Part shown: piece after piece, positions 1-49,531 of the stretch
Numbering within the stretch: position 1 is the first letter of the stretch
How the letters are laid out: each line of letters starts with the position of its first letter
Assembly: GCA_947259095.1 (NCBI GenBank)
Contig: CAMYLA010000023.1
Span: 1 to 49,531 of the forward strand
DNA from: an uncultured Acidimicrobiaceae bacterium
Lineage (GTDB): Bacteria; Actinomycetota; Acidimicrobiia; Acidimicrobiales; SZUA-35
DNA: 49,531 bases
Direction: 5' to 3'
The notes under the pieces: model-generated
What the model saw: the letters and a program-made list of their open reading frames with translations, nothing else
The model's database searches: none
What the model was told of the DNA's origin: nothing
Translations under genes and position numbers: made by a program

Positions 1-384
1 CTGGTGGTGCTGTCGGTGCTCCTGATCGAGCGGTTGAAGGTCGACGATCCGGTCGGCGCCTTCTCGGTCCACGGCGTCTGTGGTTTCTGGGGCCTGCTGG
101 CCACCGGCCTGCTGTCGACCACCACGCCGGTCAACGGTGCCGACGACAGCGCCGGTTTGCTGTACGGCGGCGGCTTCGACCTGTTCGCCGATCAGCTGGT
201 GGGCGGCCTCGCCATCGCCGCCTTCGTCTTCATCATCACCGGAGCACTGTTCGCCGGGCTCAAGGCGGCAGGCCTGCTGCGGGTCTCAGCCGAGGAGGAG
301 ACGGCCGGTCTCGACGTCTCCGAGCACGGCAGCCCCGGCTACGGCCCCGACATCATGGCCGGCGCCGGCGCCGGCGCCGTCTAG
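1..384 (+). CDS. amt: Ammonium transporter Amt, C-terminal part (5' end outside window)
   Basis: This is the C-terminal 127 residues of an Amt/MEP/Rh-family ammonium channel in the cytoplasmic membrane; the start lies upstream of the window. The segment DDPVGAFSVHGVCGFWG carries the second histidine of the family's twin-His pore. A last hydrophobic helix (around GLAIAAFVFIITGALFAGL) follows and then a cytosolic tail ending GPDIMAGAGAGAV. The tail of Amt proteins is the part contacted by PII, and a PII gene follows after 30 bases, the classic amtB-glnK order. The stop is TAG at 382-384. The end of the gene carries a GGCGCC repeat that encodes the AGAGAG tail. Confidence 0.93.
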   Translation: MVVLSVLLIERLKVDDPVGAFSVHGVCGFWGLLATGLLSTTTPVNGADDSAGLLYGGGFDLFADQLVGGLAIAAFVFIITGALFAGLKAAGLLRVSAEEETAGLDVSEHGSPGYGPDIMAGAGAGAV

Positions 385-753
<369 letters not shown>

Positions 754-845
754 TCCTCACAAGTCGCAACCGGCTGCGAGACGGCATCGATGCCGGACGC
801 ACCGATTGTGTATTGCGGTGATTTCCCCCATCACCGCGACAGGCT

Positions 846-893
846 GGCCCCCACCGGCGCCCGACGTTCGGCCGGTGGGGGCCCCGCCGTTTT
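846..893 (+). terminator. Intrinsic terminator after amt-glnK
   Basis: A perfect 13-bp inverted repeat, GGCCCCCACCGGC (846-858) and GCCGGTGGGGGCC (871-883), with a 12-nt loop, followed by CCGCCGTTTT. It stands about 90 nt after the glnK stop and before the next plus-strand gene. Confidence 0.8.
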
Positions 894-962
894 CGGACCG
901 ACCATCGTCGCCCGGTTCGGGCCGAGGCGACAGCGGCCCCGGCCGTGGGCGAGACTGGAGCC

Positions 963-1799
963 ATGGTCGATATCGAGCGATTCGCAGCACCGCTGGGGGC
1001 CACGGTCACCGGCGTCGACGTGACCCATCTCGACGATGCAACCCTGGCCGAACTGGGCCGGGCATTCGCAGAACATCACGTCCTGGTTTTTCCCGGCCAA
1101 CGTCTCCAGCCAGATGAGCTGAAGGCCTTCGCCTCCCGGTGGGGGCCGCTGCAATGCCATCCCTACAACGGCACCGAGGAACACCCCGAGGTGATGCGGC
1201 TCGAGAACCGGGGCAAGGCCAAGAACCCGAACGAGCACTGGCACAGCGACATGAGCTACGAGCCGGTACCGCCGAAGCTGACCATGCTCCATGCGGTCGA
1301 GGCTCCCGATCTCGGTGGCGACACCGCCTTCGCCAACCAGCACCTGGCCTTCGCCGAGCTCTCGGGCCCCCTGCAGGCCCTGCTGCGGCCGCTCAGGGCC
1401 GTCCACAGCGCCGAGGGACTGGCCCGGCTCTACCGCCAGGACCCGGCTGACGCTCCCCGAGCGCTGCACCCCGTGGTCCGGGTCCACGAGGAGCGGGGCG
1501 ACGAGGCGCTGTACGTGTGCCGGGCCTTCACCACCAAGTTCGAAGGCTGGCGCCGGGCCGAGAGCGCGGGCCTGCTCGAGTTCCTGTTCGAACACTCGGC
1601 TCGGCCCGACTTCCAGGCCCGCCACCGGTGGCGAGCCGGCGACCTCGTCATGTGGGACAACCGCTCGGTACTGCACTATGCGGTCCACGACCACGGCGAT
1701 GCGGCCCGGACGATCCACCGGGTTCAGGTCCAGGGTGGGGTGGCGAACGACCTGGCCCGGGAACCGGACGGGCAGGCCGCCGGGTCTACCGCTCGATGA
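963..1799 (+). CDS. TauD/TfdA-family Fe(II)/2-oxoglutarate dioxygenase
   Basis: A 278-residue non-haem iron dioxygenase of the TauD/TfdA family, which couples 2-oxoglutarate decarboxylation to substrate hydroxylation. The HxD iron-binding motif is seen in EHWHSDMSYE (His94, Asp96). The distal histidine lies in WDNRSVLHYAVHD and the 2-oxoglutarate-binding arginine in ARTIHRVQVQG. The ATG at 963 is chosen over an in-frame GTG at 945 because it follows GGAG and starts at the family's N-terminus (VDIERFAAPLGATVTGVD). The substrate cannot be read from sequence; taurine, aryloxyalkanoates and other acids are all family substrates. Its last 14 bases overlap the convergent next gene. Confidence 0.9.
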   Translation: MVDIERFAAPLGATVTGVDVTHLDDATLAELGRAFAEHHVLVFPGQRLQPDELKAFASRWGPLQCHPYNGTEEHPEVMRLENRGKAKNPNEHWHSDMSYEPVPPKLTMLHAVEAPDLGGDTAFANQHLAFAELSGPLQALLRPLRAVHSAEGLARLYRQDPADAPRALHPVVRVHEERGDEALYVCRAFTTKFEGWRRAESAGLLEFLFEHSARPDFQARHRWRAGDLVMWDNRSVLHYAVHDHGDAARTIHRVQVQGGVANDLAREPDGQAAGSTAR

Positions 1800-2784
1800 G
1801 CTGATCGACCTGGTATTCGAGCGCCGGCCTGGCCGGAAGTCCGCCCGGCTGCCGACAGGCGATGATGGGAACGGTTCGGCCGGGACTGACGGCGACCTCC
1901 CAGAGCCCGTCTCCGGTGGTCACCACCCAACGGCCTACTCCATCGCCGACATCGATCGGCTCGATCCGACGCAACCGATCCTCGAAACCCCAGCCGGCGG
2001 CGGCGAACACGGCCCGCTCGACGACCTGGGCCGCGCCGGTCTCTGCCCCCCACCAGCCACGGCAGCGGTCGGCAACCTCGACGGCCTCACCGGTGCGGTA
2101 CAGCACCCGGCGCAGGAGCTCCAGGTCCATGTCGGCCCACATCCGACCATCGGGCAAAGTCATGGCGGTTGGGGCGAACCGGTGGCCGCCGGTGTGGCTC
2201 ACCCGGTAGACCGTCAGGCCGGCAACTGACTCGGCCTCAGCGGCGAACCGGACCCCGTCGGACCCGCAGCACACGTCGTGGCTGCCCTGGGTGCAGACCA
2301 ACAGCACCGGGGCGACGACGTCGCCGAGATGGTCGGCCATGGTGTCGAGGGCATCGAGATCGTCCTCGGCGGCGGCGATGGCCACCGCGATCGCCTCGGT
2401 CACCGACGTCGGCCGGAATCGTCGCTCGATCACCTGGGTGGCGGCGCTGGCCGGCCGGGCCCGATCGAAGGTGATGATCGTTGCCGGGTGGGCATCGCCG
2501 GCGTCGACCCCACCCTGGCCGACATCGACCCCATCCTGGCCCGGGGGCCCCACGGCGTAGGCCAATGTCCTGGTGGCCGGCACCGAGTTCTTCAGGATCT
2601 GGTTGAGCCCCACGAGCACCGGGTGATCAAAAACCGGCTTCGGCCAGGGACGGGGCGTCTCGATCAGGACCACCCGGTCGGCTCGGATCGCGGTGCCGCC
2701 GGGATCGATGGCCAGGGTGCGGCTGTGGTCGGCACAGCGGACCGACTGGTCAGGCGCTGGGAGCAGGTGTTCGAGCGAGGTCAC
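1786..2784 (-). CDS. Sucrase/ferredoxin-like family protein (thioredoxin-fold, possible [2Fe-2S])
   Basis: A 332-residue protein of the Suc_Fer-like family. The signature cysteines are in VCTQGSHDVCCGSDG (about Cys164, Cys172, Cys173). The family block SHTGGHRFAPTAMTLPDGR (about residues 196-214) supplies the conserved histidines. Family members are predicted thioredoxin-like iron-sulfur proteins; the physiological role is unknown. I chose the GTG at 2784 because a TAGCGT hexamer ends 8 nt upstream, as at many genes here; a TTG at 2793 is the alternative. It overlaps the MFS gene upstream by 35 bases, so expression may also come from readthrough. The N-terminal half contains a glycine/aspartate-rich insertion near residues 80-97. 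Confidence 0.82.
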   Translation of the reverse strand: MTSLEHLLPAPDQSVRCADHSRTLAIDPGGTAIRADRVVLIETPRPWPKPVFDHPVLVGLNQILKNSVPATRTLAYAVGPPGQDGVDVGQGGVDAGDAHPATIITFDRARPASAATQVIERRFRPTSVTEAIAVAIAAAEDDLDALDTMADHLGDVVAPVLLVCTQGSHDVCCGSDGVRFAAEAESVAGLTVYRVSHTGGHRFAPTAMTLPDGRMWADMDLELLRRVLYRTGEAVEVADRCRGWWGAETGAAQVVERAVFAAAGWGFEDRLRRIEPIDVGDGVGRWVVTTGDGLWEVAVSPGRTVPIIACRQPGGLPARPALEYQVDQLIER

Positions 2785-4036
2785 TGTCGACAACGCTAGC
2801 GTTCTCGGCCGTTGGGCGGATCATCCGGAAGCCTCCCTCGAACAGCACGTACAACAGCACCGAGGCCATGGCCACACCGCCCATGATGGTGATGGCCTGG
2901 CGCAAGCCGATGGCCTCGGCCAGGAAACCCAGCGGAGCCGCAGCCATCCCGAAGCCGGCGAACGACAGCTGCATCAGCGACTGGACCCGACCCTGGTGGC
3001 CTTCGTCGGTCATACCGAGGGCGAGGGTGTTTGACAGCGACTGGAACACGGTGGTGGCGGCGCCGACGACCATGATGACGACGAACGCCACCCAGAACGA
3101 AGGGGCCAGACCGAACAGCACGACCCCGCCTCCGAACACCAGGCCGCCGATGGTCATGGCGGTCTTGGCCCAGGGGGAATCGGCCTTGCCGGCCAGCGGG
3201 ATCGCAACAAAAACCGCCCCCAGAGCGCTGGCCGAGCTGATGTAGCCGACCCAGGTCTCGTCGAGACCGAAGACACCTTCGATCATCGCCGGGTAGAAGG
3301 CCACGTAGTTGAAGCCGAACATGATCACGAAGAACGACGCCACCACCAGCCGCCGCAGCGGTGGACGGCCGGCGACGTATCGCCCACCTTCGACGATGTC
3401 CTGCAACGGGTTTCGACCGCTGGGTTCGATGACCCGGGTGGGGGCCGGCAGCCTCAGCAGGCTGACGAACCCGGCCAGCGAGAAAGCGGCTGCCATCAGA
3501 TAGGCCCCCCCGATCCCGAAGAAGGCCACGCCGGCCAGAATGCCGGCCAACGACGGGGCGAAGATCCTGGTGCCGTTCATGCTGAGCAGCGACAGTGCGA
3601 TGGCGTTCCCGAGCTGGTCCCGACCGACGTACTCGGCGGCCAACGCCACCCTGGCCGGCCCGAAGAACCCGAACGATGCGCCCTGCACCACCGCCGCCAC
3701 GAGCAGCATCCAGAACTGGGCGATACCGAGGAGCACCACGACGCCCATCCCGACCGCGGCGACCATGATCGCCCCCTGACTGGCGATCAGGATGCTCCGA
3801 CGGGAGAAGCGATCGGTTGCCACCCCGCCGAGCGGGGTCGCCACCAACATCGACAGACCGAAGGACAGGTAGACCAGTCCGAGCGCCCCCTCCCGTTCCG
3901 TGAGGTCCCAGGCCAAGAGACCTCGAAGCAGGAACTGCATCTGGACCGACATGAATGAGAACAGTCCACCCCACCACAGAATGCGGTAATCGCGGACCTT
4001 GAGCGACGAGAAGGCCGCGGCGAAGGCAGGAGACAT
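2750..4036 (-). CDS. MFS transporter, 12-helix drug-efflux-like
   Basis: A 428-residue major facilitator superfamily protein with about twelve hydrophobic segments across its length. The loop 2-3 signature appears as GGVATDRFSRRSILI (about residues 75-89), typical of the MFS_3/enterobactin-exporter-like group. It is an inner-membrane secondary transporter; the substrate is not evident. It starts with ATG at 4036 and a TAGAGT hexamer 8 nt upstream. Its 3' end overlaps the start of the sucrase/ferredoxin-like gene, so the two form a minus-strand operon. The last residues (ENASVVDSDLARTPAPSA) are a short hydrophilic tail. Confidence 0.9.
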   Translation of the reverse strand: MSPAFAAAFSSLKVRDYRILWWGGLFSFMSVQMQFLLRGLLAWDLTEREGALGLVYLSFGLSMLVATPLGGVATDRFSRRSILIASQGAIMVAAVGMGVVVLLGIAQFWMLLVAAVVQGASFGFFGPARVALAAEYVGRDQLGNAIALSLLSMNGTRIFAPSLAGILAGVAFFGIGGAYLMAAAFSLAGFVSLLRLPAPTRVIEPSGRNPLQDIVEGGRYVAGRPPLRRLVVASFFVIMFGFNYVAFYPAMIEGVFGLDETWVGYISSASALGAVFVAIPLAGKADSPWAKTAMTIGGLVFGGGVVLFGLAPSFWVAFVVIMVVGAATTVFQSLSNTLALGMTDEGHQGRVQSLMQLSFAGFGMAAAPLGFLAEAIGLRQAITIMGGVAMASVLLYVLFEGGFRMIRPTAENASVVDSDLARTPAPSA

Positions 4037-4044
4037 ATTTAGAA

Positions 4045-4050
4045 ACTCTA
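4045..4050 (-). promoter_or_regulatory. Putative -10 hexamer TAGAGT of the MFS gene
   Basis: TAGAGT on the minus strand, separated from the ATG at 4036 by 8 nt. This spacing would place transcription initiation at or next to the start codon (leaderless mRNA). Confidence 0.55.
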
Positions 4051-4132
4051 ACTGAATCGGCAGGCGATCGGCGAACCATGTGAACGATCACACAACAGGT
4101 TGGCTGTTCGATCACGCCCGCACACCCGCCGG

Positions 4133-5845
4133 TCAGTCATAGGTTGCCTCCACCGACCACGCCTGCTGTTCCAGCACCAGCAGATGGGCGGATCGGTCGT
4201 CCAGAACCACCTGCATACGTGCTCGGCGCCGGGACGTCAGCGGATCCCACCACCGCTGTTCGGCCGGCCACGGCCCGGCCCAGGAAACGATCCGCCGAGC
4301 CATCGGCCCCTGTCCGCCGATCGCTCGACCGGCGGACCCCCGACCGGCGGACCCCTGGCGGGCAGTTCCCTGGCCGCCGATCGCTCGATGGGGAAGGCCG
4401 TGCAGGGCGTCCGGCTCACCGCTCAACTCCCCCCGCCCGCTGACCCCGATGGGCCGACCCTGGGCGTCCATCAACGCCACCGGCAGCGGGTCGGGGTGGA
4501 CACGGGCCGGAGACGGAGGCGGGATCCGACCCGGCCAGGGTTCGTCGACCCACCGGCGGGAGCTGGCCGGCCGCTCCTCGGCCAGGTCGACCACTGCGGC
4601 GGGAACCATCCGCAGTTGCTCCCCCGGCCCCACCCCACCCCGATACTCGGGAACGGTCACCGCGTCCGGACCGAGCATGGCCTGCAACCGGGCGACCACC
4701 CGGGTGACATCATCACTGCGATCGTTTCGGGAGCCCCAGAGGCCGAGCTGGCGACCGCTGGCCGCCACCACCTCATCGGGAACGAGGGTCAACCGGGCGA
4801 TTCCCGACGACGGCCGACTGTTCTCACCCTGATGCAACCAGCCGTCGAGCTGCCAACGGGCCCGATCGGCCAGAGCCGCGGCCGACAGCGCCCCCTGATC
4901 ACGCCAGAGCCGCATCTGCCGCTCACCGGCCTCGGTCTCCGCCTCGATGGCCACCCTGGTGCAGGACAGGCCCTTGGACGCCAGATCATGGTGCAACTCA
5001 TCGGCCAGGGTCTTCGCCGCGAAGGCGCATCGTTCGATGACATCGGCCGGCGGTTCGAAAACCCAGGTGACCGCCAGGTCGGGGGCCGGCCGACGCAGAT
5101 CCGGGGGATGATCGTCCTCACCTCGGGCCAACCGGTGGGCCAACGAACCGTCGCGGCCGAACCGGCCGACGATGTCGGCCGCCGAGAGCTCGGCCAACGA
5201 CCCCAAGGTGGTCAAGCCGAGGCGGACGAAGACCTCGGTCAGCTCCGCCATGTCCAGGGTGGCGATCGGCAGGCCGGCCAGGAACGCCGGTGTGTTCCCC
5301 GGCTCGATCACCCTGATGGCCCCGGCCGCGACATCGGCGACATCGGCGGCATCGTCGGTGACGACGGTTCCGGCGGCCTCCGGTCGGTGGGCGGTGGTTG
5401 ATCGAGCGGCTCTGGCGGCCAGGCGGGCGGCGAACACCCCGTCCGCGATGCCCACACGAACCGGAACCCGTCGAGGGAGAACCGGCCGGATCATGGCCAG
5501 CGACTTCTCGGCCAACGATCGATCCCCACCGAAGAACCGGGACGGGCCCCTGGTGGGGAAACCGACCAGTCCGGGGCCGGTGACCTCGACCCCGGGGGTG
5601 ATGGCATCGAGGGCGGCGGCCACCGGTTCGAACAACCGGGCCTCCCGGTCGATGTCCCGCTCGAGCACCGCCAGCTCCGGGCACCGGCCCTGGGCATCCC
5701 GGCGACGTTGCCCGACGGCGACCCCACCGGCTCGGGCCGCAGGAGTTGTTGCCACCACCCGATTGGCCACCAGCACCGCCGCCGGCTCATCGAGGGGCAC
5801 CCCCCACGACACCACCGGCCAGTCCGGGCACCACACCACCGTCAT
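4133..5845 (-). CDS. imuB: ImuB, Y-family polymerase-like mutasome protein
   Basis: A 570-residue homologue of ImuB, the non-catalytic Y-family DNA polymerase-like scaffold of the SOS mutasome (with ImuA and DnaE2). The N-terminus has the ImuB hallmark VVWCPDWPVV, then RRRDAQGRCPELAVLERD and RLFEPVAAALDAITPGVEV, with a little-finger-like region around residues 290-400. The DxD and SDE acidic motifs of active Y-polymerases are not apparent, as expected for ImuB. The ATG at 5845 overlaps the imuA stop by 4 bases (ATGA), which implies translational coupling. The segment around residues 484-516 holds GGQG/GSAGRG repeats, a low-complexity linker. No dnaE2 is visible in the window. Confidence 0.88.
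   Translation of the reverse strand: MTVVWCPDWPVVSWGVPLDEPAAVLVANRVVATTPAARAGGVAVGQRRRDAQGRCPELAVLERDIDREARLFEPVAAALDAITPGVEVTGPGLVGFPTRGPSRFFGGDRSLAEKSLAMIRPVLPRRVPVRVGIADGVFAARLAARAARSTTAHRPEAAGTVVTDDAADVADVAAGAIRVIEPGNTPAFLAGLPIATLDMAELTEVFVRLGLTTLGSLAELSAADIVGRFGRDGSLAHRLARGEDDHPPDLRRPAPDLAVTWVFEPPADVIERCAFAAKTLADELHHDLASKGLSCTRVAIEAETEAGERQMRLWRDQGALSAAALADRARWQLDGWLHQGENSRPSSGIARLTLVPDEVVAASGRQLGLWGSRNDRSDDVTRVVARLQAMLGPDAVTVPEYRGGVGPGEQLRMVPAAVVDLAEERPASSRRWVDEPWPGRIPPPSPARVHPDPLPVALMDAQGRPIGVSGRGELSGEPDALHGLPHRAIGGQGTARQGSAGRGSAGRAIGGQGPMARRIVSWAGPWPAEQRWWDPLTSRRRARMQVVLDDRSAHLLVLEQQAWSVEATYD
4299..4395 (-). repeat. Internal low-complexity repeats in imuB
   Basis: Short direct repeats built on GCCGATCGCTCGA and GACCGGCGGACCCC occur twice each within about 100 bp. 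They encode alternating RAIGGQG and GSAGRG residues in the ImuB C-terminal linker. Confidence 0.6.
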
Positions 5846-6684
5846 ACGTAGGCCTGCCACTCCCCCACCTTTTCTCCAACCCCCGGCTCTCCAACCCCCG
5901 GCACGGGGGGAACGGCCGGAGCGGTGTCGACACGCTCGACACCACCGCCGGGGCCGGGGAGCAACACATCGACCCGCTTCGGTTTCGCCATGGACCGACG
6001 ACCGATCGCGGTGACCGACATCGAGCGGGACCGGAGGCGGCCGTGACCGACACCGATACCCGTCCACCGGCCGGGCTCGACATGGAGGGCGACATCGAGG
6101 GCCTGGGGCCATGACCGGCCACCGTCGAGGTGGAACAGCACCGAGTTCTGCTCCCGGGCCCTGGCCATCAACCGCCGGGCATCCCGGATCCCGATCGATC
6201 CCGTCGGCCCGAGACAGACCACGTCGACCACCTCTATCAACGCCGCCACCACCGTCGGCAGCTGCTGCGGGCGTGGGGTTTCCACCATGAGAACGTGATC
6301 GAGCCGAAGCCCGATCTCGTCTGCCGCCACCAGCCCCAACTCCTCCAAACCAACACAGGCCGACCACCCGTCGGCAGCCAGCGCGGTGCCGAGCAGGGCC
6401 ATGGCCAGTGACCATCCGCCGTGACCGCTCACCCCGACCGACCAGCCGCGCTGCAGGCCACCGCCGGGGAACAACGGGACCAGCGCCGACGGCACCGACA
6501 GGAGCTGCTCGTTCGCCATGGTGACCGGCGCAACACGTTGGCCGATCGCCGCCGATCGCAGCGAGCGGCCCGACCGACCCGACCGACCGGGCAACGCCGG
6601 GCCGACAATAGGAGCCGACCCGGCGGAAGCCGGATCTGTGACCGGTGCCACCACCGCATCGGCTTGATGGTCGACGAGCGCCAT
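5842..6684 (-). CDS. imuA: ImuA-like (RecA/SulA-related) SOS mutasome protein
   Basis: A 280-residue protein directly upstream of and coupled to imuB. It carries features of the RecA-like ImuA family: LFPGGGLQRGWSVGVSGHGG (a Walker-A-like region near residue 75), then GWSACVGLEELGLVAADEIGL and VVDVVCLGPTGSIGIRDARR. ImuA-type proteins help recruit ImuB and DnaE2 at lesions. The ATG at 6684 lies 6 nt after a TAGAGT hexamer that itself abuts a perfect SOS box, so this is the promoter-proximal gene of a LexA-controlled operon. Sequence divergence within this family is large, so the assignment leans on the imuB linkage and the SOS box. Confidence 0.78.
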   Translation of the reverse strand: MALVDHQADAVVAPVTDPASAGSAPIVGPALPGRSGRSGRSLRSAAIGQRVAPVTMANEQLLSVPSALVPLFPGGGLQRGWSVGVSGHGGWSLAMALLGTALAADGWSACVGLEELGLVAADEIGLRLDHVLMVETPRPQQLPTVVAALIEVVDVVCLGPTGSIGIRDARRLMARAREQNSVLFHLDGGRSWPQALDVALHVEPGRWTGIGVGHGRLRSRSMSVTAIGRRSMAKPKRVDVLLPGPGGGVERVDTAPAVPPVPGVGEPGVGEKVGEWQAYV

Positions 6685-6690
6685 CGGTCC

Positions 6691-6712
6691 ACTCTATCGA
6701 ACATATGTTCGA
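6691..6712 (-). promoter_or_regulatory. SOS (LexA) box plus -10 element of imuA-imuB
   Basis: Positions 6697-6712 read TCGAACATATGTTCGA, a perfect 16-bp palindrome matching the actinobacterial LexA box form TCGAAC-N4-GTTCGA. Directly downstream on the minus strand is TAGAGT (6691-6696), then 6 nt and the ATG. LexA bound here would cover the promoter core. Confidence 0.9.
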
Positions 6713-6789
6713 CAGGGCAAGGGACCGGAGACCCTAGCCGAATGCTTCTCCGCCGGTAGCCTGTTCGCAACCCGACAAGGAGACTCGGC

Positions 6790-7233
6790 ATGGCGCAAGA
6801 CGACTGGAAAGAAGTCAAGAGCAAGATGGAAGGCCTCGGACTCAAACTGAAGCTGCACCTCGAACAGGAGAACGACGAGTCGGACGACACCGCAACCCCG
6901 GGGGAGACCAAGGCGGCGATCGAGGAACTGGGCCAGAAGCTGCAGGATGCCTTCGCCAGCTTCAGCGACGCGGCGAAGGACCCGGCGGTTCGCACCGACC
7001 TGAAGGACATCGGGGCGCTGCTGCGGGAGGCCATGATCAACACGTTCGGCGAGGTCGGTGCCGAGGTCGGCGAAAACCTGAAGAAGGCTGGCGACAAGGT
7101 CAACGAGAAGACCGGCGACCGGTTCAAGCCCGGCACATCCAGTGACGAGGCCAACGCCGATGGCGGCGGACCGGTCGACAGCGTCGATACATCCGCTGAC
7201 GACGCAACCGGCGAGCCACCCGAGTCGAGCTGA
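6790..7233 (+). CDS. Small acidic alpha-helical protein, function unknown
   Basis: A 147-residue hydrophilic protein with no signal peptide or membrane segment. Residues 5-115 are rich in Lys, Glu, Ala and Leu and look helical or coiled-coil (KSKMEGLGLKLKLHLEQEN, then IEELGQKLQDAFASFSDAAK). The last 30 residues are an acidic, Ser/Gly/Pro-rich disordered tail ending EPPESS. A good AAGGAGA ribosome site precedes the ATG by 7 nt. It is transcribed divergently from imuA and just outside the SOS box, so LexA could influence it, though the box sits much closer to imuA. I do not recognise a family. Confidence 0.75.
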   Translation: MAQDDWKEVKSKMEGLGLKLKLHLEQENDESDDTATPGETKAAIEELGQKLQDAFASFSDAAKDPAVRTDLKDIGALLREAMINTFGEVGAEVGENLKKAGDKVNEKTGDRFKPGTSSDEANADGGGPVDSVDTSADDATGEPPESS

Positions 7234-7343
7234 CGTTCCATCCACTTCAGGGGCGCCGGCGGCTGAGCCACGATCACAGCGCCCCGTCGAAGAACCACCG
7301 TCAGTCCGCCTTCCGGCCCGAGGTCCGGCGTTCGCTGCCGACG

Positions 7344-8471
7344 ATGATCGTGCTGCGGCTGGTGATGAACACCGGCTCGCGGATGATGTTCACGTTCCTG
7401 CCAGAATTCTCACGGGGCACCGGGATCGATGTGGAGCGGTTGGGCCGGCTGCTGTCGCTGCGGGATCTCAGCGGCCTCACCGCCCCCTTCGTCGGCCGGA
7501 CCTCGGACCGGATCGGCACCCGCAAGGTGATGCTGGCCGGTGGGCTGCTCGGAGCGATCGGCATGTTCCTGTTCACCCTGGGCACGGCCGGTGTGGTGAT
7601 CGGGTTGGTCTGTTTCGGCCTGGGGCGGATCGGCTACCACGTCGGCATGAACGCCTGGGTCGGCCACGAGGTGGCATACGAGCGACGGGGTCGGGCCACC
7701 GGCCAGATCGAGATGACCTGGGCCGGGGCGGCCCTGATCGGTCTGCCGACCATGGGATTGCTGATCGACCGGCTCGGCTGGCGGGCCGCCCCGGCGGCCC
7801 TGATCCTGGCCACCGTGCCCCTGACCGCGGTGCTGGCGAAACGGCTGCCGGAGCCATCGGCGTTGCCGTCGGGCCACGGGGTCCGGCCCACGCTGTCGCT
7901 GTCGGGGTGGATGGCCCTGGTGTCGTTCACCCTCCTCAACGGCTCGGCCCAGCTCCTGGTGTTCAGCCATGGGATCTGGCTCGAGGAGACCTACGGGTTC
8001 GATGCGGCCCAGGTCGGGATCGCCATCGTGGCGGTCGGCGTCGCCGAACTGTTCGCCTCCTTCTCCTCGTCCCGGCTGACCGATCGGCTCGGCAAGCGCA
8101 ACTCGGTTGCCTTCGGGGCACTGGTGCTGACCATCGGCCTGGCCGGTCTCGCCGCCCTCGGCGATCCACCGTTGGCCGTCGGCCTCGGCCTGTTGGTGCT
8201 GGCCTTCCTCGGCTTCGAGTTCGGCATCGTGTCCGCCATTCCACTGGTCGCCGAACTCGACCCGAACGCCAGGGCCGAGGTCATCGGCCGATCGGTCGGG
8301 TTGTCGATCGTGGCCAGAGCGGCGGCCAGCCTGGTGGCCTCGCTGCTGATCCTCGACCAGGGTTTCCGCCTGGTCATGACCCTGGCCACCGCGCTGGCCG
8401 CCGTCACCACCGCGGTGACCATCATCGCCGTCCGGGAACCGACCCCCGACCCGGTGTCGATTGCGCCATGA
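7344..8471 (+). CDS. MFS transporter
   Basis: A 375-residue major facilitator protein with eleven to twelve hydrophobic stretches. The signature loop is GRTSDRIGTRKVMLAGGLLG (about residues 51-70). The first helix is unusually short when the ATG at 7344 is used; the frame stays open upstream (RRSLPTMIVLRLVMNTG) without an ATG or GTG, so the true start could be a rare codon further up. It is an inner-membrane transporter of unknown substrate. It follows the helical protein after 110 nt and precedes the alpha/beta hydrolase. Confidence 0.85.
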   Translation: MIVLRLVMNTGSRMMFTFLPEFSRGTGIDVERLGRLLSLRDLSGLTAPFVGRTSDRIGTRKVMLAGGLLGAIGMFLFTLGTAGVVIGLVCFGLGRIGYHVGMNAWVGHEVAYERRGRATGQIEMTWAGAALIGLPTMGLLIDRLGWRAAPAALILATVPLTAVLAKRLPEPSALPSGHGVRPTLSLSGWMALVSFTLLNGSAQLLVFSHGIWLEETYGFDAAQVGIAIVAVGVAELFASFSSSRLTDRLGKRNSVAFGALVLTIGLAGLAALGDPPLAVGLGLLVLAFLGFEFGIVSAIPLVAELDPNARAEVIGRSVGLSIVARAAASLVASLLILDQGFRLVMTLATALAAVTTAVTIIAVREPTPDPVSIAP

Positions 8472-8522
8472 CGGCCTCCCGGCGGCCGAGCACACCCGCC
8501 CGACGGCCCGGCGACGGTCCGG

Positions 8523-8528
8523 TACCAT
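8523..8528 (+). promoter_or_regulatory. Putative -10 hexamer TACCAT
   Basis: TACCAT with 7 nt to the ATG of the alpha/beta hydrolase at 8536, compatible with a leaderless transcript independent of the MFS gene. Confidence 0.5.
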
Positions 8529-8535
8529 CAGATCC

Positions 8536-9444
8536 ATGACGGTCGACTATCGACGTTTCGACGTGCCGGTTGACGGCGGTGCCCTCACCGTCGGCCAGTG
8601 GGGCCGGGGTGGCCGGCTCGTCCTGGCCTCCCACGGGATCACCGCCAACCACCTGTCGTGGCAGCGGGTGGGCGAGCTCCTGACGTCGGGGCCGGAGGGG
8701 TCCGATCACCCCATGACCCTGGTGGCGGTCGACCATCGGGGTCGGGCCGGCAGCGCCGACACCCCCGGTCCGTACGGGCTGGCCCGTCACGCCGACGATC
8801 TCATTGCGGTGCTCGACCATCTCGATGGCCCGGCGGCCACGCTGGTCGGCCACTCGATGGGTGCCTTCGTCGCCGCCCTGGCCGCGGAGCGCCATCCCGA
8901 ACGGGTCGACCGGCTGATCCTGGTCGACGGTGGACTACCCCTGCCGGTCGACCTGCCGCCGGGCGCCGACGTCGAAGCGGTCATACGGTCGGTCATCGGC
9001 CCGGCCCTCGACCGCCTCGATCAGCGATGGCCCGACGTCGAGGCCTACGTGCGATTCTTCACCGAACATCCGGCGTTCCAGCCGCCGAACGAATGGCCCG
9101 CCGCAGCCGATGCCTACGTTCGCCACGATGCCGTCGTCACAGCCGATGGCGACATCCGATCCAGCGTGATGAAGCCGGCGGTGCTCGAAGACGGTGGCGC
9201 CGCCATCGTCGATCCGGACGCATCGTCGGCCGTGCAACGCATCACAACGCCGACCACGCTGCTGTGGGCTCCCCGGGGCGTGCTCGACCAGTCACCGGGG
9301 CTCTACACCGCCGACCAGGTCGAAGCGGCGGTGGCGGCGCTGGCCCACCTCGAAGCGGAGCTGGTCGCCGACACCAACCACTACACCGTCGCCGTCGGCG
9401 AGAACGGCGCCTCGGCCGTCGCAGAGGCGATCGTCGGGTCCTGA
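8536..9444 (+). CDS. Alpha/beta-fold hydrolase
   Basis: A 302-residue alpha/beta hydrolase. The oxyanion-hole block is LVLASHGITANHLSW (about residues 31-45). The nucleophile elbow is GHSMGAFVA, with Ser in the usual GxSxG context. A late aspartate and the catalytic histidine are plausible in the C-terminal part (DTNHYTVAVGENG). The family covers esterases, lipases and C-C hydrolases, and the substrate cannot be called. The ATG at 8536 is chosen over an upstream GTG in the same frame because a TACCAT hexamer lies 7 nt before it and the fold begins there. A strong hairpin terminator follows the stop. Confidence 0.9.
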   Translation: MTVDYRRFDVPVDGGALTVGQWGRGGRLVLASHGITANHLSWQRVGELLTSGPEGSDHPMTLVAVDHRGRAGSADTPGPYGLARHADDLIAVLDHLDGPAATLVGHSMGAFVAALAAERHPERVDRLILVDGGLPLPVDLPPGADVEAVIRSVIGPALDRLDQRWPDVEAYVRFFTEHPAFQPPNEWPAAADAYVRHDAVVTADGDIRSSVMKPAVLEDGGAAIVDPDASSAVQRITTPTTLLWAPRGVLDQSPGLYTADQVEAAVAALAHLEAELVADTNHYTVAVGENGASAVAEAIVGS

Positions 9445-9447
9445 GAG

Positions 9448-9466
9448 CGGGGGCGCTCAGCCCCCG
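9448..9466 (+). terminator. GC-rich hairpin after the hydrolase gene
   Basis: CGGGGGC (9448-9454) and GCCCCCG (9460-9466) form a perfect 7-bp stem with a 5-nt loop, starting 4 nt after the stop codon. There is no T-run. Confidence 0.6.
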
Positions 9467-9502
9467 GGTCCGGACGCCTCCCCCGCTTCGGCGGCCCGCC
9501 GG

Positions 9503-9530
9503 TGACCAGGCGACCAGGTGACCAGGTGAC
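9503..9530. repeat. 8-bp tandem repeat (GACCAGGY)
   Basis: Three and a half copies of an 8-bp unit, TGACCAGG/CGACCAGG/TGACCAGG/TGAC, in the convergent spacer between the hydrolase and the GHMP kinase. Confidence 0.7.
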
Positions 9531-9547
9531 ATGCAACCGCCGGCCGG

Positions 9548-10549
9548 TCAGGGGGTGATGGCCATCGTCACCGCGTCGAGGGCGTCGAGCCGGCCTCGCA
9601 ACCGCTCCATCTGCCTATCGTCGCCGGACACGCCGACGATGGCCCCGCCGGACCCGGCGAAGGTTGCGGCGAGGTCACACGCCTCGGCCGCTTCCACCAG
9701 TTCCAGCTGCCTGGCAGGAAGAGGCCCCAGCAATTTACGCAACCGCATGTTCTCGGCGATCAGGCCGGCGAAGCGATCGCCGTCGCCCCATCGCAGCGCC
9801 GCCTCACCCTCGACCACCAGCGTGGCCAGGGTTCGCAGCGTCTCCCGGAGCGCACCGTCACCCTCGTTGAACCGCTGCCGCAGCAACCGGTGGTAGCCGT
9901 CGCTGGGCTCGGCCGCCCCCTCCCGGTAGGCCAGGAACAGGGGTGGCAGGTTCAACGGATCGACCGACCGGTACTCGCCGTGGGCAACCCCGAACCGGGC
10001 ATCGGTTGTCATGTCGCCGAAGTTCATCGCCACCAGGCCGCCGAAGCTCTGCACCACCCGGTCCTGCAGTCCGGCGCTGATGTCGAGCTGATCGGTCTCG
10101 ACCCGCAGTGCGATCGAGGGCAGCACGGTCAGCGGTACCTCGATGCCGGTCAGCTCGGCCAACGACTGCAGCGTTGCGATGACCAGCGCAGACGAACCGC
10201 CGAGCCCGACCTGGCGGGGAATCGACGTGCGGTAGGTGAGCCGGAAGGCGTGGCGATCGAACCCCCGGTAGTCCAACGACTGGGCGACGTCGGCAAAGGT
10301 CCGTACCGTTGCGGCCAGCAGTTGCGGCCCGGTGCCGTAACCCTGGCGATCCACTCGATCGACCAGGTCACCGACCGAATCCCAGCACGGCTGGTCTTCT
10401 TCGTTGGCCAGGATCTCCAGCCGCTCGGCCGGCTCCAGCGTGACGGAAGCCTCGAGCCGGGGTACAGCCAGGCTGAGCGTGCGGCCGCCGTACCCGTCTG
10501 ACGGGTTCCCGAGGAGACCGACCCGGGCCGGGGCGGTTCTGACGATCAA
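9548..10549 (-). CDS. GHMP-family sugar kinase, plant-glucuronokinase-like
   Basis: A 333-residue GHMP kinase. The N-terminal block APARVGLLGNPSDGYGGRT closely resembles that of plant glucuronokinases. The ATP-binding GHMP motif is GLGGSSALVIA (about residues 136-146). Further matches are AGLQDRVVQSFGGLV, LPPLFLAYRE and the C-terminal FAGSGGAIVG. By family it would phosphorylate the anomeric position of a sugar acid or similar sugar; glucuronate is the best guess from memory of the plant enzymes, not proven. The start is TTG at 10549, overlapping the stop of the Nfu_N gene by 4 bases (TTGA), so translation is probably coupled. Confidence 0.82.
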   Translation of the reverse strand: MIVRTAPARVGLLGNPSDGYGGRTLSLAVPRLEASVTLEPAERLEILANEEDQPCWDSVGDLVDRVDRQGYGTGPQLLAATVRTFADVAQSLDYRGFDRHAFRLTYRTSIPRQVGLGGSSALVIATLQSLAELTGIEVPLTVLPSIALRVETDQLDISAGLQDRVVQSFGGLVAMNFGDMTTDARFGVAHGEYRSVDPLNLPPLFLAYREGAAEPSDGYHRLLRQRFNEGDGALRETLRTLATLVVEGEAALRWGDGDRFAGLIAENMRLRKLLGPLPARQLELVEAAEACDLAATFAGSGGAIVGVSGDDRQMERLRGRLDALDAVTMAITP

Positions 10550-10875
10550 CTGTCGGCGGTGAACGACTCCGGCGTCGGCACCTCGACCCCGGGCCGGTAG
10601 TAGGTGTAGAGCTCCTCGATGACCTCCTTCAAACCGGCCGAATCCCGAGCGTCGGTCAGCTTCACCGTGACCGCCTGGGCGTAGATGTGGACCTCGGAAA
10701 CCTTGCCGGTCTCCAACAGTCGGGTGGCGATCACATCCGGTGGGCGGTCACCGTAAATCGTCTCGCCGGCCATGTAGCTCTCGTGGCCCATGCCGGTGAA
10801 GGTCCGGTTGGTGTCGAACCGGATGTAACCCGGCCGGCTGGACGCTGATTGGATAACGGTCACTGGCTCACCCAT
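10546..10875 (-). CDS. Nfu/NifU N-terminal-domain-like protein
   Basis: A 109-residue protein resembling the Nfu_N domain found at the N-terminus of Nfu iron-sulfur scaffold proteins. The central segment DVIATRLLETGKVSEVHIY followed by AQAVTVKL matches the domain's core, which adjoins but is not the cluster-binding part. No CxxC motif is present, so it cannot itself be a classical Nfu scaffold. It starts at ATG 10875, 7 nt after TAGCCT, and its stop overlaps the TTG of the GHMP kinase. Function unknown. Confidence 0.65.
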   Translation of the reverse strand: MGEPVTVIQSASSRPGYIRFDTNRTFTGMGHESYMAGETIYGDRPPDVIATRLLETGKVSEVHIYAQAVTVKLTDARDSAGLKEVIEELYTYYRPGVEVPTPESFTADS

Positions 10876-10882
10876 CGCAAGC

Positions 10883-10888
10883 AGGCTA
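10883..10888 (-). promoter_or_regulatory. Putative -10 hexamer TAGCCT containing an upstream stop codon
   Basis: TAGCCT on the minus strand, 7 nt before the Nfu_N-like gene's ATG. The TAG is at the same time the stop codon of the preceding membrane protein gene. Confidence 0.5.
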
Positions 10889-11434
10889 GCCGACCGAGGA
10901 TGCTTCCATCGATGGCCTCGACCGATCACCGGGCCGGGCCAGCACCCGGCGAATCGCCAGGGCCGCCAATCCGATCGACACCACGGCCAGCACGACGTGG
11001 ACGACGATGAACCCCATCTCGTGGTCGTCGGTGGCGATCTCCACCGCCCGGATCGACCACACCACGACGGTCAGGACGGCCAGGGCCGACACGGTGAACC
11101 GCTGGGCCGGAGCCGAGCCCACAACCGAGAGCAACCGGTCGAGGCCGCCGAAACGACCCGAGCGACCGAGGCGACCGCAGAGCCACGACGTCATCACCGC
11201 TGCGCCGAGCGAGCTGAACCCGATGGCACCGAGCAGCGTCCAACCGCCGGCGGCGTCGAAACCGTCTGGGTCGATCCACAGGTTTCGCAGCCGGCCGCCC
11301 CACACGAACAGCGTCCAACCACCGAAGACGGCGACGACGAGGGCGCTGTCGTCGGCCCATCGACGGGCCCTGCGGAGGCCGGGCAGCGCCTCGGCGGGCG
11401 ATCGGCCTTCGCCGATCTCGGAAGCTCTTGTCAC
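10886..11434 (-). CDS. Four-helix membrane protein, function unknown
   Basis: A 182-residue integral membrane protein. Four hydrophobic segments are visible: ALVVAVFGGWTLFVWGG, GWTLLGAIGFSSLGAAVM, VSALAVLTVVVWSIRAV and GFIVVHVVLAVVSIGLAALA. The GTG at 11434 is preferred over a TTG/ATG-type extension to 11500 because TACCCT lies exactly 7 nt upstream and the longer form would run into the divergent acyl-CoA dehydrogenase start. It ends 10 nt before the Nfu_N-like gene. I recognise no family; it may be an Acidimicrobiia-specific protein. Confidence 0.72.
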   Translation of the reverse strand: MTRASEIGEGRSPAEALPGLRRARRWADDSALVVAVFGGWTLFVWGGRLRNLWIDPDGFDAAGGWTLLGAIGFSSLGAAVMTSWLCGRLGRSGRFGGLDRLLSVVGSAPAQRFTVSALAVLTVVVWSIRAVEIATDDHEMGFIVVHVVLAVVSIGLAALAIRRVLARPGDRSRPSMEASSVG

Positions 11435-11441
11435 AGAGCCA

Positions 11442-11493
11442 AGGGTAGCGACAAGCGGTGAAATGGGCCCGCTCCGGACCGGGCGATTATCGT
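11442..11493. promoter_or_regulatory. Divergent promoter pair (membrane protein / acyl-CoA dehydrogenase)
   Basis: On the minus strand TACCCT (11442-11447) is 7 nt from the GTG at 11434. On the plus strand TATCGT (11488-11493) is 6 nt from the ATG at 11500. The two hexamers are 40 bp apart, so any regulator bound between them would act on both genes. Confidence 0.5.
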
Positions 11494-11499
11494 TGGCCA

Positions 11500-12759
11500 A
11501 TGGCCGAAATCACCGTTGAAGAATTCCGTTCGGAGTGTCTCGAGTTCCTGGAGGCCAACGCAAAGACGAAAGCGGAGGTCACCGACTTCGTCTGGGGTGA
11601 GGGCCCGGACGACGCCTCGTTGTTCGAGACCGTCGATCGGGAGAAGGAGCGCCAGGAACTGGCCGAGGCCCAGGCCTGGCGGGCCAAGCGATACGACGCC
11701 GGCCTTGGCTGGATCACCGGTGACCCGGCCATGGGCGGTCGAGGGCTCACCCGCCGCCACGACCAGGCCTACAGCGAGCTGGAGAACCGGTTCGATGTGC
11801 CGAACCAGAGCTTCTTCGGCATCGGCCTCGGCATGGTGGCCCCGACGATCGCCGACCACGCCAACCCCGACGTGGCGGCCGACCTGCTCCCGAAGTTGTA
11901 CCGAGGCGACCTCGTCGGCTGCCAGCTGTTCTCCGAGCCGGGCGCAGGCTCGGACCTGGCCAGCCTGCAGATGCGGGCCGATCGCGACGGAGACGAGTGG
12001 ATCGTCACCGGCCAGAAGGTGTGGACCTCCGGCGCCCACTACTCCGATGTCGGCGAGGTGATCTGCCGGACCGACCCCGACCTGCCGAAACACAAGGGCC
12101 TGACCGGGTTCGTGGTCGACATGAAGGCCCCGGGGGTCGATATTCGACCGCTGCGGCAGATGACCGGCGGGGCCAACTTCAACGAGGTGTTCTTCAACGA
12201 GGTCCGGGTCCCCGACACCCACCGGCTGGGTGAGGTCAACGACGGCTGGCGGGTGGCGCTCACCACCCTGATGAACGAGCGGGCGTCGATCGGCGGCGGG
12301 CCCGGCGCCGGGGCCGGCTTCACCAGGCTCAAGGAGATGGTCCGCCATTTCGACCTGGCCGACGATCCGCTGATCCGCCAGGACCTGATCGACATCTACA
12401 TCCGCGGTCGGGTGTTGCACTACAACAACCAGCGGTCGCTGGCGGCGATGAAGCGAGGCGAGCTGCCGGGGCCGGAGATGTCCGGAGCCAAGCTGCTGCT
12501 GACCGAGAACATGCGGCGGACCTCGGCTTTCGTTTCCAGCGTGCTCGGCCCGAAACTGACGGCAGACAGCGGCGAGTGGGGTACCTTCTCCTGGGCCGGC
12601 TACGTGCTCGGCATGCCGGGCATGGCCATCGCCGGTGGCTCCGATCAGGTGCTACGAAACATCATGGGCGAACGAGTCCTCGGGCTGCCGAAGGAGCCCG
12701 GCATCGACACCGTCAGCCCGTTCAAGGACATCGCGGTCGGCACCAAACGAGCCGACTGA
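11500..12759 (+). CDS. Acyl-CoA dehydrogenase
   Basis: A 419-residue flavoenzyme of the acyl-CoA dehydrogenase family, which oxidises acyl-CoA at the alpha-beta bond with FAD. The signature is LFSEPGAGSDLASLQ (about residues 147-161), followed by WIVTGQKVWTSGAHYSD and GVDIRPLRQMTGG. The C-terminal helical domain contains the region where the catalytic Glu normally sits. The actual base and chain-length specificity are unclear; it resembles the broad actinobacterial group often linked to steroid or lipid catabolism. The start is ATG 11500, with TATCGT 6 nt upstream. It is convergent with the class V aminotransferase. Confidence 0.92.
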   Translation: MAEITVEEFRSECLEFLEANAKTKAEVTDFVWGEGPDDASLFETVDREKERQELAEAQAWRAKRYDAGLGWITGDPAMGGRGLTRRHDQAYSELENRFDVPNQSFFGIGLGMVAPTIADHANPDVAADLLPKLYRGDLVGCQLFSEPGAGSDLASLQMRADRDGDEWIVTGQKVWTSGAHYSDVGEVICRTDPDLPKHKGLTGFVVDMKAPGVDIRPLRQMTGGANFNEVFFNEVRVPDTHRLGEVNDGWRVALTTLMNERASIGGGPGAGAGFTRLKEMVRHFDLADDPLIRQDLIDIYIRGRVLHYNNQRSLAAMKRGELPGPEMSGAKLLLTENMRRTSAFVSSVLGPKLTADSGEWGTFSWAGYVLGMPGMAIAGGSDQVLRNIMGERVLGLPKEPGIDTVSPFKDIAVGTKRAD

Positions 12760-12885
12760 CGGCGACCGGCCGATGCGCTCAGAGCTGTACGGCCGGGACC
12801 GGTGTCTTGTGGCACATGTGACCGGTGGCGCCCCGAAGGGTCGCAGGCGGTCGGTCACCGTCGGTGACGGAGTGCGGGCTGTTGG

Positions 12886-14121
12886 CTACCGCAGATGTGG
12901 AGCCAACGCGGCCGAGGCGGCAGCCACGCCGGAGGTGCCGATCGAGGCACCCATGGAAACGATGGCGGCCTCGACGGTGCCAAGGGTGCCGAGCAGCATC
13001 GGTGGGTTGAGGTGACCCATGTGGCCGATCCGGAACGCCCGGCCGGCAAAGTCACCGATGCCGAGCCCGAGGGTCAGCCCGGCTCCTTCGGCGCAGCGGC
13101 GCCGGATCTCGTCGGCGTCGATGCTCCCGGTGCGGACCGTGGTGACGGCGGTCGAGCGGGCCGCCGGGTCGGAGATGTTGAAGCCGATGCCGTCGTCGGT
13201 GGACCAGCCATCGACCGCGGCCCACACTGCGCCGGCCATGGCCCGGTGCCGATCCCAGCGGGCTTCGAGGCCCTCCTCCTCGATCATGACGAGGGCCTCC
13301 CGCAACCCGTACAGGTGCGAGACCGGAGGGGTGCCGCTGTACAGCTCGTAGTGCTGGCTCGGGTTGAGCCGCCGACCCCAGTCGAGGTAGCCGACGTGGA
13401 GGTCGGACCGCTCGTAGGCGGCCACCGCTTTGTCGCTGGCCCAAAGGAAGGCCAATCCCGGCGGCACCATCAGCCCTTTCTGGGAGGCGGCAACGGTGAC
13501 GTCGACTCCCCACTCGTCCATCTCGAACGGCTCACAGCCGAGCGAGGCGATGCAATCGACCATGAACAGCGCCGGATGGTCGGCCTCATCGATTGCCGCC
13601 CGCAGCGCCGGGACGTCGTTGCGGACCGAGGTGGCCGTATCGGTCTGGACGCTCAGTACGGCCCTGATCTCGTGGCCCGGATCATCGGCCAGACGGGCCC
13701 GAAGCGCCTCGGGGTCGACCGGGCGATCGTCGGACCCGGGCAGGATCTCCATCTTGACTCCCGACACTGCGGCCAGCTCACCCCAGGCGATGGCGAAGCG
13801 ACCGGACTCCAGGACCAACACCTTGTCGCCCCGGGCCAGTGTGTTGGAGATGGCCATCTGCCATGCCCCGTGGCCGTTGGAGATGATCACGAAGGGGTGA
13901 CCCTCGGTGCGGGCCAGGCCCGGGAGCCGGCGGAAGATGTCGTCGGACGTCTCGACCAGTTCGCCGGAGTAGATGTCGGGCATGGGGCGGGCCATGGCGT
14001 TGAGGACCCGGTCTGGCATGATCGAGGGGCCGGGGATGGCCACCAGGTCGCGGCCGAAGTTGAGGTCGATCCCTCGGTCGGCGATTTCGGGATCGAGCTG
14101 CGGGGGCGAGGTGTTGGCCAT
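12886..14121 (-). CDS. Class V PLP aminotransferase (serine/alanine-glyoxylate type)
   Basis: A 411-residue fold-type I PLP enzyme of the class V family. The substrate-binding N-terminus reads LVAIPGPSIMPDRVLNAMA. FMVDCIASLGCEPFEMDEWGVDV supplies the PLP-binding aspartate. The Schiff-base lysine is in VAASQKGLMVPPG, and the C-terminal arginine region is FAGRAFRIGHMGHLN. The whole resembles serine-glyoxylate or alanine-glyoxylate aminotransferases; the true amino donor is not determinable. ATG 14121 is chosen over far upstream starts because TATCGT lies 7 nt before it. The gene is divergent from the DUF2786 gene. Confidence 0.9.
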   Translation of the reverse strand: MANTSPPQLDPEIADRGIDLNFGRDLVAIPGPSIMPDRVLNAMARPMPDIYSGELVETSDDIFRRLPGLARTEGHPFVIISNGHGAWQMAISNTLARGDKVLVLESGRFAIAWGELAAVSGVKMEILPGSDDRPVDPEALRARLADDPGHEIRAVLSVQTDTATSVRNDVPALRAAIDEADHPALFMVDCIASLGCEPFEMDEWGVDVTVAASQKGLMVPPGLAFLWASDKAVAAYERSDLHVGYLDWGRRLNPSQHYELYSGTPPVSHLYGLREALVMIEEEGLEARWDRHRAMAGAVWAAVDGWSTDDGIGFNISDPAARSTAVTTVRTGSIDADEIRRRCAEGAGLTLGLGIGDFAGRAFRIGHMGHLNPPMLLGTLGTVEAAIVSMGASIGTSGVAAASAALAPHLR

Positions 14122-14128
14122 CGCCAAA

Positions 14129-14134
14129 ACGATA
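14129..14134 (-). promoter_or_regulatory. Putative -10 hexamer TATCGT
   Basis: TATCGT on the minus strand, 7 nt from the aminotransferase ATG at 14121; leaderless-type spacing. Confidence 0.55.
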
Positions 14135-14257
14135 GACCGATCGATCGGATTCGAGCGCACCATCGAGGTGCCGCCGACCCTGTCGGCCGGGCGGCGACCG
14201 GCGGTTCCGACCGTTCGATGGCCGCGGCGGTCACCGCCATTGGCCATACTGGTCGAT

Positions 14258-14911
14258 GTGTCACGTGAGAGCCTGATCGGCAAAGTCGCCGCCCTGCTGG
14301 CCAAGGCCGAGAGCACCGAGCACGAGCCGGAGCGGCAGGCCTTTCTGGCCAAGGCCCAGTCGCTCATCACCCGTCACCAGATCGACGAGGGCGAGCTCCG
14401 GCTGAGCCGGGCCGATATGGCGGAACGGTCGATCCAGATCGACGGCTGGGGTAATGCCACCCGGGGTGTGGTCCACCTGTACTCGGGGGTGGCGGAGCTC
14501 AACCGCTGCTCGGTTGCCCACCGGACCGGTCGGGGGTGGGCCAAGGTGGTGATGTTCGGCGCCGACATCGACGCCGAGGTGACCTGCAGACTGGTCGACC
14601 ACCTGCTGCCCCAACTGCGGCTGGCGATCCTCAACGATCGGCCCCGGTCGAGAATGAGCTATGCCATCGGCTGGACCCACGAGGTCCTGGAGCGGTTGCG
14701 GGCGGCACAACAGTCCGCCGCGGCGGCGGGCAACGCCCTGGTGCCCACCAATGTCCTGGCCGACGAGGCCCTGCGGGCGGCCCACGACCTCCGCTCGGAG
14801 CGGCGCAACACGGTGGACTCCGAGGCCTACGGGTCGGGTATGGTGGCCGCCGAACAGGCCGATATCGGGCGGAGTAGCGTCGGCCGGCCATCGAGCCCCG
14901 GACTCCACTGA
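14258..14911 (+). CDS. DUF2786-domain protein
   Basis: A 217-residue protein whose first 45 residues match the DUF2786 pattern: LIGKVAALLAKAESTEHEP followed by ERQAFLAKAQSLITRHQID. The rest is a mixed alpha/beta region with AKVVMFGADIDAEVT and a helical C-terminal segment rich in Ala and Arg. The family is widespread in actinobacteria and phages; the role is unknown. The GTG at 14258 follows CATACT (14245-14250) by 7 nt and directly precedes the domain. No transmembrane segment is seen. Confidence 0.82.
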   Translation: MSRESLIGKVAALLAKAESTEHEPERQAFLAKAQSLITRHQIDEGELRLSRADMAERSIQIDGWGNATRGVVHLYSGVAELNRCSVAHRTGRGWAKVVMFGADIDAEVTCRLVDHLLPQLRLAILNDRPRSRMSYAIGWTHEVLERLRAAQQSAAAAGNALVPTNVLADEALRAAHDLRSERRNTVDSEAYGSGMVAAEQADIGRSSVGRPSSPGLH

Positions 14912-14976
14912 CGGCCTGGCTGAGGCGGTTGGCGGGCTGGGGAATGGCCCCTGGCAACCTGAGGTTCAACTTGGTC

Positions 14977-15405
14977 ATGGCTTCGATAACCGCAGAACTC
15001 CTCGGCGACTACCGGGTGAACATCACAAACGGCGTCCACACCTGGCGGGCCGACGAACCGGTCGATCTGGGGGGAGACAACACCGGGCCAAACCCCTATG
15101 ACCTGCTGCTCGGCTCCCTGGCCGCCTGCACCTCGATCACGCTCTCGATGTACGCCAAGCGTAAGGGCATCGAGATGACGTCGCTGTCGGTCGAGTACAG
15201 CTACGACAAGATCCACATCGACGACTGCGCAAAGTGCGACGACAGCCACAGCGGCATGATCGACCACGTCACCTCCCGGATCTTCATCGACGGCAACTTC
15301 GACGAGGCCACCCGGGACCGGCTGATGGAGATCGCCCAGCGCTGCCCGGTGCACAAGACCCTGGAGAAGGGCATCGTGTTCGACGAAACGGTCTACGCCG
15401 GCTGA
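14977..15405 (+). CDS. OsmC/Ohr-family peroxiredoxin-like protein
   Basis: A 142-residue OsmC-family protein; members reduce organic hydroperoxides using a cysteine pair. The first redox cysteine is in LLGSLAACTSITLSMYAKRK and the second in AQRCPVHKTLEKGI, in the expected positions. GPNPYDLLLGSLAAC is the family hallmark. Extra cysteines DDCAKCDDSH (around residues 84-93) are not part of the classical pair and could bind metal or be structural. The ATG at 14977 is used; an in-frame start 48 nt upstream would add a non-family extension. It is convergent with rnhB. Confidence 0.9.
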   Translation: MASITAELLGDYRVNITNGVHTWRADEPVDLGGDNTGPNPYDLLLGSLAACTSITLSMYAKRKGIEMTSLSVEYSYDKIHIDDCAKCDDSHSGMIDHVTSRIFIDGNFDEATRDRLMEIAQRCPVHKTLEKGIVFDETVYAG

Positions 15406-15439
15406 GCGAAGGCCCGAACCGGAACCAGCCCGGACGTCG

Positions 15440-16141
15440 CTACCGGAACAGCCGGGCCTGGCCACCCGGCGGCAGCCGTGGCGACCCGGACCACGTCAGC
15501 GAGTCCATGAACACCCACGACCGGCGGTGGATGGCGGTGGGACCGTAGCCCTGGAGGGCGGTCTTGTGGCGAGGACAGGGGTAGCCCTTGTTGAACTCGA
15601 AATCGAAGCCGGGGTACAGCTCGGCCTGGGATCGCATGTACCGATCCCGCACCACCTTGGCCACGATCGAGGCTGCGGCGATCGACAGGCACTTGGCGTC
15701 ACCGCGGATCAGCTTCCTGGTCACCGGGTGACCAACGAAGTCCCAGTTCCCGTCGAGGATGACGGCATCGACGCCGACCCCGAGACCCTCGATGGCCCGG
15801 CGGGCCGCCAGTTTCTGGGCCGCCGACATGCCGAGCCGGTCACACTCGGCATGGCTGACATGGCCGACCGACCAGGCATCGCTCCAGTCGGTGATCCGAT
15901 CGAACAGTGCCTCACGCTCCGGTTCTGTCAGTTGCTTGGAGTCCCGCAACTTGTAGAGCCGACGATCCTTCGGCACCACCACCGCGCCGATGCTGAGGGG
16001 CCCCGCCCAGGAACCTCGGCCGACCTCATCGATACCGACCACCGTGGCGTGACCCTGTTCCCACAGATCCCGCTCGGTGTTCAGGCCCGGAGGTTTGACC
16101 TTGAGGGCCTGACGCAGTTTTGGCACGGTGGCCGTCGCCAT
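15440..16141 (-). CDS. rnhB: Ribonuclease HII
   Basis: A 233-residue RNase HII, which nicks RNA in RNA-DNA hybrids and removes misincorporated ribonucleotides. The motif VVGIDEVGRGSWAGPLSIGA holds the first catalytic Asp-Glu pair. A further catalytic Asp is in VDAVILDGNWDF, and the last motif is AAASIVAKVVRDRYM. GDAKCLSIAAASI and GFDFEFNKGYPC are also family signatures. The ATG at 16141 is supported by TAGGTT 7 nt upstream. It stands alone, 101 nt after the glycosidase-like gene on the same strand. Confidence 0.95.
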   Translation of the reverse strand: MATATVPKLRQALKVKPPGLNTERDLWEQGHATVVGIDEVGRGSWAGPLSIGAVVVPKDRRLYKLRDSKQLTEPEREALFDRITDWSDAWSVGHVSHAECDRLGMSAAQKLAARRAIEGLGVGVDAVILDGNWDFVGHPVTRKLIRGDAKCLSIAAASIVAKVVRDRYMRSQAELYPGFDFEFNKGYPCPRHKTALQGYGPTAIHRRSWVFMDSLTWSGSPRLPPGGQARLFR

Positions 16142-16148
16142 GGGGCTG

Positions 16149-16154
16149 AACCTA
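16149..16154 (-). promoter_or_regulatory. Putative -10 hexamer TAGGTT of rnhB
   Basis: TAGGTT on the minus strand with a 7-nt spacer to the ATG at 16141. Confidence 0.55.
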
Positions 16155-16242
16155 GCAGACCACCGGGCGGCCGGTTGCGACGATGACGTCGGTGAGCGTC
16201 GGAGCCCGGTGCCAGACGACCAGAGCCCGACGACCGTTGCGT

Positions 16243-18066
16243 TCAGAGGAAGCTGTCGCCGGGGGCCGGGGCCCGAGGCAGTCCGTCGCCAGACCCGGCC
16301 AGGAGCGTCTCGCCCTGGGCCCCATCGGCCCGCCATGTCGGGTCGAGCCCGGAGCAGGTGACCTCCAACCGATCGGCCGAGCCGGACTCCTCATCGGGTT
16401 CGATGTCCCACAACAGCGCCGGCCGGTAGCCGTGCCAGCGGATGGCGAACGAGACCGAGCAGCCGGCGACCGGGGCCCGGTGGACCTCCACCGGGCCACC
16501 TCGCCAGGCGGTGGGGAAACCGGGGAGCAGATCGATGGCGGCGGGTCCGGCCGGCGATCGCCGCTCGTCCAGCAACAGCCGTCTGGAGGCGTTCCAGAAC
16601 CGGGCCGCAGCGACGGCACTGTCGACCCGGCTTCCGAGGTTGCGTTCGTTGTCATCGACCACCGTCCACCGACCGGCCGGTGCCGCCCGTTCGGCCATCG
16701 TGGTGATGGCGGCCAGATCGGCCGGTGGGGCGGGAACATGGTCGGCCAGGAGATCGGCGGCCGCCCGGTCCTGGCCGACGAGGCCGACCAGGCGGGCCAA
16801 ACCGGCCCGGGCCGCAGTCCGATCCGGCGAGGCCTTCCCTCGACCTGCGGACCGCTCGACCAGATGGGTCAGTTGGGCCGCCGGCTCCAGCAGTCGCTGA
16901 GCCAGCTCTGTGTCGGCGGTAAGCTCGGCGGCCAGCCCGATCCCGGCCAACAACTCGACGGCGGCCACCGGACCGTGACCGAGCCCGGTGGGGAAGGACT
17001 CGGCGAACGCCTCCAACCCGGCAACACACTCGAACCGGTGGCCACCGAGGGCCAAACCCTCGAGAATCGCTCCGGCCCCCGGTTCGCAACCGGCCACCGC
17101 GGCCGGCAGCTCGGAGGCGGCCAGCACCAGCCGGGCCCTGGCCGCCGCGGCCAGGGCGGTGATCCCGGCCTCGGGAAACTCGAACCGAGCCGCCCGGTCG
17201 ATCACCGCGGTCCAGCCTCGGGCCGCGGACTCACCGTCGGGGAGCCGGTCGAGCGCCACGTCGCCGATCCCGCCCACCGCTGCGCCACCCGTGCCAACCG
17301 TGGCGCCGGCCCCGCCGGACTCGACGGCAAAGCGCAGCGAGGTGCTGTGGGGCAGCGGGTAGAGGCAGACCGCATTGGCAGCGGGGCCGGCGACCGGGGT
17401 CGGCCAGCGGAGGTCACCGCCCTGCGACACCTCGTCGAGCAGATCGGCGGTCGAGCTGGCCCCGGCTTCGTTCGGTCGGCGGGGCAACCGGATCATGGCC
17501 ACCCCGTCGATCGAGATCGTGGTGCCGTCGAGCAGTTCGAGCCGCAACGGCCGTCGATCGGGGCCACCGGGGCCGGCATCGATACCAACGGGTTCGACCG
17601 CCGGGTAGGGCCGAACGGCCAGGGCCAACGCCACCGGGACCGGCGAGTCGTTCCTGATATCGATCACGGTGATGGTTCGGCCGTCGAGCACCACCGGGTG
17701 GACGGTGTGGATCACGTCGCCGGAGGGAACCCGCAGGGCGGTCTCGATGATCGGGCCGTGACCGACGCGACGCTGGCGAACCGATGGCTCCCGGGCGGGG
17801 AGGTGCCAGCGATCGTCGGCCCCGATCCACCAGTCGATGGCCCACCGCTGACCGGCGGCGGAGACGAGACCCCCACCGTCGACCAGTGCCGGGGAGCGGC
17901 CGTCGATCCCGGCCACCAGCGTGGCCCCGGCATCGGCCGGCCGTTCGACCGAGCGCGGCCCGATCGACAGGGTGTTCGGGTGTTCGGTGGAGCCGGTCAC
18001 CGAGTCGAAGATAGCGAGCCCGGCTCGGTTCGGTCGGTTCCGGCGGTCACCGTCCCTGCAGTTCAC
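16243..18066 (-). CDS. Large glycoside-hydrolase-like protein of unknown specificity
   Basis: A 607-residue soluble protein without signal peptide or membrane helices. The N-terminal 250 residues look like beta-sandwich sequence, with many short hydrophobic strands separated by Gly/Asp/Pro. The middle (about 300-500) is Ala/Leu-rich and helical, as in six-hairpin glycosidases. The C-terminal block DLLPGFPTAWRGG then SFAIRWHGYRPALLWDIEP resembles the terminal beta-domain of glycogen-debranching or related glycosidases. I cannot point to a catalytic acid pair. The GTG at 18066 overlaps the gpsA stop by 4 bases (GTGA), so it is translated from the gpsA mRNA. A role in polysaccharide or lipid-glycoside metabolism is only inferred. 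Confidence 0.65.
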   Translation of the reverse strand: MNCRDGDRRNRPNRAGLAIFDSVTGSTEHPNTLSIGPRSVERPADAGATLVAGIDGRSPALVDGGGLVSAAGQRWAIDWWIGADDRWHLPAREPSVRQRRVGHGPIIETALRVPSGDVIHTVHPVVLDGRTITVIDIRNDSPVPVALALAVRPYPAVEPVGIDAGPGGPDRRPLRLELLDGTTISIDGVAMIRLPRRPNEAGASSTADLLDEVSQGGDLRWPTPVAGPAANAVCLYPLPHSTSLRFAVESGGAGATVGTGGAAVGGIGDVALDRLPDGESAARGWTAVIDRAARFEFPEAGITALAAAARARLVLAASELPAAVAGCEPGAGAILEGLALGGHRFECVAGLEAFAESFPTGLGHGPVAAVELLAGIGLAAELTADTELAQRLLEPAAQLTHLVERSAGRGKASPDRTAARAGLARLVGLVGQDRAAADLLADHVPAPPADLAAITTMAERAAPAGRWTVVDDNERNLGSRVDSAVAAARFWNASRRLLLDERRSPAGPAAIDLLPGFPTAWRGGPVEVHRAPVAGCSVSFAIRWHGYRPALLWDIEPDEESGSADRLEVTCSGLDPTWRADGAQGETLLAGSGDGLPRAPAPGDSFL

Positions 18067-19055
18067 TCGTGGCCGAGGCGACCCCGCAGCAGCTTCTCCT
18101 GGGCGAAGTCCGGATCCTCACCCTCCCAGCAGATGGCGTAGACCTGGTCTGCGATCGGCATGAACACCCCGTGCTGGCGGGACAGCTCCCGAACCACCTT
18201 CGCCGCCTTGACCCCTTCGGCGACCTGGTCCATCTCGGCCAGGATCTGCTCGATCGGCACGCCTTGACCGAGCCGCCGCCCAACGCTGGAGTTCCGACTC
18301 TGGGGGCTGATGCAGGTGGCCAGCAGATCGCCGACGCCGGCCAGGCCGGCCAGGGTCAGCGACTCTCCGCCCATCTCGGTGCCGAGCTCGATCAGCTCGG
18401 CCAGGCCCCTGGTGATGACCGCAGCCCTTGCGTTGTCTCCAAGGCCCCGCCCCTCCACCGCCCCGGCGGCGATGGCGTAGACGTTCTTCAACGCACCGCC
18501 CAGCTCACAACCGACGACGTCGTGGTGGCTGAAGACCCGGAACGTCGGTGTGCTGAACACCTGCTGGAGGCGGGATGCGATGTGTTGCTCCGACAGCGCC
18601 ACCACTGCGCCGGCCGGGTTTCCGGCCATGATCTCCTTGGCCAGGTTCGGCCCGGCCAGCACCCCGACCGGGCGATCGGGCAGGACCTCCTCGACGATCT
18701 GGGTCATACGGAGCCTGGTTTCCGGCTCGAATCCCTTGGCCAGGCTCAACACCGGCACCCACGGCCGCAGCGCCGATGACACCATTTCGCAGGTCTGGCG
18801 GAAGGCGCCGGTCGGCACCCCCATCACCACCAGGTCGGCGTCGGCCACCGCCGTCTCCAGGTTGTGCTCGGCCCGCAGGTCGGGATGGAGCGGATGGTCC
18901 GGCAGGTAGCGCGGGTTTCTATGATCGCCGTTGATGGCGGCGACGGTCTCGTCGTCCCGGGCCCATAGCGTCGTCGGCCCATTGTGGGCCGCCAGGTGGG
19001 CCACGGTGGTGCCCCACGAACCGCCTCCGACAACCAGTACCCGCAACGCCGACAT
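18063..19055 (-). CDS. gpsA: NAD(P)-dependent glycerol-3-phosphate dehydrogenase
   Basis: A 330-residue GpsA, which reduces dihydroxyacetone phosphate to sn-glycerol 3-phosphate for phospholipid synthesis. The Rossmann motif is VLVVGGGSWGTTVAHLAA (about residues 6-23). LSLAKGFEPETRLRMTQIV, GVLAGPNLAKEIM and the catalytic-lysine region ELGGALKNVYAIAAG follow, then the C-terminal GLAGVGDLLATC. The ATG at 19055 is supported by a strong GGGAGGATG ribosome site, so this mRNA has a leader, unlike many genes here. The downstream glycosidase-like gene starts within its stop codon. Confidence 0.96.
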   Translation of the reverse strand: MSALRVLVVGGGSWGTTVAHLAAHNGPTTLWARDDETVAAINGDHRNPRYLPDHPLHPDLRAEHNLETAVADADLVVMGVPTGAFRQTCEMVSSALRPWVPVLSLAKGFEPETRLRMTQIVEEVLPDRPVGVLAGPNLAKEIMAGNPAGAVVALSEQHIASRLQQVFSTPTFRVFSHHDVVGCELGGALKNVYAIAAGAVEGRGLGDNARAAVITRGLAELIELGTEMGGESLTLAGLAGVGDLLATCISPQSRNSSVGRRLGQGVPIEQILAEMDQVAEGVKAAKVVRELSRQHGVFMPIADQVYAICWEGEDPDFAQEKLLRGRLGHE

Positions 19056-19172
19056 CGTGACATCCTCCCTCGTCGTGGATCCGACGATGGTCGGCGGATC
19101 CGGCCCGCAAGACGGGCCCGGCTCGATCTTGGCACGAAACCGGCCGGGGACACGACCGGATCGAGGACGCCG

Positions 19173-19209
19173 ATCGAACACCGGCAATCGAACACCGGCA
19201 ATCGAACAT
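19173..19209. repeat. 14-bp tandem repeat (ATCGAACACCGGCA)
   Basis: Two exact copies (19173-19186, 19187-19200) plus a third partial copy ATCGAACAT (19201-19209) in the 208-bp divergent spacer between gpsA and cofC. The unit resembles half an SOS box (TCGAAC) but no second half-site in the right orientation is present. Confidence 0.75.
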
Positions 19210-19248
19210 ACAGCGCGGTCGCGTTCGTAGCGGCGGCGGCCGAACCGG

Positions 19249-19254
19249 TACCAT
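19249..19254 (+). promoter_or_regulatory. Putative -10 hexamer TACCAT of cofC
   Basis: TACCAT with 9 nt to the ATG at 19264. Confidence 0.45.
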
Positions 19255-19263
19255 CGGCCCGAC

Positions 19264-19860
19264 ATGAGCCCCGTAGCGACTGCGGTCGTGATCCCCGTCA
19301 AGTCGTTCGATGCGGCCAAGGAACGGCTGTCCGGCGCGCTCGGTGCGCAGCAGCGGGCCGAGCTTGCCCGGTCGATGGCCGAGGGTGTGGTCGCAGCCGG
19401 CCGACCGTTGCCCACCTTCGTGGCATGCGGCGCCGACGACGTCGCCGACTGGGCCGCCTCGGTCGGTGCCGGGGTGATCTGGCTGGCCGAACCGGGCCTG
19501 AATCGAGCGGTGGCCAACGCCTGCCGGGTGCTGGCGGCCGACGGGTACCTCCGGGCCATCATCGCCCACGGTGATCTGCCGCTGGCCACGTCGCTGGCCT
19601 GGGTGGCCGACTTCGACGGCGTGACGATCGTCCCCGACCGCCGGGGCGAGGGCACCAACGTGATGGCGGTGCCGCTCGACGCCGAGTTCGAGTTCCACTA
19701 CGGCCCCGGCTCCGCCGCCGCCCACCGTGGCGAAGCGGAGCGCCGGGGTCTGGCGCTGCGGGTGATGGCCGACCGTTTCCTGGGGTGGGACGTCGACACG
19801 CCGGCCGACCTGGCCGACCTCCCGGACCGCCGGCCCACGAACCGCAGGGCCGACCGATGA
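19264..19860 (+). CDS. cofC: 2-phospho-L-lactate (or phosphoenolpyruvate) guanylyltransferase CofC/FbiD
   Basis: A 198-residue nucleotidyltransferase of coenzyme F420 synthesis. It activates phospholactate or phosphoenolpyruvate with GTP before transfer to Fo. Diagnostic motifs are VVIPVKSFDAAKERLSGAL (residues 8-26), AIIAHGDLPLA and VIVPDRRGEGTNVMAVPL-type residues (here TIVPDRRGEGTN), then HYGPGSAAAH. Actinobacterial orthologues are called FbiD and use phosphoenolpyruvate. No other F420 genes (fbiA, fbiB, fbiC) are in the window. It overlaps the next gene by 4 bases (ATGA). Confidence 0.93.
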   Translation: MSPVATAVVIPVKSFDAAKERLSGALGAQQRAELARSMAEGVVAAGRPLPTFVACGADDVADWAASVGAGVIWLAEPGLNRAVANACRVLAADGYLRAIIAHGDLPLATSLAWVADFDGVTIVPDRRGEGTNVMAVPLDAEFEFHYGPGSAAAHRGEAERRGLALRVMADRFLGWDVDTPADLADLPDRRPTNRRADR

Positions 19861-20624
19861 CCGAAGCACAGAACCCCCTGACCCCGGCCCCGGTCACGAT
19901 GCACGGGTTCACCACCAACCTGGCAACACCGGCTCGAGCGCTGGCCATCGGAGCCCATCCCGACGACGTCGACTTCGGCTGCGGGGCAACCCTGGCAAAA
20001 TGGGCTGCCGCCGGCTGCGAGGTCAGCATCCTGGTCTGCACCGACGGCTCAAAGGGAACCTGGAATCCCGAAGCCGACGAGGCCGACCTGATCGCCACCA
20101 GACAACGGGAACAGCGCAACGCCGCAGCGGCGCTGGGGGCGATCGGCGAGGTGGGTTTCCTCGGCTGGCCGGACGGCGAGCTGGCGTCGGGGATGGAGCA
20201 GCGGGCCCAGGTGGCACTGTGGATCCGCACGACCAGGCCCGACGTGGTTCTCGGCCATGATCCGTGGAAGCGCTACCGGCTGCACCCCGATCACCGAAAC
20301 GCCGGCTGGCTGACAACCGACGGCGTGGTTGCGGCCCGGGACCCGAAGTTCTTTCCCGACCAGCCCGTCGCCCATCACCGCCCGGACCATCTCCTGTTGT
20401 GGGAGGCCGACGGGCCGGATCACGCCGAGGACGTCACCGGCTTCCTCGAGGTGAAGTATCGGGCGCTGCTGGCCCACACCAGTCAGTTCGAGTCGACGAT
20501 GGGCGCCGACGACGATCCGGAGCTGGCACGGTTCCGGCACCGGGTCGAGGCCAAGCTGGCCACGGCCGGGGCGGCCTGCGGCATGACCAATGCCGAGGTG
20601 TTCAAGCTGATCGATGACCTCTGA
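19857..20624 (+). CDS. PIG-L/LmbE-family deacetylase
   Basis: A 255-residue zinc-dependent de-N-acetylase of the PIG-L/LmbE family, to which the mycothiol enzymes MshB and Mca belong. The AHPDD motif is in ALAIGAHPDDVDFGCGATL (about residues 30-48). The second metal site is RLHPDHRNAGWLTTD. The substrate could be a glucosaminyl-inositol or another N-acetyl sugar conjugate; this is not decided by sequence. It is translationally coupled to cofC (ATGA) and followed by DUF429 with an 11-bp overlap, so the three genes form one operon. Confidence 0.9.
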   Translation: MTEAQNPLTPAPVTMHGFTTNLATPARALAIGAHPDDVDFGCGATLAKWAAAGCEVSILVCTDGSKGTWNPEADEADLIATRQREQRNAAAALGAIGEVGFLGWPDGELASGMEQRAQVALWIRTTRPDVVLGHDPWKRYRLHPDHRNAGWLTTDGVVAARDPKFFPDQPVAHHRPDHLLLWEADGPDHAEDVTGFLEVKYRALLAHTSQFESTMGADDDPELARFRHRVEAKLATAGAACGMTNAEVFKLIDDL

Positions 20625-21336
20625 GTCCGCCGCGACCGGCCCGAGGGCCGAGGGCGACACCGTGGTGGGGGTCGACGGCTGTCGTGGCGGTTGGGTCACC
20701 GTCGAGTGGTCGACGGGGAGCGGCCGGCTCCTGGCCGATCGGGTCGAGGATCTGGCCCCGCTGATCGAGCGGCTTCGCAACCGCAGTGTGCGGGCGGCGG
20801 CGATCGACATGCCGATGGGACTGCTGGACCGGCAACCGAGAACCTGCGACACCGAGGCCCGCAAGCTGCTCGGACCGCGCCGCTCGTCGATCTTCCCCAC
20901 CCCGGTACGGGCCACCCTCGATGCCCGCGACTACCGGCACGCCTGCCGACTGTCGACCGAGGTGTCCGGCAAGGCACTGTCGAAACAGGCCTTCAACCTC
21001 CTACCGCAGATCCGCAGGCTGGACGAGCTGATCGAACCGGCGGACCAGGATCGACTGGTCGAGGCCCATCCCGAATGCGCCTTCGTTCGACTGGCCGGGC
21101 GGCCGCTCGAACATGCAAAGCGGACCGAGGCCGGGCGGGCCCATCGGCGCCGGCTGCTCGAAGCCCATGACCCGTCGCTCGGCGCCATGCTCGACGAACG
21201 ATCGGACCTGCCGCTCATCGATCTGATCGACGCCGCGGTGCTGGCCATCACCGCAGCCAGGGTGGCGGCCGGGACCGAGCGGCGGCTGATCTCCAGCGTC
21301 GACCGACGGGGCCTGGTGGCCCAGATCGTCTACTGA
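20614..21336 (+). CDS. DUF429 family protein (RNase H-like fold)
   Basis: A 240-residue DUF429 protein. The first acidic motif is VVGVDGCRGGWVTVEW (about residues 17-32). AAIDMPMGL, DTEARKLLGPRRSSIFPTPV and the block SKQAFNLLPQIRRLDEL are the family signatures, and DLIDAAVLAITA closes the fold. Such proteins are predicted nucleases of RNase H-like fold but have no settled function. The ATG at 20614 sits inside the LmbE gene's last codons (11-bp overlap), and the domain starts near residue 15. Confidence 0.85.
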   Translation: MTSESAATGPRAEGDTVVGVDGCRGGWVTVEWSTGSGRLLADRVEDLAPLIERLRNRSVRAAAIDMPMGLLDRQPRTCDTEARKLLGPRRSSIFPTPVRATLDARDYRHACRLSTEVSGKALSKQAFNLLPQIRRLDELIEPADQDRLVEAHPECAFVRLAGRPLEHAKRTEAGRAHRRRLLEAHDPSLGAMLDERSDLPLIDLIDAAVLAITAARVAAGTERRLISSVDRRGLVAQIVY

Positions 21337-21406
21337 CCATCGTCCCGGTCGGCCCCGGGTTGCGGCGAGACTCGTATTCGTCGGGTTGGTGCTCCATACT
21401 GGTTCG

Positions 21407-21814
21407 ATGACCGAGGGCGCTGAACCGGCAATCGACGTGGAGGATCTTCTCCACCCTGACGAGCAGCGCAGGTTCCGGCGGCTCTGCCTCGCCACCTCAC
21501 CCGAAGATCTGGCCCAGCTCGTCGCCGTGATCGGGATGCACCTCGACCACATCCGGGGCAACGCCGGACCGACCACCGATGTGGAAACGGCGGAGATGAT
21601 CGGCGATTCGCTGGAGCGGCTGCTCCGCAGCGACATCGAATTCGACGATGACGCCCGAGCCCAGATCCGGGGGGCGGTCGAATACTTCCTGCTCACCGAT
21701 GATGCGGCGGGTGACATGGAGGATGTCCTGGGCTTCGACGACGACGCCAGGGTGGTCAACACCGTGCTGGACCGGATCGGCCATTCGGAGTTCGCGGTCG
21801 AGCTTCCGACCTGA
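21407..21814 (+). CDS. Small acidic protein, possibly DUF1232-like
   Basis: A 135-residue acidic protein. The C-terminal part, GAVEYFLLTDDAAGD followed by LGFDDDARVVNTVLDRIG, is reminiscent of the YkvA/DUF1232 pattern (a helix, then a D/PD loop, then LGxxDD). The hydrophobicity needed for the usual membrane form is weaker here. The N-terminal 90 residues are helical and contain many Asp and Glu. The ATG at 21407 is 6 nt after CATACT (21395-21400). It lies 6 nt before the Nudix gene, so the two are co-transcribed. Function unknown. Confidence 0.7.
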   Translation: MTEGAEPAIDVEDLLHPDEQRRFRRLCLATSPEDLAQLVAVIGMHLDHIRGNAGPTTDVETAEMIGDSLERLLRSDIEFDDDARAQIRGAVEYFLLTDDAAGDMEDVLGFDDDARVVNTVLDRIGHSEFAVELPT

Positions 21815-21819
21815 TCACG

Positions 21820-22389
21820 GTGGCCGAATCGGGCAAGCGGGCCGGATCGGCCAGCGCCGGCATCGTTGTCTTCCGCCGCAACCCCGACCGAGGGACGGGC
21901 CCCGGGGGCGTGGAGATCCTGCTGGTCCACCCCGGCGGCCCGTTCTGGGCCAACAAGGACATCCACGGATGGTCGATCCCCAAGGGTGAGTTCGACCCGG
22001 ACACCGAGTCCGGCGAAGCGGCGGCGGTCCGGGAGTTCGGGGAGGAGATCGGCCGACCTCCGCCTGAGGGTCCGCTGCGGCCGCTCGAACCGTTCAGAGC
22101 CGGCCGAAAGACGATTTCGGCCTGGCTGGTGGAGGGCGATCTCGACGCCGATGCGATCGAGAGCAATTCCTTCGAGATGGAGTGGCCGCCACAGTCGGGG
22201 CGAACCCAATCATTTCCCGAGGTGGATCGGGCGGGCTGGTTCGGCCTTGCCGACGCCGAAACCAAGCTCCACAAGGGACAACTGCCGTTGTGCCGCCTGA
22301 TCGTGGTGGCCCTGACCGAGGACAGCGCTGAAAACAACGCCAAGAACAACGCCTACAACAATGCCGAAAACAATGCCAAGAACCAGTGA
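21820..22389 (+). CDS. Nudix hydrolase with Asn-rich repeat tail
   Basis: A 189-residue Nudix hydrolase. The Nudix box GEFDPDTESGEAAAVREFGE (then EIG) lies around residues 55-77 and has the full GX5EX7REUXEEXG form. FRRNPDRG and KDIHGWSIPKG precede it as in diadenosine-polyphosphate- or 8-oxo-dGTP-type members; the substrate is unknown. The start is GTG at 21820, coupled to the upstream gene. The last 19 residues are a repeat tail of ENNA, KNNA, YNNA, ENNA, KNQ, encoded by an AT-rich 12-bp tandem repeat. The tail is not part of the fold. Confidence 0.9.
   Translation: MAESGKRAGSASAGIVVFRRNPDRGTGPGGVEILLVHPGGPFWANKDIHGWSIPKGEFDPDTESGEAAAVREFGEEIGRPPPEGPLRPLEPFRAGRKTISAWLVEGDLDADAIESNSFEMEWPPQSGRTQSFPEVDRAGWFGLADAETKLHKGQLPLCRLIVVALTEDSAENNAKNNAYNNAENNAKNQ
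22330..22386 (+). repeat. 12-bp in-frame tandem repeat at the 3' end of the Nudix gene
   Basis: Units GAAAACAACGCC, AAGAACAACGCC, TACAACAATGCC, GAAAACAATGCC and a partial AAGAACCAG run up to the stop codon. The tract is below half GC in a region near two-thirds GC. Confidence 0.9.
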
Positions 22390-22515
22390 AATCAAGGGGT
22401 TTCCGGTAACTTCACCACTGTCCACCACTCCCCGTGGCGACAGCACTACATTCTCTCCTGCGGAGTCGTTCGAGGTCCGGGTTGGCGCCCGGCCTACTGG
22501 AGGTATGGGTTACAC

Positions 22516-23223
22516 GTGCTGGTCAGACCGCCTATTTACGGGTTGGACATCGTTGTCGATACAAACGCTCTGCCTGACAAACCGAACACCGACGACGTCT
22601 ACGTCCTCGACCCCGCCAACAGCACCATCGTTGCCGCCGGCATCAGCACCATCGATGGTGACGAGTACTACGACGGCACCGAACGCCGGATCCTGTCGAT
22701 CCTCGATCAGCGCTTCGCCGTGCTCGATCCCGGCATCATCAGCACCTGGAACGGGTCGGTACTCGACCTGCCGTTCCTGCGGGCCCGGGCCGAGCACCTG
22801 AGCATCGGGCTCGGCCTCCGGCTCCGGCCAGACCGCCGTCGTGGCCCCCGCCCTGTCCACACCGGCCGACCGCGGCCCGGTGTCCAGGTCGGCCCGGCGA
22901 CCGACGGCCCGACCAGGCCGGTGTGCGGCGCCTGGCACCGTCAACGTCATCTCGACCTGCGGTGGGTCTACGGCGCAACCGCCTCGGCCGACGAGTTGTT
23001 CGATCGCGACCCCCGCCGGGGCGCCCACCTGGCCCGGTCGCTGGCCGAGAGGCGCTGGGCCCGGGCCCGTCGGCACCTCGATCGCATCCCGCCGCCGGTC
23101 AAGCTGAACAGCTACGCCTGGACCTGCGTGGCCCCCGATTGGGCCGACGGTCCCACGGTCGACATTCCCCGGTCGGCCAAGGATCGCCATCCCTCATCGG
23201 GGTCGATGATCGGCCGGAGCTGA
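22516..23223 (+). CDS. Degenerate DnaQ-like 3'-5' exonuclease-family protein
   Basis: A 235-residue protein related to actinobacterial ribonuclease-H-like 3'-5' exonucleases. The opening GLDIVVDTN matches the family's GLDIETDT, but the catalytic Glu is replaced by Val. The second motif STWNGSVLDLPFLRARAEH (about residues 76-94) keeps its Asp. VCGAWHRQRHLDLRWVYG also matches. The block that normally follows (a conserved SLKSLA segment leading to YVASDAR) is shortened to ASADELFDRDPRRGAHLARS. The protein therefore appears to have lost part of its active site. The start is GTG 22516. A hairpin follows the stop. Confidence 0.65.
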   Translation: MLVRPPIYGLDIVVDTNALPDKPNTDDVYVLDPANSTIVAAGISTIDGDEYYDGTERRILSILDQRFAVLDPGIISTWNGSVLDLPFLRARAEHLSIGLGLRLRPDRRRGPRPVHTGRPRPGVQVGPATDGPTRPVCGAWHRQRHLDLRWVYGATASADELFDRDPRRGAHLARSLAERRWARARRHLDRIPPPVKLNSYAWTCVAPDWADGPTVDIPRSAKDRHPSSGSMIGRS

Positions 23224-23251
23224 CACGTTGCAGCCCGGCAGCCGGCCAACT

Positions 23252-23277
23252 CCAGCACACGCATTCCGGTGTGCTGG
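23252..23277 (+). terminator. Hairpin after the exonuclease-like gene
   Basis: CCAGCACAC (23252-23260) and GTGTGCTGG (23269-23277) form a perfect 9-bp stem with an 8-nt loop, 28 nt after the stop; no T-run. Confidence 0.55.
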
Positions 23278-23386
23278 ATCCAGCCCGGATCTGTGGCGAC
23301 GATGGCCGGAATCACAACGACGGTGGGTTCGATTTCACTGCCGTGGCGATCGGGGCCCGACGCTTCCCTCGATCACCGACGCTGAC

Positions 23387-23392
23387 TACCCT
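23387..23392 (+). promoter_or_regulatory. Putative -10 hexamer TACCCT
   Basis: TACCCT with 8 nt to the ATG at 23401. Confidence 0.45.
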
Positions 23393-23400
23393 CACCCCTG

Positions 23401-23844
23401 ATGGTGCTAGAGCTGGGTCCCTACCCCGCCGAAGACGTCCAGCGGTGGTCGAGGGTCGTCAGACGGATCGTGGTCGAATTGCGATCAACGCCCGACAACG
23501 AGCAGCTGGTCTCACCAGACGTCGTCGAACTGTGGTCCCGTACCCTCGACGAGTGGTCCCGCACCGCCGACTCGCTGACCGCCGGCGGGGCGGCCCCGGC
23601 CCCGTTCCGGTGGACCGGTGAGTTGGAGCCCGAGGTCGTGGAGTTCCTGCTCGACGGTCTGGAACGCTGCCTGCACTCACCAACGGTCATGGGCTGGATC
23701 ACGCCGGAGGAGGCCGAAGAGCAGCGGACCTTCACGATGCAGCTGGTCCAGGCCTTCGTCGACGGCCTTATCGCCGAGGGCCACGGATGCCAGCACTACG
23801 CCGACCAGATCCTGGTCTCGCTTGGCGGGTTGTTGCAGGACTAG
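23401..23844 (+). CDS. Conserved-looking hypothetical protein
   Basis: A 147-residue soluble, mostly helical protein, acidic overall (EEAEEQRTFTMQLVQAF). The sequence VEFLLDGLERCLHSP (about residues 80-94) looks like a conserved helix. I do not recognise the family; a loose resemblance to actinobacterial DUF2017-type proteins is not strong enough to name it. The ATG at 23401 is 8 nt after TACCCT. Codon use matches the neighbours. It converges on the secreted amidohydrolase gene, whose stop is 36 nt away. Confidence 0.65.
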   Translation: MVLELGPYPAEDVQRWSRVVRRIVVELRSTPDNEQLVSPDVVELWSRTLDEWSRTADSLTAGGAAPAPFRWTGELEPEVVEFLLDGLERCLHSPTVMGWITPEEAEEQRTFTMQLVQAFVDGLIAEGHGCQHYADQILVSLGGLLQD

Positions 23845-23879
23845 GATCCTGCCCTCCATCGGCTCCAGGGGGGGATGGT

Positions 23880-25547
23880 TCAAGGCCCGCTCGGCAGCGG
23901 CCGGCCGGCCAGCACCGACTTGTCCGGCACCCCCAGGGCCAGCGCAACCTGGCCTGCCACGACCACCCACTCGACGCCGACCGACGGCGCAGCCGGGACC
24001 TCGATCGTGGCCCGGTCGCCGATCGTCTCGGGGTCGAAGATCACGATGTCGGCATCGGCGCCCCGCTGCAGGCGACCCTTGCCTGCCATGGCCGGGATCA
24101 TCCCCTCGACCCGCCGGACCGGGCCGATCGTGATCTTGGCCAGCCCGGTCAGCAGATCGATGACCCCCAGCTCCCGGACGTAGTGGCCGATGAGGCGGGC
24201 GAACGTGCCCGCACCGCGGGGGTGGTTGTTCATCTCGACCGTGGGGATGGCGTCGCTGGCCACCAGCATCCACGGCTCCTGCAGCGCCATCTCCACCTCG
24301 TGGCCGGGAATCGAGCCGAGTGCCGCCACCAGCTTGTTGCTGCGGAACGCCTCGCCGAAGGAGGCGGCCGAGAGCCGGGTGCCGGTACCGGCGATCTGGA
24401 GGTCGGATTCGGCCAACCGGTATCGTTCCTGCCACCCCAGCGAGAACCGGGAGCTGCCGAGGAAGGTCCCCCAGAACTCATAGGGGTAGAGGCACGCCGT
24501 CACGTCCGCCCCGGCCGCCCTGGCCTGGTTGATCATGGCCAGCGCCTCCGTCATCACGAAGGTGCCGCCGGTGCTCGACAGATGCTCGATGTGGGCCGAC
24601 ACCCTGGTTCGTGTGGCGATGCCCAGCACCTCTTCGATCGCCTCCAGGCTGGTGCCCGGGGGGTCGGGGTCGCTGTGGCGAACATGGAAGAAGCAGACGT
24701 GGCCGATCTCGGCCGCGATCTCGGCCAGCCGCTCCATCTCTGCGGTGGTCGTGCCGGGCGAGTACTCCGGGGAGAACGAGATGCCGGCAAACCCCTGGGC
24801 CAGGTTGGTTCTGGTCAGGTCGTCGAGTGCGGTGAACTGGGCCGCAGTCAGCGGCTCGTCGATCTCGGCCCCCACGTCGAAGCCCCGCAGGAAGTGGTGG
24901 TGGAAGGCCCCGCCGTAGTGGATCGGGGTCTGGTTCTCGTAGCGGCCGAAGTAGGCATCGGCGTAGTTGTTCACCCCGTGCATGGCCAGGTTGGTGGTCA
25001 CGCCGTCGGCCAGCTTGAGCCACACCCCGAACGAGTTCGGCTCGTAGGACAGCAGGTCGACGAAGCCCGGGGCCACAACCAGACGCTCGGCCTCGATCTC
25101 GGTCCGCCCGGTCAGGTCACGGTAGGTCACGGCGGTGATCGTGTCGCCGTCTATGCCGAGGTTGGCCAGGCCGTCGAAACCGGAGTCGGGATCGATCACC
25201 CGACCGCCCCGGATCACGATGTCGAAGAGGTGACCGTCCGGCGGCTCCGGGGGCGGTGGCCGGCCGCCGACCGACAGGGCCGGTGGCAGCGGCGGCGGGG
25301 CGGCCTCGAGCCCGGGAATCGGTGTCGGGCTGGGCCGGCTGCCGGACGCTCGGCCGGGCGACCCGGTCGTTGGCGACGCCGGATCGGTCCGACTCCCTCG
25401 GCCATCATCGCCCCCACCGACGCCGCCACCGTCGGCGGCGGTGCCGAAGCGCCGCAGCGCGACCACATTCACGGCGCCGCATCCCAACGCCATGAGCAGA
25501 TTTCGCCGGTCCCTCGACGGCGGGAGATATTCGCGAGCACGACCCAT
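23880..25547 (-). CDS. Exported D-aminoacylase-type amidohydrolase lacking the HxH motif
   Basis: A 555-residue amidohydrolase of the N-acyl-D-amino-acid deacylase type. Residues 10-33 look like a Tat-type signal (SRDRRNLLMALG, with twin Arg and a hydrophobic stretch). A Pro/Gly-rich linker of about 75 residues follows, then the catalytic barrel opens with FDIVIRGGRVIDPDSGFDG. The usual PGFVDxHxH metal motif reads PGFVDLLSYEPN here. Later histidines (VCFFHVRHSDPD, AHIEHLSSTGG) and VASDAIPTVEMN are present. By family it would hydrolyse N-acyl-D-amino acids outside the cytosol. ATG 25547 is chosen; extending further upstream would run through purK. Confidence 0.82.
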   Translation of the reverse strand: MGRAREYLPPSRDRRNLLMALGCGAVNVVALRRFGTAADGGGVGGGDDGRGSRTDPASPTTGSPGRASGSRPSPTPIPGLEAAPPPLPPALSVGGRPPPPEPPDGHLFDIVIRGGRVIDPDSGFDGLANLGIDGDTITAVTYRDLTGRTEIEAERLVVAPGFVDLLSYEPNSFGVWLKLADGVTTNLAMHGVNNYADAYFGRYENQTPIHYGGAFHHHFLRGFDVGAEIDEPLTAAQFTALDDLTRTNLAQGFAGISFSPEYSPGTTTAEMERLAEIAAEIGHVCFFHVRHSDPDPPGTSLEAIEEVLGIATRTRVSAHIEHLSSTGGTFVMTEALAMINQARAAGADVTACLYPYEFWGTFLGSSRFSLGWQERYRLAESDLQIAGTGTRLSAASFGEAFRSNKLVAALGSIPGHEVEMALQEPWMLVASDAIPTVEMNNHPRGAGTFARLIGHYVRELGVIDLLTGLAKITIGPVRRVEGMIPAMAGKGRLQRGADADIVIFDPETIGDRATIEVPAAPSVGVEWVVVAGQVALALGVPDKSVLAGRPLPSGP

Positions 25548-25649
25548 GCCGATGACGACGGTAGTCGTGGCTCGACGGTGAGCCGGTGACCCCGGCTCGT
25601 CGGCGCCGGTGACACCAAACCGGTCGACGGCGTCGACCGGTTTGGCGAG

Positions 25650-25655
25650 TACTGT
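25650..25655 (+). promoter_or_regulatory. Putative -10 hexamer TACTGT of purK
   Basis: TACTGT with 6 nt to the GTG at 25662. Confidence 0.55.
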
Positions 25656-25661
25656 CTTGTC

Positions 25662-26804
25662 GTGGCCGAAGACCTTCCCGCTCTCTACCGACTGGGCATC
25701 GTCGGATCGGGGCAGATCGCCCGGATGACCCACCAGTCGGCGGTCAAACTGGGAATCACGCCCCGGCTGTTCGCCGAACGGTTCGACGACTCGGCGGCCC
25801 AGGCCGCACCGGGTGCAGTGTTCAGCCATCCGGACGCCCTCGCCGGTTTCGCCGCCGACTGCGAGGTGCTGACCTTCGAACACGAACGAATCGACATCGG
25901 GCTGCTCCAGGCGTTGGAGGAGAACGGGGCCCGGCTCCGACCGGGAACCAGGACCATTCGCGTCGCCTTCGACAAGATGTACCAACGCCGGGTGCTGCGG
26001 AGCAAGGGCTACCAGGTCCCGGCGTTCGCCGAGGTGCGGGGTCCCGACGACGTGTTCGACTTCGCCACCGAGCACGGCTATCCCGTTGTGCTCAAAACCG
26101 TTCGGGCCGCTCCCCCCGGCGAACGGGGCGTGTGGGTGGTCGAGGACCGGACCGAGGCCATGAAGGTCCTGGCCGAGCGCTCCAATCTGGAGCTGATGGC
26201 CGAGGAGTACCAGTCGATCGTCAAGGAGATCGTGGTGCTGGTGGTCCGCCGGCCCGGAGGTCACGCCCGCTCCTACCCCATCACCGAGATCACAAACCAG
26301 GACGGTGCGGCCAAGGAGATCCGGGCCCCGGCCGCCATCGGCCATCGGCTGGCCACCGAGGCCCGCCAGTTGGCCCTCGATCTGGCAAACGAGTTCGAAG
26401 CGGTGGGGGTGCTGGCGGTGGAGCTGTTCCTCACCACCGAGGGACTGGTGGTCAACGAGCTGGCGGCCCGGCCCCACAACGCAGGCCATCTGACCATCGA
26501 GAGCTGCCCGACGTCGCAGTTCGAGAACCACGTCAGGGCGGTGCTCGATCTCCCGCTGGGACCGACCTGGCCCAGCGTCGCCGCTGCGGTGACCATCAAC
26601 GTGATCGGCACCATCGACGGGTTCGATCCGGCCCAACACCTCCCCGAGGCCCTGGCGGTGGAGGGGGCACAGATCCACCTCTACGGCAAGGTCCCCCGGC
26701 CGGGCCGCAAGCTGGGCCACGTCACCGCCATCGCCGACAACATGGAACAGGCACGCGAACTGGCCAGGCGGGCCGAGGCCGCGCTCCGCGGCGGCCGCTG
26801 GTAG
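25662..26804 (+). CDS. purK: 5-(carboxyamino)imidazole ribonucleotide synthase
   Basis: A 380-residue ATP-grasp enzyme of de novo purine synthesis. It converts AIR, bicarbonate and ATP to N5-CAIR. The N-terminal nucleotide-binding loop is LGIVGSGQIARMTHQSAVKLG (residues 10-30). The ATP-grasp core includes GYPVVLKTVRAAPPGERGV, and the late metal/ATP motif VNELAARPHNAGHLTIESC is diagnostic of PurK. The glycine-rich loop and KT variation are slightly atypical (GSGQIARM rather than GGGQLGRM). The start is GTG with TACTGT 6 nt upstream. The partner purE is not in the window. Confidence 0.93.
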   Translation: MAEDLPALYRLGIVGSGQIARMTHQSAVKLGITPRLFAERFDDSAAQAAPGAVFSHPDALAGFAADCEVLTFEHERIDIGLLQALEENGARLRPGTRTIRVAFDKMYQRRVLRSKGYQVPAFAEVRGPDDVFDFATEHGYPVVLKTVRAAPPGERGVWVVEDRTEAMKVLAERSNLELMAEEYQSIVKEIVVLVVRRPGGHARSYPITEITNQDGAAKEIRAPAAIGHRLATEARQLALDLANEFEAVGVLAVELFLTTEGLVVNELAARPHNAGHLTIESCPTSQFENHVRAVLDLPLGPTWPSVAAAVTINVIGTIDGFDPAQHLPEALAVEGAQIHLYGKVPRPGRKLGHVTAIADNMEQARELARRAEAALRGGRW

Positions 26805-26865
26805 CGCGCCGGCCCGATTGCGGCACCGGTCGTCGGGAGTGAACCGCCCGGCCCGGCGATTCGCG

Positions 26866-26871
26866 TAGAGT
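26866..26871 (+). promoter_or_regulatory. Putative -10 hexamer TAGAGT of upp
   Basis: TAGAGT with 7 nt to the ATG at 26879; identical to the -10 of imuA and of the MFS gene at 4036. Confidence 0.55.
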
Positions 26872-26878
26872 GCTAGCG

Positions 26879-27511
26879 ATGAGCAGGACGTTGAACGTGG
26901 TCGACCACCCGCTGGTGGCCCACAAGATCACCATGTTGCGCGACGAAGCCACCGAGTCGTCGGCCTTTCGATCGTTGTGTCAGGAGATCACGCTGCTGAC
27001 CGCCTACGAGGCCCTTCGCCATCTGCCGACGAAGCCGGTCACCGTGAAAACGCCGATCACCACCACCGAGTCGCCGATGTTGGACGGCCCGGCCCCGGCC
27101 ATCGTCGGGATCCTGCGGGCCGGGCTGGTCATGGTGGAGGCCATCCTCACACTGATCCCCCATGGCCGGGTCGGCCACCTCGGCCTCTACCGCGACCCGG
27201 AGACCCACAATCCGGTGGAGTACTACAAGAAGCTGCCGGAACGGATGGTGGACCGGGAAGTGTTGCTGGTCGACCCCATGCTGGCCACCGGCGGCAGTGC
27301 GGTCCACGCCCTCGACGTGCTGGCCGCGGCCGGGGCCCACAACGTTGACCTGCTGTCGATCATCGGATGCCCCGAGGGTGTGGCCGCGGTCCACGACCGC
27401 TACCCCGACACCATCATCACCCTGGCCGCTCTCGACGAGCGGCTGAACGAGAATGCCTACATCGTGCCAGGGCTCGGCGATGCCGGCGACCGGATCTACG
27501 GCACCAAGTAG
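26879..27511 (+). CDS. upp: Uracil phosphoribosyltransferase
   Basis: A 210-residue UPRTase, which salvages uracil to UMP with PRPP. The family length and motifs are intact: HPLVAHKITMLRDEATES near the N-terminus, VGILRAGLVMVEAILTLIP, GLYRDPETHNPVEYYKKLP, the PRPP-binding loop LLVDPMLATGGSAVHALDVL, and the uracil-binding tail YIVPGLGDAGDRIYGTK. An in-frame GTG 9 nt upstream is possible, but the ATG fits the 7-nt spacing from TAGAGT. It heads the pyrimidine salvage genes upp-cdd-deoA; its TAG stop lies in the next gene's putative -10. Confidence 0.97.
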   Translation: MSRTLNVVDHPLVAHKITMLRDEATESSAFRSLCQEITLLTAYEALRHLPTKPVTVKTPITTTESPMLDGPAPAIVGILRAGLVMVEAILTLIPHGRVGHLGLYRDPETHNPVEYYKKLPERMVDREVLLVDPMLATGGSAVHALDVLAAAGAHNVDLLSIIGCPEGVAAVHDRYPDTIITLAALDERLNENAYIVPGLGDAGDRIYGTK

Positions 27512-27514
27512 GAT
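27509..27514 (+). promoter_or_regulatory. Putative -10 hexamer TAGGAT of cdd, overlapping the upp stop
   Basis: TAGGAT begins with the TAG stop codon of upp and is followed by 9 nt to the cdd ATG at 27524. Confidence 0.4.
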
Positions 27515-27523
27515 GCCCGCACC

Positions 27524-27991
27524 ATGGCCACCGAACCAGACCCCCCAGCGGTGACCGACCAGGGCAGGCCCCATCCGGCAGATCCGACCGAACGGGCGGC
27601 CTCGATCGATTGGCCGGAGCTCCGTCGGGTGGCCGGGGCGGCCGCCGAGCGGGCATATGCCCCGTACTCGGGCTTCCGGGTCGGTGCGGCCGGTCTCGTC
27701 GAAGACGGACGGATCGTCAGCGGTTGCAACGTCGAGAACGTGTCCTACGGGTTGACGCTGTGCGCCGAGTGCGGCCTGATCTCGGATCTGCACCGCACCG
27801 GTGGCGGCCGTCTACTGGCGGTTGCCGTGGTCTCCGGTTCCGGCAGACCATGTTCGCCATGTGGCCGGTGCCGCCAGCTGCTGTTCGAGCACGGTGGTCC
27901 GGACTGCCTGGTCGAGGGCGGCACCGACATCGTGAAGATGTCCGACCTGCTGCCGGACGGATTCGGGCCCGGCCGGTTGGCCGAGGGCTGA
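27524..27991 (+). CDS. cdd: Cytidine deaminase
   Basis: A 155-residue homotetrameric-type cytidine deaminase, which converts (deoxy)cytidine to (deoxy)uridine. The substrate region AYAPYSGFRVGAAGLVEDGR and NVENVSYGLTLCAECG carry the zinc site: Cys-Ala-Glu with the catalytic Glu. The second zinc pair is SPCGRCRQLLFEH. An N-terminal extension of about 28 residues (Pro/Asp-rich) precedes the domain, so a later start is conceivable but no better codon is seen. The stop TGA (27989-27991) is the first part of an 18-bp tandem repeat that leads into deoA. Confidence 0.95.
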   Translation: MATEPDPPAVTDQGRPHPADPTERAASIDWPELRRVAGAAAERAYAPYSGFRVGAAGLVEDGRIVSGCNVENVSYGLTLCAECGLISDLHRTGGGRLLAVAVVSGSGRPCSPCGRCRQLLFEHGGPDCLVEGGTDIVKMSDLLPDGFGPGRLAEG

Positions 27992-28060
27992 CCGAGCATC
28001 GAGGAGTGACCGAGCATCCAGCAGTGACCGGGGATCGAGGAGTGACCGAGCATCGAGGAG
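27989..28060 (+). repeat. 18-bp tandem repeat carrying stop, Shine-Dalgarno and GTG elements between cdd and deoA
   Basis: Four contiguous 18-bp units starting at 27989, 28007, 28025 and 28043. The consensus is TGACCGAGCATCGAGGAG; unit 2 ends CCAGCAG and unit 3 has GGGGATC. Each unit begins with a TGA in the cdd frame, and three end in GAGGAG. The G of each unit end plus the next TG forms a GTG in the deoA frame. The last GAGGAG lies 5 nt before the deoA ATG. Confidence 0.95.
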
Positions 28061-28065
28061 TGACC

Positions 28066-29391
28066 ATGACCGACAACGAGGCCGACCACGAGGCCGACCC
28101 CGGCGCCGGAGATCCGGCACCGTGGGACGCCCAGTCGCTGCTCATCATGAAGCGGGACGGCGACCGACTGCCCGACGATGCCATCGACTGGTTCATCGAC
28201 GGCTACACCACCGGTCGGATACCCGACTACCAGGCCTCGGCCATGCTGATGGCGGTGTTCCTCAACGGGCTCGACGGCCCGGAGTTGGCCCGCTGGACGA
28301 ACGCCATGATCGACAGCGGTGAACGTTTCGTTCTCGGCGACGTCGGCCGACCGATCGTCGACAAGCACTCGACCGGGGGCGTCGGCGACAAGGTGTCGCT
28401 CGTGCTGTGCCCGCTGGTGGCGGCCTGCGGCGCCGTCATCCCCCAGGTCGCAGGGCGGGGCCTCGGTCACACCGGTGGCACACTCGACAAGCTGGAGGCC
28501 ATCCCGGGGTGGAATCCGTCGGTCGAACCGGACCGGTTCCGGGAGATCGTGACCGAGGTCGGCGCCGTCATCGCCGCCGCCAATGATGATCTGGCCCCGG
28601 CCGACCGCAAGCTCTACGCCCTGCGGGACGTGACCGGGACGGTGGCCTCGATCCCGCTGATCGCCTCGTCGATCATGTCGAAGAAGATCGCATCCGGCAC
28701 CGAGGCCCTGGTGCTCGACGTCAAGGTCGGCAGCGGCGCCTTCATGCGTGAGGTGGACGATGCCAGGGTCCTGGCCGAAACGATGGTCGACATCGGCAAC
28801 CGGGCCGGGGTGAGGACCACCGCCCTGCTGACCGCCATGGATCAGCCGCTGGGCCGGGCGGTTGGCAACACCCTGGAGGTCGACGAATCGATCGAGGTGC
28901 TGGCCGGCGGCGGACCCGAGGACCTGGTCGAGGTGGTGGTGGCGCTGGCCGACGAGATGTTGACCATGGTGGGCATCGACGCCGATCCGGCCAAGGTGCT
29001 GGCCTCGGGGGCGGCGGCGCCGGTGTGGGCGGCCATGATCGAAGCTCAGGGTGGCGACCTGTCCGCACCTCGACAGCGGGCCACCCACCGGGAGGAGATC
29101 GTGGCCGAGCGTGACGGCTGGCTCAGCGGCCTCGATGCCCTGGCCGTCGGTGTGGCCTCGATGCGGCTGGGTGCCGGTCGGGCTCGCAAGGAGGACGACA
29201 TCGATTTCGGGGCCGGGATCGAGTGCCTGATCAAGGTGGGCGAGCCGGTGAGCGTTGGGCAACCGATGCTCCGGCTCCACAGCGACAAGCCGGCGACGTT
29301 CGCCGTGGCCCGACACATCCTGGCCGACGCCGTGACCTACGCCGAACAGCAGCCCGATCCACAACCGCTGATCATCGACCGCATCGGCTGA
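28066..29391 (+). CDS. deoA: Thymidine/pyrimidine-nucleoside phosphorylase
   Basis: A 441-residue class II nucleoside phosphorylase, which cleaves (deoxy)thymidine or uridine with phosphate to base and sugar 1-phosphate. The phosphate-binding motif IVDKHSTGGVGDKVSL is exact. GRGLGHTGGTLDKLEAIPG, SIMSKKIASGTEALVLDVK and the C-terminal KEDDIDFGAGI complete the family. The ATG at 28066 has GAGGAG 5 nt upstream. Four in-frame GTG codons (28006, 28024, 28042, 28060) in the tandem repeat could add up to 20 VTEHRG-type residues. I keep the ATG because of its spacing and because the family begins there. Confidence 0.95.
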   Translation: MTDNEADHEADPGAGDPAPWDAQSLLIMKRDGDRLPDDAIDWFIDGYTTGRIPDYQASAMLMAVFLNGLDGPELARWTNAMIDSGERFVLGDVGRPIVDKHSTGGVGDKVSLVLCPLVAACGAVIPQVAGRGLGHTGGTLDKLEAIPGWNPSVEPDRFREIVTEVGAVIAAANDDLAPADRKLYALRDVTGTVASIPLIASSIMSKKIASGTEALVLDVKVGSGAFMREVDDARVLAETMVDIGNRAGVRTTALLTAMDQPLGRAVGNTLEVDESIEVLAGGGPEDLVEVVVALADEMLTMVGIDADPAKVLASGAAAPVWAAMIEAQGGDLSAPRQRATHREEIVAERDGWLSGLDALAVGVASMRLGAGRARKEDDIDFGAGIECLIKVGEPVSVGQPMLRLHSDKPATFAVARHILADAVTYAEQQPDPQPLIIDRIG

Positions 29392-29445
29392 CGGCCCGAC
29401 GCCCTCTCAGCCAGGTTGGGGTTGCGGCTCAGGTCGGGCGACGGC

Positions 29446-30141
29446 TCAGACCAGGGTTCCCAGCAGCTGCGGGAGATCGGTGATCCGGTCGAGGTGGTGC
29501 CACGACGGTTCCAGTTCGGTCCGGTCGACCCGTTCGTGACCCCAGATGATGCCGTAGGGAATGTGGACGCCGTACGAGCCGATCTCGATCACCGGGAGCA
29601 CATCGGACCGCAGCGAATTGCCGGCCATCAAGAACTCCGACGGCTCGACACCGTGTCGGTCGAGAACCCGCCGGTAGTGGGTCGGCGACTTCTCGCTGAG
29701 GATCTCGACATGATGGAACCGCTCGGCCAGGCCCGACTCGGCGATCTTCGACTCCTGATGGAACAGGTCTCCCTTGGTGATCAGCACCAGACGGTAGTGA
29801 TCGGCCAACGCGTCGATCGTCGCCTCCACACCGGGGAGCAGATCCACCGGATGGCTCAACATCTCCTTGCCCCAGTTGACGATCTGCTGCAGGGCCTCGG
29901 CGGGTATGGCGCCGCCGCTGGCCTCGATGGCGGTTTCGATCATCGACAGGGTGAATCCCTTGACCCCGTAACCGAAGACCTCGAGGTTGGCCCGCTCCCG
30001 AGTGAGCAGCTTCTCGGCCGCCTCCTCGCTTGGCAGCCAGGGGCTCACCAGCGCGCCGAAGCGTTGCTCGGTGACCAAAAAGTGACTCTCGGAATGCCAG
30101 AGGGTGTCGTCGGCGTCGAGGCCGACGGTTGAGATGGTCAT
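29446..30141 (-). CDS. HAD-superfamily hydrolase
   Basis: A 231-residue HAD hydrolase. Motif I is [13 protein letters not shown] (residues 6-18), with the nucleophile Asp9 and acid Asp11 in DADDT form. Motif II is VLITKGD, motif III lies near [11 protein letters not shown] (Lys), and motif IV is [14 protein letters not shown] with an Asn-x4-Asp pattern. The cap is a helical C1 type. Such YfnB/YjjG-like enzymes are often nucleotide or sugar phosphatases, which fits a nucleoside-salvage neighbourhood but is not proof. It is divergent from add. Confidence 0.9.
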
Positions 30142-30149
30142 CGTCGATC

Positions 30150-30229
30150 AGCGTACCCTTCCGGTCGATGGCGGGTTCGATCCCGGCCGTGCGGGGTGGG
30201 CCTCATGCCCATCGGTCTTGGCGTACGAT
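30150..30229. promoter_or_regulatory. Divergent putative -10 hexamers for the HAD gene and add
   Basis: On the minus strand TACGCT (30150-30155) lies 8 nt from the HAD ATG at 30141. On the plus strand TACGAT (30224-30229) lies 5 nt from the add ATG at 30235. Confidence 0.5.
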
Positions 30230-30234
30230 TAGTT

Positions 30235-31344
30235 ATGACTTCTGATGCGCCGAACAGTCGCACGATCAGCCCGGCATTCGCCGATCAGATCCGAGCTGCT
30301 CCAAAGGTGCTGCTCCACGATCACCTCGACGGCAGCATGCGTCCGGCCACGGTGGTCGAGTTGGCCAAGGAGCAGGGCTATACCGCCCTGCCGACCGAGG
30401 ACGTCGACGAGTTGGCAAAGTGGTTCACCCGTGGGGCCGACCGCCGCAACCTCGAGTTGTATCTCGAGACGTTCGCCCACACGGTCGGGGTGACCCAGAC
30501 CAAGGAGGGGCTGATGCGGGCGGCTGCGGAGTCGGCCGAGGACATGGCGGCCGACGGCATCGTGTATGCCGAGATCCGGTTCGCTCCCGAGCAGCACACC
30601 GAGGCCGGGTTGACGCTGGACGAGGTGGTGGATGCGGTGGTCGAGGGCTTCCGCATCGGTTCGGATGGCAAGCCGATCACCATCGGCACGCTGCTCACCG
30701 CCATGCGGACCGCAGCCCGCTCCTACGAGATCGCCGAGCTCACGGTCCGCCACCGCGACAACGGCGTCGTCGGCTTCGACATCGCCGGGGCCGAAGCCGG
30801 CTATCCCCCCAGCCGCCACCTCGACGCATTCCAGCTCATCATGCGGGAGAACTCCCACATCACCATCCACGCCGGTGAGGCGTTCGGCCTCCCGTCGATC
30901 GCCGAAGCGCTCAACTATTGCGGGGCGGAACGCCTCGGCCACGGCGTTCGCATCGTCGCCGACATCACCGTCGACAGGGACGGCTCCGCCACCCTCGGCA
31001 GGCTGGCCGCCTATGTCCGCGACCGTCGGGTCCCGTTGGAGATGTGCCCGACCTCCAACGTCAACACCGGGGCCGCGCCGTCGATCGCCGAGCACCCGAT
31101 CGGGCTGCTGCGTCGGCTGCGGTTCCGGGTCACGGTCAACACCGACAACCGGCTGATGAGCGACGTCACGCTCTCCGACGAGTTCATCAAGCTGGTCGAC
31201 GCCTTCGGCTACAACCTCGGAGACATCGAGTGGTTGACGCTGAACGCCATGAAGAGCGCGTTCTGGCCATTCGAACAGCGGCTGCGGATCATCAACGAAC
31301 AGATCAAGCCCGGCTTCGCCGCCCTGCGCGACGCCAACCTGTAG
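30235..31344 (+). CDS. add: Adenosine deaminase
   Basis: A 369-residue zinc-dependent adenosine deaminase. The metal motif [19 protein letters not shown] gives the two early His residues. [16 protein letters not shown] is the substrate loop, and [15 protein letters not shown] holds the third His and the catalytic Glu. ERLGHGVRI and the late [15 protein letters not shown] carry the final His/Asp pair region. In the canonical enzyme the last metal Asp pair reads NTDDP; here the corresponding sequence is NTDNR, so the second Asp is Asn, a known variation in some bacterial ADAs. It converts adenosine and deoxyadenosine to inosine. Confidence 0.93.
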
Positions 31345-31442
31345 CCGTCGTCGGTCGGTCGTCGACTGGTTCGCCGACCGGCCCCTGAGTAGCCTTTCTC
31401 CTACCCCGCCGCCGGGCCCGACGTCGGGAGAAGGGGATTCTG

Positions 31443-33149
31443 ATGAGCAGCGCAGACTACGACCTGGTGATCAAGGACGGCCTGGTTTTCGACGGCACCG
31501 GTGCGCCGAGGGTGCGGGGCGACGTCGGCATCAGCGGTGGCATGGTCACCGCCATGGGCAGGGTCGATGCCGGCCGGGCCAAGCAGGTGATCGACGCAAC
31601 CGGCAGGCACGTGGCCCCCGGCTTCGTCGATCTCCACACCCACTATGACGCCCAGGTGTTCTGGGATCCCTACTGCACCCTGTCTGGCTGGCACGGGATC
31701 ACCTCGGTGGCGATCGGCAACTGCGGCTTCGGGTTCGCCCCGGTGCAACCGGAGGCCCGGGAAGACGCCATGCGCTCGATGACCAGGGTGGAGGCGATCC
31801 CCTACGATTCGATGCGGCTGGGCATGCCGTGGGACTGGGTCACGTTCCCGGAGTATCTCGACAGCCTGGATCGGACCCCCAAGGCGCTCAACATCCTGCC
31901 CTATGTCCCGGTCGGCCCGATGCTGGTCGAGGTCCTGGGTCTCGAAGATGCCAAGGCCGGCCGGATGCCGACCGACGGCGAGCACCAGCGGCTGGCGGCA
32001 ATGCTGCACCAGTCGATGGACGCCGGCGGCTGCGGGTGGTCGGCCCAACGGCTCCCGCCAACCGGTCCGGCTGCGGTCCAGCGCGACTGGGACGGCACGC
32101 CCATGCCGACCGACATGATGAACGATGAAACCTGTCTGGTGTTTGCCAGGGTGTTGGCGGAACGCAACCAGGGCGTCCAGCAGCTGACGTTGACCACCGA
32201 CGACGTCCGCCACGACATGGCCCACCTGGAGGAGGTCGCGTCCACGTCGGGTCGACCACTGCTGCACAACGTGGTTCAGGCCTTCGAGTCACGACCCCAC
32301 GTCCACCGTCGAGCCATCGAGTGGTTGGAGCGGTGCAGGGAACGGGGCATCCCGGTGTACGGCCAGGGGGTGACCACCGACGCCGGTTTCACCTTCACCT
32401 TCGAGGACTGGAACCTCTACGACGACTCCGAAGCGTGGATGGAGGCAACCACCGGCTCGGTCGAGGAGCGGCTGCACAAGCTGGCCGACCCCGGTCGGCG
32501 CCAGGCGTTGAAGGACAACCCGCCGTCGATCGCCACCGCCCCATTGGACACGGTGACGGTGTTGTCTCCCCGGACCGCCGCCACCGAGGCGTACCGTGAG
32601 ATGTCGGTTCGCCAGGTGGCGGACAGCACGGGCAAGCACCCGGTCGACGCCATGCTCGACATCGCAGTGGCCGACGATCTGAAGACGGCGTTCTTCACCG
32701 CCCCACCCCAGGGCGACTCCGATCTGCTGCGAGAGGTGGTGCAGTATCCCCACATGCTGTTCGGCGTCTCCGACGGCGGCGCCCACACCAAGTTCCTCAC
32801 CGCCGGGCGGTACCCGACCGAGACGCTGGCCGAACAGGTCCGCGACAATCAGTGGATCAGCTACGAGGAGGCCCATCGACGCCTGTCCGGGCTGCCGGCC
32901 CAACTGGCCGGGTTCCAGGATCGGGGGCTGCTACGGGTCGGCGGCCCGGCCGATGTGGTGGTCTACGATCCGGAGGGGCTGGCGGTTGGCCCCAACGAGG
33001 TGGTGGAGGATTTGCCAGGCGGTGAGTGGCGCCGGATCCAGAAGGCCAGGGGCTATCACGCAGTGATCGTCAACGGTCGACAGACCATTGCGGACGACCA
33101 ACAGACCGAGGTCCACCCCGGCAAGCTGCTGCGGCACGGCCGCGGCTGA
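31443..33149 (+). CDS. N-acyl-D-amino-acid deacylase (amidohydrolase family 3)
   Basis: A 568-residue cytosolic amidohydrolase of the D-aminoacylase type. The barrel opens with YDLVIKDGLVFDGTGAPR. The metal motif is intact: VAPGFVDLHTHYDAQVFWD (about residues 58-76). WHGITSVAIGNCGFGFAPV is the typical cysteine-containing block of the family. GVSDGGAHTKFLTAGRYPT holds the late aspartate. A good AGAAGGGG ribosome site precedes the ATG at 31443, and a TAGCCT about 50 nt upstream could be the promoter of a leadered mRNA. Real substrates of these enzymes range from N-acyl-D-amino acids to other amides. Confidence 0.9.
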   Translation: MSSADYDLVIKDGLVFDGTGAPRVRGDVGISGGMVTAMGRVDAGRAKQVIDATGRHVAPGFVDLHTHYDAQVFWDPYCTLSGWHGITSVAIGNCGFGFAPVQPEAREDAMRSMTRVEAIPYDSMRLGMPWDWVTFPEYLDSLDRTPKALNILPYVPVGPMLVEVLGLEDAKAGRMPTDGEHQRLAAMLHQSMDAGGCGWSAQRLPPTGPAAVQRDWDGTPMPTDMMNDETCLVFARVLAERNQGVQQLTLTTDDVRHDMAHLEEVASTSGRPLLHNVVQAFESRPHVHRRAIEWLERCRERGIPVYGQGVTTDAGFTFTFEDWNLYDDSEAWMEATTGSVEERLHKLADPGRRQALKDNPPSIATAPLDTVTVLSPRTAATEAYREMSVRQVADSTGKHPVDAMLDIAVADDLKTAFFTAPPQGDSDLLREVVQYPHMLFGVSDGGAHTKFLTAGRYPTETLAEQVRDNQWISYEEAHRRLSGLPAQLAGFQDRGLLRVGGPADVVVYDPEGLAVGPNEVVEDLPGGEWRRIQKARGYHAVIVNGRQTIADDQQTEVHPGKLLRHGRG

Positions 33150-33249
33150 CCCGAACCCGGGAAAGACACCGACGGCGCAGCCGCCGCTGACCCCGAACCC
33201 GGGAAAGACACCGACGGCGCAGCCGCCGCTGACCCCGGACCGGGAAAGA
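33145..33249. repeat. 41/42-bp tandem repeat between D-aminoacylase and algH
   Basis: Two full units (33145-33185, 33186-33227) and a third partial unit to 33249. The unit starts GCTGACCCCGAACCCGGGAA and ends in CGACGGCGCAGCCGCC, which contains a small CGGC-GCA-GCCG hairpin. The repeat begins in the last codon of the D-aminoacylase and ends just before the convergent algH stop. Confidence 0.9.
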
Positions 33250-33255
33250 CCGTGC

Positions 33256-33822
33256 TCAGTTCAGCGTGGGATCGACCGGGAAATGGGCGTACCAGGCCAG
33301 CTCGCCACCTTGGCGGCGCAGCACCCGGGCCCAGAGGCTGTCGGGAGCATCGGTGAAGAGATCGTCGATGGTGGCATCGACGACCCACCAGTCGTCGTTG
33401 GCGATCTCACCTTCCAGCTGTCCCGCCTCCCACCCTGCATAGCCGGCGAAAACCCGGACCGCGCTGACTCCGGCGGCCTCGACAAGGGCCGGCTGATCGT
33501 CGAGGTCGACCGGGTGGGCACCCAGCACCAGTTCCCCGTCGTGACGGGAGGGCCGGCCGAGGGCGATCAGTGCGTCGCGATCGACGGGACCACCGGCGAA
33601 GACCACGTTCGGCTCGGCACCCATGTCCTCCCAGTCCGGGAAGGCGTCGGCCAGTTCGAGTTTCGACGGCCGGTTGATGACGACGCCGAGCGCCCCCTCG
33701 GATCCGTGTTCCAAGAGGAGCATCAGGGTTGCGTTGAACCTCGGGTCCTCGAGGTCCGGGCGAGCTACCAGGATCCGCCCTGCCAGCGACATATCAATGA
33801 AGGGTACTTTCGCTTCTTCCAT
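33256..33822 (-). CDS. UPF0301/AlgH (YqgE) family protein
   Basis: A 188-residue AlgH/YqgE-family protein, of unknown biochemical function although often linked to regulation. Signature blocks are SLAGRILVARPDLEDPRF at the N-terminus, ALGVVINRPSKLELAD, VFAGGPVDRDALIAL and AVRVFAGYAGWEAGQLEGEI, all in family order. The ATG at 33822 has a GGAAGG ribosome site 7 nt upstream, so I chose it over a longer form from 33906. It is convergent with the D-aminoacylase gene across a tandem repeat. Confidence 0.92.
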   Translation of the reverse strand: MEEAKVPFIDMSLAGRILVARPDLEDPRFNATLMLLLEHGSEGALGVVINRPSKLELADAFPDWEDMGAEPNVVFAGGPVDRDALIALGRPSRHDGELVLGAHPVDLDDQPALVEAAGVSAVRVFAGYAGWEAGQLEGEIANDDWWVVDATIDDLFTDAPDSLWARVLRRQGGELAWYAHFPVDPTLN

Positions 33823-34142
33823 CAGATGCCTTCCGGGGAAAAGAGACAGGTCACTGCATACTGATCGGCATGCTGCCTCAGTCCTTAACGTCGTGCCGCC
33901 CGACACAGGTAACCCTCACGCCGTCTCGCAACCGAGACAAGCAACCAAAAAACACTGATATTTCTACGATTATTGATACTTCACTCGTACCACACTGACA
34001 AAGCAGTGGGAAAATGGCTCGCCGTCCGCTCCGGTAAGGATAGCCGCAGATCGAGCCGGGTGGTGGATGCCAGCAGCTCTGCCCAACAAAACCTGGTCTC
34101 CACGATGAGCCGGAACAACTGCCGAAACCCTAGGCTGGATCG
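33823..34142. other. 320-bp intergenic region, no gene seen
   Basis: This is the divergent spacer between algH and the aminopeptidase gene. The open frames in it are short and do not resemble proteins. An AT-rich core lies at about 33945-33990 (AAAAAACACTGATATTTC and on). A perfect 6-bp inverted repeat GTCTCG-CAAC-CGAGAC lies at 33923-33938. I see no tRNA fold and no known riboswitch. Confidence 0.6.
34131..34136 (+). promoter_or_regulatory. Putative -10 hexamer TAGGCT of map
   Basis: TAGGCT with 6 nt to the ATG at 34143. The same hexamer and spacing precede the glycosyltransferase start at 42443. Confidence 0.55.
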
Positions 34143-35129
34143 ATGGCAGCACTTCCCAAGGCAAACGAAGCCTGCTGGTGTGGTAGTGGCAAGAAGTTCA
34201 AGCGCTGCCACAAGGGCGCGGTGGCGCCGATCAGGCAGGGCAGGATCTCACCGCTTCGCACCGTCCCGGACACGATCGCCAAACCGACCTGGGCCGATGG
34301 CGGCTCGGTTGAGCGGTGGGATGAGCCGCGGGTGAAGTCGCCCGATGTGATCGAGCGCATGCGCCGGACCGGGGTCGAGGCGGCCGACACCCTGGCCTAC
34401 CTGGGGAGCCTGTGCCGGCCCGGGGTCACCACCGAGGAGATCGACGCCGCTTGCCACGAGATGGCGATCGAGCGCAACAGCTACCCCAGCCCCCTCGAGT
34501 ACCCGGGCATGGTCGACCCGTTCCCCAAGTCGTTGTGTACCTCGGTCAACGAGGTGATCTGCCACGGCATCCCCGACGATCGGCCTCTGGCCGATGGCGA
34601 CATCATCAATCTCGACGTCACCCTGTTCAAAGAAGGTGTGCACGGAGACACCAACGCCACCTTCTTCGTTGGCGAGGTCGACGAGCTGTCACGGCGGCTG
34701 GTCAATGTCACCCGGGAGTCCTTGGAGCAGGGCATCGAAGCGGCCAAGCCGGGTCGGCCGTTCCACGAGATCGGCCGAGCGATCCAGACCCACGCTGAGA
34801 CCAACGGGTTCGGCGTGGTGCGAGACTTCGTCGGTCACGGGATCGGCGAGCAGTTCCACACCGATCTGCAGATCTGCCACTACTACAACCCTCGGCTGAA
34901 CGACATCATCGAGCCCGGCATGACCTTCACCATCGAGCCGATGATCACCGTCGGTTCGTGGCGGGCCCGCCTGTGGGACGACGGCTGGACCGCCGTCACC
35001 GCCGACGGTGGCCGCACCGCCCAGTTCGAGCACACCCTGCTGATCAACGACGACGGTGCCGAGATCCTGACGACGCCGTCAGATACCGCCACCCATCCCT
35101 ACTGGGCGTTGGCCCAGGCCCCGGCCTGA
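34143..35129 (+). CDS. map: Type I methionine aminopeptidase with N-terminal SEC-C-like zinc motif
   Basis: A 328-residue MetAP that removes the initiator Met from nascent proteins. Residues 11-25 (CWCGSGKKFKRCHKG) form a SEC-C-type zinc motif (C-x-C-x8-C-H), an N-terminal extension seen in some type Ic MetAPs and thought to contact ribosomes. The catalytic pita-bread domain has DGDIINLDVTLFKEGVHGDT (two Asp ligands), FVGHGIGEQFH (His), TFTIEPMITVG (Glu) and AQFEHTLLI (Glu). All five metal ligands are present. ATG 34143 is 6 nt after TAGGCT, so the mRNA is probably leaderless. Confidence 0.96.
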   Translation: MAALPKANEACWCGSGKKFKRCHKGAVAPIRQGRISPLRTVPDTIAKPTWADGGSVERWDEPRVKSPDVIERMRRTGVEAADTLAYLGSLCRPGVTTEEIDAACHEMAIERNSYPSPLEYPGMVDPFPKSLCTSVNEVICHGIPDDRPLADGDIINLDVTLFKEGVHGDTNATFFVGEVDELSRRLVNVTRESLEQGIEAAKPGRPFHEIGRAIQTHAETNGFGVVRDFVGHGIGEQFHTDLQICHYYNPRLNDIIEPGMTFTIEPMITVGSWRARLWDDGWTAVTADGGRTAQFEHTLLINDDGAEILTTPSDTATHPYWALAQAPA

Positions 35130-35158
35130 TCACCGGCCGGCGGCGCCCGGGCGGGCGG

Positions 35159-35911
35159 TCAGCCGATACCGAGCAGCTCCCACAGCCCCAGCATTCGCGA
35201 CGCCAGGGCCAACACGACCACCACCAGCACCGGGCGAATCACCCGTTCGCCGCCGTCGACCGCCACGTTGGCCCCGACGAAGCCGCCGATGCCCATGCCG
35301 ATGCTGAGCACCAGGGCCGGGAGCCAGCGGACCTGGTCGTTGTAGATGAACACCGGCACGGCCATGACGGTGATGGCCAGGATGACCACGGTCTTCATGG
35401 CGTTGGCGGTCACCAGATCGAACCCCGCCCGCGACAACACCAACAAGATGATCAGGCCGACCCCGGCCTGGACCGCCCCGGCATAGAACCCGACGACGAC
35501 GAACACCAGCGAGCTGAGCCATCGGGGCCACGGCGGCTGCTCGGTGTCGGGCTTCGGCTTCCAGATCGAGAGTGCCAGCAGCGGCAACATGAGGAAGCCG
35601 AACAGGCGCTCGAACAACTCATCGGGTATTTGCGAGGCCACCATCGAACCGAACAGGCCACCGACGACGGCCGGTACCAACACCTGGATCGTTCTGGCCC
35701 GATTGCCGACGTTGCGGCGGGCATAGCCGTAGGCCCCGGTCATGTTCTGGATCAGTACCGCCACCCGATTGGTGCCGTTCGCAGCCGTGCCACCGACCCC
35801 GGCCAGAGCGAGCAGGGGAACCGAGAGGAGTGACCCGCCACCGGCCATCGAATTGATCACACCGGCGAACAAACCGCCGATGATCAGGATGAGCATGTCA
35901 ACAGCGGTCAC
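35159..35911 (-). CDS. TauE/SafE-family sulfite/anion permease
   Basis: A 250-residue membrane protein with seven to eight hydrophobic segments, of the TauE/SafE family (sulfite, sulfonate or organic-acid exporters). The two-fold internal repeat is visible: LFAGVINSMAGGGSLLSVP in the first half and YAGAVQAGVGLIILLVLSR in the second. NGTNRVAVLIQNMTGA is also characteristic. The GTG at 35911 is chosen over an upstream start at 35968 because TACGGT lies 8 nt before it and the first helix starts 4 residues later. It is convergent with map, with 29 nt between the stops. Confidence 0.88.
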   Translation of the reverse strand: MTAVDMLILIIGGLFAGVINSMAGGGSLLSVPLLALAGVGGTAANGTNRVAVLIQNMTGAYGYARRNVGNRARTIQVLVPAVVGGLFGSMVASQIPDELFERLFGFLMLPLLALSIWKPKPDTEQPPWPRWLSSLVFVVVGFYAGAVQAGVGLIILLVLSRAGFDLVTANAMKTVVILAITVMAVPVFIYNDQVRWLPALVLSIGMGIGGFVGANVAVDGGERVIRPVLVVVVLALASRMLGLWELLGIG

Positions 35912-35919
35912 CGGATCAG

Positions 35920-35925
35920 ACCGTA
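35920..35925 (-). promoter_or_regulatory. Putative -10 hexamer TACGGT of the TauE-like gene
   Basis: TACGGT on the minus strand, 8 nt from the GTG at 35911. Confidence 0.5.
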
Positions 35926-35997
35926 TCGGGCGCCCGCCGATCGGGGAAACTCGGTGCAATACTGACACGGGCGGTCACCAGTGAAGGAGGGCTCAAC

Positions 35998-37296
35998 ATG
36001 CGAAGAGGATTGGCATCCCTCATCATCGGACTCTCACTGGTCCTGGCGTCGCTCAGCTGGGCAGGCTTCACGCTCTCCAGGACCGTCCTCGATCCCGGCC
36101 GATCCGAGCGGCTGGCCGATCAGGTGCTGGAGAATCCCGAGGTCCGCCAGGCCCTCACCATCAGGTTGGCCGATGCGCTGGAGGGTCAGCTCCCCTCGGA
36201 AATCCCGGTCAGCCGCCAACTCGTCGAAACCGGGGCCGAGCAGGCCCTTGACGACCCCCGGGTCGAAGGGCTGATCCGTGACGGCTTCGTCCAGGTCCAC
36301 AAGGACGCACTGGCCGGCAGCAGCGAACCGGTGGTCGTCGATGCCGGGGCGCTGGGTACCGCCGGGCGGGATGCGCTGGTGCTGGCCAGACCGGAGCTCG
36401 ACGGCTTCCTGCCGCCCGGTCCGCGGCTGGCGCTCGAATTGCCGACCACCGGCCTGAGCTGGCTGGGATGGCTCAAGAACGTCGTCGACCGCTTCACCGG
36501 TCTCGCCGCGATGGCGGCCCTCGTCGGCGCAACCACTGCGTTCGTGGTGGCTCGCGACCGCGCTCCGGTCCTTCGGCGGGTTGCGTTCTGGGGCTACGGC
36601 GCCGCTGCATTCTGGATCCTGGTCGGCTATGGGATCCCCTGGGCTGCGGGCGCCCTCTCCCCCACCTCGGCGGCCATCGCCACCGCGGTGTCTGACGTGT
36701 TCTTCGGGGCCATGATCGGCCCGGCCCTCATGATGGCCGCAGTGGCAACCGCGCTGCTCGGTATGGGCATCGTGATGCCGAGCTTCCAGCGGCGGCGAGG
36801 AGCGGCGCTGCTCCAGCCCCGCAACCGGCCGCTGGGCCCGGTGGCGGCGCCGGCTGTGCCGGTGTCGCCGGTCGCTTCGGTGCCGCCGACCGCCGCGGCC
36901 ACCGGGTCGAACGGCGCCGGTGGTGGTGGAGCCCGAAACCTGGCCGTCGGCCGGGCCCCGATCAGCCAACCGGCACGTCCGGTCGACAACACCGCGCCGA
37001 TGCCGCTGCCGGTCATGCCTGCATCGGCCCCGCCGGTGGTCGACCATCGGGCCTCCGACCAGGGTCGAGCCGACTGGGGCCGCGAGGTCGGCATCGACAT
37101 CTCCTTCGCCGGGCCGGCACAGGCCGCACCCCGCTGGGAGGAGGGCGTCGGGTACATCGACGACGATGACGGCGCCGTCGGTTCCCGGAACGGGAACGTC
37201 GGAGACGACGATGACAGGGCAGACGGCGCCGGGCTGTACCGCTCACCTACAGGGAATGCAGGCGAGCGAGGAGCCACTGGTCGATCTCGGCCATGA
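35998..37296 (+). CDS. Membrane protein with extracytoplasmic loop and long disordered tail, function unknown
   Basis: A 432-residue protein. One N-terminal helix (LIIGLSLVLASLSWAGFTL) is followed by a soluble loop of about 130 residues containing helical segments (RLADQVLENPEVRQALTIRL). Three more helices follow (AMAALVGATTAFVVAR, VAFWGYGAAAFWILVGYGIP, GALMMAA-type near residue 240). The last 170 residues are Pro/Ala/Gly-rich and then acidic (YIDDDDGAVGS, GDDDDRADG), probably disordered and cytosolic. The ATG has a strong GAAGGAGGG ribosome site. I do not recognise a domain. Its last 50 bases overlap the convergent hydrolase gene. Confidence 0.78.
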   Translation: MRRGLASLIIGLSLVLASLSWAGFTLSRTVLDPGRSERLADQVLENPEVRQALTIRLADALEGQLPSEIPVSRQLVETGAEQALDDPRVEGLIRDGFVQVHKDALAGSSEPVVVDAGALGTAGRDALVLARPELDGFLPPGPRLALELPTTGLSWLGWLKNVVDRFTGLAAMAALVGATTAFVVARDRAPVLRRVAFWGYGAAAFWILVGYGIPWAAGALSPTSAAIATAVSDVFFGAMIGPALMMAAVATALLGMGIVMPSFQRRRGAALLQPRNRPLGPVAAPAVPVSPVASVPPTAAATGSNGAGGGGARNLAVGRAPISQPARPVDNTAPMPLPVMPASAPPVVDHRASDQGRADWGREVGIDISFAGPAQAAPRWEEGVGYIDDDDGAVGSRNGNVGDDDDRADGAGLYRSPTGNAGERGATGRSRP

Positions 37297-38080
37297 CCTC
37301 CTCCTGCTCCGGTTCGTTCAGGCACTCGTGACGCAGCCCCGGCCAGCTGCGGTAGGTCACACCGTCCAGCCCGCGAAGCGGTAGCGAGGCGGTCTGGGGA
37401 ATGATCGGATCCTCGTCGCCGTGCAGCACGTAGGTCGGAACCGACAACCGGTGGAGCTTGGTGGTGGTCCGTCTCATGGCACCGAAGACCTCGTGGCCCA
37501 TCTTGGCCGTGGCCCCGGCCACCCGCAGCGGGTCGGCCACATAAGCCTCCTGGACCACGGGATCCCGGGAGAGCCCGACGCCGTCGATCTCGGATTTGAT
37601 GAAGGTGCGGGGCGAGACCCGACCGAGCACCGGGGCGGCAACCCGCTGCCAGCGGGGCACCTCGGCCGCCAAGGCCGGTGAGCTCAGGACCGCCAGGTCC
37701 GGCTTCGGTCTCGATCGTGAGACCAGGTAGGTGGCCACCATGAGACCACCCAGGGAATGGCCGAACAAGACCACCGGCACGTTCAGGCTGCGCCGCTCGT
37801 CGAGTCGTTCCTCGATGTCGTCGAGGTAGTGAGCGAACGAGTTGACATGACCTCGACGGCCGCCGGTGCCGCCGAAGCCCCGGTTGTCGAAGGCGGCAAC
37901 GTCATAGCCGAGAGAACCGAAGTACTGCCCGACGTGCAGATAGCGCCCGGAGTGCTCGCCGATCCCGTGGACCAGCAACATGGCCGCCTTTGGCCGGCCG
38001 ACCGACCAGCGCCGCCGCAGCTGCATCGTCTCGCCGTCAGCGGTTGTCCCGGACTCCACCGTCATGGCTAGTTCAAACAC
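37247..38080 (-). CDS. Alpha/beta hydrolase, monoacylglycerol-lipase-like
   Basis: A 277-residue serine hydrolase of the Hydrolase_4 (monoacylglycerol lipase) type. HG-motif: AAMLLVHGIGEHSGRYLHVG (about residues 33-52). The nucleophile elbow is VVLFGHSLGGLMVATYLV, the acid is in VLHGDEDPIIP, and the catalytic His is in SWPGLRHECLNEPE. It likely hydrolyses monoacylglycerols or other lipid esters. The start is GTG 38080, 7 nt after TACCAT; an ATG 15 nt further in (38065) is an alternative. The 3' end overlaps the upstream membrane protein gene by 50 bases, convergently. Confidence 0.92.
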   Translation of the reverse strand: MFELAMTVESGTTADGETMQLRRRWSVGRPKAAMLLVHGIGEHSGRYLHVGQYFGSLGYDVAAFDNRGFGGTGGRRGHVNSFAHYLDDIEERLDERRSLNVPVVLFGHSLGGLMVATYLVSRSRPKPDLAVLSSPALAAEVPRWQRVAAPVLGRVSPRTFIKSEIDGVGLSRDPVVQEAYVADPLRVAGATAKMGHEVFGAMRRTTTKLHRLSVPTYVLHGDEDPIIPQTASLPLRGLDGVTYRSWPGLRHECLNEPEQEEVMAEIDQWLLARLHSL

Positions 38081-38087
38081 CAATCAC

Positions 38088-38093
38088 ATGGTA
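38088..38093 (-). promoter_or_regulatory. Putative -10 hexamer TACCAT
   Basis: TACCAT on the minus strand, 7 nt from the GTG at 38080; it supports that start over the inner ATG. Confidence 0.5.
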
Positions 38094-38152
38094 CTGAGTG
38101 CGAGGCTGGAGCGGCTCGGAAATCGAAGGTGAACGGTGCAGACTGGTTGGCA

Positions 38153-38572
38153 ATGACAAGGTTTGGGCCGCTGCTGGCAGTGGCGGTCGGGGGAATGGTG
38201 GGGTCATTGGTTCGATGGGCCGTGCTGGGTGTCGCCCCCGACGGTTCACAGGAGTTGGTCGTCGTCGGGTTGAACGTGGTCGGATCGCTCCTGGTTGGCG
38301 GCCTGCTCGGCCAGCGCGACAGGCTGACCGAGCAGAGCTATGCCCTGCTGGCCACCGGCTTCGCCGGCGGACTGACGACGTTTTCCGACTTTGCCGTGGC
38401 CGTGGCCGAAAGGCTCGAACAGGGGGCGCTGCTCTCGGCCGCTTCCATCGGGCTGGGCACCACGGCAACCGCGGTCGTGGCGGCCGGTCTTGGCTTCCGG
38501 CTCAGCAAGCTGGCCTTCATCCACGTCCCGGTCCGGCGTTGGCGACGGAACCGGAAGCGAGCCAGACGATGA
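38153..38572 (+). CDS. crcB1: Fluoride channel subunit CrcB/FluC (first of two)
   Basis: A 139-residue four-helix protein of the Fluc/CrcB fluoride exporter family. Motifs: LAVAVGGMVGSLVRWAVLG in helix 1, LNVVGSLLVGGLLGQ with the conserved Asn in helix 2, and TGFAGGLTTFSDFAVAVAE in helix 3, where the Phe-box and the central sodium-site loop lie. The C-terminus is basic. The ATG at 38153 is used; a GTG at 38129 is possible. The stop overlaps the start of a second subunit gene by 4 bases, so the two subunits are probably translated together and form a heterodimer. No fluoride-riboswitch consensus was found upstream. Confidence 0.93.
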   Translation: MTRFGPLLAVAVGGMVGSLVRWAVLGVAPDGSQELVVVGLNVVGSLLVGGLLGQRDRLTEQSYALLATGFAGGLTTFSDFAVAVAERLEQGALLSAASIGLGTTATAVVAAGLGFRLSKLAFIHVPVRRWRRNRKRARR

Positions 38573-38931
38573 CCTTGGAACTGGTGGTGACGGTGGCGCT
38601 GTTCGCAGTTGCCGCCGCAGCGGGATCGGCGTTGCGATTCGTTGTCGGCCGGAGGCTCGAGAACGACGACTTCCCGGTCGCAACGTTGACGGTCAACATC
38701 GTCGCCTCGTTCGCCCTCGGCATGATCACCGGCGCCGACGATCCGCTGCCGACGGTGGTCGGTATCGGTGCCATCGGGGCGCTCTCGACCTGGTCGACGG
38801 CAGCCAACGAGGTGGCCGAGATGAGCAGGGACGGCAAGGGTGCGCTGGCCGGCGCCTATCTGGCGCTGTCGGTCTCCACCTGCGTACTCGCGGCGTGGTT
38901 CGGCCTGCGATTGGGCCCGGCGGTGTTCTGA
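38569..38931 (+). CDS. crcB2: Fluoride channel subunit CrcB/FluC (second of two)
   Basis: A 120-residue FluC homologue, more divergent than the first. LNVVG-type motif is LTVNIVASFALGMITG, with the Asn kept. The helix 3 loop reads GAIGALSTWSTAANEVAEM, where the usual TTFS is STWS, so the Phe of the Phe-box region is Trp-substituted. Paired fluc genes of this kind usually encode heterodimeric channels in which one subunit may be degenerate. ATG 38569 lies in the ATGA overlap with crcB1. Confidence 0.9.
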   Translation: MTLELVVTVALFAVAAAAGSALRFVVGRRLENDDFPVATLTVNIVASFALGMITGADDPLPTVVGIGAIGALSTWSTAANEVAEMSRDGKGALAGAYLALSVSTCVLAAWFGLRLGPAVF

Positions 38932-38988
38932 CCGCAGACGCAGATCGATCCCGCCCCCCTGGACGCCCCTACCGCTGCGATCGACCGG

Positions 38989-39312
38989 TCACCCCTGGGG
39001 CCGAACTTCCTCGCAGTCGATCTCGAACTCGGACAAGATCCGGCCGTCGTCCGGCGAGACCGCCTTGACGTAGCCCTGGTCCATGTCGGGATCGTCCAGG
39101 CACTGCTGGCGAGCGACCTCACGCATCTGGTCGGTCGGCTGCAATTCGTGGGTGACGTCGCTCAGGTCGCCAACGGGCGGCGAGACCGGCTCGGCGTCGT
39201 TGCTGCAGGCCACGGTCACCGCCATGGCGAGCAACATCGAGCCAACGACCAGACCGATCCTCGTCCTACTGCGCCGCTGGGGCCGGTTCGGTGTCGCCGG
39301 TGTGTGGTCCAT
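38989..39312 (-). CDS. Small lipoprotein, function unknown
   Basis: A 107-residue predicted lipoprotein. The N-terminus is basic (RPQRRSRTRIG), then a hydrophobic stretch LVVGSMLLAMAVTVACSN with a lipobox TVAC, so Cys would be lipidated near residue 35. The mature part is acidic and contains two further cysteines (QQCLDDPD and EIDCEEVRP), which could form a disulfide. The ATG at 39312 is 10 nt from TACCGT (39323-39328). Family not recognised. Confidence 0.72.
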   Translation of the reverse strand: MDHTPATPNRPQRRSRTRIGLVVGSMLLAMAVTVACSNDAEPVSPPVGDLSDVTHELQPTDQMREVARQQCLDDPDMDQGYVKAVSPDDGRILSEFEIDCEEVRPQG

Positions 39313-39374
39313 GACCAGCACAACGGTAGTGGCCGATGCCTCAACTGCGGCCGCAGGTCGCCGATGGGGCGAAG

Positions 39375-40268
39375 ATGGTGGCGATGTCAACACCGGTGGC
39401 CCGTCGGGTCGCCTTCGAGTATCCCCCAGACATCGAGCCGATCTGGACTCCGACCAAACCGGAATTCGCCTGCGCCGCCAACAGCGTGTCGCTCATGATG
39501 CCAACGGTCGAGCCCTATTTTGTGCGGTCGATTCGGGCCGCACTGCCCGACCTGAACGGGCCGTTGCGGCAAAGGACCGAGGCCTACCTGTTCCAGGAGG
39601 CCCAACATCATTGCCAGCACGTCCTGTTCAACCGGGCGTTGCTGGGCCGGTACGCCGGCCTGGCCCGGCTGGAGCGCCTGATCGGCGCCGCCTACCGGCA
39701 GGTCGAGCGGAGCCGTTCGGCGCAGTTCAACGTGGCCTTTGCCGCCGGGTCCGAGACGATGGCCTACTCGGCCGCCCGCTGGGCGGCCCAGCGACGCAGG
39801 GAGTTGTTCAGCGGCGCCGACGAGGTCGTCTCCACACTGTTTCTCTGGCACCTGGCCGAGGAAGTCGAGCACAAGTCGGTGGCCCACGACGTCTACCAGC
39901 AGTGCTTCGGCAGCGGCCGCCGAGCACAGCTGGTGCGGCTGGCCGCCACCGTGCTCGCCCTGGTGCTGATGGTCACCTTCGTGGTCACGGGGACCGCCAT
40001 GATGGTCACCGCCGAACGCCGACTCCATCGACCGGTGACCTGGCTCCGTCTGATCGGCTGGAGCGTGACCTTCGCCTTCGAGCTGCTTTCAAACCTGGTG
40101 ATGAGCATGCTGCCCGGCCACCATCCCGCCGACTTTGCCGATCCTTTGTGGTACGAGATCTGGCTCGAGGAGTTCGATGCCGAGAGCGGCACGGTGCCGA
40201 TCTGGCACCGCTCGCAGGCCGAACGACGACCAGAGCCACTTGAACCGACGCCGGTCGAACCGATCTGA
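39375..40268 (+). CDS. Predicted metal-dependent hydrolase (PF10118 type)
   Basis: A 297-residue protein of the predicted metal-dependent hydrolase family PF10118. The first metal motif is LFQEAQHHCQHVLFN (about residues 74-88). The second is FLWHLAEEVEHKSVAHDVY, with the E/H pattern typical of a di-metal helical bundle. A hydrophobic segment (LAATVLALVLMVTFVVTG) follows and may be membrane-associated. Substrate unknown; related proteins are common in actinobacteria and mycobacteria. The start may be ATG 39375 or ATG 39384. A GGDEF-like gene begins 6 nt after the stop. Confidence 0.85.
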   Translation: MVAMSTPVARRVAFEYPPDIEPIWTPTKPEFACAANSVSLMMPTVEPYFVRSIRAALPDLNGPLRQRTEAYLFQEAQHHCQHVLFNRALLGRYAGLARLERLIGAAYRQVERSRSAQFNVAFAAGSETMAYSAARWAAQRRRELFSGADEVVSTLFLWHLAEEVEHKSVAHDVYQQCFGSGRRAQLVRLAATVLALVLMVTFVVTGTAMMVTAERRLHRPVTWLRLIGWSVTFAFELLSNLVMSMLPGHHPADFADPLWYEIWLEEFDAESGTVPIWHRSQAERRPEPLEPTPVEPI

Positions 40269-40274
40269 GGAGGG

Positions 40275-41606
40275 ATGCAGACCAGGACCACCACCACGCC
40301 CGGGACGACGAGAACCACCGCGATGCCCGAGATGGACTGGCTGACCGGGTTGTCGTCTCGTGCGTCGTTCAGCCGCCAGGTCAACCAGGCCGACCGCGAC
40401 GGTGAACATGTTGCCATCACGCTGATCGAGATCGAGGACGTCGGCCGGATCAACCGCCGACTCGACTACGCGGCCGGCGACGAGCTGTTGCGGGTGGTCG
40501 GCCGGGCCATGGCCTTCCAGACGAGCGTGAACACGTTCGCGGCCAGGCTCGGCGGGGCCCGGTTCGCGCTGCTCAGTGTCGGCGGCCCCGCCAACCATGA
40601 GCTGGGGCCGTGGCTGGCTCCCATCGTGACCGCGGTCGAGGACGCCATCGCCGGTTGGGCCCGGGAGATCATGGACTACGAGGGTGATCGGGTGGTCCTG
40701 CCCGACATCAGCGTTGGGGCCGCCGCCGGCGACACCGGTCGGGTCTGGAGCGATGCCGCCATCGCCCTCGACCTCGCATCGGGCGAGCCGGTCGGCGGCA
40801 CCGTGGTGTTGTACGATCCCGACGATTCCCGCATCATCGCCGACGCCGAACGGCGCCGGGTTGCCGAGGGTCTGGTCGCCGCCATCGACAGCGGTGACCT
40901 CACGGTCGGCGGACGCCACATCAGCCCGTTGGGCGGCGACGGCCCGGACTGGCGATGGGTTCGCCTTGGCCCCTTGAGCCCGGTGGACGGCGATCGGGGC
41001 CGACGAAAGACCGACCCAAAACGCCGGCTGATCGACGTGACCATCGTCGAGGGAAGCGCGAAACGGCAGCTCGACGACTGGCTGATCGGCCAGGCAATTC
41101 AGGTTTTGGGCGACGCCGAGGGCCAGATGCGGTTCACCATCCCGCTCTCACACCAGACCAAGCTGGAGCCCGCCCTGGCCGACCGGTTGGGCTGCCGACT
41201 GGAACAGTGCCGGGTCCCCGCCAGCCGGCTGCTGTTCGAGGTCGGCGAAGCCGAGTTGGTGGCCGGAGGCGAGCCGGGGCGAGAGTTCTGCCGTCGACTG
41301 GACCGCCTGGGTTCGGGGTTGGTGATCGCCGGCAGCGACGGTGGCTGGGCTGCGACCTGGGCCGGTCGGGATCTCCCCATCTTCGCCGTCGCCCCCGCCC
41401 CACAGTTGATCGAACAGGCGGCCGACGGCGACCGGTCAGCGGGCAGGATCCTCGACACCCTGTCGCAGAATGCCGCCGACGACGACCGGGAGCTGATCGC
41501 GCCCCTGTGCCGGGCCGGCGATCCCATCCTGGCCGACTTCGGCATCGGCTACCGGGAGCGACCGGCCATCGTCGACGCCCGGACCGGGGATGCAATCGAC
41601 GGCTGA
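40275..41606 (+). CDS. Degenerate GGDEF-EAL domain protein
   Basis: A 443-residue protein with the layout of a c-di-GMP enzyme but altered catalytic motifs. The GGDEF fold is recognisable: DWLTGLSSRASFSRQV (about residues 21-36), INRRLDYAAGDELLRVVGRA, and then ARLGGARFALL, where GGARF (93-97) stands in place of GGDEF, so cyclase activity is unlikely. The C-terminal half follows the EAL-domain outline (RRRVAEGLVAAIDSGDLTV, then LLFEVGEAELVAGG and LDRLGSGLVIAGSDGG) but shows neither EAL nor DDFGTG. It may be a regulatory c-di-GMP sensor or a decayed enzyme. No membrane segment or input domain is visible. Confidence 0.8.
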   Translation: MQTRTTTTPGTTRTTAMPEMDWLTGLSSRASFSRQVNQADRDGEHVAITLIEIEDVGRINRRLDYAAGDELLRVVGRAMAFQTSVNTFAARLGGARFALLSVGGPANHELGPWLAPIVTAVEDAIAGWAREIMDYEGDRVVLPDISVGAAAGDTGRVWSDAAIALDLASGEPVGGTVVLYDPDDSRIIADAERRRVAEGLVAAIDSGDLTVGGRHISPLGGDGPDWRWVRLGPLSPVDGDRGRRKTDPKRRLIDVTIVEGSAKRQLDDWLIGQAIQVLGDAEGQMRFTIPLSHQTKLEPALADRLGCRLEQCRVPASRLLFEVGEAELVAGGEPGREFCRRLDRLGSGLVIAGSDGGWAATWAGRDLPIFAVAPAPQLIEQAADGDRSAGRILDTLSQNAADDDRELIAPLCRAGDPILADFGIGYRERPAIVDARTGDAIDG

Positions 41607-41814
41607 TCGTGGCCAATCCCGGATCTGCACCTTCGAGTGCACGTGGTGCGCAACCTGCATCGACGGCTCGGAGAGCCCGCTGGCCGGTGTGTGTCCGAAC
41701 TGTGGGGGCAATGTGGTACCCCGGCCGATCCGGCCCGCCGCCCTGCTGGTCGATCGGCCACCGTCGACCACTCGGGTGATCAATCCGAACGGGCCTGCGG
41801 CATCGGCCTCTTGA
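41590..41814 (+). CDS. DUF1272 zinc-ribbon-like protein, N-terminally truncated
   Basis: A 74-residue protein whose core RICTFECTWCATCIDGS and GVCPNCGGNVVPRPIRP matches the small cysteine-rich DUF1272 family. Intact members begin with another CxCC-type cysteine cluster (an LRPNCECCD-like stretch), which is missing here. The frame starts at ATG 41590 inside the GGDEF-like gene (17-bp overlap), with only ADRGQS in front of the core. I infer that the 5' end was lost. The remaining CxxC pairs could still bind one zinc. A functional gene and a remnant are both possible. Confidence 0.65.
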   Translation: MQSTADRGQSRICTFECTWCATCIDGSESPLAGVCPNCGGNVVPRPIRPAALLVDRPPSTTRVINPNGPAASAS

Positions 41815-41938
41815 GCCGTCCCAGCGGCCGAGGGGGCTCTCACGATCGTCACCGTCGCCGGCCAGCGTTCCTCGTTCGGTCCGGCCCCGGAGCTTGGAGA
41901 GGTTGGCCTCGGCCACGTCCTCGAGGCTGACATACTCG

Positions 41939-42226
41939 CTAGGTCAGCACCGTGGTGCTGGCGATCTCGTGTTGCTCGACATGAGCGTCGACGACCATGG
42001 CCGACAGATCGACGGCCGGACCGTCCTGACGGAACCGCTCCACCGCCTCCGCGGTCTCCCACTGCTCGAAGATGTTGATCATGCCGCTCTCCAGCGGGTC
42101 GGGCACGAGGTAGAAACCGAGGCAGGCGTCGGTCGCCCTGGCGGCCTCGATCACCGCGCCACAGGCGGCGAGGTAGCCAGGTCTATCCTGCGGAGCAACT
42201 CGCAACCATCCCGAAACAATCACCAT
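41939..42226 (-). CDS. Antibiotic biosynthesis monooxygenase (ABM) domain protein
   Basis: A 95-residue single-domain ABM protein (YgiN-like). The segments IVSGWLRVAPQDRPGYLAAC, CLGFYLVPDPLESGMINIFE and QWETAEAVERF show the ferredoxin-like fold with the FEQW/W pattern. Members act as cofactor-free monooxygenases on quinols or polyketides, or as small dimeric binding proteins. The ATG at 42226 is 6 nt after TAGTCT (42233-42238). It is divergent from the glycosyltransferase. Confidence 0.9.
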   Translation of the reverse strand: MVIVSGWLRVAPQDRPGYLAACGAVIEAARATDACLGFYLVPDPLESGMINIFEQWETAEAVERFRQDGPAVDLSAMVVDAHVEQHEIASTTVLT

Positions 42227-42439
42227 CGCCGAAGACTACTCCGATTCGCCACCCTGATCCGTCCCGACGGGTCCAACGTCACCGCTTCGATGCTGTTCAA
42301 TCCCGGTTCCCCGCCGTGGATCAACCGCCAGGTGGTGACGGCCGTGGTACTGGCGGTCGCCCCGTAGCGACCGGGCACACCGAGGATCTCGGCCGGGCTT
42401 CGTATCGGCTCACCGCATCTCGGCCGACGTTAGGCTCTG
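42227..42439. promoter_or_regulatory. Divergent intergenic region with two putative -10 hexamers and a short open frame
   Basis: On the minus strand TAGTCT (42233-42238) is 6 nt from the ABM gene start. On the plus strand TAGGCT (42431-42436) is 6 nt from the ATG at 42443. Between them a plus-strand frame ending at TAG 42367 encodes NPGSPPWINRQVVTAVVLA with codon use like real genes. I see no convincing start or ribosome site, so it may be a gene remnant. Confidence 0.5.
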
Positions 42440-42442
42440 ATG

Positions 42443-43171
42443 ATGACCGAAGCCGACGACACCGTGGTGTTCATCCCCGCCTGGAACGAGGAAGGGAACC
42501 TCCCGGCGGTGCTGGACGAGCTGGCCCTGGAACTCCCGGGGATCGATGTGCTGGTCATCGATGACGGGTCGACCGACGCCACCGCCGACATCGCCCTGGA
42601 CCGTGGGGCGACGGTCGTGTCGTTCGAGGAAAATCGTGGGCTCCGGGCCGGGATCGCCGCCGGTTACGAAGAGGCCCACGCCCGTGGCTACAACTACTGC
42701 GGTCGGGTCGACGCCGATGGCCAACATCCGGTCGCCGAGTTGCGCCGGCTGCTCGCACTGGTTCGCTCCGACTCCTGCGACGTGGCGATCGGCTCCCGTT
42801 TCGCCGTCGACGAGGCGTATGGCGACGACCGCTACCGCCCCAGTCGGTCGCGCCGCTTCGGGATCGGGCTGCTCCAGGGGGCGATGCGGGTCAGGCTCGG
42901 CCGCCGGTTCCACGATCCGACATCGGGCATGTTCGCCGTCAACGCCGATGCCATGGTCGTCCTGGCGGCACCGTACGTCAGCGGGGCGCCGGAGGTGGAA
43001 GCGCTGCTGCGCCTGAAGGAGGCCGGGCTCCGGGTCGAGGAGGTTGCGGTCGACATGCGAGCCCGGACCGGTGGGGAGTCCAAGCTCCAGGGCATGAAGG
43101 CAGTGAAGCTGGTGACCACGGTGATCGGCACGCTGCTGTTCTTCGAGGTCCTGCGCCGTCGACGATCATGA
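42443..43171 (+). CDS. Glycosyltransferase family 2
   Basis: A 242-residue GT2 enzyme of the dolichol/polyprenyl-phosphate sugar synthase type. VVFIPAWNEEGNLPAVLDEL opens the GT-A fold. VLVIDDGSTDATADIA binds the nucleotide, and the metal-binding motif is GRVDADGQHPV (DxD). The acceptor region is GSRFAVDEAYGDD. No C-terminal membrane helices typical of long GT2s are present. The second of two adjacent ATGs (42443) is chosen because TAGGCT then sits at the usual 6-nt spacing; the first is 42440. It overlaps the next gene by 4 bases (ATGA). Confidence 0.9.
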   Translation: MTEADDTVVFIPAWNEEGNLPAVLDELALELPGIDVLVIDDGSTDATADIALDRGATVVSFEENRGLRAGIAAGYEEAHARGYNYCGRVDADGQHPVAELRRLLALVRSDSCDVAIGSRFAVDEAYGDDRYRPSRSRRFGIGLLQGAMRVRLGRRFHDPTSGMFAVNADAMVVLAAPYVSGAPEVEALLRLKEAGLRVEEVAVDMRARTGGESKLQGMKAVKLVTTVIGTLLFFEVLRRRRS

Positions 43172-43668
43172 CCGACCGCCACAGCCGGGTGATCGTGGTC
43201 CTGGGCTATTCCGACGGCGGCCGAGGGGTGCTTCACCCGATCTGCGCCGAAAGGCTGGCCCACGCGGCCAAGATCTCGACCGAGCACGACGTCGTCGTGC
43301 TGTCCGGCTGGGCTCGGGTGCCGGGCACCAGGCCCGAAGCGGAGCTCATGGCCGAGGCCTGGGCCGGCCGGTCCGGCGAACTCGTTGTCGACCCCGATGC
43401 CCGGAGCACGGTGGGCAACGCCACCAACGCAATCGACGACGTGTGGCGCAGCGGCGCCGACGAAGTCGTCGTGGTCACCTCACGTTGGCACGCACCACGA
43501 GCTGCGGCCGCCTTCCGGTGGCGGCTGCGCAGCACCGGCGCAACGGTCGTCACCGCCGCCCCGGCGGGGGGTTGTGTCGGCGACTGGCTCCGGGAGCTGC
43601 CCCGGTGGCTCATGCTGCCACTGCAGCTCGCCACCGATCGGCCCGGTCCGGCCCGACGGCCGGGCTGA
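43168..43668 (+). CDS. YdcF-like protein (DUF218)
   Basis: A 166-residue DUF218/YdcF-SanA-type protein. The opening VIVVLGYSDGGRGVL and the segments VVLSGWARVPGTRPEAELMA, STVGNATNAID and VVVVTSRWHAPRAAAAFRW keep the family's glycine-rich and Rossmann-like layout. Family members include SanA/ElyC envelope proteins and AdoMet-binding YdcF. No membrane helix is present here, so it is the short soluble form. It is translated from the same mRNA as the glycosyltransferase (ATGA overlap), which suggests a shared role in glycan or envelope work. Confidence 0.85.
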   Translation: MTDRHSRVIVVLGYSDGGRGVLHPICAERLAHAAKISTEHDVVVLSGWARVPGTRPEAELMAEAWAGRSGELVVDPDARSTVGNATNAIDDVWRSGADEVVVVTSRWHAPRAAAAFRWRLRSTGATVVTAAPAGGCVGDWLRELPRWLMLPLQLATDRPGPARRPG

Positions 43669-43805
43669 CCCCTCGGACCGTCGACGAGGCCGAAGTTGAG
43701 GCGGACCGCAGAGACCGTCGGTGAACATTTCGGAACAGTGGTTTGATCGACGTCCGGAAAGGGAATCTACAGCCAACGACCAGTCAAGACCAAGGGACTC
43801 CCATC

Positions 43806-44603
43806 GTGCAGACCGTAGAAGACGCCCCGGCCGAGGCCGGCCCCCCCGAGCAACCATTGAGCCCGAAACGGCTGTCCAACCTCCGGCTGTGGAACTTCGG
43901 GCTGACCGCCCTCCACGGTGTCCAAGCCCTGCTCATCCTCTTCCTGGCCAGCGACTTCGCCATCACGGTCACCTCCACGTTTCCCGAGGGCCCGCCCGGA
44001 ACCCGTCGCCCCGTCGCCGAGGGCCTGTTCGACGTGCGCATCGGGGCCGCCATCGCCGTCTTCCTGGGCCTGGCCGCCCTCGATCACCTCATCACCGCAA
44101 CGATCGGCCGCTCGACGTACGAAGCCGACCTCAACCGGGGTATCAATCGTTTCCGGTGGGTGGAGTACTCGTTCAGCGCCACGCTGATGGTGCTGCTGAT
44201 CGGCTCCTACAGCGGGATCACCGACATCACCTCGATCATCGGCATCGCCGGCGCCAACGTCGCCATGATCCTGTTCGGTTGGCTGCAGGAGCGGATGAAC
44301 CCGCCGGGCAGGACCACCACCACGATGATGCCCTTCTGGTTCGGAACGATCGCCGGCCTGGCCCCGTGGTTGGCCATCGCCACCAACATCATCGGGTCGG
44401 AGACGGTGCCCGGTTTCGTCTACGGCATCATCGTCGCCCAGGCCATCTTCTTCTTCAGCTTCGGTCTCAACCAGTGGCTGCAGTACCGCCGGATCGGCCG
44501 TTGGTCCGATTACGCCTTTGGCGAGAAGACCTACCTGGTCCTCAGCCTTGGGGCGAAGTCGGTGTTGGCCTGGCAGATCTTCGGAGGCTCGCTGGGGAAC
44601 TGA
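43806..44603 (+). CDS. Heliorhodopsin
   Basis: A 265-residue seven-helix protein of the heliorhodopsin family. The retinal Schiff-base lysine is Lys251 in VLSLGAKSVLAWQIFGG (codon 44556-44558). The counter-ion glutamate is Glu120 in RFRWVEYSFSATLM (codon 44163-44165). ANVAMILFGWLQERMNP, NQWLQYRRIGRWSDYAFGEK and the closing SLGN are all family-like. Heliorhodopsins have inverted topology (N-terminus inside) and a long photocycle, with proposed signalling or transport roles. The GTG at 43806 gives the usual family length; a TTG at 43743 would add 21 residues. A purine-rich AAGGGA precedes the GTG. No retinal-synthesis gene is in the window. Confidence 0.95.
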   Translation: MQTVEDAPAEAGPPEQPLSPKRLSNLRLWNFGLTALHGVQALLILFLASDFAITVTSTFPEGPPGTRRPVAEGLFDVRIGAAIAVFLGLAALDHLITATIGRSTYEADLNRGINRFRWVEYSFSATLMVLLIGSYSGITDITSIIGIAGANVAMILFGWLQERMNPPGRTTTTMMPFWFGTIAGLAPWLAIATNIIGSETVPGFVYGIIVAQAIFFFSFGLNQWLQYRRIGRWSDYAFGEKTYLVLSLGAKSVLAWQIFGGSLGN

Positions 44604-44636
44604 GCGTCGGCAGTGATCGGCTGGACCGGCGCCCGA

Positions 44637-45200
44637 TCAACCGCAGCGATCCCGCAGTCCCAGGAGTTGGCGCCGGACCATCACCCCGTCCCCGAACCCC
44701 AGCGCCGCCGATGCCGGTCGGCCGAGCGGGCCGACGATGGAGAACCTGGCCCGTGAAACGAGCCGGGTCGTCGTCGGGCCCGCACCGGTCACCGGATCGA
44801 GACGGTAGGCGAGCGTGAAGTCCATTCGGTGCCCAAGAAATCGCCGGTCCAGCAGAGCCAGCACCAACGCCCGATCGGGTTCGAGCAAGGCAACCGAAAA
44901 CGAGACCATCGGCCCGCCGGGCACCGCCTCACCCTCGGCCTGTACCTGCCAGCGGGGATCGATGTGGCGTGCACTGGATCGTCCCAGATTGTCGAACAGA
45001 TCGTAGCTGTACCAGCCGGCCTTGCCGAAGCCCATCTGGGTCAGCCAACCGAACACCTCGCTCGGTTCCGCACCGAGGTCGATGCTGCGGGTGGCCGACA
45101 CCGACGGCGTGCCGATCAGGTCGTCGCCGGGCATGCCGGCTGCGGTCTCCGCTGCGGTGGCGCCCCACGTCTCCCACAACACGATTCGGTCTCCAATCAT
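44637..45200 (-). CDS. SRPBCC-family protein
   Basis: A 187-residue protein of the SRPBCC (START-like) ligand-binding superfamily. The N-terminus WETWGATAAETAAGMPGDD followed by ATRSIDLGAEPSEVFGWLTQ is typical of an actinobacterial subfamily. GKAGWYSYDLFDNLGR and VALLEPDRALVLALLDRR also fit. The ligand is unknown. It is convergent with the heliorhodopsin gene, with 33 nt between the stops. No TANNNT -10 is seen at leaderless spacing, so its start signals differ from most neighbours. An AraC-effector-like protein and a CIA30 lipoprotein follow beyond it. Confidence 0.82.
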   Translation of the reverse strand: MIGDRIVLWETWGATAAETAAGMPGDDLIGTPSVSATRSIDLGAEPSEVFGWLTQMGFGKAGWYSYDLFDNLGRSSARHIDPRWQVQAEGEAVPGGPMVSFSVALLEPDRALVLALLDRRFLGHRMDFTLAYRLDPVTGAGPTTTRLVSRARFSIVGPLGRPASAALGFGDGVMVRRQLLGLRDRCG

Positions 45201-45257
45201 CGGCCGCAGCGTTCGATGACGGTGGCCGCTGCGTGACAGCGCGGACTACGAAGCCTG

Positions 45258-45275
45258 CCCCCGCGCGCTCGGGGG
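45258..45275. other. GC-rich inverted repeat in a divergent spacer
   Basis: CCCCCG (45258-45263) and CGGGGG (45270-45275) form a perfect 6-bp stem with loop CGCGCT. It lies in the 242-bp region between the divergent SRPBCC and CIA30 genes; role unknown. Confidence 0.4.
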
Positions 45276-45442
45276 TTCACGACGGAGCGTACCCGGTGCC
45301 AACCCGACGGTGGCCCACCGGTTGGTTGGGGGTGCGTCGGTCGGGTGCCTCTGCCGACCGGCCCCGGAGCGCTCACGACCGAACCGCCGAAGAAGTCGCT
45401 CCGATTGGCCGCTCGACCGAGCGGCTCGACGAAGATGGAGCG

Positions 45443-46189
45443 ATGTCTAGGCCAGGCGCACTGTCGCTTTCCATCCTCGTGTTGGCTTGTTCGACGCTCC
45501 TCGCCTGCTCGGCAGGTGGCGATGCGGTGGATGCGATGCCATCAGCCGGGTCGGAGCCGACCGCCTCCAGCACCGCACCGATTCCCGCCACCGCGCCGGA
45601 GCCGACGGTGACCACCACCACTCCCGCCACCACGACCCCACCGGAGGAGACCGACATGGAGACCCAGGACCAGATTGACCAGGCGGCATGCCGCCGTCTC
45701 GCCGACTTCGAATCGGACGATGCCAACCGCCGCTGGCTGGTGGTCAACGACGATGTGATGGGCGGTCAGTCCCTGGGGAGACTGTCGTTCGATGGCGGAA
45801 CCATGGTGTTCGAGGGGGAGATCAACACCGACGGAGGCGGCTTCTCTTCACTGCGCCTGCCGCTCGAACCGGCGACGCTGGTCGACCACGACCGCATCGT
45901 GTTTCGGGCCAGACCCGACGAGCGGGCCTACATGGTGACCTTCGACGACGATCTGCCCTCCCGCGATCGCCGGGTTTCGCACCGGGCGCCGATCGAGTTC
46001 GAGGCCGGCGGGACCTGGCAGACCGTTTCGGTTTCCTTCGACGACCTGTTTCCCGCGGTCTTCGGCCGCCCCATCGACGACCTCCCGTTTCGCAAGGACC
46101 TTGCCACCCGCATGGGACTGATGATCAGCGACGGCGTCGACGGTCCATTCCGTCTCGAAATCGACTGGATCGACCTCTGTCCTCGGTGA
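45443..46189 (+). CDS. Lipoprotein with CIA30 (NADH:ubiquinone complex I intermediate-associated) domain
   Basis: A 248-residue lipoprotein. The N-terminal hydrophobic segment LSILVLACSTLLACSAGG ends in a lipobox LLAC (Cys22). A Thr/Pro-rich linker (PTVTTTTPATTTPPEET) leads to a CIA30/NDUFAF1-like galactose-binding-fold domain. Its hallmark is RRWLVVNDDVMGGQSLGRLS (about residues 95-114), followed by FEGEINTDGGGFSSLRLPL. Bacterial CIA30 proteins have no established role in complex I assembly. The ATG at 45443 is preceded by GATGGAG. Confidence 0.85.
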   Translation: MSRPGALSLSILVLACSTLLACSAGGDAVDAMPSAGSEPTASSTAPIPATAPEPTVTTTTPATTTPPEETDMETQDQIDQAACRRLADFESDDANRRWLVVNDDVMGGQSLGRLSFDGGTMVFEGEINTDGGGFSSLRLPLEPATLVDHDRIVFRARPDERAYMVTFDDDLPSRDRRVSHRAPIEFEAGGTWQTVSVSFDDLFPAVFGRPIDDLPFRKDLATRMGLMISDGVDGPFRLEIDWIDLCPR

Positions 46190-46222
46190 CCGGAGCACAT
46201 GGCGGCGACGGCCGGGCCCGAG

Positions 46223-46687
46223 TCAGGTGATCGGCCAGACGATCTCAGTCCGCCAGGTGGCCGGGTCGGGCTCGATCCGGGGATCGGACAGATAGCTCTC
46301 CCACATCCCGTCGGCGGGGTGGAAACCCTGTTCGGCCATCCAGGCCTGAAGCCCGATGTAGGTTGTCGCCATCGTCTCGTAGGGTCCGACGTGCAGCGCT
46401 CTCACCGCTCGGCCCCCGGGCAGCATCAGCGGGTGGACGTCTCCGACGGTCTCGATGGGTGCCGACACCGGAAACCCCGCTTCCACTGCGACGATCTCGG
46501 TCGGCATCTCGGGGTAGAAGCCGAAGGGCGGGCCGGTGATCTCGACGCCGGAGGCCGCCGCTGCGGCTGCGGCGGCGACGAAGGCCCGTTGGAAGAACGC
46601 CGGCATGTCGGCGATGGCAACGTCACCCCGGACCGCAATCGCCTGCTGCGGGTCCAACTCGACAACTTCGGCCGACAGAGCAGTCAT
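46223..46687 (-). CDS. GyrI-like/AraC-effector-domain small-molecule-binding protein
   Basis: A 154-residue single-domain protein of the GyrI-like (SbmC/BacR effector-binding) family. AVRGDVAIADMPAFFQRAF begins the fold. The segment GPPFGFYPEMPTEIVAVEAG and VRALHVGPYETMATTYIGLQ carry the ligand-pocket signatures, including the conserved Glu in HVGPYE. No DNA-binding domain is attached, so it is a stand-alone effector binder. The ATG at 46687 is 6 nt from TACGGT (46694-46699), which decides it over longer forms. Confidence 0.88.
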   Translation of the reverse strand: MTALSAEVVELDPQQAIAVRGDVAIADMPAFFQRAFVAAAAAAAASGVEITGPPFGFYPEMPTEIVAVEAGFPVSAPIETVGDVHPLMLPGGRAVRALHVGPYETMATTYIGLQAWMAEQGFHPADGMWESYLSDPRIEPDPATWRTEIVWPIT

Positions 46688-46693
46688 GGCGTG

Positions 46694-46699
46694 ACCGTA
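46694..46699 (-). promoter_or_regulatory. Putative -10 hexamer TACGGT
   Basis: TACGGT on the minus strand with 6 nt to the ATG at 46687. Confidence 0.5.
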
Positions 46700-46859
46700 T
46701 GCGCCGCATGACCAACCGACCAGGGACGGACGTCCCCACCACCCGACCGCCGGCCGCCATACGCCGCACACAACCGCCTCGGCGGGGTGCCTGGTGCCGT
46801 GGCTCGGAGGTGACGTTGGTCTCTACCCGAACACCGCAGGTGAAGGAAAGACTCACCAT

Positions 46860-47162
46860 GTGCTCCGTCCCACGACTCCTCCCGGGCGATGGTCGATCCT
46901 GGCACTGGCGGTCTTTGCTCTCCTGTTGGCCACCTTCGCCCTGACGGTCGCCGCCGGCCAGCGAGGTGGTGAGGAGTTCTTCGACAACCTCTGGTTGACG
47001 GTGCCGTTCCTGGGGGCGTACCTTGCCGCAGTCGCTGCGTTCAGCCTCGCCGCAACAGCCATGATCGGATAGGGCGAGCGAAGCGTCACCGTTGTGGCCG
47101 CCACCGTCGTCGGGCTTCTCGTGACCGCCTTCGGGGTGCTCGAGGTCCTGTTCCCCCACTAG
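46860..47162 (+). pseudogene. Small membrane protein gene interrupted by an in-frame TAG
   Basis: From GTG 46860 the frame encodes two hydrophobic helices (WSILALAVFALLLATFAL and FLGAYLAAVAAFSLAATA) and then meets TAG at 47070-47072. In the same frame it continues for 29 codons as GERSVTVVAATVVGLLVTAF then GVLEVLFPH to a second TAG. The combined 100-residue product looks like a common three-helix small membrane protein in which RRGERS lies between helices 2 and 3. The interruption is therefore probably a nonsense mutation in a formerly intact gene. A GAAGGAA ribosome site lies before 46860. Confidence 0.65.
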
Positions 47163-47254
47163 CGTCATCGCCGGCCGGCTCGGCCATCGGACGGCACCTC
47201 CCTGTGAGTCTCCGCCGCCAAACGGGATTGTCCCTCAGAGGGTGCTGCAACCCC

Positions 47255-47662
47255 TCAGCCGCTGCCACCGGTCGGATCCTGCGAGCCCCACTCATCGGAG
47301 CCATCGCCGACGGCACTCACGATCTCGAGGCGCAGCGGTTCAAGCGCCTCGAGCACTTCGTCGATCCTTGCGGCCTTGGTTCCGATTTCGGCGAGGGTCT
47401 CGGCCAGGTACTCGAGGAACAGGTCGAAGTCAGCATCCGTGATCTGGAGATGAGCATGAGCAGCCCTCATGTCACGGCCTTCGTAGGCATCGGGACCGCC
47501 GAGCGCCGCCGTCAGGAACATCCTCTGACGGGTCTTGAGCTGCGCCACATCGGCGTGCTCGAAGAACACACCGAGAGCCGGATCGGACGTGAGCTTGGTG
47601 TAGAACCTCTCGACTGCTTCAGCAACCGAGGTGTCGCCGCCGATCGTCTCGTAGATTGACAT
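47255..47662 (-). CDS. glbN: Group I truncated haemoglobin
   Basis: A 135-residue two-over-two globin. SIYETIGGDTSVAEAVERFY opens the fold, with Phe-Tyr at positions B9-B10 in ERFYTKL. The proximal histidine F8 is in DMRAAHAHLQITDADFDLFL. Such proteins bind O2 or NO and often protect against nitric oxide. The last 20 residues (VGDGSDEWGSQDPTGGSG) extend past the fold as a Gly-rich tail. A GGGGGAG ribosome site precedes the ATG by 5 nt. It is intact although it lies between decayed genes. Confidence 0.93.
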   Translation of the reverse strand: MSIYETIGGDTSVAEAVERFYTKLTSDPALGVFFEHADVAQLKTRQRMFLTAALGGPDAYEGRDMRAAHAHLQITDADFDLFLEYLAETLAEIGTKAARIDEVLEALEPLRLEIVSAVGDGSDEWGSQDPTGGSG

Positions 47663-47820
47663 CGTTCTCCCCCGTTGGTCGTTGGGTCGATGCTACGCTA
47701 CCGAGAGCCGAGCTGCGTTTCGACCTCGTGAATTGTGCCCATCGGATATCCGGACCTGCCGTACGCCGGCCACCACCCAACTGAAGCCTGGTCCCGATCA
47801 AACACTAGCTATCCCGGGGT

Positions 47821-47934
47821 TCATGAACTCGGCGATGCGAGACCGTATCGCCGGCAGGAATCGTGGACTCGGCGACCCGGAGCCTGTCCGATGATGACGA
47901 TTCGGGCCTTGCTGCCGGCCTGGACGATCGGCCG
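47821..47934 (-). pseudogene. Remnant of a uracil-DNA-glycosylase-family gene
   Basis: One minus-strand frame encodes RPIVQAGSKARIVIIGQAPG followed by RRVHDS, matching the active-site start of the UDG family (RPVVQ...ARILIxGQAPGxxVH). The continuation PSGDRLREWM expected in that family appears only after a frame change, as AIRSRIAEFM in another frame. The C-terminal two-thirds of the protein is absent. Confidence 0.55.
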
Positions 47935-47944
47935 TGGTCGGTGA

Positions 47945-48138
47945 GAAGCGTTGGGCTTCGATGTTCGACACGAAGGTCCAGCGCTCCAAGCGGCTCGGCC
48001 ATTGGCGTTTCGCCTGTCCCACGAGTGCGGCCCCGATCCCTCTGCCGGTCGCATCCGACCGCACATGCAACTGCTCATCCACCCCGGCAGGAGAACCATG
48101 GCGGCCGCCGGGATGTCCCAGCTCCCCATCGACCCCAT
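47945..48138 (-). pseudogene. Remnant of a GNAT acetyltransferase gene, frameshifted
   Basis: One frame gives DIPAAAMVLLPGW; after a one-base shift near 48080 the next frame gives LHVRSDATGRGIGAALVGQA and then ERWTFVSNIEAQRF. Together they form the acetyl-CoA-binding core of a GNAT enzyme (RGxGIGxxL motif). The N-terminal strand and the final YxxxGF are missing. Confidence 0.65.
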
Positions 48139-48466
48139 GTTGCCATGCAGGGGTCGGGGTCGCCGAGCGTTCCTGTTCGGACCGCCACCGAATGACTCGT
48201 GGTCTTGGCCCGGCCGCTCGCCGGGCGCGAACGGGGCACCGGTGTGGTGTGAGCGGGCCGAGCCGTCATCGTAGAGTCAGACCAGGGCGCCGACGCCAAT
48301 CGGAAGTGGGCCAGCGCCCCTCGGCCGGGCGACATGCCCTGATCTGCGACGTTGCCGCCATCGACAGACCTGGCGACGAACCCGGTTGGAGCCATCTCCC
48401 TGCCGGCCATGGCACCGGGATCGCAACGCTCGAGTAGCCTCGCCGCAATGGGCCCGTTCGGTAGGG

Positions 48467-48552
48467 CAGGGCGGTCCAGCATCTTTCAGTTCCGCGACGG
48501 GAGGCTGGTGGTCTACCGGCCGTTCGTGGACGCGATGGAGGTCCGGGTCCCA
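48467..48552 (+). pseudogene. Possible remnant of a SnoaL-like gene
   Basis: A plus-strand frame encodes SIFQFRDGRLVVYRPFVDAM, similar to the strand pair in SnoaL-like (NTF2-fold) proteins. Nothing upstream or downstream in any frame extends the fold, so only one beta-hairpin remains. The similarity is short and could be chance. Confidence 0.4.
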
Positions 48553-48554
48553 GG

Positions 48555-48656
48555 TCACAGCCTGAGGCACTCGTGCAGGTTCCCGACCCGGGAGAAGATC
48601 TCCTGCGGAGTTGCGGAGATGCGCTCACTGCGTTCGACGCTGAATCGATCGGCCAC
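48555..48656 (-). pseudogene. 5' stub of an SRPBCC gene
   Basis: A GTG at 48656 with a strong GGAGGGG ribosome site begins VADRFSVERSERISATPQEI then FSRVGNLHECLRL and a stop at 48555. This is a typical N-terminus of SRPBCC/polyketide-cyclase proteins (ERSxxIxAxPxxIFxxVxDLxxW). The gene is cut after 33 codons, where the SnoaL-like remnant begins on the other strand. Confidence 0.6.
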
Positions 48657-48708
48657 CAAATCCCCTCCAGCTGTAGACGGCTAGAAATCCTAGTGGTCCC
48701 GACGCTCG

Positions 48709-48714
48709 TACGCT
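48709..48714 (+). promoter_or_regulatory. Putative -10 hexamer TACGCT of the permease gene
   Basis: TACGCT with 8 nt to the GTG at 48723. Confidence 0.45.
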
Positions 48715-48722
48715 TGTGAAGT

Positions 48723-49531
48723 GTGAAATCTCTCCTCCGGCTGCTGGCCCGGATGATCGGCACGATTGTCGCCGCCACATTCGCCGTCTTCGTTGCGGTC
48801 GAGATCTCCATCCCCGGCGGATTCAAGACAGTGGTATTGCCACCAGGGATGGAGGAGTCCTCGCCCCGGGCCCGCCGGATCATCGAGGCGTACAATCTGG
48901 ATGGCAACATCTTCGTTCGGTACTGGAATTGGCTGTGGGGGGTGATGCAGGGCGACTTTGGCCGTTCGACAAGGGCGGGCACGCCCGTCGTCGAGATTCT
49001 CACCCACCGGTTGCCGATCTCGATCCAGATCATGTTGGCGGGTGTTCTGTTGACCGTGTTGATCGGTGTTCCATTGGGATTGCTGGCAGCCGGCCATGCT
49101 GGGACGAGGACCGGTCGAGCCGTCAACGCCTTTCTCGGGTTGTCTCAGTCGATACCGGTGTACCTCACACCAATCTTTCTGGTGTGGCTGTTCGCGCTGC
49201 AGTTGCGATGGCTTCCCGCCGCAGGCTGGGTCAGGATCAGCGATTCGTTCTGGGGCAACATGCGGAACCTCCTGCTGCCTGCAGCGGCGCTGGCCTTCGC
49301 CGAGATCGGCATCGTGGCCCGAGTGGTTCGGGCCGACGCGCTGACCGTTCTGCAGACCGACTACATCGCAGCCGCCGTCGGCAAAGGGCTGCGGTCCCGT
49401 TACATCCTGGCGAGGCATGTGCTGCGGCCGGCCTCGCTCGGGCTGTTGAACGTGATCGGGTTGAACATCGGCACCTTGCTCCGGGACCGAGCCCAGACGA
49501 CTTCCGGTACTCGCTGCGCGCCCTTCGGAAG
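48723..49531 (+). CDS. ABC transporter permease, dipeptide/oligopeptide type (3' end outside window)
   Basis: An open frame of 269 codons without stop, encoding a DppB/OppB-like inner-membrane permease. The N-terminal helix is LARMIGTIVAATFAVFVAVE, and GDFGRSTRAGTPVVEILTHR followed by LPISIQIMLAGVL is typical of the family. QSIPVYLTPIFLVWLFA and the cytoplasmic EAA-type loop DYIAAAVGKGLRSRYILARH are present, the latter being the ATPase contact. The family's next block (LLGGAVVVEYVF-like) is not found: after LNIGTLL the frame reads RDRAQTTSGTRCAPFG, so a frameshift or junction near 49475 is possible. The start is GTG 48723. Confidence 0.88.
   Translation, partial: MKSLLRLLARMIGTIVAATFAVFVAVEISIPGGFKTVVLPPGMEESSPRARRIIEAYNLDGNIFVRYWNWLWGVMQGDFGRSTRAGTPVVEILTHRLPISIQIMLAGVLLTVLIGVPLGLLAAGHAGTRTGRAVNAFLGLSQSIPVYLTPIFLVWLFALQLRWLPAAGWVRISDSFWGNMRNLLLPAAALAFAEIGIVARVVRADALTVLQTDYIAAAVGKGLRSRYILARHVLRPASLGLLNVIGLNIGTLLRDRAQTTSGTRCAPFG

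Follow-up and report, generated by a model that had tools for sequence, protein, structure and literature searches.

A Heliorhodopsin from an Uncultured Acidimicrobiaceae Bacterium: Key Residues, Neighbouring Genes and Retinal Supply

Introduction

The function of heliorhodopsins is still debated, and gene context is one of the main clues to it. These type-3 rhodopsins are defined as a family by an inverted topology with a cytoplasmic N terminus, retinal binding, a slow photocycle and the absence of pumping. One of them, HeR1, is encoded in the stretch of DNA analysed here (the window; 49,531 nt from the draft genome of an uncultured Acidimicrobiaceae bacterium). The initial annotation had placed its gene after a coupled GT2-YdcF pair and opposite a convergent SRPBCC gene, and had suggested from these neighbours a link to lipid glycosylation or ligand binding. 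The locus raises two questions: what, if anything, the adjacent genes say about HeR1, and where its retinal would come from. The features concerned are listed below in window coordinates; other loci carry our own numbers (L).

42440..43171, + strand: GT2 glycosyltransferase (PF00535, E 1e-21); flanking gene, no conserved partner
43168..43668, + strand: DUF218/YdcF-like protein (PF02698, E 5.3e-18); flanking gene, no conserved partner
43669..43805, + strand: spacer upstream of HeR1, 137 nt
43806..44603, + strand: HeR1 heliorhodopsin, GTG start, 265 aa; Lys251 (Schiff base), Glu120 (counter-ion), Ser247 of SxxxK, His37, His94
44637..45200, − strand: convergent SRPBCC-superfamily protein, 187 aa; possible lineage-level partner

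Results

HeR1 Has the Residues and Predicted Fold of a Heliorhodopsin

The Pfam profile PF18761 matches HeR1 from end to end (profile positions 1-242 of 242, E 7.9e-97), and the NCBIfam HeR equivalog NF038020 gives 265 bits, the cut-off being 100. A phmmer alignment with the 48C12 heliorhodopsin (6su3; E 1.7e-64), in which positions were counted manually, pairs Lys251 with Lys241, Ser247 with Ser237, Glu120 with Glu107 and His37 with His23. Among the 173 distinct heliorhodopsin sequences from the fetched loci, Glu120 is present in all; Lys251 and Ser247 are each found in 172, with a gap in the remaining sequence. His37 and His94 do not vary in a set of 22 sequences. The earlier placing of Lys251 and Glu120 in family positions is upheld by this alignment and conservation.

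An AlphaFold2 model of HeR1 built from 22 sequences (mean pLDDT 77.8) was compared with the PDB. The top match is 6su3 (TM 0.84, 45% identity), and the ten best are all heliorhodopsins. The last modelled helix spans residues 236-263, in agreement with the closing helix of heliorhodopsin type described before. Beta strands in the first loop belong to the heliorhodopsin fold, and those modelled at 52-57 and 72-78 fit this feature. The closest database protein among the matches listed, P0003, is 90% identical over the entire query, which makes the assigned start codon plausible. An SxxxK motif with the Schiff-base lysine in helix 7 is a criterion for heliorhodopsins (PMC8612252), and HeR1 has this lysine together with the whole-profile match, the helix C counter-ion glutamate and the fold. 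Judged by sequence and modelled structure, HeR1 is an ordinary, well-conserved and complete heliorhodopsin, a new member of a known family.

The Usual First and Last Enzymes of Retinal Synthesis Are Missing from the Draft Genome

The draft genome (6.39 Mb, 229 contigs, 96.5% complete, 7.1% contaminated) may lack a gene only because the assembly is incomplete, and part of its contigs may derive from other organisms. It was searched for Blh, RPE65, CrtYc/d and phytoene synthase; CrtY (PF05834), CrtI and CrtE were outside the search. None of the four gave a match on the window's contig in these genome-wide searches, and the statement that the window holds no carotenoid cleavage or crt gene stands for this set. 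No Blh match was found anywhere in the draft by the genome-wide search proposed alongside that statement; the profile used does detect Blh elsewhere in the class, in 5 of 395 genomes. Neither was there a match in the draft to phytoene synthase (SQS_PSY, detected in 7 of 14 control genomes) or to a CrtYc/d-type lycopene cyclase (3 of 14). Lack of both phytoene synthase and Blh, taken here as one mark of a retinal auxotroph, is what this 96.5%-complete draft presents, and the two are likely absent from the genome of the species.

Since the usual first and last enzymes are absent from the draft, retinal is likely scavenged. On balance, HeR1 is a canonical heliorhodopsin that probably serves as a stand-alone membrane light sensor, likely with retinal scavenged from other microbes. 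In the main alternative, retinal would be made in the cell by an RPE65-family oxygenase from imported carotenoids or apocarotenals, with no need for the ready-made compound. Five RPE65-family matches, three of them full length, are indeed present in the draft. The best PDB matches of the three are to carotenoid 9,10-dioxygenase or 9-cis-epoxycarotenoid dioxygenase, with apocarotenoid-15,15'-oxygenase (2biw) further down the list at E 4e-45 to 2e-41; a relative (L272) has an RPE65 gene directly upstream of a proton-pump-type rhodopsin, but its enzyme is only 33-38% identical to the copies in this genome.

The class sample speaks against this route. It comprises 395 genomes, many of them incomplete drafts; 267 combine a completeness of 90% or more with contamination no higher than 5%. 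A heliorhodopsin match occurs in 173 (172 above the family cut-off), SQS_PSY (phytoene synthase or a related enzyme) in 100, Blh in 5 and RPE65 in 120. The occurrence of RPE65 is not associated with that of heliorhodopsin (58 of 173 genomes with heliorhodopsin vs 62 of 222 without; odds ratio 1.3, p 0.27), and 104 of the 173 have no RPE65, phytoene synthase or Blh. RPE65 was therefore rejected as a general source of retinal, and synthesis by this enzyme in the present genome is possible but unlikely. Phytoene synthase is rarer in the presence of heliorhodopsin (27/173 vs 73/222 of the other genomes); with Blh in 4 of the 173, neither enzyme is found in 146. A published case of caution points in the opposite direction: Aurantimicrobium minutum has neither blh nor diox1, yet retinal is present in it, produced through an unknown pathway (PMC7734400).

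Three Further Rhodopsin Genes Occur in the Genome

Beyond HeR1, and absent from the initial annotation, the genome contains a second heliorhodopsin and two type-1 rhodopsins. The second heliorhodopsin (contig C15, L005:8371-9246, +) is 52% identical to HeR1 and is followed after 61 nt, on the same strand, by a Polyketide_cyc2 SRPBCC gene (L005:9308-9739, +). Upstream of it lies a gene for a 1547-aa protein in which HD-GYP-like sequence and cadherin-like repeats were read by eye.

The type-1 rhodopsin on contig C25 (L006:7446-8318, −) has D-T-E residues, presumably those of a proton pump, and that on contig C14 (L007:7560-8402, −) has N-D-Q residues, which we take to mark a sodium pump. The C14 contig may be foreign to the bin, because its L007 part scores low in the window's codon model. 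Divergent from the L006 rhodopsin runs the frame of an HTH-B12 regulator (8217-8978, +), which the 5' end of the rhodopsin gene overlaps; the profile match does not begin until position 18, and this 5' end could be truncated, wrongly assembled or absent. What stands out in this genome is that it has four rhodopsin genes but no complete known pathway to retinal. Across the class, a type-1 rhodopsin match was obtained in 78 of 395 genomes (G055 and G235 were dropped as below-cut-off heliorhodopsin cross-hits), more commonly with heliorhodopsin (65/173) than in the other genomes (11/222), counts uncorrected for ancestry.

The Window around HeR1

Coordinates and domain matches confirm the layout first described. 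The GT2 and DUF218/YdcF genes overlap by 4 nt, the 137-nt spacer separates them from HeR1, and 33 nt lie between the HeR1 stop codon and the convergent SRPBCC gene. A GGDEF-EAL protein is encoded further upstream (40275-41606, +), with both domain matches partial. Beyond the SRPBCC gene, a CIA30-domain protein (PF08547) with a lipoprotein-like start ends at 46189 (+); its longest frame, from 44969, overlaps the SRPBCC gene, and that start is likely wrong.

The spacer contains a copy of a GGAAC-N14-19-CGT dyad. As a shared promoter motif the dyad gave a negative result, occurring in 6 of 162 heliorhodopsin upstream regions vs 41 of 810 random stretches. An ECF-type promoter common to heliorhodopsin genes was rejected on this ground, and the copy in the HeR1 spacer is likely due to chance.

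Instead of serving as a sensor for transcription, HeR1 might modulate one particular enzyme or transporter in a light-gated manner. Such a role has been published for other heliorhodopsins, with glutamine synthetase as the enzyme (PMC9529153), and an ABC transporter has also been reported. No gene of this kind was found among the ten neighbour proteins scanned, from 39336 to 47662, and we consider the role quite unlikely for HeR1.

Genes beside Other Heliorhodopsins

For comparison with other loci, 96 of the 173 heliorhodopsin-positive class genomes supplied 99 usable loci, the streamlined family f34 being represented by only 2 of its 36 genomes. L005 and the 80 best-matching of 202 named loci brought the set to 180, in which duplicates remain; 167 distinct loci, the window included, were scanned with iterated profiles. 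Genes in the loci were called by a purpose-made codon-usage script, not a standard gene finder. Forty regions of ~14.7 kb from 29 class genomes served as controls (0.59 Mb vs 2.19 Mb of heliorhodopsin loci).

The most recurrent co-directional adjacent gene in the 167 loci encodes an NAD(P)-binding (SDR) protein fused to DUF2867. At 10 loci it lies within 1.5 kb of the heliorhodopsin, the gap ranging from -4 to 32 nt; at any distance it was found in 14 of the 167 loci vs 0 of 40 control regions. The 10 near loci represent three heliorhodopsin clusters at 70% identity and two at 60%. A scan of one SDR-DUF2867 member gave an additional match to the SRPBCC family PF10604, below the cut-off. The single SDR-DUF2867 gene of the present genome is on a different contig, and the 16 kb examined there contain no rhodopsin.

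Other families recur less often. Within 1.5 kb of a heliorhodopsin, B12-binding proteins occur at 4 of 167 loci (at one more they are 1.5-4 kb away), small SRPBCC proteins of the L005 kind at 4 (9 anywhere), DUF2071 at 3 and DUF427 at 2; each is absent from the 40 controls. The DUF2867 and B12 families were picked from these same loci, so their closeness is a lead and not an independent test. Photolyase genes are near heliorhodopsin at 3/167 loci vs 1/40 controls and ECF sigma genes at 6/167 vs 2/40. Neither is denser overall (photolyase 1.4/Mb in heliorhodopsin loci vs 1.7 in controls; ECF sigma 4.1/Mb vs 3.4, taken as not denser), and for both only the closeness to heliorhodopsin is suggestive. 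A second SDR family, which we call DHRS12-like, was tried as a partner and rejected: it is found at 10/167 loci and 0/40 controls, but shows no closeness to heliorhodopsin, as only 3 copies lie within 1.5 kb and 6 lie beyond 4 kb.

Individual loci gather several of these families. At L107 (3770-12208) a heliorhodopsin occurs with genes for an ECF sigma factor, an anti-sigma factor, a photolyase, an SDR-DUF2867 protein and a DUF427 protein, a stretch that looks like a light-response cassette. At L128 (7783-12313), DUF2071, ECF-sigma-like, B12-binding, SRPBCC and SDR-DUF2867 genes stand in a row upstream of the heliorhodopsin. At L272 the RPE65-family oxygenase gene (1534-2919, +) precedes the proton-pump-type rhodopsin (~3031-3678, +), and an SDR-DUF2867 gene lies downstream on the other strand (4698-6056, −); the oxygenase and rhodopsin are a candidate retinal-making pair without Blh.

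By analogy, these neighbour families fit a light-response reading, in agreement with the role in light and oxidative stress proposed for heliorhodopsins (PMC8612252). In Pseudomonas, the LitR-dependent light-inducible genes include a photolyase, and the pmlR1 region holds a photolyase and a short-chain dehydrogenase (PMC9758184). Our literature search found no report joining heliorhodopsin with SRPBCC, DUF2867, short-chain dehydrogenase or B12-binding proteins, nor, among the matches listed, with photolyase, LitR, CarH, ECF sigma or adenosylcobalamin. The SDR-DUF2867 link may already be listed among the possible operon partners in Table S9 of PMC8612252.

B12-Binding CarH/LitR-Like Regulators

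The two readable heliorhodopsin loci nearest to HeR1 are L151 (JABDLU010000157, 85% identical) and L152 (JAHEJN010000220, 84%). In L152 an HTH-B12 regulator gene lies 51 nt downstream of the heliorhodopsin; no B12 regulator was found within five genes of the L151 heliorhodopsin. The L152 regulator is 54% identical to the protein encoded divergently from the D-T-E rhodopsin of the present genome (L006). In 22 type-1 loci (L006, L007 and 20 fetched from the 78 matching genomes), an HTH-B12 regulator was found at 5, always divergent from a D-T-E rhodopsin. Four of the five genomes with such pairs are Blh-positive; the window's genome is not.

Ten B12 proteins from heliorhodopsin or type-1 loci were compared. 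All have the W-x9-EH motif, which helped to pick the frame for four of them. A DxHxx[GP] pattern was detected in 8, an equivalent GxxH being recognised by eye in the other two. The HTH pattern was found in 7, and the three without it are at heliorhodopsin loci. These residues correspond to W131, E141, H142 and H177 of CarH (PMC11796333). The L006 and L152 regulators have the HTH and B12-binding domains and the W, E-H and H ligands by which the CarH/LitR type is recognised.

Heliorhodopsins of the Acidimicrobiia could be imagined as retinal-scavenging sensors within a light-response regulon under B12 photoreceptors of the CarH/LitR type, with recurrent SRPBCC-type partners (SDR-DUF2867 fusions and small SRPBCC proteins, the one in the window among them) capturing or converting the retinoid. 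We regard this as a speculative and doubtful proposal; if true, retinal- and cobalamin-based light sensing would be coupled in one circuit.

The Convergent SRPBCC Protein as a Possible Partner

The convergent protein alone matches PF10604 below the cut-off (E 0.015), as against 30 of the 48 aligned members of its family. Its model is helix-grip-like (pLDDT 89.9) and weakly resembles COXG and PYR/PYL structures (TM 0.33-0.56 in 50 listed matches); the family profile has no match at E 0.01 among PDB sequences. The family matches and the model sustain the SRPBCC identity given at first, and the superfamily appears to be a fair label for the protein at 44637-45200.

HeR1 and this protein could work together as a pair, with retinal or another apolar ligand bound or delivered by the SRPBCC protein. 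Contig sizes were compared among the listed homologues on contigs >2 kb (81 heliorhodopsin, 79 SRPBCC, 60 YdcF), and in two relatives homologues of both are on equally sized contigs. The entries of 1467815 nt (P0006 for heliorhodopsin and P0181 for SRPBCC, from NCBI and ENA) are surely one contig. Those of 7971 nt (P0056 and P0158, both NCBI) are very likely one contig too, which would put the two genes within 8 kb. As a gauge of chance among short contigs, four heliorhodopsin-SRPBCC pairs differ by 1-3 nt, all <7 kb. The SRPBCC gene 61 nt behind the second heliorhodopsin also favours a pair, and genes of SRPBCC type (DUF2867, SRPBCC2 and the window type) lie <=1.5 kb from heliorhodopsin at 15/167 loci, seed loci included, and 0/40 controls. 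Against this, the other SRPBCC families were chosen because they recur near heliorhodopsins, convergent genes are not co-transcribed, and the fold matches are weak. The window-type family itself occurs in only 2 of 167 loci, window included; the other is L115, 1.5-4 kb from the heliorhodopsin by iterated profile, and it is also the only one of the 180 loci matched by tblastn (E 1e-4; ~2.2 kb). A functional pair seems very doubtful on these grounds. The ligand-binding idea raised from the neighbours may survive, only through this protein.

GT2 and YdcF Are Bystanders

In the same tblastn searches (E 1e-4), the window's GT2 and YdcF proteins matched none of the 180 heliorhodopsin loci, nor did its CIA30, ABM, metal-dependent hydrolase, GyrI-like and globin proteins. 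The GGDEF-EAL protein matched one place, entered twice (L056, L153). A broad iterated profile placed a GT2 gene within 1.5 kb of one other heliorhodopsin in the 167 loci (L102). None of the window's neighbour genes is present at L151 or L152; the upstream gene at L151 is presumably DNA-glycosylase-like, as named from its N-terminus.

This turnover is general. Sharing was scored as at least one gene family in common within five genes on each side, in 124 loci with >=3 genes per side. A family is shared by all 5 locus pairs above 95% heliorhodopsin identity and by 18 of 22 at 85-95%, as against 20 of 122 at 75-85%, 67 of 859 at 65-75% and 435 of 6618 at lower identity. Heliorhodopsin neighbourhoods scramble quickly as identity falls.

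The gene order GT2-ydcF-heliorhodopsin is not kept across the relatives compared, and GT2-YdcF-SRPBCC as a conserved unit was rejected for GT2 and YdcF. These two genes are bystanders, and the local context of HeR1 is largely uninformative. From the initial interpretation, the heliorhodopsin identity and the absence of retinal genes stand, whereas the lipid-glycosylation link through GT2 and YdcF is not borne out. That GT2, YdcF and heliorhodopsin form one light-controlled unit for lipid or cell-wall glycosylation can be set aside as highly improbable: the overlapping pair lies upstream of HeR1 on the same strand, and L102 offers one broad-profile parallel, but the 137-nt spacer intervenes, no locus in the tblastn set has either gene, and the sole equal contig size for YdcF and heliorhodopsin (2283 nt, among 120 YdcF homologues listed) comes from different sources.

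Discussion

A stand-alone sensor with scavenged retinal remains our preferred reading of HeR1. Retinal from outside would enter the membrane and bind Lys251, where light would isomerise it. The signalling state would then act on a partner whose gene lies at another place in the genome, not on GT2 or YdcF, and the output may be part of a response to light or photo-oxidative stress. This output is suggested by relatives, because some heliorhodopsins of the class adjoin SDR-DUF2867, CarH/LitR-like, photolyase or ECF sigma genes; none of the SDR-DUF2867, B12 regulator, photolyase and ECF sigma genes was found beside HeR1 itself.

The locus illustrates how the context of a single window can mislead, here through GT2 and YdcF, when gene context is a main clue to a debated function. 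Context over 167 loci points instead to the SDR-DUF2867 and B12 W-x9-EH proteins, which are directly testable. The 146 of 173 heliorhodopsin genomes without phytoene synthase and Blh likewise make the source of retinal a testable question.

Among known systems, the 48C12 heliorhodopsin (6su3, 6uh3) resembles HeR1 in fold, length and key residues (45% identity, TM 0.84), although more than half of the residues differ. The heliorhodopsins of L151 (85%) and L152 (84%) have highly similar cores but other neighbour genes. As in the CarH/LitR systems (PMC11796333, PMC9758184), HTH and B12 domains with W-x9-EH and histidines occur beside some rhodopsins; in contrast to loci bearing those regulators, no such gene adjoins HeR1, and the regulators described here are putative photoreceptors. 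Heliorhodopsins without retinal genes are already known in Ca. Actinomarinales, which combine type-1 rhodopsin and heliorhodopsin with retinal synthesis genes reported missing (PMC7771536), and, with regard to blh, in Luna-1 actinobacteria, most of which lack this gene despite heliorhodopsin (PMC12422013); they are common in the present class sample. Both groups resemble this genome in having the two kinds of rhodopsin, and in Luna-1 blh is likewise rare. Of the Luna-1 genomes, 82-83% keep crtB and crtY (PMC12422013), whereas the genome studied here, with no phytoene synthase match, carries four rhodopsin genes.
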